A stretch of 44,085 nt of DNA from positions 1-44,085 of IMG/VR virus record IMGVR_UViG_3300046791_000267. The stretch is one strand, 5' to 3'. Each line of letters begins with the position of its first letter. Position 1 is the stretch's first letter. Of this stretch, positions 1 through 44,085 are shown one piece after another. The stretch comes from a virus. A program made the position numbers and the translations under genes. The notes beneath the pieces were generated by a model. The model did not search any database, was not told where the DNA came from, and saw only the letters and a program-made list of their open reading frames with translations.

Positions 1-132
1 GGTGACGCGGACCGCCGCGCGAATCTAGCCAGGCGGCTGGCAACCGGGTTTCCACTTTGGCACCCTGGAAACCTGTTGCGGAAACCGCCGCCACCGGGGC
101 GCTGAAATCCCCGGGTTTTCCAGGCTCGATCG
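1..132. other. Putative cos / cosB packaging region (left end)
   Basis: The first 12 bases recur exactly as the last 12 bases of the window, as for a 12-nt cohesive end. Just inside are four copies of a GGTTTCC-type word in either orientation: 47-53, 67-73 (inverted), 80-86 (inverted) and a GGTTTTCC variant at 114-121. The first two sit in a perfect 8-bp inverted repeat (GGTTTCCA 47-54, TGGAAACC 66-73, 11-base gap). In lambda, the small terminase binds repeated R sites next to cos, and the next large genes here are lambda-type terminase genes. Assigning these repeats to terminase binding is inference. Confidence 0.45.
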
Positions 133-363
133 ATGGAACCGCCCGCCGCCCAGAACCCGATTCCGCCGCTGGCGATCGCCCCGCTGGCGATCCAGCCCCT
201 GGCCATTGCGCCACCGCCGCCGCTCGCGCCCTGCCAGCGCTGCCGCACCTGGGGCTGGGTGCTCGAGCAGGCGGGCACCTACGCGGCCTGGCGCTGCGCC
301 TGGTGCTCGGCCCTCGATATGGACCACCACGACCAGGCCGAGCTCGGCCCGCCCCGGCCGTGA
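133..363 (+). CDS. Small proline-rich zinc-ribbon protein
   Basis: 76 residues. The N-terminal third is Pro/Ala/Ile-rich and contains three near-copies of a PLAIAP-like hexapeptide (residues 12-27). The C-terminal half has two CxxC pairs, Cys34/Cys37 and Cys55/Cys58, the pattern of a small zinc ribbon. Its TGA overlaps the GTG start of the next gene (GTGA), so it is probably translated together with the small terminase. I do not recognise the family. Its place between cos and the terminase genes suggests a packaging or late function, but this is only positional. A longer open frame on this strand starting at base 57 overlaps it and is the upstream extension of the small terminase frame. Confidence 0.6.
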   Translation: MEPPAAQNPIPPLAIAPLAIQPLAIAPPPPLAPCQRCRTWGWVLEQAGTYAAWRCAWCSALDMDHHDQAELGPPRP

Positions 364-992
364 ACCCCAAGCCCCTGCGCGAGGAGCTCACGTTTCGGGC
401 CTATGCCCGCCGGCGCAAGGTTTCGCACACCGCCGTTTCCAAGGCCGTGCGCACCGGCCGCCTGAAGCGCTGCCTGCGCAAGCGCGGCCGCGCGATCCTG
501 ATCGATCCCAGGGTGGCCGATCTCGAATGGGAGCGAAACACCGATGGCGCCCAGCAGCGCGAGCCGGAATCCAAGGCCGGCGGCGCGCCGCGCGGCACCG
601 TTCCGCACAACGCGGGCAAGCCCCAGGAAACCCTGTTCGGCCCCGAGGTGCGCAGGGCGGCCGCGGAGGCCCAGGCCGCGGGCGAGACCGAACCGCCGGC
701 GGATACCGGCCCGAGTCTTTCGAAGGTGCGCACCACCGAGCTCACCTATCGATCCGAATTGACCAGGCTGGATCTCGAGGAGAGGATCGGCCAGCTCGTG
801 CGCGTGAGCGAGGTGGCCGCCGAATCTTTCCGACTGGGGCGACACGTGCAGGATGCGCTGCTGCGAATCCCCTCTAGGCTCACCGGCGTACTAATGTCGG
901 AAACCGATCCGCACGAATTCGAGCGCACCCTCACGAATGAGATTCTGAAGGCGCTGGAGATCCTCGCCGGCGAGCGCCAGCCCCATGCGTAG
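360..992 (+). CDS. Terminase small subunit (lambda gpNu1-like)
   Basis: 210 residues from a GTG that overlaps the previous stop. The frame stays open upstream to base 57, but that part is low-complexity and overlaps a better gene, so the GTG at 360 is preferred. Residues 11-52 look like a winged helix-turn-helix: an 'AYARRRKVSHTAVSKAV' stretch followed by a basic RTGRLKR segment and a short strand pair. This is the DNA-binding end of gpNu1-type subunits, which recognise cos-adjacent DNA and load the large subunit. The C-terminal part, roughly residues 120-210, is helical and charged, as expected for oligomerisation and large-subunit contact. It overlaps the large terminase by 8 bases. Function rests on the fold-like motif and gene order. 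Confidence 0.75.
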   Translation: MNPKPLREELTFRAYARRRKVSHTAVSKAVRTGRLKRCLRKRGRAILIDPRVADLEWERNTDGAQQREPESKAGGAPRGTVPHNAGKPQETLFGPEVRRAAAEAQAAGETEPPADTGPSLSKVRTTELTYRSELTRLDLEERIGQLVRVSEVAAESFRLGRHVQDALLRIPSRLTGVLMSETDPHEFERTLTNEILKALEILAGERQPHA

Positions 993-2898
993 CGGTGCCG
1001 AAGTCTTTCGCCGCGGATTTCTCGACGGCCTACGGCCCAAACCGCAGATCACCGTTTCCGAATGGGCGGACCGCCACCGGGTTCTATCCCAGAAATCCAC
1101 GAATGAATACGGCCCCTGGCGCACCGATCGGACGCCCTACCTGCGCGAGATCATGGACTGCCTTTCGGAGCCCTCGCCGGTGCAGCGCGTGGTTTTTCAG
1201 AAGGGCTCGCAGATCGGCGGATCAGAGGCCGGCTACAACTTTATTGGCTATGTGATTCACCACGCCCCGGCGCCCACCCTAATGGTGGTGCCCAGGCTCG
1301 AGGACGCCCGCAAGATTTCGAAACAGCGTATTGATCCGATGATCGAATCCTGCCCGGTGCTGCGCGAGCGCGTGAGCGATCCGAGGGCGCGCGATTCGAA
1401 GAATTCCACCTACCTGAAGGAATTCCCGGGCGGCCTGTTTTCCATGGTGGGCGCGAATTCGGCCGCGGGCCTGCGCAGCATGCCGGCGAAAAACCTGTTT
1501 TTCGATGAGGTGGACGAATTCACCGATGACGTGGACGGCGAAGGCGATCCTGTGGAGCTCGCGCTGCGCCGCACGGGCACCTATCGCACGAATCGAAAGG
1601 TGTATATGGCGAGCTCGCCCACGATCGAGGGCCGCTCGAGGATCGCCGCGGAATATGAGCTGACGGACCGGCGGGTTTTCCTCGTGCCCTGCCCGGCCTG
1701 CGGCACGTTCCAGGAAATCACCTGGCGCGGGCATATCCGCTGGGTGGAGGCGGACCCGAAAACCGTCTATTTCGAATGCGAGGCCTGCCACGCCCACGTG
1801 CTCGAGGGCCAGAAAACGAAAATGCTGGCCGCGGGGTTCTGGAAGGCGCGCAACCCCGAGGCGCCGGCGAACGTGCGCGGCTACCTGCTCTCCGCGCTGT
1901 ATTCGCCGGTGGGCTGGTACAGCTGGGAAATGGCCGTGGTGGATTTCCTGAAGGCGAAGAAAAAACCCACGCTCCTGAAGGTTTTCGTGAACACGGTTCT
2001 GGCCGAAACCTTCAAGCAAAAGGGCGAGGCGCCCGAATGGGAGCGGATTTACGACCGCCGCGAACCCTACGCTTTTGGCTCGGTTCCGAAGGGGGGACTG
2101 CTGCTCACCATGGGGGTGGACGTCCAGAAGGATCGCCTGCAATTCGAAGTAGTGGCCTGGGGCCGCGGCCTGGAAAGCTGGTCGATCCAGGCCGGCGAGA
2201 TTCCTGGCGATCCCACCAGGCCCGCGGTCTGGCAGCAGCTCGCGCTCGATATGGCGAAAACCTACTCCCACGAGGGCGGGGTGGCGCTCTCGCTGCGCGC
2301 GGTGGGCGTGGATACCGGCTTCGCCACCCAGCACGTTTACCGCTGGATCAGAACCCAGGTGCATTCGAGGGTGTTCGCCATGAAGGGCACCGATGACCAT
2401 TCGGCCCTGATCGCGTTTTCGAAAGCCGTCGAGGTGCAGCACGAGGGCAAGCGCCTGCAGCGCGGCCTCAAGCTGTGGCAGGTGGGCGGCCCGGTGGCGA
2501 AATCCGAGCTGTATTCTTTCCTGCGCCTGGCGCGGCCCACCGAGGAGGGCGAGCCCTACCCGGCCGGATACTGCCACTTCCCCGAATACCCGGCCGAATT
2601 CTTCAAACAGCTGACGGCCGAGCAGGTGAAGGAATCCCTGAACCGCCGCGGCTACCGGGAATTCACCTGGGAGAAAACCCGGGATCGGAACGAGGCGCTC
2701 GACTGCCGGGTATACGCCCGCGCCGCGGCCGCGATCCTCGGAATCGATCGCTTCCCCGATGCCGAATGGGCCCGGCTCGAGGGTAACCTGGGCGTAGGTG
2801 GGGAAGCGCCGGCGCGGCCGGCCAGGCCCCAGCGGCGGAAACGGAACCCGCGGCCCTCGGATGACGACGATTCGGAATTTAGAAAACCATGGCGGTAA
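985..2898 (+). CDS. Terminase large subunit (lambda gpA family)
   Basis: 637 residues, close to the 641 of lambda gpA. It is the ATP-driven DNA translocase and endonuclease that cuts at cos and fills the prohead. The ATPase half shows a degenerate Walker A (FQKGSQIGGSE, residues 71-81), Walker B with catalytic acid (LFFDEVDE, 171-178) and a coupling motif SSPT (210-213). Two CxxC pairs (Cys236/239 and Cys265/268) form the zinc-binding insert seen in this family. The nuclease half has conserved acids in GVDVQ (Asp378), GVDTG (Asp442) and EALDCRVYA (Asp572). The tail is basic and Pro/Arg-rich. It overlaps its neighbours on both sides by about 10 bases. The gpA type argues for cos packaging. Confidence 0.96.
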   Translation: MRSGAEVFRRGFLDGLRPKPQITVSEWADRHRVLSQKSTNEYGPWRTDRTPYLREIMDCLSEPSPVQRVVFQKGSQIGGSEAGYNFIGYVIHHAPAPTLMVVPRLEDARKISKQRIDPMIESCPVLRERVSDPRARDSKNSTYLKEFPGGLFSMVGANSAAGLRSMPAKNLFFDEVDEFTDDVDGEGDPVELALRRTGTYRTNRKVYMASSPTIEGRSRIAAEYELTDRRVFLVPCPACGTFQEITWRGHIRWVEADPKTVYFECEACHAHVLEGQKTKMLAAGFWKARNPEAPANVRGYLLSALYSPVGWYSWEMAVVDFLKAKKKPTLLKVFVNTVLAETFKQKGEAPEWERIYDRREPYAFGSVPKGGLLLTMGVDVQKDRLQFEVVAWGRGLESWSIQAGEIPGDPTRPAVWQQLALDMAKTYSHEGGVALSLRAVGVDTGFATQHVYRWIRTQVHSRVFAMKGTDDHSALIAFSKAVEVQHEGKRLQRGLKLWQVGGPVAKSELYSFLRLARPTEEGEPYPAGYCHFPEYPAEFFKQLTAEQVKESLNRRGYREFTWEKTRDRNEALDCRVYARAAAAILGIDRFPDAEWARLEGNLGVGGEAPARPARPQRRKRNPRPSDDDDSEFRKPWR

Positions 2899-3152
2899 CC
2901 CAGGCGGAAATCGATCACCTGCGCTCGGTGATCGTCTCGGGCGAGAAAAGCGCATCCTATGACGGCCGCTCGGTGAACTACCGGGATCTGGACGAGCTGC
3001 GCAGCCTGCTCGCCAGCATGGAGGCCGAGCTCGCGGCCGGGGTGATCTCCGCGCCCGAGAGCATTGCGCGCCGGCGCACCGTTTTCAGCGCCGAGCAGGA
3101 TCTGGGCGGCGGACCGGGCGGGGATCCGCGCCTGGACTGGAATCGGATCTAA
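2889..3152 (+). CDS. gpW-like head-tail joining protein
   Basis: 87 residues. The 'SGEKSASYDGRSVNYRDLDELRSLL' region, residues 17-41, is typical of the gpW family: a short beta hairpin containing YDGR-V-Y followed by a long helix. gpW acts late in head completion, sitting under the portal so that the tail can attach. The position between large terminase and portal matches lambda order (A-W-B). The C-terminal 20 residues are Gly/Asp-rich and probably disordered. It starts inside the end of the terminase gene (10-base overlap) and ends 2 bases before the portal start codon. Confidence 0.85.
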   Translation: MAVTQAEIDHLRSVIVSGEKSASYDGRSVNYRDLDELRSLLASMEAELAAGVISAPESIARRRTVFSAEQDLGGGPGGDPRLDWNRI

Positions 3153-3154
3153 TC

Positions 3155-4687
3155 ATGGCCGTGAACACCCGAGCTCTCGGAGAACGGATCGACCGCCTGG
3201 TGGAGCTGGTCTCGCCGGCTTGGGCGGCGGCGAGGAGCGAGAACCGCGTGCGCTCGATCAGGGCCTCGATCCTCGCGCGCCACTACGATGCCGCGGCGAT
3301 CTCGCGGCGCACGAAAGACTGGCGGGCCTCGAATGCCTCGGGCTCGGCCGTGATCGGCTCGGATCTCGATATCCTTCGAAACCGCGCCCGCGAAATGGCG
3401 CGAAACAATGAATGGATGGCCAAGGGCCTCGCGGTGATCGAGGACGATGTGGTGGGAACGGGGTTCACCACCACTTTCGAGCACAAGGATCAGGGCGTGG
3501 CGAAGGCCGCCGGCGAGGCCTGGGCGAGCTGGGCCGATACCACCCAGGTGGACCCCGAGGGCCTGCTCGACTTCTGGGGCCTGCTCGCCCAGGCCGTGCG
3601 CGGGATGGCCGAGGGCGGCGATATGCTCGTGCGCCGGCGCTGGCGGCGGCCCGAGGACGGCCTCACCGTGCCCCTGCAGCTGCAGCTGCTCGAGGGCGAG
3701 CACCTGGATAGCCTGCGCGATGTGGTGCAGTCCGATGGCTCGCGCATCGTCCAGGGCGTGGAGCACGATCTGCTGGGCCGCCGGGTGGCCTATTGGCTGC
3801 TGCGCGATCACCCCGGCGACTACCAGGTGACCCTGCGCGAGAGCTCGCGGGTGCCCGCCACCGAGGTGCTGCACCTGTTCCGCGTGGAGCGCAAGGGCGC
3901 GGTTCGCGGGATCCCCTGGGGCGCTCCCTGCCTGTGGCGGCTGCGCGCGCTGAAATCCTATGAGGATGCGAAGCTCGAGCACCAGCGCATGAGCAATATG
4001 GTGGTGCACGTTATCACCGTGCCCGAGGGCGTGAAGGAATTCGCGCAGCTCGACGAGGAGGGCGATATCGATCTGCCGGTGGACACAATCGGGCCGGGGA
4101 CCACCCAATACCTGCGGCCCGGCGAGGTGTTCACCCAGACCACGCCCCCGCCGCCAGGCGACGATCACGGGGACTATATGCGCGTGGGCCTGCTCGCGGT
4201 CTCCGCGGCGCTGGGCGTGCCCTATGAGGCGCTCACTGGCGATCTGCGCAACACCACGTTTTCCTCGGGCCGCATGGGCTGGCTTCAATGGCAGCGGCGG
4301 ATCGAGGCCTATCGCTGGCGCCTGATCGTGCCCAGGATCTGCGATCCCGCGGCGCGCTGGTTCCTCGAGGCCCTCGCGCTGAAGGATGCGCGATTCCTGG
4401 ACTGCCGGCCGAAATGGGACCCCCCGCATCGGGAAATGATCGACCCCAGCGCCGAGGTGGCGGCCTTCGAAAAATCGGTTCGCGCCGGCTTCCGATCCCG
4501 AAACGAAATCGTGCGCTCGCTGGGCGGAAATCCCGATCAGGTGCTGGCCGAGGCGATCGCCGATCGCAAGGCCCAGCAGGCCGGTGACGTCGGATTCACG
4601 ACGGACCCGAAAAACGATGTGGGCCAGCAGGACCCCACCCAGGGCCCCGGCCGCAAACCGGGCGAGGCCGCCAACACGGGCGGGTGA
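3155..4687 (+). CDS. Portal protein (lambda gpB family)
   Basis: 510 residues. This is the dodecameric ring at one vertex of the capsid through which DNA enters and leaves. Family features visible include an RARE-like N-terminal helix with 'LRNRAREMARNNEWMAKGLAVIEDDVVGTG' character (residues 71-104), then a central Trp-rich core with 'GIPWGAPCLWRLRALKSYEDAKLEHQR', and a C-terminal 'DLRNTTFSSGRMGWLQWQRRIEAYRW' region that is diagnostic of lambda-type portals. The last 40 residues are low-complexity. It follows gpW by 2 bases and precedes the protease-capsid gene by 40 bases. No sign of an internal scaffold or clp-protease gene (lambda C) directly after it; a protease of another family takes that place. 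Confidence 0.95.
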   Translation: MAVNTRALGERIDRLVELVSPAWAAARSENRVRSIRASILARHYDAAAISRRTKDWRASNASGSAVIGSDLDILRNRAREMARNNEWMAKGLAVIEDDVVGTGFTTTFEHKDQGVAKAAGEAWASWADTTQVDPEGLLDFWGLLAQAVRGMAEGGDMLVRRRWRRPEDGLTVPLQLQLLEGEHLDSLRDVVQSDGSRIVQGVEHDLLGRRVAYWLLRDHPGDYQVTLRESSRVPATEVLHLFRVERKGAVRGIPWGAPCLWRLRALKSYEDAKLEHQRMSNMVVHVITVPEGVKEFAQLDEEGDIDLPVDTIGPGTTQYLRPGEVFTQTTPPPPGDDHGDYMRVGLLAVSAALGVPYEALTGDLRNTTFSSGRMGWLQWQRRIEAYRWRLIVPRICDPAARWFLEALALKDARFLDCRPKWDPPHREMIDPSAEVAAFEKSVRAGFRSRNEIVRSLGGNPDQVLAEAIADRKAQQAGDVGFTTDPKNDVGQQDPTQGPGRKPGEAANTGG

Positions 4688-4691
4688 AGGA

Positions 4692-4720
4692 TTGCACGAG
4701 GCCTAACTGCGCGTTCTGAT
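4692..4720 (+). promoter_or_regulatory. Candidate promoter ahead of the capsid gene
   Basis: TTGCAC at 4692-4697, a 17-bp spacer and TCTGAT (4 of 6 to TATAAT) at 4715-4720. The -35 hexamer equals that of the right-arm promoter family. The predicted start of transcription falls at or next to the ATG at 4728, which would make the mRNA nearly leaderless; no Shine-Dalgarno is seen before that ATG. There is no downstream hairpin and no conserved upstream block here, so the match may be chance. Confidence 0.35.
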
Positions 4721-4727
4721 TCACTCC

Positions 4728-6800
4728 ATGGACCGCGAGCTGCTCAAGCCCCTGCCCGCCGAGGTGCGCACCACCACGCTGCTGGCCAGGCTCGATACCC
4801 GCCCTTCCACGTTCGACGCAAAATCGAATGAGGTGGATGTGGTCATGGGCACCGGCGTGGCCGTGGTGCGCGCGAGCTGGTGGGAGGATCCCTATATCGA
4901 GGAGCTCTCCATGGAGCCCGGGCACGTGCGGCTCGATCGAATGAATAGCGGCCGCATGCCGCTGCTCGATTCGCACCGCCGCGGCTCGCTCGAGGATCAA
5001 AAGGGCGTGGTTCTGAACGGCACGCTGGCGGCCGGTGCGCTCCACGCCCGCCTGAAATTCTCGCGGCGCGATTCGGTCCAGCCCCTGGTGCGCGATGTGG
5101 CGGACGGAATCGTGGGCAATCTCTCCCTGGGATACCGCGTGCACGCCTACCAGGAAATGACCCTGCCCACGGATTCGATGCGCCGGCTTCGCGCCGTGGA
5201 CTGGGAACCGATGGAATGCTCGCTGGTGACGGTGCCCGCCGATCCCACGAGCGAAATTCGCCTGGAGGCGAATCTCGACGAAAGGGCGGACGAGGGCGCG
5301 CTGGTCGGGCGCGCCGCGGACGCATGGACCACCTGCAAGATTCAAGGCCAGCCGGCCCCGAAACCACCCATGGACCCGAAAAGAATCGATCCCGCCAGCT
5401 CCGAATCCACCACCGCGCCGATCGCAGGAACCACCGCGCAAGGCGGCGGAACCGCCACGCTCACGCCGGCGCCCGCCGGCGAGGGCGAGGCCGAGCGCGC
5501 CACGAAGGCCGAGCGCGCGCGTGTGCTCGAGATCCAGCGGCTGGAAACCCAGTTCAAGCTGGGTGCGCCGTGGGCCCAGCGCATGACCGAGGGCAGCCTG
5601 AGCATCGCCCAGGTGCAGGCCGAGGCGCTCACCGCGCTGGCCGGCCGCTCGGGCGAGGGCGCCACCCAGTCCCACGTGCAGGTGGTCTCCGAGGGCCGCG
5701 ATCGCCTGCGCAGCGGTCTGCAGGCCGCGCTCGAGTTCCGCATGGGCGTGGTTCCCACCTGCCAGCCGGCCGGGCAGCCCTTCCTCTCCATGCGGCTTAC
5801 CCGTATGGCCGAGGAGCAATTCAACATTCTGGGGATCCCGGTGCGCGATCTCTCGCACAACGAATTCGCCAACCTTGCCCTGAAGGGCAAAACGGGCACC
5901 GACAAGGAGCTGGGCCGTGGATTGATGTCCACGAGCGACTTCGCCCAGCTGCTTTCCAACGTGCAGAACAAGGCGATGCGCAAGCGCTACGATTCCTCGC
6001 CGAACACGTGGATGCAGTTCTCGCGGCGCGCGGAAACCCCCGATTTCAAGCCCATGCGCCGAATCCAGCTCTCGGGCGGAACCGGCCTCAAGCGCGTGAA
6101 CGAGCACGGGGAATTCGAACACGGCGCGATCTCCGACCAGGCCGAAACCTACTCGCTGAACACGGAAGGAATTATCTACGGGTTCACCCGCCGGGCGTTC
6201 CTGAACGATGATCTGGCCGAGCTCACCCGAATCACCGAAATGATGGGCCGGCGCGCGGCGGACCGCCGCTCGGATCTGGTCTGGTCGCTGGTCACCGCGA
6301 ACGGCAACCTGGCCGATGGCGTGGCCTGGTTCGCCACCGCCCACGGCAACCTGCACGCGGCCGGCGCCGGTGGCGTGCTCTCGCTCACTTCGCTGGCCGA
6401 CATGCTGGCCGCGATGCGAGTCCAGAAGGATGCGGACGGCAATATCCTGAACATTCGCCCCGCCCACCTGCGCGTGCCCGCGATCCTCGAGGTGACGGCC
6501 CGCCAGCTCACCACCCAGATCACGCCGGCGCAGGCTTCCAACGTGAACGTGTTCCAGGGCTGGTTCGAAACCGTCATGGCCGAGCCCCGGCTCGACGCCA
6601 ATTCCGCCACCGCGTGGTACGCATTCGGTTCGCCGGATCAAAACGACGTCATCGAATACGCCGAGCTCTCGGGCCAATCGGGGCCCCAGGTGATGATCCG
6701 AAACGGGTTCGATGTGGACGGGATCGAGTACCGAATCCACGACGATTTCGGCGCGGCTCCCATGGAGTACGTCACCGCCTACAAGTCCCCCGGCGCGTAG
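4728..6800 (+). CDS. Prohead protease-major capsid protein fusion
   Basis: 690 residues, with two normally separate proteins in one frame. Residues 1-180 resemble HK97-type prohead protease (peptidase U35): 'NSGRMPLLDSH' with His83, 'GNLSLGYRV' with candidate nucleophile Ser133, and 'MECSLVTVPADP' (161-173) with Glu163 as a candidate third residue. A Pro/Thr/Gly/Ala-rich linker (about 210-265) and a charged helical segment, possibly an internal scaffold (about 255-300), lead to the capsid part. From about residue 320 it resembles the Mu gpT major head subunit, ending near 'GIEYRIHDDFGAAP'. Such fusions are known in phage databases and are expected to self-cleave during maturation. The region has no stop or frameshift. 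No separate scaffold gene was found. Confidence 0.92.
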   Translation: MDRELLKPLPAEVRTTTLLARLDTRPSTFDAKSNEVDVVMGTGVAVVRASWWEDPYIEELSMEPGHVRLDRMNSGRMPLLDSHRRGSLEDQKGVVLNGTLAAGALHARLKFSRRDSVQPLVRDVADGIVGNLSLGYRVHAYQEMTLPTDSMRRLRAVDWEPMECSLVTVPADPTSEIRLEANLDERADEGALVGRAADAWTTCKIQGQPAPKPPMDPKRIDPASSESTTAPIAGTTAQGGGTATLTPAPAGEGEAERATKAERARVLEIQRLETQFKLGAPWAQRMTEGSLSIAQVQAEALTALAGRSGEGATQSHVQVVSEGRDRLRSGLQAALEFRMGVVPTCQPAGQPFLSMRLTRMAEEQFNILGIPVRDLSHNEFANLALKGKTGTDKELGRGLMSTSDFAQLLSNVQNKAMRKRYDSSPNTWMQFSRRAETPDFKPMRRIQLSGGTGLKRVNEHGEFEHGAISDQAETYSLNTEGIIYGFTRRAFLNDDLAELTRITEMMGRRAADRRSDLVWSLVTANGNLADGVAWFATAHGNLHAAGAGGVLSLTSLADMLAAMRVQKDADGNILNIRPAHLRVPAILEVTARQLTTQITPAQASNVNVFQGWFETVMAEPRLDANSATAWYAFGSPDQNDVIEYAELSGQSGPQVMIRNGFDVDGIEYRIHDDFGAAPMEYVTAYKSPGA

Positions 6801-6821
6801 GATCCCAGCAGCTGAAAACAC

Positions 6822-6850
6822 GGCCGGGCGCCTGAAACGGGCGCTCGGCC
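6822..6850 (+). promoter_or_regulatory. Strong hairpin between capsid and decoration genes
   Basis: Left arm GGCCGGGCGCC (6822-6832) and right arm GGCGCTCGGCC (6840-6850) pair over 11 positions with one G-U, leaving a 7-base loop TGAAACG. It lies 22 bases after the capsid stop and about 43 bases before the next start. There is no T-tract after it, so it is a poor intrinsic terminator. Protecting the 3' end of the capsid message or tuning downstream expression is more likely (inference). Confidence 0.5.
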
Positions 6851-6892
6851 CTCGTCCACCCCCGCCAACAGACCCGAACCGAGACCGAGACC

Positions 6893-7246
6893 ATGACCAA
6901 AAGATTCCGCAAGCCCGGGCTAGTGATCACCCTTCAAATCGCACCCTATGCCGTTTCGAGCGGAAACGGGGTGCTGAAAGGAAGCATGTTCGGCGTGGCC
7001 TGTGCCGATATCGCCAACGGCGGCAGCGGCGAAATCGAGATCATGGGCGAGCACGAGCTCACCGCCGTGGCGCTGCAGGCCTGGACCCATGGGGCGAAAC
7101 TCTACTGGGACGACTCGGCCAAGAACGTGACCACGAGCGCGGCCGCGGGCGCGAATGCCTTCATCGGCCATTGCACCCGCGACAAGGCCAACAGCGCGAG
7201 CGCCACCACGGGTTTCGTTCGCCTGCACGGCGCGAACAGCATCTAA
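6893..7246 (+). CDS. Capsid decoration / DUF2190 family protein
   Basis: 117 residues. DUF2190 proteins are small beta-rich proteins encoded next to capsid genes and thought to cement or decorate the shell. Visible family features are an N-terminal 'GLVITLQIAPYAVSSGNGVLKGSMFGVA' pattern, a central 'HGAKLYWDDSAKNVTT' motif (residues 64-79) and a C-terminal 'IGHCTRDKAN...GFVRLHG' strand pair. It lies directly downstream of the capsid gene, the usual place. There is a GA-rich stretch ahead of the ATG but no strong ribosome binding site. Role is from family and position. Confidence 0.85.
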   Translation: MTKRFRKPGLVITLQIAPYAVSSGNGVLKGSMFGVACADIANGGSGEIEIMGEHELTAVALQAWTHGAKLYWDDSAKNVTTSAAAGANAFIGHCTRDKANSASATTGFVRLHGANSI

Positions 7247-7253
7247 CCCGGCC

Positions 7254-7577
7254 GTGGACCCTACCGGGCGTTCGCAGCGCATAAACGGCGCGGGCGCGCG
7301 CCACTGGGGGCGCACCGATATCGCTTTCGAACCGCGCACGGGCGGCTCGTTTCCTGTGCGCGGGATCTACCGCCGAACCTACACGGCGGTGGATCCCGAA
7401 ACCCAGGTGGCGGTGCAATCGGCGAACCCCCTGCTCGTGATCGAGGATTCGGAGCTGCCGCTCGGGGAACCGCCCGCGGAGGGCGACGTTTTCGTGGTCT
7501 CTGGCGTGCGCTACACCGTGCACCACCGCGAGGTGGAGGGCGAGGGCACTACGCGGGTTTTCCTGCGGCTGGTCTGA
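7254..7577 (+). CDS. gpFII-like head-tail attachment protein
   Basis: 107 residues from a GTG start 8 bases after the previous stop. The frame is open further upstream (to 7155) but that part lies inside the decoration gene. The pattern 'GRTDIAFEPRTGGSFPVRGIYRRTY', then 'PLLVIEDSELP...GDVFVVSGVRYTVHHREVEGEGTTRVFLRLV', fits the lambda gpFII / Phage_attach fold: a small beta barrel that completes the head and forms the site for tail joining. It is followed after one base by the gpU-like gene, as in lambda-like connectors. The assignment is by pattern, not by a search. Confidence 0.7.
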   Translation: MDPTGRSQRINGAGARHWGRTDIAFEPRTGGSFPVRGIYRRTYTAVDPETQVAVQSANPLLVIEDSELPLGEPPAEGDVFVVSGVRYTVHHREVEGEGTTRVFLRLV

Positions 7578-7578
7578 A

Positions 7579-8109
7579 ATGGGCTCGAAGCTGAAACAGA
7601 TTCGCGCGGCGATCCGAAATTGCCTGATCGACCGCACCGCGGCCGAGAGCCGGGTTTCGACGAATCGCGCCGATCAGGTATGGCGCGAGGGCCTGCCGGC
7701 GATCGTGATCTACACGCGGTCCCAGACGGACGAGCGGGACCAGCAGGCGCCGCCCAGTTACAAGCGCACCGCCAAGGTGGTAATCGATCTCCTCCTGCAG
7801 GAGGCCAGCGGGCTGCCCCTGGATGACCAGGCGGACGATCTGGCCGAGGAGGTGGAATCGCTGCTGTTTTTCGATCCCTCGCTCGGCCTGAAAAACCCCG
7901 ATGGCTCGTGGCTCCTGAACGATGCGCAGCAGGTGAGCTCGGATATGGTGACCCAGGACGGCGGGGAAACCCTGATCGCCGGCCTGCGGATCACCTGGGA
8001 GTTTCAGTATTTTCAGGACGCCACGCCCGGGGACCCCGGCGACCTGGCGCCGTTCAAACAGGCGCACACCGATTTTTCCCTGGATCCCTCCGAGACCCCG
8101 CCGGCGTAG
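7579..8109 (+). CDS. Tail terminator-like protein (gpU type)
   Basis: 176 residues. The N-terminal helix 'LKQIRAAIRNCLID', a strand pair around 'WREGLPAIVIYTRSQTDER', then 'YKRTAKVVIDLLLQ' followed by a long helix with 'DDLAEEVESLL' is the layout of lambda gpU and related tail terminator proteins. These cap the tail tube and join it to the head. The C-terminal 40 residues are acidic and probably disordered, making it longer than lambda gpU (131). It sits between the gpFII-like gene and the sheath block. Family assignment is a fold-level guess. Confidence 0.55.
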   Translation: MGSKLKQIRAAIRNCLIDRTAAESRVSTNRADQVWREGLPAIVIYTRSQTDERDQQAPPSYKRTAKVVIDLLLQEASGLPLDDQADDLAEEVESLLFFDPSLGLKNPDGSWLLNDAQQVSSDMVTQDGGETLIAGLRITWEFQYFQDATPGDPGDLAPFKQAHTDFSLDPSETPPA

Positions 8110-8112
8110 CCG

Positions 8113-8889
8113 ATGCCGATTCCCGGTGGCTTTACGATTCACTCCACCGAGGCGGTGCTGCTGCCTGGGTGGATCATTCCCGCGGTCTCACCGCTCGAGG
8201 CGCTGTACGCCACCAGCGTGGGCGATTCCGACTGCTCGAGCGGCAGCACCCGCGTGGAGTCTTTCGCTACGCTCGAGGACGAGGAGGACGAAATGGGGCG
8301 GATTCTGATTCACACTTCGACGTCGGACTACTCGGGTTCTGACTGGGTTCTGAACAACACCAGCGCCCCGATCGTCGGGCCGCCGCGCGCGCGGCTCGAG
8401 TATCCGCTGCTGCGCCGCACCGGCCTGGTGGTCTGGGATATCGTCGGGAAGGTGTTCAACCTGGAGACCCCGCCAGGCTCTGGTTTCGGGCACGCCCAGG
8501 TGTACGAATGGGAGCTGCTCGTGGACGGGGCCTCGCTCTCCCCGCCGGTGATTTTCACCTGGGCGGATAATTCGATCATTGCGGTGGAATCGCTCCACTT
8601 CCTCCACGCCGAGCTGCGAATCTGCGGCTCGGTGCTCACCGAAACGGCGCCTGGATCGGGGATTGATCCGACCTACTACGATCTGGAGGTGCGATGGGTG
8701 ATCCGCGATCTATCGGGCGCGACGATCATTCCCGCGGCCGCGCAGCTGCAGAATGCCCGCCCGGTGATCGACGGCACCGTGCACCGGGAACTATCCTGGT
8801 CGCTGCGCAAACAGGTGGCCACCGGCGGGAACCGAATCGACGTCCAAAGCTGGAATTGCTACCAGCCTGAATACACCCACCCGGGATAA
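8113..8889 (+). CDS. Unknown protein of the head-tail connector region
   Basis: 258 residues, starting 3 bases after the previous stop. I do not recognise it. It is beta-rich by inspection, with an acidic patch EDEEDE near residues 56-61 and many alternating hydrophobic strands, and it has no signal peptide or membrane segment. A 'VYEWELLVDGASLSPPVIFTW' section (about 135-155) suggests a beta-sandwich. It sits inside the structural run between the gpU-like gene and the hydrolase-like gene, so a virion component is likely but unproven. Confidence 0.65.
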   Translation: MPIPGGFTIHSTEAVLLPGWIIPAVSPLEALYATSVGDSDCSSGSTRVESFATLEDEEDEMGRILIHTSTSDYSGSDWVLNNTSAPIVGPPRARLEYPLLRRTGLVVWDIVGKVFNLETPPGSGFGHAQVYEWELLVDGASLSPPVIFTWADNSIIAVESLHFLHAELRICGSVLTETAPGSGIDPTYYDLEVRWVIRDLSGATIIPAAAQLQNARPVIDGTVHRELSWSLRKQVATGGNRIDVQSWNCYQPEYTHPG

Positions 8890-8894
8890 CCACC

Positions 8895-9953
8895 ATGCCC
8901 GCCGCAATTCCCACCTTTGCCGATCAGCGCTGGGGCCCGAATACCTGGTGCAAATTCGACTATTACCAGAACCCCACGCGGGTTTCGGTCGATGCGAAAC
9001 ACCCCCAGGGCCAGAACCCCGTGCTGTTCCTTCGCCACCCCGGCGGCGGCACCGTGGGCTCGCACCAGTGGTATCGGAACAGCGCGCAAACCGATTTTTT
9101 CTATTTCATTCAATGGCTGCTCGGCGGCGCCTGTGTTGGCGATCCGAGCGGGCTGCAGGGTGCGCAGGCTGGCACCGAGCCCTCGCGCCACTGGGATATC
9201 CTGAGTTTCACGAGCGGCCAGCAGACGCACGACGTTACCGCGATCAATCGCTCCATTTCGCTGTTCTCCCAGGCCGCGGTGCGCGACTGCCAGCGGGGTG
9301 TGGCCTCCTGCAAGCACCTGCTGGTGGACTACGGCGGGAATCCCAATCGGTCCAGCTGGCTCGCGGAAAGTTACGGCTCCACCCTGATGGGCGTGGGCCA
9401 GCTCAAGCCCCCGCGCCTGGGCAGCGGGAACCTGCGCGCCTGGACGGATCGAATCGGTGACCCCAACACCCACGATTCCAGACTGAAGGGCGGAATCTGG
9501 ATCTCGGGCCCCGTGGACCTGCGCAAGCTCGCCGGCGTGGAATATTTCCACTACTCGCGCACCACCGGGATTTTCGGCACCCATTCGGACAACGGCGCCG
9601 AATACAGCAACCTGCCGGCGGACCTGAAAGAGGCCATGAGCGCCCGGGCCTTTATCGAGCGCGGGGATACGGCCTACTACTCGGGGTTCTATATGACGTT
9701 CGTGCAGGCGGGGGACCACGTGAACCCGTTCGGGGACCCCAACGTGGTGGGCTCGAATCTGCACGACTCGCGCCAGCTCACGGATATGACCACCGCGCTG
9801 TCGAATGCCGGCCTGCCCTACGGTTCGAAGCTGCTGCAGCCGGGCGAGGTGGTGAACACCAGCTGGCCGGTGGGCCCCAACCCCACCGCGCTGGCGATCT
9901 ACCAGGATTATGAGAACTACCTGGCGAACCTGATCCCCGCCGGCGGCCCCTGA
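8895..9953 (+). CDS. Putative alpha/beta-hydrolase-like protein
   Basis: 352 residues. Features seen: PVLFLRHPGGGT (residues 42-53), like the strand plus HGGG-type oxyanion loop of esterases; HLLVDYGGNP (141-150); AESYGS (157-162), a nucleophile-elbow-like motif with candidate Ser159, resembling the ESYG of serine carboxypeptidases more than the classic GxSxG; and QAGDHVNPFGDP (271-282), resembling the acid/His end of a triad. There is no signal peptide. It lies between the connector genes and the tail sheath block, so it could be virion-associated, for example a surface-degrading esterase. The catalytic assignment is inference. A purely structural role remains possible. Confidence 0.5.
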   Translation: MPAAIPTFADQRWGPNTWCKFDYYQNPTRVSVDAKHPQGQNPVLFLRHPGGGTVGSHQWYRNSAQTDFFYFIQWLLGGACVGDPSGLQGAQAGTEPSRHWDILSFTSGQQTHDVTAINRSISLFSQAAVRDCQRGVASCKHLLVDYGGNPNRSSWLAESYGSTLMGVGQLKPPRLGSGNLRAWTDRIGDPNTHDSRLKGGIWISGPVDLRKLAGVEYFHYSRTTGIFGTHSDNGAEYSNLPADLKEAMSARAFIERGDTAYYSGFYMTFVQAGDHVNPFGDPNVVGSNLHDSRQLTDMTTALSNAGLPYGSKLLQPGEVVNTSWPVGPNPTALAIYQDYENYLANLIPAGGP

Positions 9954-9995
9954 GAACCCTTCCGACCGCCCCCCCACGGTGATAGTTTCGGGTCC

Positions 9996-10241
9996 ATGAA
10001 GGTGCACGTTCTGCCGAAGCCCGGGCGCACCGTGCTACTGCCGGGCCTGAACCTGCCGCTGGCGCCCGAGGGCACCGTGGTCGAATACTCGGCCCACTGG
10101 GTGCGCCGCATGCTCGACGGGGATATCGAGGTGCGCGAGCTCGAGCAGGCCGCCACCGCCACGCCGGCAGCACCGCCGCCCGCCGCGATCGAAACCCAGC
10201 CCGCAGACAAGCCCCGCGAATCCACCCGCCGGAAACCCTGA
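9996..10241 (+). CDS. DUF2635 family protein (Mu gp38-like)
   Basis: 81 residues. The start 'MKVHVLPKPGRTVLLPGLNLPLAPEG' and the 'VEYSAHWVRRMLDGDIEV' segment (residues 29-46) fit DUF2635, small proteins encoded just before the sheath gene in Mu-like phages. The remaining C-terminal half is Ala/Pro-rich and disordered. It ends 3 bases before the sheath start. The biochemical role of the family is not established. Confidence 0.8.
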   Translation: MKVHVLPKPGRTVLLPGLNLPLAPEGTVVEYSAHWVRRMLDGDIEVRELEQAATATPAAPPPAAIETQPADKPRESTRRKP

Positions 10242-10244
10242 ACC

Positions 10245-11711
10245 ATGGTCCTTTTCGATCTCCTGCCCGCCACCACCCGCTCCCCGCTCACCTACGTGGA
10301 GATCGCGCCCTCGCGCTCTGCGAATGCCCTGGCGCTCAAGCCCTACAAGGTGCTCCTGATCGGGCAGAAGCGCTCGGGCGCCGTGGCGGCGCTCACGCTC
10401 ACGCGGGTGACCAGTGCCGCGGCCGCCAGGACTCAATTCGGCGCGGGCTCGCACCTGTCCGAAATGGTGGCCACGTTCCTGAAAAACAACAAGGCCACGG
10501 AATGCTGGGCGCTGCCCACGCTTGACGGGGTGGGCGCCACCGCCGAGATCCGCACTCTGGCGTTCGGCGGCACGGTGACGGCCGCGGGCGTGCTGGCCTA
10601 CTATTTCGGCGGGCACCGCATCGCGGTGGCCGTGGCGAACGGGGAGGCCTCCAACACCACCGCGGCGAACCTGGCCGCGGCGATGGCGCTCGATCCCGAT
10701 CTGCCTTTCATTTTCAGCGTGGCCACCAACGTGGTGACGATCACCGCGAAAAACGCCGGCGCCTGCGGCTCGGAAATCTCGGTGCGCCATTCCTACGGCG
10801 CGAACGAGGCGCTGCCCACGGGCATGACGGTGGTGCAGACGGTGACCACGCCCGGCGCGGGCACCGTGAACTACGCCACGGTGGGGATCGTGGGAATCAT
10901 CGCCCCGAACCAATACGACGTCATCGTGGTGGACAATAACGACGCCACCAACCTGGCCACGATCACCGCCGACCTGGCCGACCGCTGGGGCCCGGTGCGC
11001 CAGACCGAGGGCGTGGTAATCAGCGGCTTCGCCGGCGATCTCTCGGCCGCGCTCGCGCAGGGCGCGCTGCTCAATTCCGAATTCTCCTCGCAGACGCCTG
11101 CGAAGAATGCCCCGCAGCCCTCCTGGATCTGGGCCGCGGCGCTGGGCGCGAACGTGGCCTATTACGGCGCGCAGGATCCCGCCCGCGGGTTCAACACAAT
11201 CCCGCTGCAGGGCATTCTCCCGCCGGCGAGCGCGGACCGCTACACGCCCCAGGAGAAGGAATCGCTGCTGCACACCGGGATGGCCACCTACCAGGTGAGC
11301 GCGGACGGCACCGTGCAGATGCACCGCCTGATTTCGAACTACCAGTTTGCCCCGGGCGGATCGGCAGATACCACCTATCTCGATCTGAACACGGTGCTCA
11401 CGCTGGCTTTCATGCGATACGACTGGCGCACGACCTGGCAGAACCGCTACCCGCGCCACAAGCTGGCGAACGACGGGACGAATTTCGCACCCGGCCAGCC
11501 GATTATGACGCCCGAGCGCGGGCGCGCCGAGGCGGCCACCTGGGGCGCGAAGATGGAGGCCGCGGGCTATCTCGAGGGCCTCGATCAGTTCAAGGCCGAC
11601 CTGGTGGTGGAGCGCAACGCAAACGATCCCACCCGGCTCGATTTCCTCCTCCCCGTCAACCTGGTGAACCAGCTGCAGGTGATCGCCGCGCGCCTGGAAT
11701 TCACCGTCTAA
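10245..11711 (+). CDS. Contractile tail sheath protein (Mu gpL-like)
   Basis: 488 residues, in the range of Mu gpL. The sheath polymerises around the tube in an extended state and contracts to drive the tube into the cell. The start 'LPATTRSPLTYVEIAPSRSANALALKPYKVLLIGQK' is typical of Mu-type sheaths, as is the C-terminal 'RNANDPTRLDFLLPVNLVNQLQVIAARLEFTV'. The central domain, from about residue 95 to 215, is an inserted beta-rich module. It is followed by the tube gene after 30 bases. This gene makes the phage a myovirus. Confidence 0.95.
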   Translation: MVLFDLLPATTRSPLTYVEIAPSRSANALALKPYKVLLIGQKRSGAVAALTLTRVTSAAAARTQFGAGSHLSEMVATFLKNNKATECWALPTLDGVGATAEIRTLAFGGTVTAAGVLAYYFGGHRIAVAVANGEASNTTAANLAAAMALDPDLPFIFSVATNVVTITAKNAGACGSEISVRHSYGANEALPTGMTVVQTVTTPGAGTVNYATVGIVGIIAPNQYDVIVVDNNDATNLATITADLADRWGPVRQTEGVVISGFAGDLSAALAQGALLNSEFSSQTPAKNAPQPSWIWAAALGANVAYYGAQDPARGFNTIPLQGILPPASADRYTPQEKESLLHTGMATYQVSADGTVQMHRLISNYQFAPGGSADTTYLDLNTVLTLAFMRYDWRTTWQNRYPRHKLANDGTNFAPGQPIMTPERGRAEAATWGAKMEAAGYLEGLDQFKADLVVERNANDPTRLDFLLPVNLVNQLQVIAARLEFTV

Positions 11712-11741
11712 TCCGCCGAGCACCCCTAAGAGGTTTTCCAC

Positions 11742-12116
11742 GTGGCACTCAATTCGAAATCCAGCCGGGTGGCCGGCAGCTGCTTTATTGCGATCAACGG
11801 CACCACGCTGGCGGTGAAGTCCAACGTGAAAATCGGGATGGGCACCGAAAAGCGCACGATCGTGATCGGCCAGGACGGAATCCACGGTTTCAAGGGCGAG
11901 TATCAGGCGCCCTTTATCGAGTTCACCGCCACGAATCGAAACGATCTGGACCTGAAGGCCCTGCTGGCCTCGGAAAACAACACGGTGACGGCCCAGCAGC
12001 CGGGCGGAAAAACCTACGCCCTGCGCGGCGCCTGGCAGGCCGGCGACGGCGAGGTGAACCTGGACGAGGGCGAGCTCACCCTGCGATTCGAAGGGCTCTC
12101 GATCGACGAAATCTAA
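11742..12116 (+). CDS. Tail tube protein (Mu gpM-like)
   Basis: 124 residues from a GTG with a good Shine-Dalgarno (AAGAG about 10 bases upstream). It forms the inner tube beneath the sheath. The pattern 'GSCFIAINGTTLAVKSNVKIGMGTEKRTIVIGQDGIHGFKGEYQAPFIEF' fits the Mu-type tube family (Phage_tube): an N-terminal strand pair, an exposed loop, then a barrel. The C-terminus ends in 'LTLRFEGLSIDEI', again usual. The order sheath-tube-chaperone matches Mu. Confidence 0.9.
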   Translation: MALNSKSSRVAGSCFIAINGTTLAVKSNVKIGMGTEKRTIVIGQDGIHGFKGEYQAPFIEFTATNRNDLDLKALLASENNTVTAQQPGGKTYALRGAWQAGDGEVNLDEGELTLRFEGLSIDEI

Positions 12117-12121
12117 TCCCG

Positions 12122-12520
12122 ATGGAAAATGCCCCCCACGGCAATGGAACCGAGGAGCGCGGGCTCCTCGAGAATGCGGCCAATCTCACCGGCGTGACCC
12201 TCGGCCGCGATGACCAGCCCCAGGTTTTCAAGCTCACCCAGCCGATCGAATTCGAGGGCGAGAAGGTCTCGGAGATCACCCTGCAGCCCCTCAAGGGCAA
12301 GGTCATGCGCCACGTGGCCATGCCGATCGGATCGCAGGATGCCGCGGCCATGATGTCCACCCCCGACTGGTATCTGAAGGTGGCGGCGGCGGCCTCGGGC
12401 CGGCCTTCCGAATTCTTCGATGAGCTCGCGGGCCCCGATGTGCTGCGCCTGATGGTTCTGGTTCTGGGCATGCAAGGAAATTTTTTCTCGGGGACTGGCG
12501 GCAAGCCCTCGCGGCTCTAG
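12122..12520 (+). CDS. Tail assembly chaperone, short form (Mu gp41-like)
   Basis: 132 residues. In contractile and long non-contractile phages, a pair of chaperones with a shared N-terminus wraps the tape measure protein while the tube polymerises. This is the shorter, zero-frame product. Its core 'FKLTQPIEFEGEKVSEITLQPLKGKVMRHVAMP' fits the Mu gp41-like family (Phage_TAC_7). Near its 3' end is a -1 slippery heptamer, so a fraction of ribosomes should make the longer form listed separately. It is followed directly by the tape measure gene. Confidence 0.85.
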   Translation: MENAPHGNGTEERGLLENAANLTGVTLGRDDQPQVFKLTQPIEFEGEKVSEITLQPLKGKVMRHVAMPIGSQDAAAMMSTPDWYLKVAAAASGRPSEFFDELAGPDVLRLMVLVLGMQGNFFSGTGGKPSRL

Positions 12521-12630
12521 CGCTGACTTTCCACTGGTCCCCTACCGAGCTGCTCGATATGACCGCCGGGGAGCTGCTATGGTGGCTCGAGGTGCACAAA
12601 ATCGCGGCTGACGCCCTGAAGGCGAGGTAA
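12122..12630 (+). CDS. Tail assembly chaperone, long form by -1 frameshift
   Basis: Ribosomes slipping back one base at 12478-12484 leave the zero frame (which stops at 12518-12520) and read on to TAA at 12628-12630. The added part is about 48 residues and contains HWSPTELLDMTAGELLWWLE, a typical GpE/gp42-type chaperone tail with paired Trp residues. Without slippage this stretch has no start codon or ribosome binding site of its own, and the tape measure gene begins 2 bases after its stop. Total length would be about 169 residues. The frameshift is inferred from sequence and from known Mu, P2 and lambda precedents. Confidence 0.8.
12478..12484 (+). promoter_or_regulatory. -1 ribosomal slippery site
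   Basis: The heptamer A-AAT-TTT fits X-XXY-YYZ in the zero frame of the chaperone gene, with the P-site AAT and A-site TTT both able to re-pair one base upstream (AAA and TTT). The run continues as T-TTT-TTC at 12481-12487, so a second overlapping register is also slippery. Six consecutive T residues are rare in this high-GC genome. Both products are conserved chaperone modules in Mu-like phages. Confidence 0.8.
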
Positions 12631-12632
12631 CC

Positions 12633-14273
12633 ATGGCGCACGATTTCCCGCTGGCCGTAGTGATCCACGCGGTGGACAAGGCCTCGAAACCGCTGGCCGC
12701 GCTCGCCGGGCGAATGAATGCCTTCGCGCGGCACACCACCGAGCTCGGCCACTCGCTCACGTTCGGGATCACCGCCCCCGTGGCCGCGCTGTTCACGCTG
12801 GCGGCCCACCAGGCGCTGCACGCCGAGGAGGCGCTGTTTCGCCTGCAGGATGCCGCCGGCGGCGCCACCGAGGAGCTGGAACACGCGGTGAAGGCCGCCG
12901 GCGAGCTGGGCGGCGGCCTGTTCGATCCCGCGGACACCGCCGACGCCCTGGCCGCCATGGTGAAGCTGGGCACCACGCTGGACCAGGCGCTGGCCTCGGT
13001 GGCCTCCACCACCGATCTCGCCATTGCGAGCTCCACCGGCCTCGCCGAATCCACCGGCCTCACCCTGAAAATCATTCGGGCCTACGGCCTCGAGCTCTCC
13101 GACGTCGCACACGTGACGGACGTTCTGGCGAAGGCGAACGCGGGCACCGATATCGGCCTCGCCGGTCTGGCCGACAACCTGATTTCCCTTTCCCCCCTCG
13201 CGCACTCCGCGGGCCTGCAGCTCGCCGATGTAGCGGCCACGGTGGTGGCTCTGAGCAAGGTGAACGCCAACCCCGTGGCCGTGCTGCGCGCATCGATGGC
13301 GGCGCTGCTCAATCCGACGAAAAAGGTGGCCGAATCCCTGGCCAAGCTGAAAATTCGCCGGGAGGACATTTTTCGATCGAACGGCGCGCTGCGCTCCATG
13401 GCCGATATCGTCCAGGTGCTCGAGCAGCACGGCGCGAAGGCCGGCGATCTGCTGGCCATTTTCGGAAAGAGGGCCGGGCCGGGGATGACCGCGCTACTCG
13501 CCCAGGGCTCGGAGGCCATGCGAAAGAATGCCGCGGGGTTCGATCAGGTGGGATTCGCGCACGAGCGCGCCGCGGTGCGCGCCGAATCGGCCGAGGGTTC
13601 CATGCGCCGTCTGAAGGTTTCGCTGCAGGAGCTGGGCACCACGATCGGGAACAGCGGGATAATCCAATACCTGAACGATGTGACGAAAGGCCTGGTGAAG
13701 CTGGTTCACGAGGCGAACGCGGCTGATCCCAGGATCGTGAAGGTTTTCGTGGCGATCGCGGCCGGCGCCGCGGTGCTCGGGCCGGTGATCTGGACGATCG
13801 GGAAGATGATCACCGCCCTATCGGCCTTCGCGGCCGCCTGGGGATGGCTGGTCGAGGCCGTGGGCGTGGCCGCGGTGGCGCTCGCCCTTCCAGCCGAGGC
13901 GATCGCAGCGCTGATCCTGGCGATCCCCGTGGCCGTGGGCGCGCTGATCTACTTCCGCCATGAGATCGGGAAGTTTTTCGGTGACCTGGCGGACACGCTG
14001 AAGGGCTGGGCCGATTCGATCGCCAATACCAAGGCCTGGAAGGCCTTCGAATGGATCATTTCCGCCGGCCAGCTCGGGCTCGAGGGCCCGGCCGCGGGCA
14101 CCGGCGCGCTGGGTGCTGCCGGTGGAAAAGCGCTCGCCGGCGCGGCGCCGGTGGGCTCGGCCGATGTGCGCGTATCCTTCGAAAACGCCCCGCCCGGCAT
14201 GCGCGCCGTGGTGGCCGGCCAGCACGGAATCGACCTGGGCCTGGATGTGGGCTATTCGATGGCCGGGGACTGA
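12633..14273 (+). CDS. Tail tape measure protein
   Basis: 546 residues, which by the usual 0.15 nm per residue predicts a tail of roughly 80 nm. It sets tail length and is probably released into the host envelope on ejection. The N-terminal two thirds are helical with the TP901-type core pattern ('GGELGG...', 'AMVKLG', repeated 'LSPLAHSAG-QLADVAATVVAL', residues 85-215). Residues 369-441 are strongly hydrophobic, with two to three possible membrane-spanning helices, as common in tape measures. The start has a GAGG ribosome binding site. It is preceded by the chaperone pair, the normal order. Confidence 0.93.
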   Translation: MAHDFPLAVVIHAVDKASKPLAALAGRMNAFARHTTELGHSLTFGITAPVAALFTLAAHQALHAEEALFRLQDAAGGATEELEHAVKAAGELGGGLFDPADTADALAAMVKLGTTLDQALASVASTTDLAIASSTGLAESTGLTLKIIRAYGLELSDVAHVTDVLAKANAGTDIGLAGLADNLISLSPLAHSAGLQLADVAATVVALSKVNANPVAVLRASMAALLNPTKKVAESLAKLKIRREDIFRSNGALRSMADIVQVLEQHGAKAGDLLAIFGKRAGPGMTALLAQGSEAMRKNAAGFDQVGFAHERAAVRAESAEGSMRRLKVSLQELGTTIGNSGIIQYLNDVTKGLVKLVHEANAADPRIVKVFVAIAAGAAVLGPVIWTIGKMITALSAFAAAWGWLVEAVGVAAVALALPAEAIAALILAIPVAVGALIYFRHEIGKFFGDLADTLKGWADSIANTKAWKAFEWIISAGQLGLEGPAAGTGALGAAGGKALAGAAPVGSADVRVSFENAPPGMRAVVAGQHGIDLGLDVGYSMAGD

Positions 14274-14296
14274 GCGCACCGCGATAGGATCGACCC

Positions 14297-15466
14297 GTGG
14301 CTTTCCCCCGACTCTCCCAGGGCCAATACCGTGGCGTGCTGTTCGGGATCGCGGCGAGCGAGGAGGAGAACGGCCGGCGGCTCTCGGTCGATCCCCTGCC
14401 TGGCCGCGATCTCGCGGTGGTGCAGGATTTCGGCCGCGAACCGCGGACGTTCACCTTCGAGGCTTTCATCGTCGGGCCCGGCTACGCCGATCGCGCCCAG
14501 GCCCTGGTGGACGTCTGCGCGGATCGGAACACGCCCGGCGCCCTCTCCCTTACCTACATCGGCACGGTGGTGGTGCGGCCGAAGGCCTGCATTCGCCGCG
14601 AGCGTTCGGACGAGCTGGGCATGGTGCGGTTCCAGCTCTCTTTCGTCGAATGCGAGGTGCTCAAGCGCCCCGCGCGGAAAACCAGCGGGCTGCAGTCGCT
14701 GGACACCGCGGCCGCCGCGGTTTCGAAGGCCGCCGGCGATGCGGTGGAAACCGGCCTGCTGAACGAGGGCGTGCCGAATGGGGTTCTGACCGCGGCCGGG
14801 GACGAGGTGGCAAAGGCCGGCGCCGCGCTGCAGGTGATCGGCGCGGTGCGCGACTCTGGGGATAAGGCGGCCTCGCTGCTGCGCCAGGCGAATGCCCTTA
14901 TCCGCGATGCCCAGGCGCTCGTGCTCGAGCCCCTGCTGCTCGCCGCGAATCTCTCGAATGCGATCGAGCAGGTGGCCGCGGCCCTGGGAAATGCGCTCGC
15001 CAGCCTGAAAGCCTATGAGGATCTCGCCACGCTGGTGCCCGACGTCCACGTGGATCAATTCTCGAAAACGAATAGCAAGCTGGTTTCGGACGCCACCCAT
15101 TTCGCGGCCGTGGCCGGCTGGGCGCGCGCGGCGGCGCGCGTGGATTGGCCTAGCTACGAGGAGGCCGTGGAGGCGCGGCGAAAAATCGAGGCCGATCTCG
15201 ACGTCCACGAGGGCGACGTATCCGACCCGATTTTTATGGCGATCTGTGAGCTGCGCGCGCGGCTCGCGCTGCAGGTTCCGCCGGCGGACAAAAAGCTGCC
15301 GCACCTGCGCGAGCTCGTGCTGCCCTGCTCGAGATCGGCGATCACCGTGGCCTACCGGCTTTATGACGACGTTCGGCGGGATCAGGAAATCGTGGACCGT
15401 AACCACGTGAAACACCCCTCTTTCCTCTCACCCGCCTACCCGCTGCAGGTGCTTATCGATGCGTGA
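14297..15466 (+). CDS. DNA circularisation / baseplate protein (Mu gpN-like)
   Basis: 389 residues from GTG. The N-terminal 'GQYRGVLFGIAASEEENGRRLSVDPLPGRDLAVVQDFGREPRTFTFEAFIVG' pattern is the conserved N-terminal domain of the Mu gpN family (DNA_circ_N). In Mu the protein is a tail/baseplate component reported to help circularise injected DNA. The centre (residues 130-260) is helical and Ala-rich, and the C-terminal half carries 'YLRDDVRRDQEIVDRNHVKHPSF'-like features typical of the family. It overlaps the gpP-like gene by 8 bases. Confidence 0.9.
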   Translation: MAFPRLSQGQYRGVLFGIAASEEENGRRLSVDPLPGRDLAVVQDFGREPRTFTFEAFIVGPGYADRAQALVDVCADRNTPGALSLTYIGTVVVRPKACIRRERSDELGMVRFQLSFVECEVLKRPARKTSGLQSLDTAAAAVSKAAGDAVETGLLNEGVPNGVLTAAGDEVAKAGAALQVIGAVRDSGDKAASLLRQANALIRDAQALVLEPLLLAANLSNAIEQVAAALGNALASLKAYEDLATLVPDVHVDQFSKTNSKLVSDATHFAAVAGWARAAARVDWPSYEEAVEARRKIEADLDVHEGDVSDPIFMAICELRARLALQVPPADKKLPHLRELVLPCSRSAITVAYRLYDDVRRDQEIVDRNHVKHPSFLSPAYPLQVLIDA

Positions 15467-16574
15467 GACCCTCGAGGTTTTCGTGCGCGGAAAGGTTCTT
15501 TCCGACTGGAAATCGGTCTCGGTCTCGCGCTCGCTCGATACGGCCAGCGGGCAATTCGAGATTTCGAGCCCGGCGCGCGCGCCCTATCCGCTGGCGCCCG
15601 GCGATGCGGTGGAAATCTACGCCGGCGAGGATCTGCTGCTGCGCGGCCACGCGGACCTGGTGGAGCGCTCGATCGGCAGCTCGGAGGCCGGGGTGCGCAT
15701 CGCCGGCCGGGATAACACGGCCGATCTGGTGGACTGCTCGGCCGCGGATAATCCCTCGGAATGGGCCGATATCCTGCTGCCGGCGCTGGTGCGCTCGATT
15801 GCCTTTCCGTTCAACGTGGCCGTGGACGATCTCTCGGCCCCAAAGGCCCCTTTCGAAATCTTCCACCTGCGGCCTGGGGATACGGCCTGGGCGCTGATCG
15901 AGCGCGCCTGCCGGCTGCGCGGGGTTCTGTGCTATTCGGACGGAACGGGCCGCCTGGTGCTGCGCGAGCCCGGCCGCGATATCTCCGAATTCGAGCTGGT
16001 GCTCGGGGACAATCTTTCGGCCGCGCGATTCACCGGCGACGATTCGCAGCGGTTCTCCACCTACACGGTACGCGGCCAGCGCACCGGCTCGGACGCGGCT
16101 TTCGGGGATATCGTGGCGCGCGTCGAGGGCAGCGCCACCGATGCCGGCGCGCGCGGCGGCCGCCACCTGGTGGTTATCGCCGAATCGACGGTGACGAATC
16201 AGACCGCGCAGGAGCGGGCGCAATGGGAGGCCAGCGTGCGCGCGGCGAACGCGGTGCGGTTCGACGCCACCCTGAAAGACTGGCGCAAGGATCCGAGCGA
16301 TTCGAAAAGCCCCCTGTGGGCGATCAATGAGCTGGTGGCGGTGCGCGCGGCCGAGCTCTCCATGGACGGGTATCTGCTCGTGCGCACGGTGACCCTCACC
16401 CAGGATGAGACCGGGCAATCGGCCGAGCTCTCGCTGGTGCGCCGCGACGCCTACCAGCCCCAGCCCGATCTGTCCCTCGAGGATGACGCCCTGAAAAGCT
16501 GGCTCGAGGAGACCACGGATCTGGAATCGGAACCCGATGACGTCGAGGTGGACGACGGGGAGCGGTTCGAATGA
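15459..16574 (+). CDS. Baseplate hub protein (Mu gpP / gp44-like)
   Basis: 371 residues. The opening 'LEVFVRGKVLSDWKSVSVSRSLDTASGQFEIS' and 'LAPGDAVEIYAGEDLLLRGHADLVERS', then 'AGRDNTADLVDCSA', are hallmarks of gpP, related to T4 gp27. It forms the ring at the tip of the tube to which the spike attaches. The C-terminal 40 residues are very acidic (EDD and DDVEVDDGE runs). It overlaps gp45 by 4 bases (ATGA). Confidence 0.93.
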   Translation: MRETLEVFVRGKVLSDWKSVSVSRSLDTASGQFEISSPARAPYPLAPGDAVEIYAGEDLLLRGHADLVERSIGSSEAGVRIAGRDNTADLVDCSAADNPSEWADILLPALVRSIAFPFNVAVDDLSAPKAPFEIFHLRPGDTAWALIERACRLRGVLCYSDGTGRLVLREPGRDISEFELVLGDNLSAARFTGDDSQRFSTYTVRGQRTGSDAAFGDIVARVEGSATDAGARGGRHLVVIAESTVTNQTAQERAQWEASVRAANAVRFDATLKDWRKDPSDSKSPLWAINELVAVRAAELSMDGYLLVRTVTLTQDETGQSAELSLVRRDAYQPQPDLSLEDDALKSWLEETTDLESEPDDVEVDDGERFE

Positions 16575-17080
16575 AACGCCAGCTCGCCAGCCTGCTCGCG
16601 CCCCTGCGCGCGCGGATTTCGTCCATGGTCCTGCGCGGGGTGGTGCGCACCGTGAACGACGGCGCGAAGCTGCAGGAAATGAAAATCGGAACCCTGGGCA
16701 ATTCCGAGCACCGCCGCGCCGAGCGGTTCCAGCCCTTTGGCCTCACCGGCGTGCCCCCCGTGGGCGCCGAGGCCGTGGTGGTCTACCCCCAGGGCAATAG
16801 TGACCACCCGCTGGTGATCGCCTGCGAGGACCGCGCGAGCCGGCCCACCGGGCTCTCCGAGGGCGAGGTGCTGCTGTATTCGACCGGCGGCGCGCGGCTG
16901 TACCTGAAGGCGGACGGTTCGCTGCGAATCACTTCCCAGGACGAGGTGGAGGTGACTGCGGACAAAATCACGGCCACGGCCAGTTCGAATCTCACGCTGA
17001 AGGTGGGCACCCAGAAAATCGAAATCACCACCAGCGGGATCACGATCTCGGCCACCCAGTTCAACGTGAACCAGGTGTAG
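16571..17080 (+). CDS. Baseplate assembly / central spike protein (Mu gp45-like)
   Basis: 169 residues. The pattern 'VRTVNDGAKLQEMKIGTLGNSEHRRAERFQPFGLTGVPPVGAEAVVVYPQGNSDH' is the OB-fold domain of the Mu gp45 / baseplate V family. The C-terminal 60 residues are alternating short strands ('TADKITATASSNLTLKVGTQKIEITTSGITISATQFNV'), the beta-helix of the membrane-piercing spike. It is followed 2 bases later by a PAAR-like tip gene. Confidence 0.9.
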   Translation: MKRQLASLLAPLRARISSMVLRGVVRTVNDGAKLQEMKIGTLGNSEHRRAERFQPFGLTGVPPVGAEAVVVYPQGNSDHPLVIACEDRASRPTGLSEGEVLLYSTGGARLYLKADGSLRITSQDEVEVTADKITATASSNLTLKVGTQKIEITTSGITISATQFNVNQV

Positions 17081-17082
17081 CT

Positions 17083-17349
17083 ATGCCGGGCCTCTCGCTG
17101 GTCGGGATCGATTCTGCCGGTGGGCTGCTCTCGAGCACCGCCCAGGCTTTCGTGCGCGTGAACGGCTCCCTGCTCGCGGTGGTCGGAACCGTGGTTTCCC
17201 CGCACGGCGTGGGGCCGCATGCCGCGGCGACGATGACCAGCGGCAGCACGCTGTTCAAGGTGAACGGCACCGGCGTGATTTTTCAGGGCAAACTGGCCTC
17301 CTGCGGGCACGCGGTGAGCGGCAGCCTGTTCGCCATGGTCTCGAATTGA
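17083..17349 (+). CDS. PAAR-like spike tip protein
   Basis: 88 residues. PAAR proteins form a small metal-stabilised cone on the end of contractile spikes. Metal ligands expected for the family are present in order: His41 in VVSPHGVGPH, His46, then Cys74 and His76 in LASCGHAVSG. Repeated short strands separated by Gly/Ser turns make up the rest. It is directly next to the gp45-like spike gene, consistent with forming its sharp end. Mu itself lacks a separate PAAR gene here, so this is a small departure from Mu order. Confidence 0.8.
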   Translation: MPGLSLVGIDSAGGLLSSTAQAFVRVNGSLLAVVGTVVSPHGVGPHAAATMTSGSTLFKVNGTGVIFQGKLASCGHAVSGSLFAMVSN

Positions 17350-17388
17350 TCCCTGGCGCCGCCAGGCGCAGCGCGCGAGCATGGGCCC

Positions 17389-17919
17389 ATGGTGAAGCTC
17401 ACGACCACGGCCAGCGTGCTCGAGCGCAAGGCGGCGAACGAGGGCGTGGATTTCGCCCTGCTCGAGCGCGCCGGCGGCGATGTGGACCTGGCGGTGGTGA
17501 ACGGGGACCTGGCCATGGACCAGGGCCTGGTGACGTTCACCCTGGCCAGCCTGTGGACCGATCGGCGCGCGGATCCAGACGATGGCCTTTCGCCAGCCGA
17601 TGACCCGCGCGGATACTGGGCTGATCGGGTGGGCGATCGCTGGGGTTCGAAGCTCTGGCTGCTCGCCCGCCAGAAGGCCCTCGAGGCCACGCTGCGCAAC
17701 GCCGAGGCCTACGCCCACGAGGGCCTCACCGTAATGCGCCAGCTCGGGATGGCGCAGCGGGTGCGCGCGAGCGCTGCCTGGGGGGCGACCGGCGAGCTGC
17801 AGCTCACGGTGCGGATCACCCGTAATCCGAGCTCGCAATGGGAAAGCGCCTGGGCGGGCACGGATGAGGAGGTTTCGCTCGAATCCGATCGGCGATCGCT
17901 GAGGCTGCTATTCAACTAG
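17389..17919 (+). CDS. Baseplate protein (Mu gp46-like, gp25 type)
   Basis: 176 residues. The motifs 'VNGDLAMDQGLVTFTLASLWTDRRADPDDGL', 'PRGYWADRVGDRWGSKLWLLARQK' (residues 67-90) and 'SLRLLF' at the C-terminus match Mu gp46. It is a wedge/inner baseplate protein related to the gp25 lysozyme-like fold without lysozyme activity. It lies between the PAAR and gp47-like genes as expected. The sequence GGGCCC sits directly ahead of its ATG, with no Shine-Dalgarno visible. Confidence 0.88.
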   Translation: MVKLTTTASVLERKAANEGVDFALLERAGGDVDLAVVNGDLAMDQGLVTFTLASLWTDRRADPDDGLSPADDPRGYWADRVGDRWGSKLWLLARQKALEATLRNAEAYAHEGLTVMRQLGMAQRVRASAAWGATGELQLTVRITRNPSSQWESAWAGTDEEVSLESDRRSLRLLFN

Positions 17920-17940
17920 GACGGCGGATAATCTGGGCCC

Positions 17941-18993
17941 ATGCCCCTCGCGCGCCCGAAGCTTTCCGAGCTGATTCTGCGATGTGAACAGGACCTGGCC
18001 TCGAGGCTCGGCCTCGGCCAGCTGATCCCGCGCGGGCCCGCGGCCGCGCTCGCCCGCGTGATCGCGGGCACCGCCCACGGCCAATATGGGAAAATCGAGG
18101 CCGAGGTGGCCAACGTCTGGCCGGATACCTGCGATGCGGAAAACCTGGACCGCTGGGGAGCGCTGCTCTCCCTGCCGCGCAAGCCCGCGGTGGCCGCCGA
18201 GGGCCTGGTGGTCATGGTGGGCACCAACGGGACCACGATCGCCCAGGGCTCGCTCGTGCAGCGCGCGGACGGCCGGCAATTCGCCACCCTGAACCCGGCC
18301 ACGGTGGTGGGCGGCACGGCCAATATCCCCGTGCTGGCCGTCGAGACCGGGTACGGCGGGAATACGGCCGCGCTCACGCCCCTGGTGCTGGCCTCGAGCG
18401 TGGTGGGCACGATCAATTCGGTGCAGGTGGATGCGATCGGCCTCGAGGGTGGCGTGGACGAGGAGGGCGACGAGGCTTTCCGCGCTCGCCTGGTGCAGCG
18501 GCTCTCCATGCCGCCGGCGGCTGGAACCGCGGGCGATTATGAGCGCTGGGCGCTCGAGGTGCCCGGCGTGACCCGCGCCTGGGCCCTGCCTGCGAACCAG
18601 GGCCCGGGCACCGTGGGCGTGACTTTCGTGGTGGACGGTGACCCCGTTTCGATCATTCCCACCCCGAGCAAGGTGGCCGAGGTGCAGGCCTACATCGATG
18701 CTCGAAAACCGATCACGGCCTCGGTGCTGGTGTTCGCGCCGGTGCTGATTACCGTCGATTTCACGATCCACGTGGTGCCCGATACGGCCGAGGTGCGCCA
18801 GGCCGTTTCCGATTCGCTCGAGGTGCTGCTCGAGCGCGAGGGCGCGCCTGCGTCCACGATCCCGCTCTCCCACGTGCGCGAGGCGATCAGTCTGGCGCCT
18901 GGCGAAACCGATCACGTGCTCACCGCGCCGGTGGCGGATCTGGTGATCGGCGCCGGCCATATCCCGGCCGTGGGGACGATCACCTGGACCTAG
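17941..18993 (+). CDS. Baseplate J / Mu gp47-like protein
   Basis: 350 residues. It is a wedge protein linking the baseplate hub to fibres. Family features: 'GQYGKIEAEVANVWPDTCDAENLDRWGALLSLPRKPAVAAEGLVVMVGTNG', then 'PVLAVETGYGGNT', 'GGVDEEGDEAFRARLVQRLSMPPAAGTAGDYERWALEVPGVTRAWALP', and the long C-terminal 'VLVFAPVLITVDFTIHV' domain. The GATAAT hexamer 8 bases upstream of the ATG may be a promoter element or chance. Confidence 0.93.
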   Translation: MPLARPKLSELILRCEQDLASRLGLGQLIPRGPAAALARVIAGTAHGQYGKIEAEVANVWPDTCDAENLDRWGALLSLPRKPAVAAEGLVVMVGTNGTTIAQGSLVQRADGRQFATLNPATVVGGTANIPVLAVETGYGGNTAALTPLVLASSVVGTINSVQVDAIGLEGGVDEEGDEAFRARLVQRLSMPPAAGTAGDYERWALEVPGVTRAWALPANQGPGTVGVTFVVDGDPVSIIPTPSKVAEVQAYIDARKPITASVLVFAPVLITVDFTIHVVPDTAEVRQAVSDSLEVLLEREGAPASTIPLSHVREAISLAPGETDHVLTAPVADLVIGAGHIPAVGTITWT

Positions 18994-18996
18994 CAC

Positions 18997-19659
18997 GTGG
19001 CCGATTTCACTTTCGAATCGCTGGTGCTCGAATGCTACCTGCCGCTGATCTCGCCGCTGGTCGATCTGGCGCCGGCGCTGCAGCCCAGGTTTCAGGATCT
19101 CGCGCGCGAGCTCTACCCGCATGGGCCGGCCTGGACGCGGGACCCTGCCTCGGTCACCTACCAGGTGCTCGCCGCGGTGGCCGCGGCCGCGGTGGACGTC
19201 GAGCTGCAGATCGAAAAGTTTCGCGCCGAAACCGATCCCACCCGCACGAGCGAACTACTCGCCGAATGGGAGCGCGCGCTGGGCCTGCCGGATGGCTGCC
19301 TGCCGGTGGGCGCGGACGAGGAGGCGCGGCGCAGCGCGGTGGTGGCGCGGCTCGCGGGCCTGCAGGCGGTCTCGGAGGCGGACCTGGTGGCCTTCCTCGC
19401 CGCGCTCGGGTTCACGGTGACGTTTCAGTATTTCACCCCCATGGTGGCCGGCATGGGAGCTGGGCTCCCCGACTACGGCCCCGAATGGCAGTTCGTTTTC
19501 GCGGTGCACTACTGGGGCGGCGGGAACCGAGCGCTGCTCGAATGCTCCCTGCCCCATATCCTGCCCGCCCACGTGGTGGTCCTGTTTTTCTACGGCGAAT
19601 TCGGCGTGCAGCCCCTTTTCCTGGATTGTGAATCCCAGGTGCTGCTGCAGATTATCTAG
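18997..19659 (+). CDS. Mu gp48-like tail protein (DUF2313)
   Basis: 220 residues from GTG. In Mu it follows gp47 and belongs to the baseplate or fibre-attachment assembly. Features: 'LARELYPHGPAWTRDPASVTYQVLAAVAAAAVDVELQIEKFRAETDPTRTSELLAEWERALGLPDG' (residues 37-103), the diagnostic region, and a C-terminal 'LLECSLPHILPAHVVVLFFY'. It is followed by the tail fibre gene after 11 bases. Confidence 0.9.
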   Translation: MADFTFESLVLECYLPLISPLVDLAPALQPRFQDLARELYPHGPAWTRDPASVTYQVLAAVAAAAVDVELQIEKFRAETDPTRTSELLAEWERALGLPDGCLPVGADEEARRSAVVARLAGLQAVSEADLVAFLAALGFTVTFQYFTPMVAGMGAGLPDYGPEWQFVFAVHYWGGGNRALLECSLPHILPAHVVVLFFYGEFGVQPLFLDCESQVLLQII

Positions 19660-19670
19660 AGGCCTTTTCT

Positions 19671-20867
19671 ATGCACCGCACCGATGGAGCGAACCCGGGT
19701 CCAGGCCAGTCTTTCGTCGAAGGCGATCCGATCGCGGGCACGCCGGCCACCCAGATCACCGGGGACTGGCTCACGGCCGTGCAGGAGGAGATCGCCGGCG
19801 TGGTCGAGGGCTCTGGCCTCGCGCTGGACAAGCCGGATAACGGCCAGCTGCTTTCGGCGATCGACCGCCTGGCGCGCCTGCACGAGCTCGATCGGCAGCT
19901 GCTGGTCAACGGGGATTTCGGAATCTGGCAGCGCCAGGTCCTGTTCAATCTCACCAGCGGCCAGAACCTATACACCGCGGATCACTGGCTTTGCACGCCG
20001 GGCACCGGCGGCGGCGCGGTGACGATTTCCCTGGTGACGGGGACGAATTCCGACGCGGCCACGATCGGCAGTTACAACGGCCTTTCCTGGTCCCAGACCG
20101 CCGGCGGAATCTCACCGATCCTCGAGCAGCGCGTGGAGGATTCGGCGCACGGGGCCGGGCAAACCGTGGTTTTCTCCTGCTGGGCGAAGCTGCAGGCCGG
20201 CGCTGGCCTGGTGAATTCGATTTCGATCGCCACCGAGATCGTGCAGAACCGCGCGAGCGCTGGAAACGCGGACGTCACCACCGCGGGCCCCAGCCTGGCG
20301 ATCGATGTGGTGGACGGCCTGGTGCGGCTCTCGGGCACGTTCACGCTGGCGGCGGACCTGGGCACGAGCGTTTCGCACCTGCGCCGGTGGAACAGCATTC
20401 GACTGAAATTCCCGACCAACACGAAATTCGCGCTCCTGCTGTATGCCTGCCAGCTGGAGCTGGGCAGCACGCCCTCGCCCCAGGTTCGCCGCGGCGAGGC
20501 GCGCGAGCTCGAGCTCTGCCGGCGCTACTACCGCAGCACCTACCTGGTGCGGAATATCAACTGGGGAACCTACCCCGGTGAGGCGACTTTCGGCACCTAC
20601 GGCCCGGTGCGCTCGTTCTGCAGCGGCACCGAGGCGCGCTCGCTCGATCGCGGCTGGGATATCCCGATGTGGGACCAGCTGCCCACGATTCACTGGTATT
20701 CGCCGGTGAGCGGCGCGATCGATACGATTTACTGGGAGGGCGCCGACCGCGCCGTGACGGCCCAGGCGGCCCAGTCCTACCGCTCGCCGGGATATCCCAC
20801 GGTGGGCAGCTCGCGCGCGGCCTCGGTGGTCGAGGCGCATTTCACCGCGGAATCGGAAATCGCCTAG
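19671..20867 (+). CDS. Tail fibre protein
   Basis: 398 residues with an AGAGG ribosome binding site. The N-terminal 60 residues ('PGQSFVEGDPIAGTPATQITGDWLTAVQEEIAGVVEGSGLALDKPDNGQLLSAI') are the conserved virion-attachment segment seen in many phage tail fibres. Residues from about 80 on form a jelly-roll-like carbohydrate-binding-type domain ('GQTVVFSCWAKLQAG...NSISIATEIVQN...VVDGLVRLSGTFTLA'), and the C-terminal 120 residues are variable. The role is host recognition. Its stop overlaps the next GTG by one base (TAGTG). Confidence 0.85.
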   Translation: MHRTDGANPGPGQSFVEGDPIAGTPATQITGDWLTAVQEEIAGVVEGSGLALDKPDNGQLLSAIDRLARLHELDRQLLVNGDFGIWQRQVLFNLTSGQNLYTADHWLCTPGTGGGAVTISLVTGTNSDAATIGSYNGLSWSQTAGGISPILEQRVEDSAHGAGQTVVFSCWAKLQAGAGLVNSISIATEIVQNRASAGNADVTTAGPSLAIDVVDGLVRLSGTFTLAADLGTSVSHLRRWNSIRLKFPTNTKFALLLYACQLELGSTPSPQVRRGEARELELCRRYYRSTYLVRNINWGTYPGEATFGTYGPVRSFCSGTEARSLDRGWDIPMWDQLPTIHWYSPVSGAIDTIYWEGADRAVTAQAAQSYRSPGYPTVGSSRAASVVEAHFTAESEIA

Positions 20868-21364
20868 TGTCCATTTTCCTCGAGCTCTGGCTTTTCCCGA
20901 TCCTGGTGGCCGCGGCGGCGATCGCGCTGCCGCTCGCGGCGCTGCTGCGAAAACATTCCACCGCGGCCCAGGTTCCCACGGATATGGGGGCGTGGTCGAG
21001 CTGGCTTGATCGCACCGGCGTGGCTGTTGCGATTCTGATCGTGATCGGGCTACTCCTGTGGCGCCTGCTGCGATGGATGCGGCCCCGGGCGGATATCGTG
21101 CTGGACGGTTTCATCGCCAACGCGAACCGCGTGCAGCCCCTGCTCGACGCCCAGCAGGCGCGCGACGCGGCGCAGCAGGCGCGGGATACCGCCATTCTCT
21201 CCTCGATCAAGGCTCTGGAGGCCGCGATCCAGGCCCATACCATGGTGGTGGAGCAGCTCGCCGAGCGCGTGGGCATACAGTCCGCGCGCGGCGCGCTGAT
21301 CGCCGAGAATCTCTCGAAAATGAACGATCACCTGCTGGCGCTGCTGGTGAAAATCAATCCATGA
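20867..21364 (+). CDS. Membrane protein with C-terminal coiled coil
   Basis: 165 residues from a GTG overlapping the fibre stop; the same frame is open upstream to 20669 but that part lies in the fibre gene. Residues 4-27 and 50-70 are strong membrane segments, joined by a 22-residue loop. Residues 85-165 are a Gln/Ala-rich helix with heptads (QQARDAAQQARDTAIL, then KALEAAIQAH and LIAENLSKM), likely a coiled coil. Its place after the fibre and before a holin-like gene suggests lysis (i-spanin-like or antiholin-like) but no family is recognised. Confidence 0.7.
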   Translation: MSIFLELWLFPILVAAAAIALPLAALLRKHSTAAQVPTDMGAWSSWLDRTGVAVAILIVIGLLLWRLLRWMRPRADIVLDGFIANANRVQPLLDAQQARDAAQQARDTAILSSIKALEAAIQAHTMVVEQLAERVGIQSARGALIAENLSKMNDHLLALLVKINP

Positions 21365-21606
21365 AACAGAAACGGGCCTCCCGCTCACTCTGGTGGAACT
21401 ACGCCCTGCTGGTGCTCGCCGCGGTGGTCGAGGCCGTGCCCGATCTCCAGCAGGCTTTCCCGGCCTGGTCCCGAGGCCTGCTCGCCCTCGCGGCCGTGGT
21501 GAATATCATTCTGCGCCACGCCACCACCGAGCCCCTGGTGCCGATGCTCCCACCGCGCCCGCCGGCGGCGCCGCCGCCCACCGAACCGCCCGCCCCGCCG
21601 CAATAG
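21361..21606 (+). CDS. Holin-like small membrane protein
   Basis: 81 residues, ATG overlapping the previous stop (ATGA). A basic N-terminus (MKQKRASRS), two membrane segments (about 11-28 and 36-52), and the ending 'VVNIILRHATTEPL' resemble a known group of phage holin-like proteins (DUF7940-like by recall). The last 20 residues are Pro-rich. A holin would permeabilise the inner membrane at lysis. The assignment is by length, topology and place; no partner endolysin was recognised nearby. Confidence 0.6.
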   Translation: MKQKRASRSLWWNYALLVLAAVVEAVPDLQQAFPAWSRGLLALAAVVNIILRHATTEPLVPMLPPRPPAAPPPTEPPAPPQ

Positions 21607-21619
21607 GACCACCACGCCC

Positions 21620-22096
21620 ATGAATTTCTTCTATGTGCCCGGCCGGCAATACATGCTCACCACCGGGATCAATTGGACCAGCGCCACGCTCAAGGCGCTG
21701 CTGGTGATGACCAACAGCACGGCCCGCTCGGAGAACCGCGCCACTTTCCTCACCGGCGGATCGGGGTTCACCACGCTGGACGAAATGGGCGGCGCCGGCT
21801 ACTCGCGCCAGACCCTGGCCAGTGTGACGATCACGGATGATCTGCCCACTGGCGACCTGATCGTGACCTGTGCCACGGTGAATTTCGGGAACACGATCAC
21901 CAACGGCGCGCGCCAGGTGGCCGGGATCGTGATCTATCTCGACGGCGCGAACGACGGCGCGCGCCGGCCGCTGATCTACCTGGATTCCGTTTCCAACGGC
22001 CCGACGTTCCCCTACTCGCCCAACGGCGGCCCGATCAAACTGGTGCCCCCGGCCTCGGGCCTGTGGCGCATGCGCTCGGTCACTCCCGGGCCGTAG
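21620..22096 (+). CDS. Putative structural protein
   Basis: 158 residues, beta-rich, no membrane segment. 'MNFFYVPGRQYMLTTGINWTSATLKALLVMTNSTARSENRATFLTGGSGFTTLDEM' resembles short virion-associated proteins that accompany tail fibres in other phages. A 'VIYLDGANDGARRPLIYLDS' strand pair follows. It lies 14 bases after the holin-like gene and among fibre-like genes. Function not known. Confidence 0.6.
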   Translation: MNFFYVPGRQYMLTTGINWTSATLKALLVMTNSTARSENRATFLTGGSGFTTLDEMGGAGYSRQTLASVTITDDLPTGDLIVTCATVNFGNTITNGARQVAGIVIYLDGANDGARRPLIYLDSVSNGPTFPYSPNGGPIKLVPPASGLWRMRSVTPGP

Positions 22097-22150
22097 CCGA
22101 TCCTGCTAGGCTGATCTCGACGCGGCCGAACCGAAACCACCGAGGACACA

Positions 22151-22834
22151 ATGGGCAAGGGCAACACGTTTACCCAGGATCTGCTGGATCACGTTTTCTT
22201 GAACACGGCGCTGGCGCTGATCGGGGACGCATCGGGCCTCCAGCCCTCGGCCACCGCGGGCAATCTGTACCTGGCGCTGCACACCGCGGACCCTGGCGCC
22301 GCGGGTGCCCAGAACACGAGCGAATGCGCCTATACCAGTTACGCCCGCACGGCCGTGCCCCGCTCGGGCTCTGGGTTCTCCCGCACCCTGCAGAAAATCA
22401 CGAATGTTGCCGAAATTGCGATGCCGGCCTGCACCGGCGGCTCGGAAACGGCCACCCACTGGTCGATCGGCACGGCCTCGAGCGGCGCGGGGAAAGTCCT
22501 GTGGACCGGGCCCCTCTCGCTCAACGCGGTGATTTTCACCGCCACCACGGCCGACACTCTCACCTGCCCCGGCCATACGCTGGTGGTGGATGACCGCGTG
22601 GTTTTCTACGCGGTGGTGGGAATCACGCTCCCCACCGGGATCACCGCGGGCACCGTCTACTGGGTGAAAACGGTTTCGGGGAACGATATCACGATCAGCA
22701 CCACCCAGGGCGGATCGACGCTCGACGTCACCGCCGCCGGCGGCGGGAAAATCGCGCTCTCGAAACAGCTGGCCATTTCGAACGGGATCACCCCAAAGGT
22801 GGCCGCGGGCGTTCTCGGAATCACCGAGGGCTAG
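22151..22834 (+). CDS. Tail fibre-like structural protein
   Basis: 227 residues with a GAGGA ribosome binding site. N-terminal part: 'FTQDLLDHVFLNTALALIGDASGLQPSATAGNLYLALHTADPG' and 'YTSYARTAVPRS', a well-known pattern of phage tail/fibre proteins of unknown fold. An inserted module (about residues 140-205) has the order 'GHTLVVDDRVVFYAV', 'GITAGTVYWVKTVSGNDITIST', a repeat-like beta unit common in phage fibres. It probably contributes to adsorption. Confidence 0.7.
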   Translation: MGKGNTFTQDLLDHVFLNTALALIGDASGLQPSATAGNLYLALHTADPGAAGAQNTSECAYTSYARTAVPRSGSGFSRTLQKITNVAEIAMPACTGGSETATHWSIGTASSGAGKVLWTGPLSLNAVIFTATTADTLTCPGHTLVVDDRVVFYAVVGITLPTGITAGTVYWVKTVSGNDITISTTQGGSTLDVTAAGGGKIALSKQLAISNGITPKVAAGVLGITEG

Positions 22835-22852
22835 TCCAGGCCGGGCTGCGCC

Positions 22853-23632
22853 ATGGCCGATACCAAAATTTCAGCGCTCACCGCGGCAGGCGCCGCGGCC
22901 GATGCGAACGAATTCGCAATCAATGAGGCTGGGACCAGTAAGAAACTCTCGGCCTCGCTGCTGAAAACCTACGTGAACACGGCGCCCCTGTGGGCCGCGG
23001 GCACGAGCTCGGCCAGCACGTGGCCGAAATTGACCACTGGCACCAAATTGACCACGCCCGAGGACGGCGCGATCGAATACCAGGATAATTGTATCTACGG
23101 CACGGGGAAGGCCAATAACCGCGGGGTGTTTCAGCTCGAGCATTGGATTTCCCAGGTGAATAGCCGCACCCTGGGCAATAACACCAATCTCCAGAAACTG
23201 TTCGATTCGGTTTCGAATGGCACGCTGAACCTGGCCACCGGGCTCTATTTCTTTTCGTGCATGTTCGCCCTTACGGGGATGAGCGCCACGAGCGGAAATG
23301 CCCTTTTCGATCTGAAGGGCGCCGGCAGCTGCACGCTGACCACGATTCTTTACAACCTGAACGGCGTGGATTCGGGCAACGTGGCGAACGTGGGAAACAA
23401 AACCGGCCAGGGCTCGACCACCGCCGCCACGGCGGCCTCGTGCGTCACCGCGGGCACGGGAACCGCCATGATCGTCGAGATCAATGGCTGTTTCGTGGTC
23501 TCGGTCGCTGGAACGATCATTCCCAGCGTGCAGCAGGTGACCGCGGCGGCGGCCACGGTGCTGGGCGGTTCCTATTTCCGCTGCCACCGCGTGGGGACCA
23601 CTTCGCAGGCCTCGATCGGCGACTGGTCATAA
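22853..23632 (+). CDS. Tail fibre-like protein
   Basis: 259 residues. It starts 'ADTKISALTAAGAAADANEFAINEAGTSKKLSASLLKTYV', an N-terminal segment shared by many tail fibre and tail spike proteins. The rest is Ser/Thr/Gly-rich with alternating strands and no catalytic motif I can see. It sits among fibre-type genes and ends 30 bases before the repeat protein. Confidence 0.65.
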   Translation: MADTKISALTAAGAAADANEFAINEAGTSKKLSASLLKTYVNTAPLWAAGTSSASTWPKLTTGTKLTTPEDGAIEYQDNCIYGTGKANNRGVFQLEHWISQVNSRTLGNNTNLQKLFDSVSNGTLNLATGLYFFSCMFALTGMSATSGNALFDLKGAGSCTLTTILYNLNGVDSGNVANVGNKTGQGSTTAATAASCVTAGTGTAMIVEINGCFVVSVAGTIIPSVQQVTAAAATVLGGSYFRCHRVGTTSQASIGDWS

Positions 23633-23662
23633 CCTGGCGGCTGGTGAGGCCGGCGCAATCCC

Positions 23663-24610
23663 ATGGCTGACCACTACCTGCTCGAGAACGGCACCGATCG
23701 GCTCCTGCTGGAGAACGGCACCGATCTGTATGCCCTCGAGACCAACGGGGTGGCGCTGCCGGTGACCACCGGCGACACCGCGCTGGAGGGCCGCGCCGGC
23801 GGCGACGGCAGCCTGCAGCCGGTGACCACTGGGGACACCCGGGTGGCGGCGCAGCCCTCGGCCGATGGCGCGCTGAAGGCCCCCACCGAGGGCGATACCG
23901 CGCTGGCCAACACGGTGGGCGGCACCGGCGGCCTGCAGCCGGTGACCACGGGGGACACCCGGGTGGCGGCCTCGCCCTCGGCCGATGGCGCGCTGAAGCC
24001 CGCCACCGAGGGCGATACCGCGCTGGAGAACGTGGTGGCCTCACCGCCGGCCAGCGCTCTCGAGCCGGTGACCACTGGGGACACCCGGGTGGCGGCGCAG
24101 CCCTCGGCCGATGGCGCACTGAAGCTCGCCACCGAGGGCGATACCAGGGTGGCCGCGCTCGCCACCGGCTCGGGCGAGCTCGTGGCGCCCACCGAGGGCG
24201 ATACCCGCGTGGCAGCCCTCGCCACGGGGGAGGGCGCGCTGGCGCCCACCGGCGAGGGCGATACTGCGCTGGCGGCGCAGCTCTCCTCCACTTCGCTGCT
24301 GGATGTGGCGGTGGAGCCCAGGACCACGGGGGACACCCGCGTGGCCGTGCTGCTCACCGGCTCGGGCGAGCTCGTGACGCTCGCCGAGGGCGGCGCAGCG
24401 CTCGCGCTCACCGCCGGCGGGATCGGGGTGATCTATTGCGAGATCGCCGGCTTTTGCGAGGTGGGGATCTATCCGCTCCTCGGCCGGCGAATCGCGCTGC
24501 AGCGCGCCCATGCCGCTGGCTCGCTGCGCTCGGTCCAGGCGCTAGGATTGACCAGGCGGACGAATCGCCAACACGTGACCCAGAACCTGCCGGGAACCAT
24601 TACGCCATGA
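23663..24610 (+). CDS. Tandem-repeat fibre-like protein
   Basis: 315 residues. The N-terminus has two near copies of 'LLENGTDR-LL', a motif common at the start of phage structural proteins. Residues 34-250 hold about ten copies of a 20-residue unit, core 'TTGDTRVAAQPSADGALK', with 'GDT' nearly invariant and two alternating types (TTGDTRV and TEGDTAL). The unit is 60 bp at DNA level and the copies are very similar. The last 65 residues are a non-repeat domain containing one CEIAGFCEVG segment. A shaft or stalk with number-variable repeats is likely. No family recognised. Confidence 0.7.
   Translation: MADHYLLENGTDRLLLENGTDLYALETNGVALPVTTGDTALEGRAGGDGSLQPVTTGDTRVAAQPSADGALKAPTEGDTALANTVGGTGGLQPVTTGDTRVAASPSADGALKPATEGDTALENVVASPPASALEPVTTGDTRVAAQPSADGALKLATEGDTRVAALATGSGELVAPTEGDTRVAALATGEGALAPTGEGDTALAAQLSSTSLLDVAVEPRTTGDTRVAVLLTGSGELVTLAEGGAALALTAGGIGVIYCEIAGFCEVGIYPLLGRRIALQRAHAAGSLRSVQALGLTRRTNRQHVTQNLPGTITP
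23762..24400 (+). repeat. 60-bp in-frame tandem repeat array
   Basis: About ten tandem units of 60 bp (a few 66-72 bp) start near 23762. Three units beginning near 23822, 23942 and 24064 share an almost identical run including GACACCCGGGTGGCGGC and GCCGATGGCGC. All length changes are multiples of three, so the reading frame is kept. Close similarity between copies points to recent duplication or gene conversion. Confidence 0.85.
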
Positions 24611-24921
24611 CCCTGACCGATGCCCTGCGCGTGGGAGCCTATGGGTTCACGATCGAGGGCGATCTCCTGCTGGATGGCGTGCCCGCGGACATTTCGGGCG
24701 CCACGCTGCTGCAGATCCGATTCGAGCGGCCAGACGGCTCGACGTTCACCCGCACGGCGCAGATCGCCAGCAACGGCCTGGACGGGAAGGTGGCGTACCT
24801 GGTGCAGGCGAACGATCTGAACCAGGCCGGGGACTGGCGCTATCAGTTCACGGTGAACACGCCCCAGCTCGGTTTCCCCTTCCAGCCGGTGGCGTTCCGC
24901 GTGGAATGGAATATCCCCTAG
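24607..24921 (+). CDS. Immunoglobulin-like baseplate/fibre accessory protein
   Basis: 104 residues from an ATG overlapping the previous stop (ATGA). A single beta-sandwich pattern: 'FTIEGDLLLDGVPADISGATLLQIRFERPDGSTFTRTAQI', then 'GKVAYLVQANDLNQAGDWRYQFTVN'. This is like the N-terminal Ig-like domain of BppU-type baseplate proteins and of many small phage head/tail proteins. It is the last rightward gene of the structural block; transcription probably ends in the hairpin that follows. Confidence 0.7.
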   Translation: MTLTDALRVGAYGFTIEGDLLLDGVPADISGATLLQIRFERPDGSTFTRTAQIASNGLDGKVAYLVQANDLNQAGDWRYQFTVNTPQLGFPFQPVAFRVEWNIP

Positions 24922-24929
24922 CGGGGATC

Positions 24930-24980
24930 GATCGGCGCGGCTGTTCAATGCCGTGGGGGCCGTGGGGGGCCGCGCCGATC
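24930..24980. terminator. Probable bidirectional terminator
   Basis: Between the ends of two converging genes. GATCGGCGCGGC (24930-24941) and GCCGCGCCGATC (24969-24980) are perfect 12-bp inverted arms with a 27-base G-rich loop. Neither side has a clean T-run (CCTTTCCCC follows on the right), so it is not a textbook intrinsic terminator, but location and stem strength fit a stop for both directions. Confidence 0.55.
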
Positions 24981-24988
24981 CCTTTCCC

Positions 24989-25294
24989 CTAGAGGTGCAC
25001 CGCGGCCAGGAGCGTGATCTGCAGGGCCTTTCGAATGGCCACCGCGATCGCCTGCTGCATTTTCGCCTGGGCCATGATCAGGCCGGCGGCCTCGAGGCCC
25101 TTCGCCCGGGCATTCAACGCGGCCTGTGCGGCGCTGGGATCGAGGCCGGCGAGCGCCATGGCGGTGACGTTCACCTGATCCTCCACGAGCTGGTGCACCC
25201 GCTCGCGCATTTCACCCTCGAGCGAATGGCCTTCCTGCTCGAGCAGCTCGAGGGCGCTGTTCACCACCCCCGCCACCACGTTCTCTAGTTTCAC
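24989..25294 (-). CDS. Helical protein of the leftward operon
   Basis: 101 residues from a GTG overlapping the previous stop (GTGA). It is almost entirely predicted helix, Ala/Leu/Glu-rich ('VVAGVVNSALELLEQEGHSLEGEMRERVHQLVEDQVNVTAMALAG'), with no membrane segment of full length. No family is recognised. It is the last of three overlapping leftward genes and ends just before the shared terminator. Confidence 0.65.
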   Translation of the reverse strand: MKLENVVAGVVNSALELLEQEGHSLEGEMRERVHQLVEDQVNVTAMALAGLDPSAAQAALNARAKGLEAAGLIMAQAKMQQAIAVAIRKALQITLLAAVHL

Positions 25295-25638
25295 TGGTGC
25301 ACCCCCCCGGTGGGCGCGGGCGCCGGCGGTGCGGGCGCCGGCAGGGCGGGCTCGAGCGCGGCCTCGGCCTGGCGGACCATGAATTCCCAATCGTCCACGG
25401 TGCGCACCAGAGTCTCCCGGGTGGTCGGATCGAGCGAGAGATCGGCCCGAACGTAGGCCTGGAACCTGGCGCCGATCGCCCCGTGGATGGCGCGCGATGC
25501 GTCCACGAAGGCCCGGCTGGGCAGCTGGCCGGCGCCTGGCGCGGTGCACGAGCTCGGGACCACCACGAGGGCGGCGAAGGCGAAGGCGCTGAAGGCGAGC
25601 AGCAGGGCGACAATGGCGGAACACGATCGGGTTTTCAT
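25291..25638 (-). CDS. Exported or membrane-anchored small protein
   Basis: 115 residues, ATG overlapping the upstream stop (ATGA). A short basic start, then a hydrophobic stretch (residues 8-27, 'AIVALLLAFSAFAFAALVVV') followed by SSC at 29-31. Cys31 might be lipidated, but the residue at -3 is Pro, so the lipobox is weak. The rest is a helical domain ('SRAFVDASRAIHGAIGARF...', 'TRETLVRTVDDWEFMVRQAEAAL') and an Ala/Pro-rich tail. An o-spanin-like role or a cell-surface (exclusion-type) role are both possible; neither is shown. Confidence 0.6.
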   Translation of the reverse strand: MKTRSCSAIVALLLAFSAFAFAALVVVPSSCTAPGAGQLPSRAFVDASRAIHGAIGARFQAYVRADLSLDPTTRETLVRTVDDWEFMVRQAEAALEPALPAPAPPAPAPTGGVHQ

Positions 25639-25874
25639 GGGCGTGGGCTCCTGGCCGCCGCGCAGGGCGAGCGGCGCATGGGGTGGTGACGTTCGAAATC
25701 CAGCACGGCCTCGAGGCTGTAGCGGATCGTCCTATCCGGCAGTTTCGTGAACGCGGGCCCCCGATTCTGGCTTCGCCAGTTTCGCAGGGTGCCCTCGCCC
25801 ACGTGGGCCGCCCAGCGGCGGGCCAGCTCGGCCGGGGTGAAGGAATCCGATCGCATCCTTTCGTTCCGTGGCAT
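25635..25874 (-). CDS. Small helix-turn-helix DNA-binding protein
   Basis: 79 residues. 'FTPAELARRWAAHVGEGTLRNWRSQNRGPAFTKL' (residues 12-45) followed by 'DRTIRYSLEAVLDFER' is the winged helix-turn-helix pattern of AlpA/excisionase/MerR-type proteins, with a basic recognition helix (TLRNWRSQ). It heads a three-gene leftward operon and is divergent from the ParB-like gene, the usual place for a regulator controlling both directions. It could be a transcription regulator or an excisionase. No integrase is present, which favours regulator. Confidence 0.75.
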   Translation of the reverse strand: MPRNERMRSDSFTPAELARRWAAHVGEGTLRNWRSQNRGPAFTKLPDRTIRYSLEAVLDFERHHPMRRSPCAAARSPRP

Positions 25875-26006
25875 GGGAAAAGCCTACCGAAGCCCAGGGC
25901 GGAAATCATGGTTTCCTGTGGATAGATCGCGGCTTCGATTACATGCTCGGGGGTGGCGGCGCGCGGTGCGCCGGCCCCGCTCTCCGCGAATCTTTCCAGG
26001 TGTCCC
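25875..26006. promoter_or_regulatory. Divergent regulatory region
   Basis: The 132 bp between the leftward HTH gene and the rightward ParB-like gene. It contains TTTCCTGTGGATAG at 25913-25926: the TTTCCTGT part repeats the upstream block of the right-arm promoters, and TGTGGATAG is 8 of 9 to a DnaA box (reverse strand). A weak rightward promoter would be TGGATA-N17-CATGCT starting at 25919. On the other strand TAGGCT lies just ahead of the HTH start codon. Control by the HTH protein is expected from layout but no operator is proven. Confidence 0.4.
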
Positions 26007-27920
26007 ATGGCCAAAAAGCAAACTGCCGCGAAGCCCGCGGTTCCCCCGCGCGATCTCGAAAACCCGATCCTTGCCAGGCTGCCGCTGGTGAATAGCGTTT
26101 CGATTTCGGCGCCGGGGATCGTGTTCAACCCCGAAAATCCCGCGAAATTTCGCGCCGATTTCGATCAGCTGCGCGAGCTCGTGGCGTCGATCCAGCAGCA
26201 CGGAATCCTGCAGCCCCTGATCGTGCGACAAAAGACGCCAGGAGGGCCGCACGAGCTGATCGCCGGCGAGCGCCGGCTGCGCGCCGCGCGCCACCTGGGC
26301 ATGCTGGAGGTGCCCGCGCTGGTCTATGGGCCGGGCGAGGTGGACGACGCCCGCGCGCTCGAGATTGCGCTCGTGGAGAACATGCACCGCCGGGACCAGT
26401 CCCCCGTGGACGAGGCCGCGGCCTATGCCCTGCTGCGCGATCGGTACGGGTTCACGCTCGCCGATGTGGCCGCCCAGGTAGGCCGGCCGATCTCCCACGT
26501 GCACCGCCGCCTGGTGCTCACCGCGCTGGCGCCGGTGATCGCCGATCTCCTGCGCGCGGGCTGGATCAGCACCGGCGCGGCCGAGCAGTTTGCGCGCCTG
26601 CCCGATGCGAAGGAACAGCTGGAGGCCATTCGCAGGGCCTGGCAATCGGGCGCTGCCGACTGCTGGGGCGATGATCTCGAGATCGATGCAATCCTGCGCG
26701 GGAAGAAAAAGCCCGAGGAGCGCACGATCCTGCAGCCCCTGGGGTTCGCCGATGCGCGCAACGCGGTGGCCGAGATCACCCGCCGGCTGGACGGGGCCCC
26801 CTGGGATCTCGCCGATGCGGCGCTGCTGCCCGAGGCCGGCGCCTGCCTCTCCTGCCCGAAACGTGCCAGCGCCCAGGAAACGCTATTCGGCGCCGATTTC
26901 GGCGCGCCAGAGAGCGAGGATTCCTGCATGGATTCGGCCTGCTGGGGCCGCAAGGCCGTAGCGTTCTCGCTCGCGGCGATTGCCAAGGCGAAGGAAATCG
27001 GCGCCGAGGTGGTCTCGAAAAAGGAATCGGCGCGGCTGTATCCGAACGGCACCTATCTGGCCGACCACGCCCTGCTGGACGTCGATCGCCCCTGCGATCT
27101 GCCTGGCCGGCGCGGCTCGTGGCGCTCGGTGGCGAAGGAAATCCTGCCCGATCTCGAATTGAAGGTGGCCACCGATCGGGACGGTGGCGTGCACACCCTC
27201 GTGGGGAAAAAGGAATTGATCGCGGCCGCGAAAAAATCGGGCCTGATCAAACCCGAGAAGGTGGCCGCGCGGGATTCGGAGAGCGCGCGGCGCGCGAATG
27301 AGCTCGCCGCGGCGAAGGCCCAAAAGGCCCTTGCCGATGCGGTGATCGATCGGGCGCTCGAGAATGAAATCGGATTCGAGGGCCCGGGCAATTCGCGCGA
27401 GGAGACAATCGAGCACGATCTCGGCCTGTGGGAATTCCTCGCCCGCGGCCTCCTCGGCCGAGCTCTGCACGATTCGAAGCGCGAGCTGGCGCGCCGGCAT
27501 TCTCGCAGCCTGCCGGAACCCATGAAAGCCCAGGACGTTTCGGAGCTGCTGCTCGCGGCCCTCGCGGATAACGTCAAGGCGGATCGCGGGCCGCGCCTGC
27601 GGGCGCTGCGCCACCTGTGCCTCGAGGTGATCGCGGCCACGGGAATCAGCGGCCAGGATTACGGTTTCGAATGCGGGGACCTGGGCAATTTCGAATCGGA
27701 CCACGGCCTGGGGCCGGCAGTCGAATGGCTGGCGAGTTTCTGCGAGGTGGATATCGGCAAGGTCCAGAAGGGCCTCGAGGACGAAAAGAAAAAGGCGGCG
27801 GCGAACAAAAAGCCCGCGGCCGCGGTGGTGAAGGCCAAGCCTGCGCGCGCGAAAAAGGCGGCGCGCGGGAAGGCGGCGAAGGTGAAGAAATCAGCGCGCG
27901 GCAAGGCCGCGAAGGATTGA
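26007..27920 (+). CDS. ParB/RepB/Spo0J family protein
   Basis: 637 residues. N-terminal ParB domain: 'LVASIQQHGILQPLIVR' (58-74), the nucleotide-binding GERRLRAA box (87-94), and ENMHRRDQSPVDEAAAY (125-141). A helix-turn-helix follows ('FTLADVAAQVGRPISHVHRRL', 149-169). Further on is a Cys cluster, Cys279/282 and Cys306/311, as in PRTRC-type ParB proteins. The tail (about 595-637) is Lys/Ala-rich and likely binds nucleic acid. The upstream frame is open to 25953, but the ATG at 26007 has an AGG-containing leader. There is no ParA beside it. Roles could be DNA binding for segregation, replication or gene control. Confidence 0.88.
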   Translation: MAKKQTAAKPAVPPRDLENPILARLPLVNSVSISAPGIVFNPENPAKFRADFDQLRELVASIQQHGILQPLIVRQKTPGGPHELIAGERRLRAARHLGMLEVPALVYGPGEVDDARALEIALVENMHRRDQSPVDEAAAYALLRDRYGFTLADVAAQVGRPISHVHRRLVLTALAPVIADLLRAGWISTGAAEQFARLPDAKEQLEAIRRAWQSGAADCWGDDLEIDAILRGKKKPEERTILQPLGFADARNAVAEITRRLDGAPWDLADAALLPEAGACLSCPKRASAQETLFGADFGAPESEDSCMDSACWGRKAVAFSLAAIAKAKEIGAEVVSKKESARLYPNGTYLADHALLDVDRPCDLPGRRGSWRSVAKEILPDLELKVATDRDGGVHTLVGKKELIAAAKKSGLIKPEKVAARDSESARRANELAAAKAQKALADAVIDRALENEIGFEGPGNSREETIEHDLGLWEFLARGLLGRALHDSKRELARRHSRSLPEPMKAQDVSELLLAALADNVKADRGPRLRALRHLCLEVIAATGISGQDYGFECGDLGNFESDHGLGPAVEWLASFCEVDIGKVQKGLEDEKKKAAANKKPAAAVVKAKPARAKKAARGKAAKVKKSARGKAAKD

Positions 27921-27923
27921 ACC

Positions 27924-28499
27924 ATGGGAAAGCGTAAGGCCAGGGTGGTGGACGAATCGACCGGCGAGGATCTGGGCGAGGTGGAGATCACCGCGGCGAG
28001 CGATGTGCTCGATTTTCCGCGGAAGCCGATGTTCGAAACGCCAGAAGCGGCGATCAAGGCGATACGAAATCAACGGATCACCTGCGATCGCCTGGACGAG
28101 GAGGCCGAGAGCGCGAAGGCCCAGGCGAAGGCCGCGAAGCTCTCGCTGGACACCGAGGAGAGCGTGCTGCGCCGCATGCTGCGCGAGCTCGGCCAACTGA
28201 AGCTGTTCGGCGCGCTGCTGCTGCTCTCGCTGGGGCTCGCGGCCTGCTCGCCGGCGGCCGCCGATCAGGACCCCCTCGGCCCCGGCGCACCCGGCGGCTG
28301 GGACGATCTGAAAACGCGGGCGGACGATTTCGTGCTGATCGAGCCGGGCACCGCGCCCAATACCGGCGTGGCGGTGCTGTTCGATACCCGGCATTCAAAG
28401 GCCTGGGTGGTGGTGGGCCAGCCCTCGGGCCAGCACCTGGGCCTGGATGGCCAGGTGTCGGCGAAATCCTGGAACGCTCTCGCACCGATCGACTGGTGA
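27924..28499 (+). CDS. Coiled coil joined to a lipoprotein-like segment
   Basis: 191 residues, 3 bases after the ParB stop. Residues 36-92 form a charged helix with heptads ('RITCDRLDEEAESAKAQAKAAKLSLDTEESVLRRMLREL'). This runs directly into residues 93-108, 'KLFGALLLLSLGLAAC', a classic signal peptide with lipobox LAAC (Cys108), preceded by Met85. Residues 109-191 are a small globular domain ending in 'LAPIDW'. An internal in-frame start at 28176 would give a separate 107-residue lipoprotein. No family recognised. Confidence 0.6.
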   Translation: MGKRKARVVDESTGEDLGEVEITAASDVLDFPRKPMFETPEAAIKAIRNQRITCDRLDEEAESAKAQAKAAKLSLDTEESVLRRMLRELGQLKLFGALLLLSLGLAACSPAAADQDPLGPGAPGGWDDLKTRADDFVLIEPGTAPNTGVAVLFDTRHSKAWVVVGQPSGQHLGLDGQVSAKSWNALAPIDW

Positions 28500-28503
28500 G
28501 CGC

Positions 28504-29457
28504 ATGGGCGCCACCACCACGATCGAATGGACCGATGCAACCTGGAACCCGATCGGCGGCTGCCGGCGGGTTTCACCGGGCTGCCAAAACTGCTACGCCG
28601 AGCGGTTCGCCTATCGGTTCTCGGGCGAGGGCCTGCCTTTCGAGGGCCTGGTGCGCGAAACGGCCCAGGGCCCGCGCTGGACGGGGAAAACCACCCTGCG
28701 CGCGAAATCGCTGGCCTGGCCGCTCTCCGCGCACCCGCGGCGCTGTTTCGTGGCGAGTCTCTCCGACGTTTTTCAGGAGGGCCTCGAGGAGGAAATCTCG
28801 GTGGCGATCTGGGGCGTTATGGCGGCCCTGCCGCGCTGGACGTTCCAGGCGCTCACGAAACGGCCGGCGCGCGCCCTCGAGATTCTCTCGCGCACCACCC
28901 GCGCCGGCGCGCTGGCGGCCGCGGCGCGCCGGCTCGAGGGCCCGCGCGATCGCGCCCGCCTGCAGCGCGCCGAGCACGCGGTGGCGCTGCGCGCCTGGCC
29001 GCCCCCGAACGTCTGGCTGGGAACGTCGGTCGAGGACCAGGAGCGCGCCGAGGAGCGGATCCCGCCGCTGCTCGAGGCGCCGGCGGCGCTGCGTTTCATT
29101 TCGGCCGAGCCCCTGCTCGGGCCGCTCTCTCTCTCACCCTGGCTCTCGCCGCGCGGCGAAACGCCGGCGGTGCTGGGAGCCCCGCACGGGGTGCGCTGGG
29201 TGATCGCTGGCGGCGAGTCTGGGCCTGGAGCTCGGCCGGTGCATCCAGACTGGATCCGAGCGCTGCGCGATCAATGCCGCGCGATCGGCACCGCGTTCTT
29301 TTTCAAGCAATGGGGCGCGTGGGCCCCGAGCAATTTCGAGGTGGAGGGCTCGCGGGTGCTCTCCTGCCCGCACTACGGCCCGGCCCACGTGATCCCCTGG
29401 CGCGCGAACGATATCGGCCGCCTGCTGGATGGCGCGATCTGGAGCGAAACCCCATGA
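28504..29457 (+). CDS. DUF5131 (phage Gp37/Gp68) family protein
   Basis: 317 residues. The N-terminal 'IEWTDATWNPIGGC' then 'RRVSPGCQNCYAERF' gives Cys20, Cys27 and Cys30, the three-Cys arrangement that led others to link this family to radical-SAM-like chemistry. Further hallmarks are 'CFVASLSDVFQEGLEEE', 'WTFQALTKRPAR', 'NVWLGTSVEDQE', 'RFISAEPLLGPL' and 'WVIAGGESGPGARP', and the 'FFFKQWG' motif near the end. The frame opens earlier (28447) but ATG at 28504 follows the previous stop closely. A nucleic-acid modification role is plausible, not shown. Confidence 0.9.
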   Translation: MGATTTIEWTDATWNPIGGCRRVSPGCQNCYAERFAYRFSGEGLPFEGLVRETAQGPRWTGKTTLRAKSLAWPLSAHPRRCFVASLSDVFQEGLEEEISVAIWGVMAALPRWTFQALTKRPARALEILSRTTRAGALAAAARRLEGPRDRARLQRAEHAVALRAWPPPNVWLGTSVEDQERAEERIPPLLEAPAALRFISAEPLLGPLSLSPWLSPRGETPAVLGAPHGVRWVIAGGESGPGARPVHPDWIRALRDQCRAIGTAFFFKQWGAWAPSNFEVEGSRVLSCPHYGPAHVIPWRANDIGRLLDGAIWSETP

Positions 29458-29840
29458 GCGATCCCACGCCCCCGCTATTCGATCTGATCCCGAAATGGCA
29501 AAAGCCCGCGGCCCAGGCGCCGGCGCCGCCGCGCACCGAGCAGGCGCGGCAGCTGAAACGGGTGAGCGGCGCCCTCGCCGATCTGGTGCTTTCGTTTCTG
29601 CGCGAGCGGGGCGTGGGCGGCTCGTTTCGAATGTCCGACCTGGGCAAACACGTGCAGGACCGCCACCCCTGCGCGCCGGGTTCAGAAAGCCGGATCCTGC
29701 GCAGCCTGCGCGCCAGCGGGGTGATCGGTTACGACCTGCTGAACCGAACCCATTCGCTGTACCGAATCACGAAACTGCAGCTCGCACCCCAGGCGCGCCC
29801 CGGCGCGGCCGTGGAATCCGAGCGGCGCGATCTGGAATAG
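29454..29840 (+). CDS. Winged-helix-like phage protein
   Basis: 128 residues, ATG overlapping the previous TGA. Pro/Ala-rich start, then 'LADLVLSFLRERGVGGSFRMSDLGKHVQDRHPCAPGSESRILRSLRASGVIGYDLLNRTHSLYRI', a winged-helix pattern: helix, helix, recognition helix (SESRILRSLRASG), then a two-strand wing. It probably binds DNA. Its genome context (between DUF5131 and ASCH-like) does not give the target. Confidence 0.65.
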   Translation: MSDPTPPLFDLIPKWQKPAAQAPAPPRTEQARQLKRVSGALADLVLSFLRERGVGGSFRMSDLGKHVQDRHPCAPGSESRILRSLRASGVIGYDLLNRTHSLYRITKLQLAPQARPGAAVESERRDLE

Positions 29841-29852
29841 GAGCCCTGCAGC

Positions 29853-30584
29853 ATGGCCACCCCCACGGCACGCTCGCGCCCGATCATTTTTTCTGACGTC
29901 ATGGTGCGGGCGATTCTCGCCGGCCGGAAAACCCAGACCCGGCGAACCGTGAAAAACCCTGGCACGTGCTCCTCGTGCTGGGAGGCGGGCGCGGTGGCGC
30001 ACAACGCTCCCGAGCTGCACCACGCCGATGGCGCGCCGAATCTGGCTGGCGAAGTCTTTGGGACGGCTCCGTACCTGCGAACCGGCTACTGCTATGAGAA
30101 CGAGCTCGCAGGCGAGCGAATTCGCTGCCCCTATGGCCAGGCTGGTGATCGGCTCTGGGTGCGCGAGGCCTATCGGTTCTCCGAGGACCCCGTGGACGAG
30201 CTCGCCCCGCTGCGCGTGCACTATCGCGCCGATGCTCTCGAGCGATCCCTGCAGCAGGCCCAGGCCGCGCGCGGCGGCCTCACCGCGGCCTGGCATTCGC
30301 CGATCTATATGCCGCGGCTCGCCTGCAGGCTCGAGCTGGAAATCCTTTCGGTGCGCGTCGAGCGGCTCCAGCAGATCAGCGCTCCCGATGCCGTGGCCGA
30401 AGGCCTGGTTTCCTGGAGCGATCCGCCGCGCGTGACCGAACCGCATTATGGGTTTCAGCGCGCCGACGTCTGGGAGACTGACCCTCGAAAGACTTTCGCG
30501 CGCGGCTGGGATGCGATCAACGGCAAGCGCGCGCCCTGGGCGAGTAACCCATGGGTCTGGGTGGTCGAGTTTCGCCGCGCCTAG
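29853..30584 (+). CDS. ASCH-like domain phage protein
   Basis: 243 residues. It starts 'IIFSDVMVRAILAGRKTQTRRTVKNP' (residues 11-36), then 'CPYGQAGDRLWVREAYRFS', 'HSPIYMPRLACRLELEILSVRVERLQQISAPDAVAEG' and ends 'WDAINGKRAPWASNPWVWVVEFRR'. This is the widespread phage form of the ASCH/PUA-like fold, which binds RNA or modified nucleotides. A CxxC pair (residues 39-42, TCSSCW) is an extra. The protein is common in phages next to DUF5131 genes (recall). Molecular function not established. Confidence 0.8.
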   Translation: MATPTARSRPIIFSDVMVRAILAGRKTQTRRTVKNPGTCSSCWEAGAVAHNAPELHHADGAPNLAGEVFGTAPYLRTGYCYENELAGERIRCPYGQAGDRLWVREAYRFSEDPVDELAPLRVHYRADALERSLQQAQAARGGLTAAWHSPIYMPRLACRLELEILSVRVERLQQISAPDAVAEGLVSWSDPPRVTEPHYGFQRADVWETDPRKTFARGWDAINGKRAPWASNPWVWVVEFRRA

Positions 30585-30621
30585 CCTCTTTATCGGATTA
30601 CCTGAAACCGAGAAAAACCCC

Positions 30622-30945
30622 ATGACTGATCCCGAGACCGAACCCAAGGCCCTGGTCGAAACCGAGCCCTCGAGCGAACCGGCCGAGGACCCGATCGAGC
30701 GCTACCGTTCCGCGGTGCAGGCCTGTTTCATGGTCGGAACGATCCTGGCGCAGCACGATCTGCCGGCGCTGCTGGGCGAGATCGCCAGCGCCGAGGCCCT
30801 CGGGCCGATCCTGGATCCCACCCTGTGGATCCAAAAGCACAAGGCCATGGAGCAGGATCGAAAGCTGATCGCGGCGGCGATGCCGCTGCGCGAGCTCGTG
30901 CTGCAGCTGCAGAAGGCCAGAACGGTGCCCCATGGCCTTCGCTGA
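30622..30945 (+). CDS. Unknown small protein
   Basis: 107 residues, starting after a 37-base gap with GAGAAAAACCCC before the ATG. The first 30 residues are acidic and Pro/Glu-rich; the rest is helical ('ERYRSAVQACFMVGTILAQHDLPALLGEIASAEALGPILDPTLW', 'KHKAMEQDRKLIAAAMPLRELVLQLQKA'). No family recognised. Its end overlaps the next gene by 14 bases, so the pair is probably translationally coupled. Confidence 0.6.
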   Translation: MTDPETEPKALVETEPSSEPAEDPIERYRSAVQACFMVGTILAQHDLPALLGEIASAEALGPILDPTLWIQKHKAMEQDRKLIAAAMPLRELVLQLQKARTVPHGLR

Positions 30946-31405
30946 AAATACTTCCGTCCCTGTGGACCGCTCGCGCGCCGAGATCGAGCAGCTTATCTCG
31001 AAATTCGGCTGCACGAAATTCGCCACCATGCTGGACGAGCACCACGCGGTGATCGGTTTCGTGGCGCGCGGCCGCGCGGTGCGATTCCTGCTACCGCTGC
31101 CCGATCCGAAGGCCGATCAGTTTCGATTCAAGCTGGATCGGTACAGCTGTAAGAAATTCCGCACCCCCGACCAGGCGCGCGAGGCTTTCGAGCAGGAGCA
31201 GCGGCGCCTGTGGCGCGCGCTGGCGCTGGTGATCAAGGCGAAGCTCGAGGCCGTGGAGAGCGGGATAACCACTTTCGAGCACGAATTCCTCGCCCATTTC
31301 CTGCAGCCCAACGGGATGACGATCGGCGATTCGATAATCCCGAAACTCGACCAGGTGGCCATGGGCAAGGCCACGCCGATGCTGCTCCTCGCCGGGGAAA
31401 CCTAA
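30932..31405 (+). CDS. Conserved phage protein of unknown function
   Basis: 157 residues. 'PVDRSRAEIEQLISKFGCTKFATMLDEHHAVIGFVARGRAVRFLLPLPDP' (residues 10-59), then 'FEQEQRRLWRALALVIKAKLEAVESGITTFEHEFLAHFLQPNGMTIGDSIIPKLDQ', is a pattern I recall from many phage genomes, with alternating strands followed by helices. Function of that family is not known to me. It overlaps both neighbours. Confidence 0.75.
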   Translation: MAFAENTSVPVDRSRAEIEQLISKFGCTKFATMLDEHHAVIGFVARGRAVRFLLPLPDPKADQFRFKLDRYSCKKFRTPDQAREAFEQEQRRLWRALALVIKAKLEAVESGITTFEHEFLAHFLQPNGMTIGDSIIPKLDQVAMGKATPMLLLAGET

Positions 31406-31614
31406 TGATGGCGCCGCCGGATTTCTTCCCCCTCTCGATCGAGCACTACCAGCTGCAGCTCGAGCGCCTGCAGCACCGCCGCACCCAGCAGGCCCTGATC
31501 GAGGCGCGCCGCGAGCTCGTGCGCGCGCGCCGCTCCCAGCTGCCGCTGCGCTGGGCGGTGGTGCTGCTCCTGGTCTCGCATGCCGTGCTGGTGGTGCGCG
31601 CCCTGTGGCCATGA
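31405..31614 (+). CDS. Small tail-anchored membrane protein
   Basis: 69 residues; ATG overlaps the previous stop (TAATG) and a second ATG follows at once. A helical, Gln/Arg-rich soluble part ('HYQLQLERLQHRRTQQALIEARRELVRARR') ends in one membrane segment (about residues 49-66, 'WAVVLLLVSHAVLVVRAL'). The C-terminal anchor places the helix in the cytoplasm. No family recognised. Confidence 0.65.
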   Translation: MMAPPDFFPLSIEHYQLQLERLQHRRTQQALIEARRELVRARRSQLPLRWAVVLLLVSHAVLVVRALWP

Positions 31615-32063
31615 CCCCCGCCTGGAATGCCGGCCCCACGCTCGACTTCTGCGCGCGGTGCGGAAAAAGCCTGCCGCGCGAGCTGGATCGATTCCTGCTG
31701 GGCGGTTCCACCTACTGCGCCGCCTGCACTCCAAGCTGGCGCGGGCGAGCGAACGCCAGGGCCATTCTGCCGCCCGAGCGCGCGAGCGAACCGCGGCCCG
31801 CGGCGCAGCTCGCCGATAGCGGCCAGCTGCACCCCTCGATCCTCGAGGATCTGCTCGGCCGCGAGCGGCTGATAATCGCTTTCCTGCGCGGCCAGGCGAT
31901 CCCCTGGGGGCCGTGCACGAAATTCCCGGGCAGGCGCTGGGCCTGCCACCGGCGAATCGGCGGAAAATGGCCGATGGAAAACTGGTGCTCAAATTGCCTG
32001 GGATGGCTCGCGCTCGGCCTGGCGGTGGAAATGCAGCGCGCTGGCCTGCGGCCGCGCCGATAG
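31611..32063 (+). CDS. Zinc-ribbon protein
   Basis: 150 residues from an ATG overlapping the preceding stop; a GTG two codons earlier (31605) is also possible. 'CARCGKSLPRELDRFLLGGSTYCAACTPSW' (residues 14-43) holds two CxxC pairs in zinc-ribbon spacing, and a second Cys group (GPCTKFPGRRWACHRR...WCSNCLGW) lies near residues 100-130. Binding to nucleic acid or protein is likely; no family recognised. It is followed by a 89-base gap. Confidence 0.65.
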   Translation: MTPAWNAGPTLDFCARCGKSLPRELDRFLLGGSTYCAACTPSWRGRANARAILPPERASEPRPAAQLADSGQLHPSILEDLLGRERLIIAFLRGQAIPWGPCTKFPGRRWACHRRIGGKWPMENWCSNCLGWLALGLAVEMQRAGLRPRR

Positions 32064-32152
32064 AATCGCGCTGCTGGTTCTGGTGCCCGCGCGCGCTGCT
32101 CGGCCATGGCGGCCGCGCGGGTTTTCCCTCCCGCATGGCGAGGCCTGAGACT

Positions 32153-33811
32153 ATGCCCCCCACCCGGCTGCCGTTCCTGGTTTCCGTTTCCTACTCCGCG
32201 CTGGGCCTGCTGGTGGGCCTGGTGCTCTCGAGCCCCGTCTGGGTGCTGCCCGCGCTGCTCGCGCAGCAGCCCCCGGCGATCCCTGCCACGCCCACCCAGA
32301 CCGCGCCCGAGCTCCCCGAGGGCCTCTCGATCGATGGCCGGCTCTCCTGGCGGCCGGCGCTCAAGCCCACCGCGGCGATCACCGTGGATGCGGCCGGCGT
32401 GATCACGGACTGGCGCGCCGGCGCGCCGAAGGTGATCCCCGCCGGCGGGCGTGAGGAGCTGATCGTGGCGCTCGAGCAGCTCCAGAACAATTCGGGCGAA
32501 TGGGTGGGCGTGCTCGGCCGCCACGGCATGGTGCGCCTGGGCGACAAAACCGGCGCGAAGGATGGCGCGCGGCCGGAAGGGTTCTCTGGACTCTCGATCG
32601 TGGGCCTGGACCAGGCGGACCCCAGCTCGAGCGATTACACGTATCTCGCCGGCGCGATGATTTCGCAGCGCGTGGGGATCCAGCGCGATCTGGCTTTCCT
32701 CAATCTGACTTTCGACTGCACCACTGATCGGCCTTTCGAGACTCTCGCCGGCCAGCAGGTGGACCCCGGGAATTTCTATCTCGAGCGGGTGCGATTCCTG
32801 GCGATTTCGAACAGCGCCCAGGGCCTCACCCCGAAGGGTTCGAACAGCTCGACTTTCATTCTGAAACACCACGGCGGATCCCGCCTGCATCTGCTGGGCG
32901 TCGATCTGCTCGACGGCGCCGAGGTGGGCGACGGGTGGGGCGGCAGCTCGCAACATTTCCTTTATTCGGATGGCTGTTTCGGCGATTCCGAATTCATCGA
33001 TTGCAGGCTCCACGGGTGCAAAATCTCGGCCCTCTATTTCGCCACCCGCTACCAGAATCGAATCCAGACTGGGCCCAATACCTGGGTGGAGCGCTACGCC
33101 AAGGGCCGCCTGCTGATCGAGAATCTGAGCGCCACGGACTGCGGGGTGCTGGGCAGCTGGGCCGTGAATATCTGCGGCGGGTTCTGCCAGGTGGTGGTGC
33201 GCAATTACCACTACCGGGTGAATCTCGACGGGTACGACCTGGCCGGCCAGGTGCCCGGTGCGAAATGGGCCGGCGGCGCGCTGCAGGCCTACGTGGATGC
33301 GAAACAGTACGAGCTGGATTACACCCTGCCTATCAATTCGAATTCCCAGCCGATCGCGCTGGGCTATTCAATGGATCCGCCCGGCGGTTCCCTGCCGGCC
33401 TCGCCGGGCGCCGCGGCCATGGGCCTGCCCTCGGATGGATACGGCGGCGCCCGCTCGATCGAGATCGTGGGCGGCACGTTCGAAGGCGCGGCGATCTACC
33501 CGCCGCTGATCAACCTGCGCGACGTCAAGCTGGTAGCGCTCACCGAATCGGCCGCGGGCTGCGCGCCGTTCACGGTGCGGGGCGTGGGCAAAACCCTGGC
33601 CTTTGGCTCCTCGGGGATCAGCTCGCAATGCGGGCCGGCCGAGGAGCCGGGGAAACAGCCTGGCTCCATGCCGGCCGTGCTCGCCGGCTGGAACCAGCAG
33701 GCCCGATTCCTCTCGCGCCGCCCGGCCTCGAGCTGGATCGGCGGCGCGGTGAAGGTCAACGGGGTGACGGTTCCGCCGGCGGATCTCGATACCTGGGCGT
33801 GGTCGAAATGA
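32153..33811 (+). CDS. Exported probable beta-helix protein
   Basis: 552 residues. The frame is open to 31913, but that part overlaps the zinc-ribbon gene, and the ATG at 32153 gives a clear signal peptide: charged start, hydrophobic core (about 6-27) and cleavage probably after LLA near residue 37. Residues from about 85 to 460 show repeated short strands with regular 'LIVALEQL', 'FLNLTFDCTT', 'NFYLERVRFLAIS', 'FILKHHGGSRLHLLGVDLLDG' and 'LLIENLSATDCG' turns, the pattern of a right-handed parallel beta-helix. No catalytic site was identified. It overlaps the next gene by 4 bases. Export outside the tail module is unusual for a phage beta-helix. Confidence 0.7.
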   Translation: MPPTRLPFLVSVSYSALGLLVGLVLSSPVWVLPALLAQQPPAIPATPTQTAPELPEGLSIDGRLSWRPALKPTAAITVDAAGVITDWRAGAPKVIPAGGREELIVALEQLQNNSGEWVGVLGRHGMVRLGDKTGAKDGARPEGFSGLSIVGLDQADPSSSDYTYLAGAMISQRVGIQRDLAFLNLTFDCTTDRPFETLAGQQVDPGNFYLERVRFLAISNSAQGLTPKGSNSSTFILKHHGGSRLHLLGVDLLDGAEVGDGWGGSSQHFLYSDGCFGDSEFIDCRLHGCKISALYFATRYQNRIQTGPNTWVERYAKGRLLIENLSATDCGVLGSWAVNICGGFCQVVVRNYHYRVNLDGYDLAGQVPGAKWAGGALQAYVDAKQYELDYTLPINSNSQPIALGYSMDPPGGSLPASPGAAAMGLPSDGYGGARSIEIVGGTFEGAAIYPPLINLRDVKLVALTESAAGCAPFTVRGVGKTLAFGSSGISSQCGPAEEPGKQPGSMPAVLAGWNQQARFLSRRPASSWIGGAVKVNGVTVPPADLDTWAWSK

Positions 33812-34071
33812 GCAACGCCGGCCGGCGCGCGGGCGGCTCGCAGGAGGGCGGGCCCCAGCATGCGGTGAAGCCCTGCAGGTGCGGCTGCTGGACGATCGCA
33901 GTCCTGGGGCCGGGTTCACCCGTGGCCGGCGCCTGGGCGTGCACGCGGTGCGGCCTGGTGCGCGTGGTGGCCGTGCAGCCCCGCGAGCCCACCGGCCTGG
34001 TTTCTTTCCCGCGGCTCTCGCTGCTCGAGCGTGGCGATCGCATGCCGCCCAGCCCTCGCAGGATGCGCTAG
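33808..34071 (+). CDS. Small zinc-binding protein
   Basis: 87 residues, ATG overlapping the preceding stop (ATGA). A Cys pair group 'PCRCGCWTIAVLGPGSPVAGAWACTRCGLVRVV' (residues 25-57), with CRCGC and CTRC, fits a zinc ribbon. The rest is basic and probably disordered. No family recognised. Confidence 0.6.
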   Translation: MSNAGRRAGGSQEGGPQHAVKPCRCGCWTIAVLGPGSPVAGAWACTRCGLVRVVAVQPREPTGLVSFPRLSLLERGDRMPPSPRRMR

Positions 34072-34078
34072 GGCTGCC

Positions 34079-34447
34079 GTGGCCTCCCTTCCTCCCGAGG
34101 CCCTTCTATTGTCCCAGCTCGAGCGCATCGATCTGCCAGGTGGCGAGCCGGGCCCAGGCTGGGCCTGGTGGTGCCCGGGCTGCCTCTCGCACCACGCGGT
34201 GGATCGGCGCTGGAGCGTGAGCGAACCCGAGACCGCCGCGCCCTCGATCGTGCCCTCGGTGGTGGTGCGCGACTCCTCGGGCCGGGTGGCCTGCCACTCC
34301 CTGATCCGCGCCGGCGTGATCGAATTCTTTTCAGACTGCGCGCACCCGTGGGCTGGCAACAGCCTGCCCATGGAGCCCTTCGAACCCCCGGGCTGGGGCC
34401 CGACCGAGCAGGAGGGCAGCTCGCCGGCGGCGCCGGGCGGCGAGTAG
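34079..34447 (+). CDS. Conserved phage protein with WWCPGC motif
   Basis: 122 residues from GTG. 'GWAWWCPGCLSHHAVDRRWSVSE' (residues 27-49), 'APSIVPSVVVRD' and 'ACHSLIRAGVIEFFSDCAHPWAGNSLPM' match a group seen in very many phages, sometimes misleadingly labelled ammonia monooxygenase. The Cys and His residues suggest a metal-binding beta fold. Function unknown. It is the last gene before the noncoding control region. Confidence 0.75.
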   Translation: MASLPPEALLLSQLERIDLPGGEPGPGWAWWCPGCLSHHAVDRRWSVSEPETAAPSIVPSVVVRDSSGRVACHSLIRAGVIEFFSDCAHPWAGNSLPMEPFEPPGWGPTEQEGSSPAAPGGE

Positions 34448-34860
34448 CGCGCCTGGACGCGGGAAGGCTCTGGGCTGCGCGACCGTGCATCGAATCCGAT
34501 TCGGAACCGATGCGGATCTGGGGCGGATTCGCACCGCCCAGCGGCTCGCCGGCGGTCCTGATCGTCTCACCGGCGGCCCCTTTCGTTTCACCGCGGCCGC
34601 GAACCGTTCCGCGACCGGCGGGGGGCCGGTTCCTGTTTTTCCTCCTCGGATGAGGCGAAAAAATCGGAAGCCCGCGGACTGTTGGCAACCTGTGGAGAAC
34701 CTGGGGAGAACGCGGCGAGCTCGCTGCAAACTTGCACCCCTCTGCATACGAATGGGAAATCAGAACCCTCTGCCTGCGGCGAGAGCGCCGCGCCGATGAT
34801 CCCTGGCGGCTACTGTTAGAAAATGCTTGCGGCCCTTGTGCGCGCTCGGGGTAAGTAGGT
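34448..34860. promoter_or_regulatory. Noncoding control region, possible origin
   Basis: 413 bp without a convincing gene. Features in order: palindrome CGAATCCGATTCG (34491-34503); two CCGGCGG repeats; GAACCG and CGGTTC arms near 34600-34632; a T-rich TCCTGTTTTTCCT block (34631-34643) like the right-arm promoter upstream block; AAAAAAT (34658-34664); two tandem 11-mers CCTGTGGAGAA and CCTGGGGAGAA (34689-34710), the first containing TGTGGAGAA, 8 of 9 to a DnaA box; TTGCAC at 34732-34737; and a hairpin at 34776-34791. Repeats and AT-rich patches beside a putative replication gene fit an origin or early control region. This is inference. Confidence 0.45.
34732..34760 (+). promoter_or_regulatory. 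Tentative early promoter P0
   Basis: TTGCAC (34732-34737), 17-bp spacer, GGAAAT (34755-34760; 3 of 6 to TATAAT). The -35 hexamer is the same as the right-arm family. Downstream, GCGGCG (34776-34781), loop AGAG and CGCCGC (34786-34791) form a 6-bp hairpin, also like the family. The -10 is weak and the upstream block is not next to it, so confidence is low. Confidence 0.35.
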
Positions 34861-35880
34861 ATGAAATGGGCCCAGCGCCGCGGGGGGTGCCCGCGGGCCA
34901 GGCCCGAAATGCAGGTGGTCCAGGTGTCGAATCTATCCCACCAGCGGCGGCCATTGTCCGCCGCTGAAATCCCTAGTGCAAGCGCGATGCAGGAGCTCTC
35001 GCGCCGTTCGGTGCTGCTCACCGCGCTGGTCGAGAGCGCATCGCGCCGCCGCGATGTGCGCGAGCTGCGCGCCCAGATCGTGCTGCTGCTGCTCTCCCTG
35101 CGCTGCCCGCTCTCGGGCGCCCCGCTGAAACCCTGGTATGTCCCTGGCGCGGTGGCGCGCCTGGGGGCCGAGGGCCTGCTGCGAGCGTGGCGTGGATACT
35201 TTGGCGAGGATCCGCCCTGCCTGCGCTCCATGCGCTCGCACCTGGGAGCGCTCGAGCAGGCGGGAATCCTTCAACGGGGACCGGGCGACTGGCTCCCGAT
35301 GCGGCGGGACCCGGCCCACCCCGAGCGCAGGCCGAGGTGGCCGGATACCTTCCACGTTCTCGACGGGGAGGCGGCGAGCGAGTTCTGGAGCGGCCCAGGC
35401 GCGCGCCTGCTCGAGCTGTACCCCGCGGCGCGCCATTCCCCCGACCTGTGGCGCAAGCTGTTTTCAGGCTGGCGCAGCGGCGCCCGGCAGCACGTGCTCG
35501 CCCTCGAGGGCCTGCTGGGCTCGCCAGAATCCCCGCCGCGCGCGGCCGCGAACCCCGAGGATCTGGCGGCTTCGAAGGCCCGCGGGGTGGCGCTCGGCCG
35601 CGAGCTCGTGCGCGCGCGCTCACCGCTCGCGGTGCTCGAGGCCCTCGGCCGCGCAGGCGCGAACCTGAAGGGCGCGGCCTCGTTCCGCGCGGCCGGGCAA
35701 TGGCGGCGCGCGCAGGCCTGCGGCGGGCTACTCGCTCGAGCGCTCGCGCGCGGCGATCGGATTCGAAACCCAGCCGGCTGGATCTGGCGCGCCCTCGAGG
35801 ACGCCACCGCGCAGGATCTCGCCGTCGGCGCGCGCTGGCTCGGGATGGAACCCCACGAGCTCCTGGAGCTCGGGCGATGA
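34861..35880 (+). CDS. Putative replication / winged-helix protein
   Basis: 339 residues; the ATG at 34861 is used, with others in frame at 34909 and 34987. Residues 45-150 hold helices then a winged-helix-like section 'CLRSMRSHLGALEQAGILQRGPGDWLPM', typical of DNA-binding initiator or regulator proteins. The C-terminal half is Arg/Ala-rich helix ('LGRELVRARSPLAVLEALGRAG', 'FRAAGQWRRAQACGGLLARALA'). It directly follows the noncoding region and heads the right arm, the place of a replication gene. No initiator family is recognised with certainty. Confidence 0.55.
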   Translation: MKWAQRRGGCPRARPEMQVVQVSNLSHQRRPLSAAEIPSASAMQELSRRSVLLTALVESASRRRDVRELRAQIVLLLLSLRCPLSGAPLKPWYVPGAVARLGAEGLLRAWRGYFGEDPPCLRSMRSHLGALEQAGILQRGPGDWLPMRRDPAHPERRPRWPDTFHVLDGEAASEFWSGPGARLLELYPAARHSPDLWRKLFSGWRSGARQHVLALEGLLGSPESPPRAAANPEDLAASKARGVALGRELVRARSPLAVLEALGRAGANLKGAASFRAAGQWRRAQACGGLLARALARGDRIRNPAGWIWRALEDATAQDLAVGARWLGMEPHELLELGR

Positions 35881-36101
35881 TCCCGCACCGCTGCCACTGG
35901 CCTGGGTGCGAGCGGCTGGTGCCCGCGCGAATGTTCGCCTGCCGTCAACACTGGTTCCTGTTCCCCAGGGCGCTGCGCGCGAAGCTGCTCGAAACCTATT
36001 CACCTGGCCAGGAGGTTCGAAAGAATCCCTCGCCGGCGTATCTGGCCGCGGCGCGCGCGCTGCGCGCCTGGGCCGAGGATCACTCAAACCCCGAGGACTG
36101 A
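35877..36101 (+). CDS. Zinc-finger phage protein
   Basis: 74 residues, ATG overlapping the previous TGA. 'CHWPGCERLVPARMFACRQHWFLFPRALRAKLLETYSPGQE', with Cys6/Cys11 and Cys22/His25, is a small conserved phage family: a treble-clef-like site followed by a helix. The 'YLAAARALRAWAE' helix ends it. Function unknown; perhaps nucleic-acid contact. Confidence 0.75.
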   Translation: MIPHRCHWPGCERLVPARMFACRQHWFLFPRALRAKLLETYSPGQEVRKNPSPAYLAAARALRAWAEDHSNPED

Positions 36102-36104
36102 AAA

Positions 36105-36536
36105 ATGGAGCTCCCGCTGCCCCTTTCGAAGCTGCTGTATCGTGAAACGGACCTGGAGTATTCGAACCTGCGCCAGGCGCAGTTCCTGCTGGCGAACTAC
36201 CTGCGGCTGCACTCCTGCCTCTCCTGCGGCCGCCGGCATTCGGCGCTCGAATGCCTGGCGCCGGGCGCGATCGACGGCCACCACCTGCCGCTCGAGCTCA
36301 CCTGCAGGAACACCCGCCGGCGGGTGGTGGTGCTGATCTCGCCCTTTTCTCAATGCCTGTTGCGCGAGATCGCGCCAGACGCCGATCCCGCCGGCCTGTG
36401 CACCACCTGCGGCGCGCAGCGCTGGCCGGCGGTGCGCGGTGCGCAGGGCCGCCTGCTGCCCTGCCCCGTATGCCTCGAGCCCCCCGCGGAACAGGACTGG
36501 GTGATCGGGGAGGGCATGCGCCACGCCGGGGCCTAA
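36105..36536 (+). CDS. Cysteine-rich unknown protein
   Basis: 143 residues. Cys groups 'SCLSCGRRHSALEC' (residues 37-50) and 'LCTTCGAQRW...LLPCPVCLEP' (residues 98-124) suggest two zinc sites. An N-terminal helix 'SNLRQAQFLLANYLRL' precedes them. No family recognised. It is the last gene before promoter P1. Confidence 0.6.
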   Translation: MELPLPLSKLLYRETDLEYSNLRQAQFLLANYLRLHSCLSCGRRHSALECLAPGAIDGHHLPLELTCRNTRRRVVVLISPFSQCLLREIAPDADPAGLCTTCGAQRWPAVRGAQGRLLPCPVCLEPPAEQDWVIGEGMRHAGA

Positions 36537-36567
36537 AACGGACCCGCGCGGAATTCCTGTTTTTCTG

Positions 36568-36597
36568 TTGCACTTATCACCCAGGGCAGCCGATAGT
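36568..36597 (+). promoter_or_regulatory. Promoter P1 of the right-arm family
   Basis: TTGCAC (36568-36573), 18-bp spacer starting TTATC, GATAGT (36592-36597). Upstream, GAATTCCTGTTTTTCTG (36551-36567) matches the family block. Downstream lies a 7-bp hairpin with its own sequence. It drives the run of small genes from 36644. Confidence 0.7.
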
Positions 36598-36604
36598 GTC
36601 CCCA

Positions 36605-36624
36605 GCGCCGCGATCGTGCGGCGC
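36605..36624 (+). promoter_or_regulatory. 5' hairpin after P1 (variant stem)
   Basis: GCGCCGC (36605-36611), loop GATCGT, GCGGCGC (36618-36624): a perfect 7-bp stem, beginning about where P1 transcripts should start. The sequence differs completely from the P2-P4 hairpin, yet stem length and position are the same. Confidence 0.65.
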
Positions 36625-36643
36625 ACAACCCCCACGGGAACCC

Positions 36644-36973
36644 ATGAATACACGGCAAGCAACGGAACAGAGAATCGCCGGCCTCGTGCTCCAGGCCATG
36701 GTCGAGAGCGGCCGCACAATCCACCTTTCGCTCTGGAGCGATGGAAGCAACGTCGAGCAGGTGAGCGTGGAAAAAGCGCTCGAGCACCTGGCCAGCGTGG
36801 ACGACGAGGTGGTGCGGTTCCGCCTGGACGGCAAGCCCGCCGGCGCGGTGCAGTTCGTTTTCGGAAATGACGGCTGGGATTGCCTGGCCGACTATTCGAG
36901 TTCCCTCGAGGCGCTGCTCGCGCCGGCGCTGGCGGAAGCGGACCGCGCCGAGCGCCAGGCGGTGCGCTCGTGA
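36644..36973 (+). CDS. Unknown early protein
   Basis: 109 residues, first gene after P1, CCCCCAC ahead of the start. Helix 'ATEQRIAGLVLQAMVESGRTIHLSLWSDG', then strands 'DDEVVRFRLDGKPAGAVQFVFGNDGWDCLADYSSSLEALL'. An alpha/beta fold with a 'GNDGWDCLADY' turn, common in small phage early proteins. Function unknown. Confidence 0.65.
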   Translation: MNTRQATEQRIAGLVLQAMVESGRTIHLSLWSDGSNVEQVSVEKALEHLASVDDEVVRFRLDGKPAGAVQFVFGNDGWDCLADYSSSLEALLAPALAEADRAERQAVRS

Positions 36974-37347
36974 TTTCCCTCCCCCCTATCGGCGCCACCG
37001 TGCTCGTGCGCTGGACAGATCGCGCCGGCGAAACCCAGGTGCATTACTATCGCGGAATCTCCGAGAGCGAGGCCGAGCAGGGCTGCGCCGAGGACCATGG
37101 CCGCGAGGGTTCAGGCTTCAAGGCCGTGGAGATTCGGGACGGCAAGGCCCTGAAGCTGGCGCAGCTGTATCTCACCGCGATGGATCGCGCCCGCTCGGCC
37201 ACGCCGGCGAAGCGGCGCGAGAATGCGGCCTATCTGCTGGGCGTCGAGCATTGCGCCGAGATCATGGGCGGAAACCTGCGCGAGGCTTTCGAGCTCCTGA
37301 TCCAATCCACTTGGCCGGCCCTGGAATCGAGGAGCGCCACCCGATGA
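36970..37347 (+). CDS. Unknown early protein
   Basis: 125 residues from GTG overlapping the previous TGA (GTGA); the frame is open upstream but inside the prior gene. 'IGATVLVRWTDRAGETQVHYYRGISESEAEQGCAEDHGREG' is a short beta-barrel-like start, then a helix-rich tail ('KRRENAAYLLGVEHCAEIMGGNLREAFELLIQ'). No family recognised. Confidence 0.6.
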   Translation: MISLPPIGATVLVRWTDRAGETQVHYYRGISESEAEQGCAEDHGREGSGFKAVEIRDGKALKLAQLYLTAMDRARSATPAKRRENAAYLLGVEHCAEIMGGNLREAFELLIQSTWPALESRSATR

Positions 37348-37607
37348 TTCCCACGAAACTCTCGCGCCTGCTGATCGGGCGCACGATCGACTGCTACCAC
37401 CATGGTCAACGGTGCGGGGTGGTGCTCGCCGCGCGCGGCCAGGTGCTCGCGGTGAAATTCCTGGCACCCTATGGGCGCCGCCGGCTTTCGGTCTCGGCCG
37501 TGGTCGGGGTTCACTGGCGCGGGAAAAAGCGCACCCTCGAGGAGTATCTGCAGCTGCGATCCGCGGCGAAGCTGGCGAAGGGCGAGGCCCGGGCGGTGGC
37601 GCGGTGA
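37344..37607 (+). CDS. Unknown early protein
   Basis: 87 residues, ATG overlapping the preceding TGA. 'LSRLLIGRTIDCYHHGQRCGVVLAARGQVLAVKFLAPYGRRRLSVSAVVGVHWRGKKRTLEEYLQLRS' looks like a small beta barrel (SH3-like) with a basic surface and a C-terminal helix. Nucleic-acid binding is possible. No family recognised. Confidence 0.6.
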   Translation: MIPTKLSRLLIGRTIDCYHHGQRCGVVLAARGQVLAVKFLAPYGRRRLSVSAVVGVHWRGKKRTLEEYLQLRSAAKLAKGEARAVAR

Positions 37608-38014
37608 TCAATAACGATTTCTCGCAATTCGATCGGTTCGTGCGGCTGGTGCTCGATCGCACCCTGTGGCCGAAGGACTGGCTGGTAACCCCGGCCTCGA
37701 ATCACTGGCGCGCGGTGGTCGGGTTCGATCCAACGGCACGCGGGCAGCGGCGGCGCGCGATCGTGCCGCGCGGCGATAGCGTGCTGGACAACTCCCCCGA
37801 CGTTTTCGAAATCCGAATTATCTACGACGATCGAGAAAACGGCCGCTCCTGGGGAATGCAGCTCACCCTGCAGCCCGACGAGCTGGATCGATTCCCCGAG
37901 CTCCTGCTGGGGCTGGTTTCCAGGTTTGCGTCGATGATCGCCACGGGTTCCGCGCGATTCGATGGCGTTACCCTGGATGCAATCGCCGAGAGCAAAAGGA
38001 CGGTGCCGCTATGA
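37604..38014 (+). CDS. Unknown early protein
   Basis: 136 residues from GTG overlapping TGA. 'FSQFDRFVRLVLDRTLWPKDWLVTPASNHWRAVVGFDP' then 'VFEIRIIYDDRENGRSWGMQLTLQPDELDRFPELLLGLVSRFASMI'. Mixed alpha/beta, acidic mid-section; no motif recognised. Confidence 0.6.
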   Translation: MINNDFSQFDRFVRLVLDRTLWPKDWLVTPASNHWRAVVGFDPTARGQRRRAIVPRGDSVLDNSPDVFEIRIIYDDRENGRSWGMQLTLQPDELDRFPELLLGLVSRFASMIATGSARFDGVTLDAIAESKRTVPL

Positions 38015-38208
38015 CCCAGGTGGAGACCGCGCGCCGATTCCTGGCGCTGTATCTGAAGGCCGGCCGGCTCGCCGAGCCGGCGCTCGCGCGGCTTCGCCGC
38101 GAGGCGATCGTGCGCGCGGTGCACCAGGCGCAATGCTGGCGCGAATTCCAGGGCCTGCGAAGCGGGCTGGTGGGCTCACGCCACAATGGGGGAACCGATG
38201 GAAACTGA
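38011..38208 (+). CDS. Small helical early protein
   Basis: 65 residues, ATG overlapping the preceding TGA. Helical and Arg/Ala-rich ('VETARRFLALYLKAGRLAEPALARLRREAIVRAVHQAQCWREFQGL'), with a short disordered tail. No family recognised. Confidence 0.55.
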   Translation: MTQVETARRFLALYLKAGRLAEPALARLRREAIVRAVHQAQCWREFQGLRSGLVGSRHNGGTDGN

Positions 38209-38572
38209 GAAAACCGCGGTGCGAATTCCAGCCTGGCCTTCGCCTGAAGGCCTGCGGCTCGCCTGGCTCGGATACTCGGGCCGGGAAACGCCGATCGATC
38301 CGAATACTGATCAGCTGGCCATGGTCCACCTGATCGGCGTGGCGCTCAAAATCGATTTTGCCCTGCGCGACGCCCGCGGGATCCATGCCGATATCGTTTC
38401 CAGGATGAGATCGGAGCTCGAGCTCTCCGCGAATCGCGGCGCCGAGCGCGAGCGCCATGCGTTCTATTGCGGCTATGCCCGCGGATCGGGCGAGGGCAAA
38501 ATCCTGTTGGGCGAGGTGGTGGACCGGCTCGAAACGGCCTGGGCGAAATTCTCCACCGAGGTGCGGCCGTGA
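38198..38572 (+). CDS. Unknown early protein
   Basis: 124 residues from the ATG at 38198, which has GGGGGA seven bases upstream. An ATG at 38186 in the same frame would add four residues but lacks this spacing. It overlaps the previous gene by 11 bases. Helical, with 'EGLRLAWLGYSGRETPIDPNTDQLAMVHLIGVALKIDFALRD' and 'AERERHAFYCGYARGSGEGKILLGEVVDRLETAW'. No family recognised. Confidence 0.6.
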   Translation: METEKTAVRIPAWPSPEGLRLAWLGYSGRETPIDPNTDQLAMVHLIGVALKIDFALRDARGIHADIVSRMRSELELSANRGAERERHAFYCGYARGSGEGKILLGEVVDRLETAWAKFSTEVRP

Positions 38573-38700
38573 TCGCCTGGGTGGTGCTCGGCTGCCTGGT
38601 TCTGTGGGCGCTCGAGATCGTGGCTTTTCTGGTGGGCCTCGTCTGGTCCTACCGTGAATCCGAGCGTGAGGAGCGCGGGGAGGGTATCCCCCATGCCTGA
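38569..38700 (+). CDS. 43-residue single-span membrane protein
   Basis: GTG overlaps the preceding TGA (GTGA), and the stop overlaps the next gene's start region. Residues 2-26 are a membrane segment ('IAWVVLGCLVLWALEIVAFLVGLVW'), followed by a charged tail (YRESEREERGEG). Small overlapping phage membrane peptides of this type are often toxic or regulatory, but nothing specific is shown. Confidence 0.55.
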   Translation: MIAWVVLGCLVLWALEIVAFLVGLVWSYRESEREERGEGIPHA

Positions 38701-39082
38701 GCATAGAACCCTGCAGGACTGGCGCGAGCGCTGGCAGCAGGCCCTGCGCAACGCGGTGGCCAAGGGCGACACCGAAGTGGGCTGCGATTCCTGGCGTCAA
38801 GGATTCCGCGATGGCTGCACCCACGTGGAAATCGAATTCGACAAATTGCGGGCCGATGCTGCCACGAAAAACGGCGTGGAGGCGGCCGAGCGGCGGGTGC
38901 TGGATGCCTGCCTCGCCGAGGTTCGGGCGATCGATGCGAAGCGGGCGCTGCCCCTGCAGCCCGGCCTGATTACCGCGATGTACGACACCCAGCGGGAAAG
39001 GGTGACGGCCGTTCGGGCGCTGCAGCGGCTGCTCCGCGATCGTGGAGGCGAGGCCCCGAAAGATTCCGCCCAGATTTCCTAG
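38693..39082 (+). CDS. Unknown helical early protein
   Basis: 129 residues; ATG at 38693 has a GGGGAGGG ribosome binding site at good spacing, preferred over a GTG at 38654. Nearly all helix ('LQDWRERWQQALRNAVAKGDTEVGCDSWRQGFRDGCTHVEIEFDKLRADAATK', 'ERVTAVRALQRLLRDRGG'), with possible coiled coil in the middle. It ends just before promoter P2. Confidence 0.6.
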   Translation: MPEHRTLQDWRERWQQALRNAVAKGDTEVGCDSWRQGFRDGCTHVEIEFDKLRADAATKNGVEAAERRVLDACLAEVRAIDAKRALPLQPGLITAMYDTQRERVTAVRALQRLLRDRGGEAPKDSAQIS

Positions 39083-39089
39083 TTTCCTA

Positions 39090-39118
39090 TTGCACTTATC
39101 CACCAGGGCGCCGATAGT
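39090..39118 (+). promoter_or_regulatory. Promoter P2 of the right-arm family
   Basis: TTGCAC (39090-39095), 17-bp spacer that begins TTATCCACC (8 of 9 to a DnaA box), GATAGT (39113-39118). Upstream block GATTTCCTAGTTTCCTA (39073-39089). The transcript should begin at about 39125, at the base of the downstream hairpin. Confidence 0.75.
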
Positions 39119-39124
39119 GATCCT

Positions 39125-39143
39125 GTGCAGCATGGAGCTGCAC
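39125..39143 (+). promoter_or_regulatory. 5' hairpin with ATG in the loop (P2)
   Basis: GTGCAGC (39125-39131), ATGGA, GCTGCAC (39137-39143): a perfect 7-bp stem with a 5-base loop that begins with ATG. From this ATG an 11-codon open frame (M-E-L-H-P-T-G-P-P-R-K) stops at TGA 39165-39167, overlapping the gene's ATG at 39164. The same hairpin occurs at P3 and P4. Confidence 0.7.
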
Positions 39144-39163
39144 CCAACAGGACCCCCACGAAA

Positions 39164-39775
39164 ATGACGCCCACCGCAACCCAGCCCGCCGCCATCGCAA
39201 TCTCGAGCATCCTGCGCGTGATCGATACCCGGGAATGGATCGAAGGCCCCGATGATCGCTGGGTGGCCGTGGCCGGCTCGGGGATTCTGCGCAGCTGCGA
39301 TCGATGCGGCCGCGCGCATGAGGTGCACGCCTACGTGCTGCTCTCCAGCGGCGCCGAGGCCGTGGTGGGCACCGGGTGCATGAAGGGCGATTCGCTCGAG
39401 ATCGGTAAGGCCATGGCCAGGGCCGAGCGCCGCGCGAAAACCCTGGCGCGGCTTACCTTCGAATTGAAGGGCGCGCGCGAGGCTCTCGCGCAATGGGACG
39501 CCCAGCGTAAGGCCGTCGAATCCATGGTGCCCCCGGCCTTCGAAAACGATTTCGTGCAGCGCGTCCAGCGCGATCAGGCGCCGATTCCCATGGTTCGCCT
39601 GGGCAGCGCTTGCATCTGGCACCGCACCGTGGAGACCCTCACCGAGGATGATCGCCGCTACCTGGTGAGCCGGTGGCACGATTCGAAAATGCAGGAGCTG
39701 GGGCTCCGCTCGCGGCCGAATCACCTGGTGACCGAGCTCGAGCGGCGGCTCGAGCGCGCCCAGGATCTGGCGTAG
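39164..39775 (+). CDS. Zinc-binding unknown early protein
   Basis: 203 residues. The ATG at 39164 is chosen over an in-frame GTG at 39125, which would lie in the 5' hairpin. 'RSCDRCGRAHEVHAYVLLSSGAEAVVGTGCMKGD' (residues 44-77) has a CxxC and a later Cys with a His, a zinc-type fold seen in many phage early proteins. The middle is a long helix ('AMARAERRAKTLARLTFELKGAREALAQWDAQRKAVESM'). Function unknown. Confidence 0.65.
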   Translation: MTPTATQPAAIAISSILRVIDTREWIEGPDDRWVAVAGSGILRSCDRCGRAHEVHAYVLLSSGAEAVVGTGCMKGDSLEIGKAMARAERRAKTLARLTFELKGAREALAQWDAQRKAVESMVPPAFENDFVQRVQRDQAPIPMVRLGSACIWHRTVETLTEDDRRYLVSRWHDSKMQELGLRSRPNHLVTELERRLERAQDLA

Positions 39776-39792
39776 GCCTGGAGGCCGGCCCC

Positions 39793-40083
39793 ATGAAAAC
39801 GCCTACAGCACCGATCGCCGGCGGCCAGGTGGCCGCCGCGGCCTGGTCTAAAACCGAGAAATGGCTCGCCTGGTCCCTGATCGACGCCCAGCACAACGGG
39901 ATCAGCGCGCCCGAGCTGCACCGGCAATGCTCGCGCGAGCTCGGGCTCGAGGCCCCGAGCCGGCGGGACGTCGATCGAATCCTGCGCCGGCTGCGCGAGC
40001 ATGGTCTGGCGCGCACCACCGGCTGGGCGAAGGCCGCGCGCTGGTTCGGAAACCTGAAGGAAATCCGCGAGGCCACCCTGTGA
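39793..40083 (+). CDS. Small winged-helix-like protein
   Basis: 96 residues with GGAGG ahead of the ATG. 'KTEKWLAWSLIDAQHNGISAPELHRQCSRELGLEAPSRRDVDRILRRLREHGLARTTGWAKAARWFG' is the winged-helix pattern with a basic recognition helix (RRDVDRILRRL) and a short wing. A DNA-binding regulator is likely. Target unknown. Confidence 0.65.
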   Translation: MKTPTAPIAGGQVAAAAWSKTEKWLAWSLIDAQHNGISAPELHRQCSRELGLEAPSRRDVDRILRRLREHGLARTTGWAKAARWFGNLKEIREATL

Positions 40084-40352
40084 ATACGCCGATGACGCCC
40101 GACGAAACCACGCCCGAGATCACCAGCGCCGAGCAGGCGCAGACGCTGCGCGCGCCGGCGGCGCTGCGCGCGCGGCTCGAGATCCTGGAGCAGACGGCCG
40201 CGGAGATCGTGAGCACCGCCGGCAGGCTGCGCGGCACCTGGCAGAACGTGGGCCTGGCGGAAACGGCCGTGCGGCAGCTGCTCGATATTGCGCTCGCCCT
40301 GCGCGCGATCGGCGCCCGCGAGCATGCGAAGCGTAAGGCCAGGATCCGATAG
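40080..40352 (+). CDS. Unknown helical protein
   Basis: 90 residues from GTG overlapping the preceding TGA; ATG at 40092 is an alternative. Acidic start, then helix ('ALRARLEILEQTAAEIVSTAGRLRGTWQNVGLAETAVRQLLDIALALRAI') with a basic tail. No family recognised. Confidence 0.55.
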   Translation: MNTPMTPDETTPEITSAEQAQTLRAPAALRARLEILEQTAAEIVSTAGRLRGTWQNVGLAETAVRQLLDIALALRAIGAREHAKRKARIR

Positions 40353-40507
40353 CGGGGTGGGAGGAGCTCCAGGTTCCGACTCCCACGGAACCGCCAGCGT
40401 GCACCTGGGCGTTTTCCCCTGCCGCGCTGCCGCCGGCCACTGCCGGCCTGGAGGTGCGCCGATTCTGGCACGGCCGGCGGGGCCTGGCAAGATTTCGTAT
40501 TTTCCTG
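40353..40507 (+). other. Intergenic region ahead of P3
   Basis: 155 bp. It contains GTGGGAG (40355-40361) and CTCCCAC with a loop in between, a possible terminator-type hairpin without a T-run, and a second GC arm pair near 40430-40452. It ends in the P3 upstream block GATTTCGTATTTTCCTG (40491-40507). Confidence 0.35.
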
Positions 40508-40536
40508 TTGCACTTATCCAACGGGCGGCCGATAGT
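40508..40536 (+). promoter_or_regulatory. Promoter P3 of the right-arm family
   Basis: TTGCAC (40508-40513), 17-bp spacer starting TTATCCA, GATAGT (40531-40536), upstream block GATTTCGTATTTTCCTG. Ahead of the PP-loop gene. Confidence 0.75.
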
Positions 40537-40542
40537 GATCCT

Positions 40543-40561
40543 GTGCAGCATGGAGCTGCAC
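40543..40561 (+). promoter_or_regulatory. 5' hairpin with ATG in the loop (P3)
   Basis: Identical to the P2 hairpin: GTGCAGC, ATGGA, GCTGCAC. Here the loop ATG (40550) is in frame with the gene start at 40580, so translation from the loop would add ten residues (MELHPRGPTK). Confidence 0.7.
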
Positions 40562-40579
40562 CCAAGAGGCCCCACGAAA

Positions 40580-41536
40580 ATGACGACCGAAACGAAAACG
40601 CCCGCACCCTTCCGCCGGATCGAGGATGGCCGCTCCCCGCTCGTGGTCAATTTCGGCGGCGGGGTGGACTCGACGGCGATCCTGGTTCGACTGGTCGAAA
40701 TGTTCGAAGCTGGCGATGCCACCGCCCGGCCCGATCTCGTGCTGTTCGCCGATACGGGTTCGGAGCTGCCGGAAACCTATGAGAACGTGGCGCGGGTTTC
40801 GGCCTATCTCGAGCTCCATGGATTCCCCCGCGTTACCACGGTTTCGCGGCCGGCGAACATTCCCGGCCGCGCAGGGTATCGGACCCTCGAGGAAAACTGC
40901 CTGGTGAACGAGACCCTGCCGGGCGAGGCCTTTGGCCGTGGAAACTGCTCCTGCAAATGGAAGCACGAGCCCATGGACGCATTTCTGCACGGCCGGCAGC
41001 GGCCGCTGCGCGCAGGCTGGCTCGAGCTTCATGGGTTCGCCGGGGAAAAACCCGTCAAGCTGATCGGATACGACGCCACCGAGACCCTGAAGGGCAAGCG
41101 CGGCGCGAGCGCGCGCGAGAATCTCGAGGACGCCACCGCGAAATACCGCTATCCGCTGGTGGAATGGGGCTGGACCCGCGAGCGCTGCGAGCAGGCGATC
41201 CGCGCGGCTGGCCTGCCCAGCGTGGTGAAAAGCGCTTGTTTTTTCTGCCCGAATCAAACCACCTGCGAGCTGCGCGCGATGGCCGAGAGCTCGCCCGCGC
41301 TGGTCCTGCGCGCGCTGGTGATCGAGGAGGTGGCGCGCCGCGGGAAACACGGCCTGCAGATCGAAGGGCTCTGGCGGCGCACCAGGAAATCGGACGGCCG
41401 TTCGGGCTCCTGGGTGGAATGGGCGAGGGCCGAGGGCCTGCTCGAGAAAATCGAGGCCGCGGTGGGCTGCACCCTCGAGCAGGCCGTGCTGGCCGCGAAA
41501 CCCGAATGGGCGCCGGTGGAGATCGCGGCCGCCTGA
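40580..41536 (+). CDS. PAPS reductase-like PP-loop protein
   Basis: 318 residues. NFGGGVDSTA (residues 24-33) is the ATP pyrophosphatase PP-loop. 'PDLVLFADTGSELPETYENVARVSAYLE' follows. Cys123/Cys125 in GNCSCKWK and Cys220/223/229 in ACFFCPNQTTCEL could hold an iron-sulfur or zinc site. Proteins of this family activate substrates by adenylation in sulfur or nucleotide chemistry; phage versions are common and mostly uncharacterised. The start at 40580 has AGAGG ten bases before; the loop ATG at 40550 is the alternative. Confidence 0.88.
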   Translation: MTTETKTPAPFRRIEDGRSPLVVNFGGGVDSTAILVRLVEMFEAGDATARPDLVLFADTGSELPETYENVARVSAYLELHGFPRVTTVSRPANIPGRAGYRTLEENCLVNETLPGEAFGRGNCSCKWKHEPMDAFLHGRQRPLRAGWLELHGFAGEKPVKLIGYDATETLKGKRGASARENLEDATAKYRYPLVEWGWTRERCEQAIRAAGLPSVVKSACFFCPNQTTCELRAMAESSPALVLRALVIEEVARRGKHGLQIEGLWRRTRKSDGRSGSWVEWARAEGLLEKIEAAVGCTLEQAVLAAKPEWAPVEIAAA

Positions 41537-41560
41537 TCGCCGCGCCGGCCCTGCTGGGCC

Positions 41561-41576
41561 CTCGAAAGATTTCGAG
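41561..41576 (+). terminator. Small palindrome after the PP-loop gene
   Basis: CTCGAA (41561-41566), AGAT, TTCGAG (41571-41576) pair over 6 bp, with GGATTTCC following. It could be a weak terminator for the upstream gene, but the T-run is short and shared with the P4 upstream block. Confidence 0.3.
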
Positions 41577-41595
41577 CGGATTTCCTAGTTTCCTG

Positions 41596-41624
41596 TTGCA
41601 CTTATTCCAACAGCGGCCGATAGT
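41596..41624 (+). promoter_or_regulatory. Promoter P4 of the right-arm family
   Basis: TTGCAC (41596-41601), 17-bp spacer starting TTATTCCA, GATAGT (41619-41624). Upstream block GATTTCCTAGTTTCCTG (41579-41595) is the same as P2 except the last base. Confidence 0.75.
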
Positions 41625-41630
41625 GATCTT

Positions 41631-41649
41631 GTGCAGCATGGAGCTGCAC
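41631..41649 (+). promoter_or_regulatory. 5' hairpin with ATG in the loop (P4)
   Basis: Same GTGCAGC-ATGGA-GCTGCAC hairpin. The loop ATG (41638) is in frame with the gene start at 41668 and would add MELHPTPNPT. No Shine-Dalgarno precedes 41668 (only CAACCCCCAACCCCACC). Confidence 0.7.
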
Positions 41650-41667
41650 CCAACCCCCAACCCCACC

Positions 41668-42075
41668 ATGGCGCTCTCCACCACCACCCGGCTCTCCACC
41701 CTCTCCCGCGAAATCACCCTGAACGGCCAGGCCTACCTGGTCGAGGGTTCGCCCGATCCGTTCTGCGCCACCCAGCGCATTTTCCGCGCCTGGACGGCCG
41801 GCGATTTCATGGGGCGCCACCACGTGATCACCACCCGGGAAATTCCCGGCGGCCGCGGCTGGTTCGGTCTGGTGGGAACCGAGCTCGATCGGGAACGGTA
41901 CGATCACCTGGAAGGCGGATCGGCCGCGCGAATCGAGGCCGTGCGCGCAGCGCTCGCCGATCGCGCTCTCGAGGCTCGCGCGGCGATCCTCGCGGCCTTC
42001 CCCGAGGTGGGCGGCTGCGAGGCCGATGGTGCTTTCCGCTCGGCCTATGAGATCGCCAGCGCGGTGGTCCTGTGA
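41668..42075 (+). CDS. Unknown early protein
   Basis: 135 residues from 41668; the loop ATG at 41638 is an in-frame alternative. 'LSREITLNGQAYLVEGSPDPFCATQRIFRAWTAGDFMGRHHVITTREIPGGRGWFGLVGTEL' is beta-rich, then a helical tail ('ARIEAVRAALADRALEARAAIL'). No family recognised. It overlaps the next GTG by four bases. Confidence 0.6.
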   Translation: MALSTTTRLSTLSREITLNGQAYLVEGSPDPFCATQRIFRAWTAGDFMGRHHVITTREIPGGRGWFGLVGTELDRERYDHLEGGSAARIEAVRAALADRALEARAAILAAFPEVGGCEADGAFRSAYEIASAVVL

Positions 42076-42419
42076 GATCCCCCACGATTTCGAAGGCCCA
42101 GCTGGCGGCGGCCGGCTGGGCCCGCTCGGATGACCCCGCCCACCGCAGCAAATTGACCGCGCGCTACCAGCATGCGGCCGGCTGGACGATCGAGCATTGC
42201 GGCCACTCCACCGCGATGCACCCCTATCTGGTGCGCGATCCCAAGGGCCGGGTGGTGCTCACCGGCGCGGCCCACGGGCAGCGCCGGCCGGATTTCGGCA
42301 CCGCGTGGTGGAACCTGGACCAGATTGTGCGGTGGATGGCCACGCTCGACGCCCACGAGCTCGAGCATGGCCTGCGCTGGTTCGAAATCCCGGGGAACCG
42401 CCCGCGCCTGTTGGATTGA
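42072..42419 (+). CDS. Unknown early protein
   Basis: 115 residues from GTG overlapping TGA. 'YQHAAGWTIEHCGHSTAMHPYLVRDPKGRVVLTGAAHGQRRPDFGTAWWNLDQIVRWMATLDAHELEHGL' is a conserved-looking pattern with several His and Cys; a helical end follows. It is a common kind of small phage early protein. Function unknown. Confidence 0.65.
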   Translation: MRSPTISKAQLAAAGWARSDDPAHRSKLTARYQHAAGWTIEHCGHSTAMHPYLVRDPKGRVVLTGAAHGQRRPDFGTAWWNLDQIVRWMATLDAHELEHGLRWFEIPGNRPRLLD

Positions 42420-42458
42420 CGATTCCGTGACGTCGAGCCCCAGCGTATGCTCGTGCCC

Positions 42459-42803
42459 ATGAGCACGAAAAATCCCGAGCCGGCCGCGCCCCAGGGCGCG
42501 GCCGCTCCTGTTGGCGCATCCCAGGCCGTGGCCGAATCCGTGAAGGTGGGGGACCGGATCAAGGTCCGCGTGGTGGTGGGCGGCCCGGCGATCGCCACGG
42601 TGGAGGCCGTGGTGCTGAAGGTGCACAAGGCCGCGCCGGCCGGGAAGGCCGGCGGCCCCTATCTCGATCTGGAATTCACCGGGCGCGAGGGCCTCACCTG
42701 GACCGCGGAAACCGTGGGACCGGAACCGCCCGAGGGCGCGAACCTGAATAACCTGCAGGGCCAATCCTTCCCCTGCTGGGCGCGGACCCCCGCGCCGAAG
42801 TAG
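42459..42803 (+). CDS. Unknown protein with central beta barrel
   Basis: 114 residues from ATG 42459; ATG 42447 is an alternative. First 35 residues Ala/Pro/Gly-rich; then 'VKVGDRIKVRVVVGGPAIATVEAVVLKVHKAAPAG' and 'LDLEFTGREGLTWTAETVG', short strands of a barrel. No family recognised. TATGCT (42445-42450) lies just ahead and may be a -10-like element. Confidence 0.55.
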   Translation: MSTKNPEPAAPQGAAAPVGASQAVAESVKVGDRIKVRVVVGGPAIATVEAVVLKVHKAAPAGKAGGPYLDLEFTGREGLTWTAETVGPEPPEGANLNNLQGQSFPCWARTPAPK

Positions 42804-42806
42804 GCC

Positions 42807-43511
42807 GTGGGCCTGGTCGAGATCAGCGTGGGCACGAATGCCGCGCAGCTCTCGGTGATGCTGCGCGATTTCACGTTTTCCCAGCTGCCTTTCGCCACCG
42901 CCACCGCGCTCACCCGCGTGGCGCAGGACTCGCGCGAGGTGGTGGTGCGGGCGATGCCCCAGCATTTCAAAATCCGCTCAAAACGGGTTCTGAAAACGGT
43001 TCGGGTGGAGCGCGCCGAAAAACGGGACTGGCCGCACCCCGCGGCGAAGGTGGGGATTCTGGACCAGTTCATGGCCATTCACGTGACCGGCGGCCAGAAG
43101 GTCCCCCAGAAGGGCGCGGCCCATATTGCGGTTCCGACTTCGCTCGTGCATCGCCGGCCGAGCGGCTCGATCCCGCCGGGCATGAAGCCCAGGGCGCTGC
43201 GCGATCGCCCCGACGTTTTCACCACCGATCGGGCGATCAATAAGCGGCTCGATCGTGCCCGCGGCCGGCTCCAGAACCTGGGGGGCGTGGGACGGTTTTT
43301 CACCCTGGTGACGTCGGCGAAAATCGAATCCACCTGGCCGATGCCGCTCGAGGTGGAGCGCACCGCCCAGGCCACCTACCAGAAGCATTTCGAGCGCGAG
43401 CTCACCGCGGCGATCAAATCGGCGCGGGTTCGGGCGGGCCATTTCACGAGCGAACAGGGCAGGGCCGCCTACCTGGCCAAGCGGGTGGGACTGGGCCGGA
43501 TCGGCGAGTAG
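42807..43511 (+). CDS. Possible virion morphogenesis protein
   Basis: 234 residues from GTG, 3 bases after the previous stop. 'LRDFTFSQLPFATATALTRVAQDSREVVVRAMPQHFKIRSKRVLKTVRVERA', then 'FMAIHVTGGQKVPQKGAAHIAVP' and a helical C-terminus, is a pattern I recall from phage minor tail/head completion-type proteins (gpZ/gp10-like). If so, a structural gene is separated from the other head and tail genes but close to terminase across the ends. No membrane segment. Confidence in role is low. Confidence 0.5.
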   Translation: MGLVEISVGTNAAQLSVMLRDFTFSQLPFATATALTRVAQDSREVVVRAMPQHFKIRSKRVLKTVRVERAEKRDWPHPAAKVGILDQFMAIHVTGGQKVPQKGAAHIAVPTSLVHRRPSGSIPPGMKPRALRDRPDVFTTDRAINKRLDRARGRLQNLGGVGRFFTLVTSAKIESTWPMPLEVERTAQATYQKHFERELTAAIKSARVRAGHFTSEQGRAAYLAKRVGLGRIGE

Positions 43512-43543
43512 CACCTGGGCCTGGCGCGAATCCTGTTTTCCTG

Positions 43544-43572
43544 TTGAGACTATCCAGGCCGGCCGCCATACT
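43544..43572 (+). promoter_or_regulatory. Promoter P5 of the right-arm family
   Basis: TTGAGA (43544-43549), 17-bp spacer starting CTATCCA, CATACT (43567-43572). Upstream block GAATCCTGTTTTCCTG (43528-43543). It diverges from P2-P4 at the -10 and is followed by two smaller GC palindromes rather than the GTGCAGC hairpin. Confidence 0.6.
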
Positions 43573-43573
43573 T

Positions 43574-43603
43574 CAGCAGGCGCTGCGAGGAGCGGCGCCG
43601 CTC
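43574..43603 (+). promoter_or_regulatory. 5' palindromes after P5
   Basis: CAGC-AGGC-GCTG (43574-43585) is a 4-bp hairpin, and GAGCGGCGCCGCTC (43590-43603) is a perfect 14-base palindrome. They occupy the same place as the hairpins behind P1-P4. Confidence 0.45.
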
Positions 43604-43628
43604 ACCCCCTTTCACCGGATCCCCCACA

Positions 43629-43931
43629 ATGCCCACCGCCATGAAGCGCCAGGCGCGCAAGATTCCCACGCCGGCCAAGCCCTCCAAGCCTGCCCGCGCA
43701 CCCAAGGCCACCGCCAAGCCCGCCGCGGCCGCTCCTCGAGCTGCACCGGAGGAAAAGCGGGGCCCAGGCCGCCCGCCGCTGGAGGGCGGGGAGGGCCGCC
43801 CCTATTCGATCTACATGGACCCCGGCACCCGCGGGCGGGTTCTCAACTGGGCCAGCGTGCTGGGCACGGGGATCTCCGAGGCTTTCCGTCGCATGGCCGT
43901 AGCCGCTGGCGATCCCCCGGCCGCGAGCTGA
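43629..43931 (+). CDS. AT-hook / ribbon-helix-helix-like DNA-binding protein
   Basis: 100 residues. The first 50 are Ala/Pro/Lys-rich with an AT-hook-like core KRGPGRPPLE (residues 43-52). 'RPYSIYMDPGTRGRVLNWASVLGTGISEAFRRMAVAAG' (57-94) is a ribbon-helix-helix pattern (strand, helix, turn, helix). It lies alone under P5 next to the terminal region. It may regulate or condense DNA. ATG 43641 is an alternative start. Confidence 0.6.
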   Translation: MPTAMKRQARKIPTPAKPSKPARAPKATAKPAAAAPRAAPEEKRGPGRPPLEGGEGRPYSIYMDPGTRGRVLNWASVLGTGISEAFRRMAVAAGDPPAAS

Positions 43932-44085
43932 TCCAGGCCCGGATGCTGCCCCGCCACGGCCGCGCGCGAGGCGCGCGCGCGGGCGAAGCCTGGAGGGCGT
44001 GCAGCGCCGCGGGCCGAGGGCACCCCCCCCCCCACTCCCCCCTTTGGGTCCTTCCAGCATGAGGCCGCCGGCGGGTGACGCGGAC
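43932..44085. other. Right-end noncoding region
   Basis: 154 bp to the end. An outer 7-bp pair TCCAGGC (43932-43938) and GCCTGGA (43988-43994) encloses a 9-bp stem CCGCGCGCG (43960-43968) and CGCGCGCGG (43974-43982) with a 5-base loop. It starts directly after the stop of the last gene and could end its transcript. A run of 11 C (44023-44033) follows, then the terminal 12-mer (44074-44085). Confidence 0.5.

Follow-up and report, generated by a model that had tools for sequence, protein, structure and literature searches.

How the right arm of this phage genome is switched on is the question raised by five intergenic elements, here called E1 to E5, that lie ahead of its gene blocks. The window referred to below is the whole stretch that was analysed, the 44,085 nucleotides of IMG/VR record IMGVR_UViG_3300046791_000267, and it belongs to a contractile-tailed phage whose tail sheath is related to that of Mu. 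The original prediction described five regions of common layout that act as a promoter-like control family, and five such regions do align with one another there. Their parts are as follows.

E1, 36551..36624, plus strand: T/C block, TTGCAC, 18-bp spacer, GATAGT; stem GCGCCGC-GATCGT-GCGGCGC; hairpin leader -19.1 kcal/mol; CCCCAC 8 nt before the ATG at 36644; left-out score 34.0 bits; fronts 36644-39082.
E2, 39073..39143, plus strand: T/C block, TTGCAC, 17-bp spacer, GATAGT; stem GTGCAGC-ATGGA-GCTGCAC; leader fold z = -2.94; CCCCAC 4 nt before the ATG at 39164; left-out score 38.2 bits; fronts 39164-40352.
E3, 40491..40561, plus strand: layout of E2, 17-bp spacer, stem-loop identical to that of E2; leader fold z = -2.39; left-out score 39.9 bits; fronts 40580-41536.
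E4, 41579..41649, plus strand: layout of E2, 17-bp spacer, stem-loop identical to those of E2 and E3; leader fold z = -2.16; left-out score 36.6 bits; fronts 41668-43511.
E5, 43527..43600, plus strand: diverged copy, TTGAGA, 17-bp spacer, CATACT; 8-bp stem GGCGCTGC-GAGGA-GCGGCGCC with one G-U; leader fold z = -1.67; CCCCAC 1 nt before the ATG at 43629; left-out score 28.2 bits; fronts 43629-43931.

The recurrence of these five copies is real and far above chance. The left-out scores come from a leave-one-out PSSM over a 26-nt core (T/C block, -35 and TTATCC), in which each copy is scored by the matrix from the other four; the same PSSM gives at most 15.1 bits for the best non-element site in the window and at most 13.1 bits for shuffled maxima. 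A covariance model that has the elements themselves among its input, run over the whole window, matched E1-E5 and nothing else (74-94 bits); model R1 was built on an RNAalifold structure that places a spurious 4-pair helix alongside the real stem. Exact-word searches, with words picked post hoc in the original prediction, have zero occurrences expected by chance. One further site, at 25902, lies in the intergenic stretch that precedes the ParB-like gene (25953-27920); it was rejected as a copy, since its 11 bits fall inside the shuffle range.

The elements are homologous, aligning over about 70-95 bases within a module of roughly 100 bases. The right arm (36.5-44.1 kb) has five long gaps, and each is taken up by one element; the rest of the window has none. 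All point the way the genes are transcribed and lead into a closely packed block of genes, and the T/C block of E2 reaches into the stop codon of the preceding gene, which ends at 39082. E2-E4 are near-identical and E5 is clearly the most diverged, so that the family amounts to about three independent versions (E1, E2-E4 and E5) rather than five. Copying of the element within the genome is clear, at least for E2-E4. The genes that follow are as unrelated as had been claimed, with no paralogy among the downstream proteins (best E = 0.12).

36644..39082, plus strand, behind E1: eight packed small genes forming an ORF chain, with overlaps mostly of 4-8 bases.
39164..40352, plus strand, behind E2: three small genes.
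40580..41536, plus strand, behind E3: a single PAPS-reductase-like gene (phrog_424, E = 3.6e-22).
41668..43511, plus strand, behind E4: four genes, the last (42807-43508) a minor-tail-protein relative (phrog_1924, E = 3.9e-21).
43629..43931, plus strand, behind E5: one gene of 100 aa.

Few of these products can be named. The sole clear match in the E1 block is phrog_4158, itself annotated as of unknown function, and the others are weak; the E2 block genes gave zero matches in Pfam and PHROG, and a winged-helix reading of the gene at 39793 was dropped, with no family match and a low-confidence structure model. The PAPS-reductase-like protein has a homologue, 71% identical, in one IMG/VR contig. 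The gene behind E5, once read as a ribbon-helix-helix protein, does not bear that reading out: no Pfam or PHROG match was found and the structure model is of low confidence (pLDDT 65).

Every element carries two TTYCCT-like words 8 bp apart, followed by a TTGCAC or TTGAGA -35 (the latter in E5), a spacer of 17-18 bp (18 nt in E1 and 17 in each of the others) and a -10 of the form xATAxT. The predicted TTGCAC-like -35 and spacer length are thus present throughout, and the GATAGT-like -10 is found in E1-E4 and replaced by CATACT in E5. Less remains of the TTATCCA word proposed for the start of the spacer, which is exact in E2 and E3 only and reads TTATCAC, TTATTCC or CTATCCA in the rest; since it is not kept as an exact word, the common core is YTATY. 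Against the sigma70 consensus, which may differ from that of the host, E1-E4 match at 7/12 positions and are missed by a generic scan, and E5, at 9/12, is called by it as one of only two sigma70-like matches in 20 kb. Both hexamers of E5 are changed, yet its -10 keeps ATA-T and its -35 has five of six consensus bases. When E2, E3 and E4 are compared, 12 spacer bases differ at 4-8 positions and the -35, -10 and hairpin are unchanged; a spacer of fixed length whose bases drift between constant flanking elements is the pattern expected of a promoter. One copy fronts every right-arm gene block and carries an upstream block beyond what a minimal sigma70 promoter holds, as originally proposed, and E1-E5 are most likely promoters for the host sigma70-type polymerase with an upstream helper block, whose mRNAs would begin with a 5'-terminal hairpin.

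That hairpin is the other constant of the module. An inverted repeat had been predicted where the transcript should begin, and in all five elements a stem of 7-8 bp closing a 4-6 nt loop begins 6-7 nt after the -10. Stems of at least 7 bp (with no more than one G-U and loops of 3-8) fall in a register of this kind, 2 nt wide, at 0.8% of window positions; because three independent versions carry one, chance is very unlikely (about 6e-7 if they are independent). All five sequences pair along the whole stem (100%), and at two positions both partners have changed (U-A to C-G, and A-U to C-G or U-G). This covariation lies above every slid control and is equalled by only 8 of 500 shuffles, though with only about three independent versions it is thin. 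Alternative pairings are also possible in the E2 and E3 leaders, and an Rfam search of the element matched no family. If the promoter reading is right, the first base of the stem stands at or near +1 in all five, which is where a stabilising 5'-terminal hairpin would be expected.

The leaders share one more feature. CCCCAC lies 1-8 nt before the start codon in all five element-led genes, as had been noticed; of the 46 other genes in the list just one has it there, and the plus strand of the window holds 18 copies in total. Like the other words, it was picked post hoc. The word is not SD-like, and a 4-base SD word is present in two of the five leaders.

On balance, these features are probably best explained if E1-E5 are paralogous transcription-start modules, one per block, that jointly switch on the 17 genes of the right arm. 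The host's RNA polymerase, carrying its principal (sigma70-type) sigma factor, would bind the -35 and -10. The T/C block would help it, whether by giving the alpha subunit an UP-like contact or by binding an activator, a role suggested by the weak -35 of E1-E4. Transcription would start at the first G of the stem, so that the mRNA opens with a 7-8 bp hairpin, and the start codon would follow about 40-55 nt downstream, right behind CCCCAC. Such a hairpin may shield the end from 5'-end-dependent decay and give short operons stable messages. Stabilisation of mRNA by 5'-terminal stem-loops has been reported in works cited in PMC3997798, and the B. subtilis RppH requires unpaired 5' nucleotides (PMC3997798).

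It is possible, rather than probable, that the promoters are activator-dependent in the manner of middle-type promoters, with a phage protein on the tandem TTYCCT words recruiting polymerase to a poor -35. MotA in T4 and Mor/C in Mu are activators of this kind. The -35 of E1-E4 has only three of six consensus bases and the conserved block lies directly upstream of it, the words recur 8 bp apart and agree at 4-6 of their 8 bases, and the phage has the Mu-related sheath. That said, six-frame searches of the genome gave no match to Mor (PF08765) or Ogr/Delta (PF04606) when positive controls matched, and the block is 53-65% A+T in a genome of 68% G+C, which by itself fits an UP-like element. This reading is compatible with the preferred one, where the helper may be an activator or UP-like. 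The earlier suggestion of a second protein bound to the block and to TTATCCA is a possibility, no more: TTATCCA fails to recur as an exact word in every copy, and the searches reveal no regulator of the Mor, Ogr/Delta or HTH_3 type.

More tentatively, the inverted repeat could be a DNA operator through which a phage repressor or activator dimer controls the five promoters as a regulon, the RNA hairpin being a by-product. A palindrome across the start site is the classical position for a repressor. Not one base of the stem-loop differs among E2-E4, whose adjoining spacers have diverged, and this exceeds what a purely structural hairpin needs; moreover, the arms fit GYGCHGC in all five, and among the phage's own proteins a ParB-like one contains an HTH domain. 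The copies are not uniform as DNA, however: the centre is 6 nt in E1 and 5 in the others, and the E5 G-U pairs in RNA but breaks the DNA palindrome. Nor was an HTH_3 regulator found in the genome, which also gave no match to a tyrosine integrase. A broader version, which we regard as rather unlikely, makes the stem-loop a signal in its own right: a single phage factor would recognise it in RNA or in DNA form, and promoter, 5' hairpin and CCCCAC would work jointly as one regulon; we know of no combined transcription, stability and translation cassette that has been described as a unit.

Near-identical 95-base copies beside unrelated gene blocks are also the layout expected if the elements were mobile promoter/stem-loop cassettes like the T4 PeSLs, whose main role is the shuffling of gene blocks by homologous recombination. 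We consider this distinctly improbable. No terminator-like stem lies ahead of the promoter, and the collections searched hold neither a relative with a rearranged arm nor a copy elsewhere: none was found among 2.9 million IMG/VR contigs, GTDB contigs, 50,697 phages and 72,556 plasmids, nor in the loci of 115 relatives, terminase-related prophages included. A search for a close relative with which to compare the arm found none, the nearest terminases being about 54% identical. Model matches of 16-20 bits at four loci (L164, L165, L167 and L169) were judged chance hairpins, because L165, the one read out, sits inside a coding frame without a -10, and seven IMG/VR matches to a relaxed word came from A+T-richer contigs with no promoter or hairpin. 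The notion of a spreading cassette thus holds for copying inside the genome, at least for E2-E4; with no copy in any collection searched, spread beyond the phage is unsupported.

A role of the hairpin as an RNA regulator, its loop AUG (E2-E4) or loop GGA (E2-E5) being read by ribosomes or a CsrA-like protein, seems highly improbable. Stem and loop are fixed in E2-E4, GGA is present in four of five loops, and the position and frame of the loop AUG are suggestive: the E2 AUG begins a frame of 11 codons that terminates in a stop overlapping the real start, and those of E3 and E4 share the frame of the gene. But the frame relation differs between E2 and the other two, the E1 loop has neither AUG nor GGA and that of E5 no AUG, CCCCAC marks the later ATG in all five, and Rfam offers no match. 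Binding of the TTATCCA word by DnaA or another replication protein can be dismissed as scarcely credible, since E2 fits the DnaA box TTATCCACA at 8/9 positions but the other four copies have 2-3 mismatches to it.

Other viruses are already known to carry control modules of this sort. The T4 PeSLs, or promoter-early stem-loops, were reportedly described by Arbiol et al. in 2010 and by Comeau et al. in 2014, the latter under a title that is said to call them promoter-terminator composites. As summarised in PMC4503421, which cites the work, T4-type PeSLs pair a repeated intergenic host-type early promoter with a stem-loop in regions of intense gene shuffling. E1-E5 likewise repeat a promoter and stem-loop between unrelated genes; compared with that summary, they differ in that the stem lies downstream of the -10, at +1, without a T-run, and no shuffling is seen. 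A terminator scan finds no upstream terminator of the PeSL type in the element gaps, nor do the elements share a stem on the upstream side of the block. In the haloarchaeal tailed virus HGTV-1, a promoter-like box and inverted repeat precede most genes of one arm (PMC3950731), an arrangement that resembles E1-E5, although there the promoter is archaeal and TATA-box-like, the host is different and far more genes are covered.

Repeated intergenic motifs, some of them with inverted repeats, also lie just upstream of the start codons of unrelated genes in mycobacteriophage cluster K (SAS/ESAS) and in Microbacterium phage clusters EF, EC, EG and EI (PMC3203893, PMC7302621). SAS is a 13-bp word placed where ribosomes bind and ESAS consists of 17-bp inverted repeats, with no promoter described in either, whereas the unit in E1-E5 is promoter plus leader; no 13-bp GGGATAGGAGCCC-like word was found at the ribosome-binding position, and the word that goes with their start codons is CCCCAC, which is not SD-like. 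T4-like early promoters recur many times in one genome, with an A-rich, UP-like block at -40 to -44, a T kept at -7 and an A kept at -11 (PMC1524935), and in these respects they are like E1-E5; their hexamers are different, and a hairpin at +1 is not described in that paper. The ompA and papA leaders carry a stabilising stem at the mRNA 5' end, with measured half-lives in works cited in PMC3997798; as reported there they are single host genes, unlike this five-copy phage module, whose own 5' stem is predicted from sequence.

E1-E5 suggest how a contractile-tailed phage that is otherwise unknown can control, from several copies of a single module, a right arm made up of uncharacterised small genes. 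That the hairpin sits at the predicted first base and carries compensatory changes offers a testable case in which promoter and mRNA-stability signals would be copied by phages as a pair, and the five elements make a well-defined addition to the functionally little understood class of PeSL and SAS/ESAS elements.

The five intergenic regions singled out in the original prediction do share one layout. Four of them (E1-E4) can be aligned across 50-95 bases, with identity of about 80-92% among E2-E4, and the fifth, E5, scores 28.2 bits on a matrix made from E1-E4 only, compared with 15.1 for the highest-scoring window site outside the elements. E5 is a diverged yet significant copy. All five lie on the + strand and occupy the only long gaps in the right arm; gaps of more than 60 bases elsewhere in the window contain no element.

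36551-36624, + strand: E1, gene start at 36644
39073-39143, + strand: E2, gene start at 39164
40491-40561, + strand: E3, gene start at 40580
41579-41649, + strand: E4, gene start at 41668
43527-43600, + strand: E5, gene start at 43629
E2 layout, upstream part: T/C-rich block GATTTCCT AGTTTCCT A, -35 TTGCAC, spacer TTATCCACCAGGGCGCC, -10 GATAGT, GATCCT
E2 layout, downstream part: stem-loop GTGCAGC ATGGA GCTGCAC, leader with CCCCAC, ATG

The gene blocks behind the elements hold about 8, 3, 1, 4, and 1 genes, with intergenic gaps so short or negative that each element would drive one operon. No paralogy was found among the proteins of the five blocks, in keeping with the claim that these genes are unrelated. 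The word CCCCAC, which is not Shine-Dalgarno-like, is found no more than 30 bases from the start codon of all 5 element genes, vs 1 of 46 others, and the window's + strand has only 18 copies in total.

The spacer is 17 bp in E2 and 18 in E1, and its 12 inner bases differ at 4, 8, and 5 positions among E2, E3, and E4. These three elements have an identical 19-base stem-loop and unchanged -35 and -10 hexamers; since the spacer drifts while these parts hold, constraint is concentrated in the block, hexamers, and stem-loop. In E5 the -35 is TTGAGA in place of TTGCAC, closer to consensus, and the -10 is CATACT in place of GATAGT, with the key A and T kept.

All five elements have a 7-8 bp stem whose first base is 6-7 nt past the -10, where the transcript is predicted to start; a stem of this kind in this position has a chance of 0.8% per element, with three independent versions represented. 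All 35 of 35 cells in the hairpin alignment pair, and two of the seven pairs are altered on both sides. In slid alignments pairing did not exceed 64%, and the covariation score was reached by 8 of 500 shuffles.

The reading we lean toward, by a modest degree, is that a host sigma factor would recognize these promoters with help from the upstream block, and that the mRNAs would start with a 5' hairpin slowing decay that depends on the 5' end. That E1-E5 form a promoter family is likely, the RNA hairpin is reasonably probable, and stabilization as its purpose is tentative; these last three gradings are judgements rather than computed values. An activator protein bound to the block is a rival that overlaps this reading, which leaves the nature of the helper open. 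In another, the inverted repeat is an operator dyad at +1. Both the longer loop of E1 and the G-U pair of E5 point to RNA rather than a DNA dyad, but the loops of E2-E4, being identical, still allow for recognition of the sequence. The remaining rivals were a recombination cassette and an RNA switch. The loops of E2-E4 contain an ATG (39132, 40550, and 41638; MELHP...). In E3 and E4 it shares the frame of the gene, and in E2 it starts a frame of 11 codons with a TGA that overlaps the start codon of the gene. It is probably incidental, because it is absent from E1 and E5 and because CCCCAC goes with the later ATG in every element.

The window (a virus record of 44,085 bases, 67.7% G+C) belongs to a contractile-tailed phage, as marked by a Mu-type tail sheath, a terminase (phrog_15), and a ParB-like protein. 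The closest terminases are about 54% identical, and genomes with related terminases are mostly from Acidobacteria and Proteobacteria; the right arm has no near match among GenBank phages. Two middle genes, 28504-29457 and 30962-31405 (phrog_2045 and phrog_17260), are 42-48% identical to genes of mostly Mycobacterium or Gordonia phages, whereas the terminase and the sheath belong to the proteobacterial/Mu type, making this a mosaic genome. The PAPS-reductase-like gene at 40580-41536 has a homologue of 71% identity on a viral contig of 156 kb; there the start codon is directly preceded by a 9-bp inverted repeat. Elsewhere in the window, the long non-coding gap at 34448-34860 carries TTCCTGTTTTTCC and tandem CCTGTGGAGAAC/CCTGGGGAGAAC words and is a possible origin or control region, and direct repeats 69-83% alike (23758-24426) lie within the gene at 23663-24610, towards the end of the structural region.

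Exact and relaxed word searches of viral_contigs and genome_contigs, with the words alone or combined with the -10, found no true copy, nor did BLAST against phages and plasmids. A covariance model was run on 116 sources, namely the window plus 115 loci that surround related terminases, PAPS reductases, or one middle gene; outside the window its matches were at chance level only. The original observation is sound and its interpretation partly so: a family of promoter-like modules is supported, and spread beyond this genome is not supported by these searches. At about 50% protein identity, a lack of copies in relatives is no refutation of function, and from sequence the five elements are best described as repeated promoter/leader modules that form a set specific to this lineage.

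The compared loci contain repeats of their own. A conserved 38-40 base word, CATGACGATTCATCACTCCGG...CCGGAAGGCAAG, is paired upstream of the terminase in three of them; Rfam gave no match for it in L131 or L106, and it could be a structured RNA or boundary element.

L131 8878-8915 and 9457-9494: CATGACGATTCATCACTCCGG...CCGGAAGGCAAG pair
L128 8865-8903 and 9458-9496: CATGACGATTCATCACTCCGG...CCGGAAGGCAAG pair
L106 3373-3412 and 3953-3992: CATGACGATTCATCACTCCGG...CCGGAAGGCAAG pair
L161 8073-8105, 8847-8878, and 9922-9953: CATGAACGCGCTGTTCG...GAAGCCAAGCG word

This last word, similar but distinct, occurs in about three copies each in L161, L166, and L174 (Lysobacterales, Burkholderiaceae), with one copy immediately 5' of the terminase in L161 and L174; Rfam gave no match for it in L161 or L166. 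Directly repeated tRNA pieces in L124 (140-188, 2005-2053, and 2783-2829), L136, L192, and L195 are probably prophage attachment sites.

Modules of this kind are already known. The T4 promoter-early stem-loops (PeSLs; cited in PMC4503421) are repeated units of the same sort. E1-E5 work like PeSLs, but a scan of their gaps found no terminator, and for that reason they are not classed as such. In HGTV-1, a promoter box with an inverted repeat likewise stands before most of the genes in one arm (PMC3950731), and comparable repeated motifs include the SAS/ESAS of mycobacteriophage cluster K (PMC3203893) and several in Microbacterium phages (PMC7302621). Repeated promoter-like intergenic units, unrelated in sequence to E1-E5, also precede genes in L183 (TTGACT..TAATGT; 2082-2160 and 3545-3623) and L039 (TTGACA..TACCTT; 3766-3881 and 5495-5611), which suggests that the habit is common. 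The module set is of an ordinary kind, though neat in its form.
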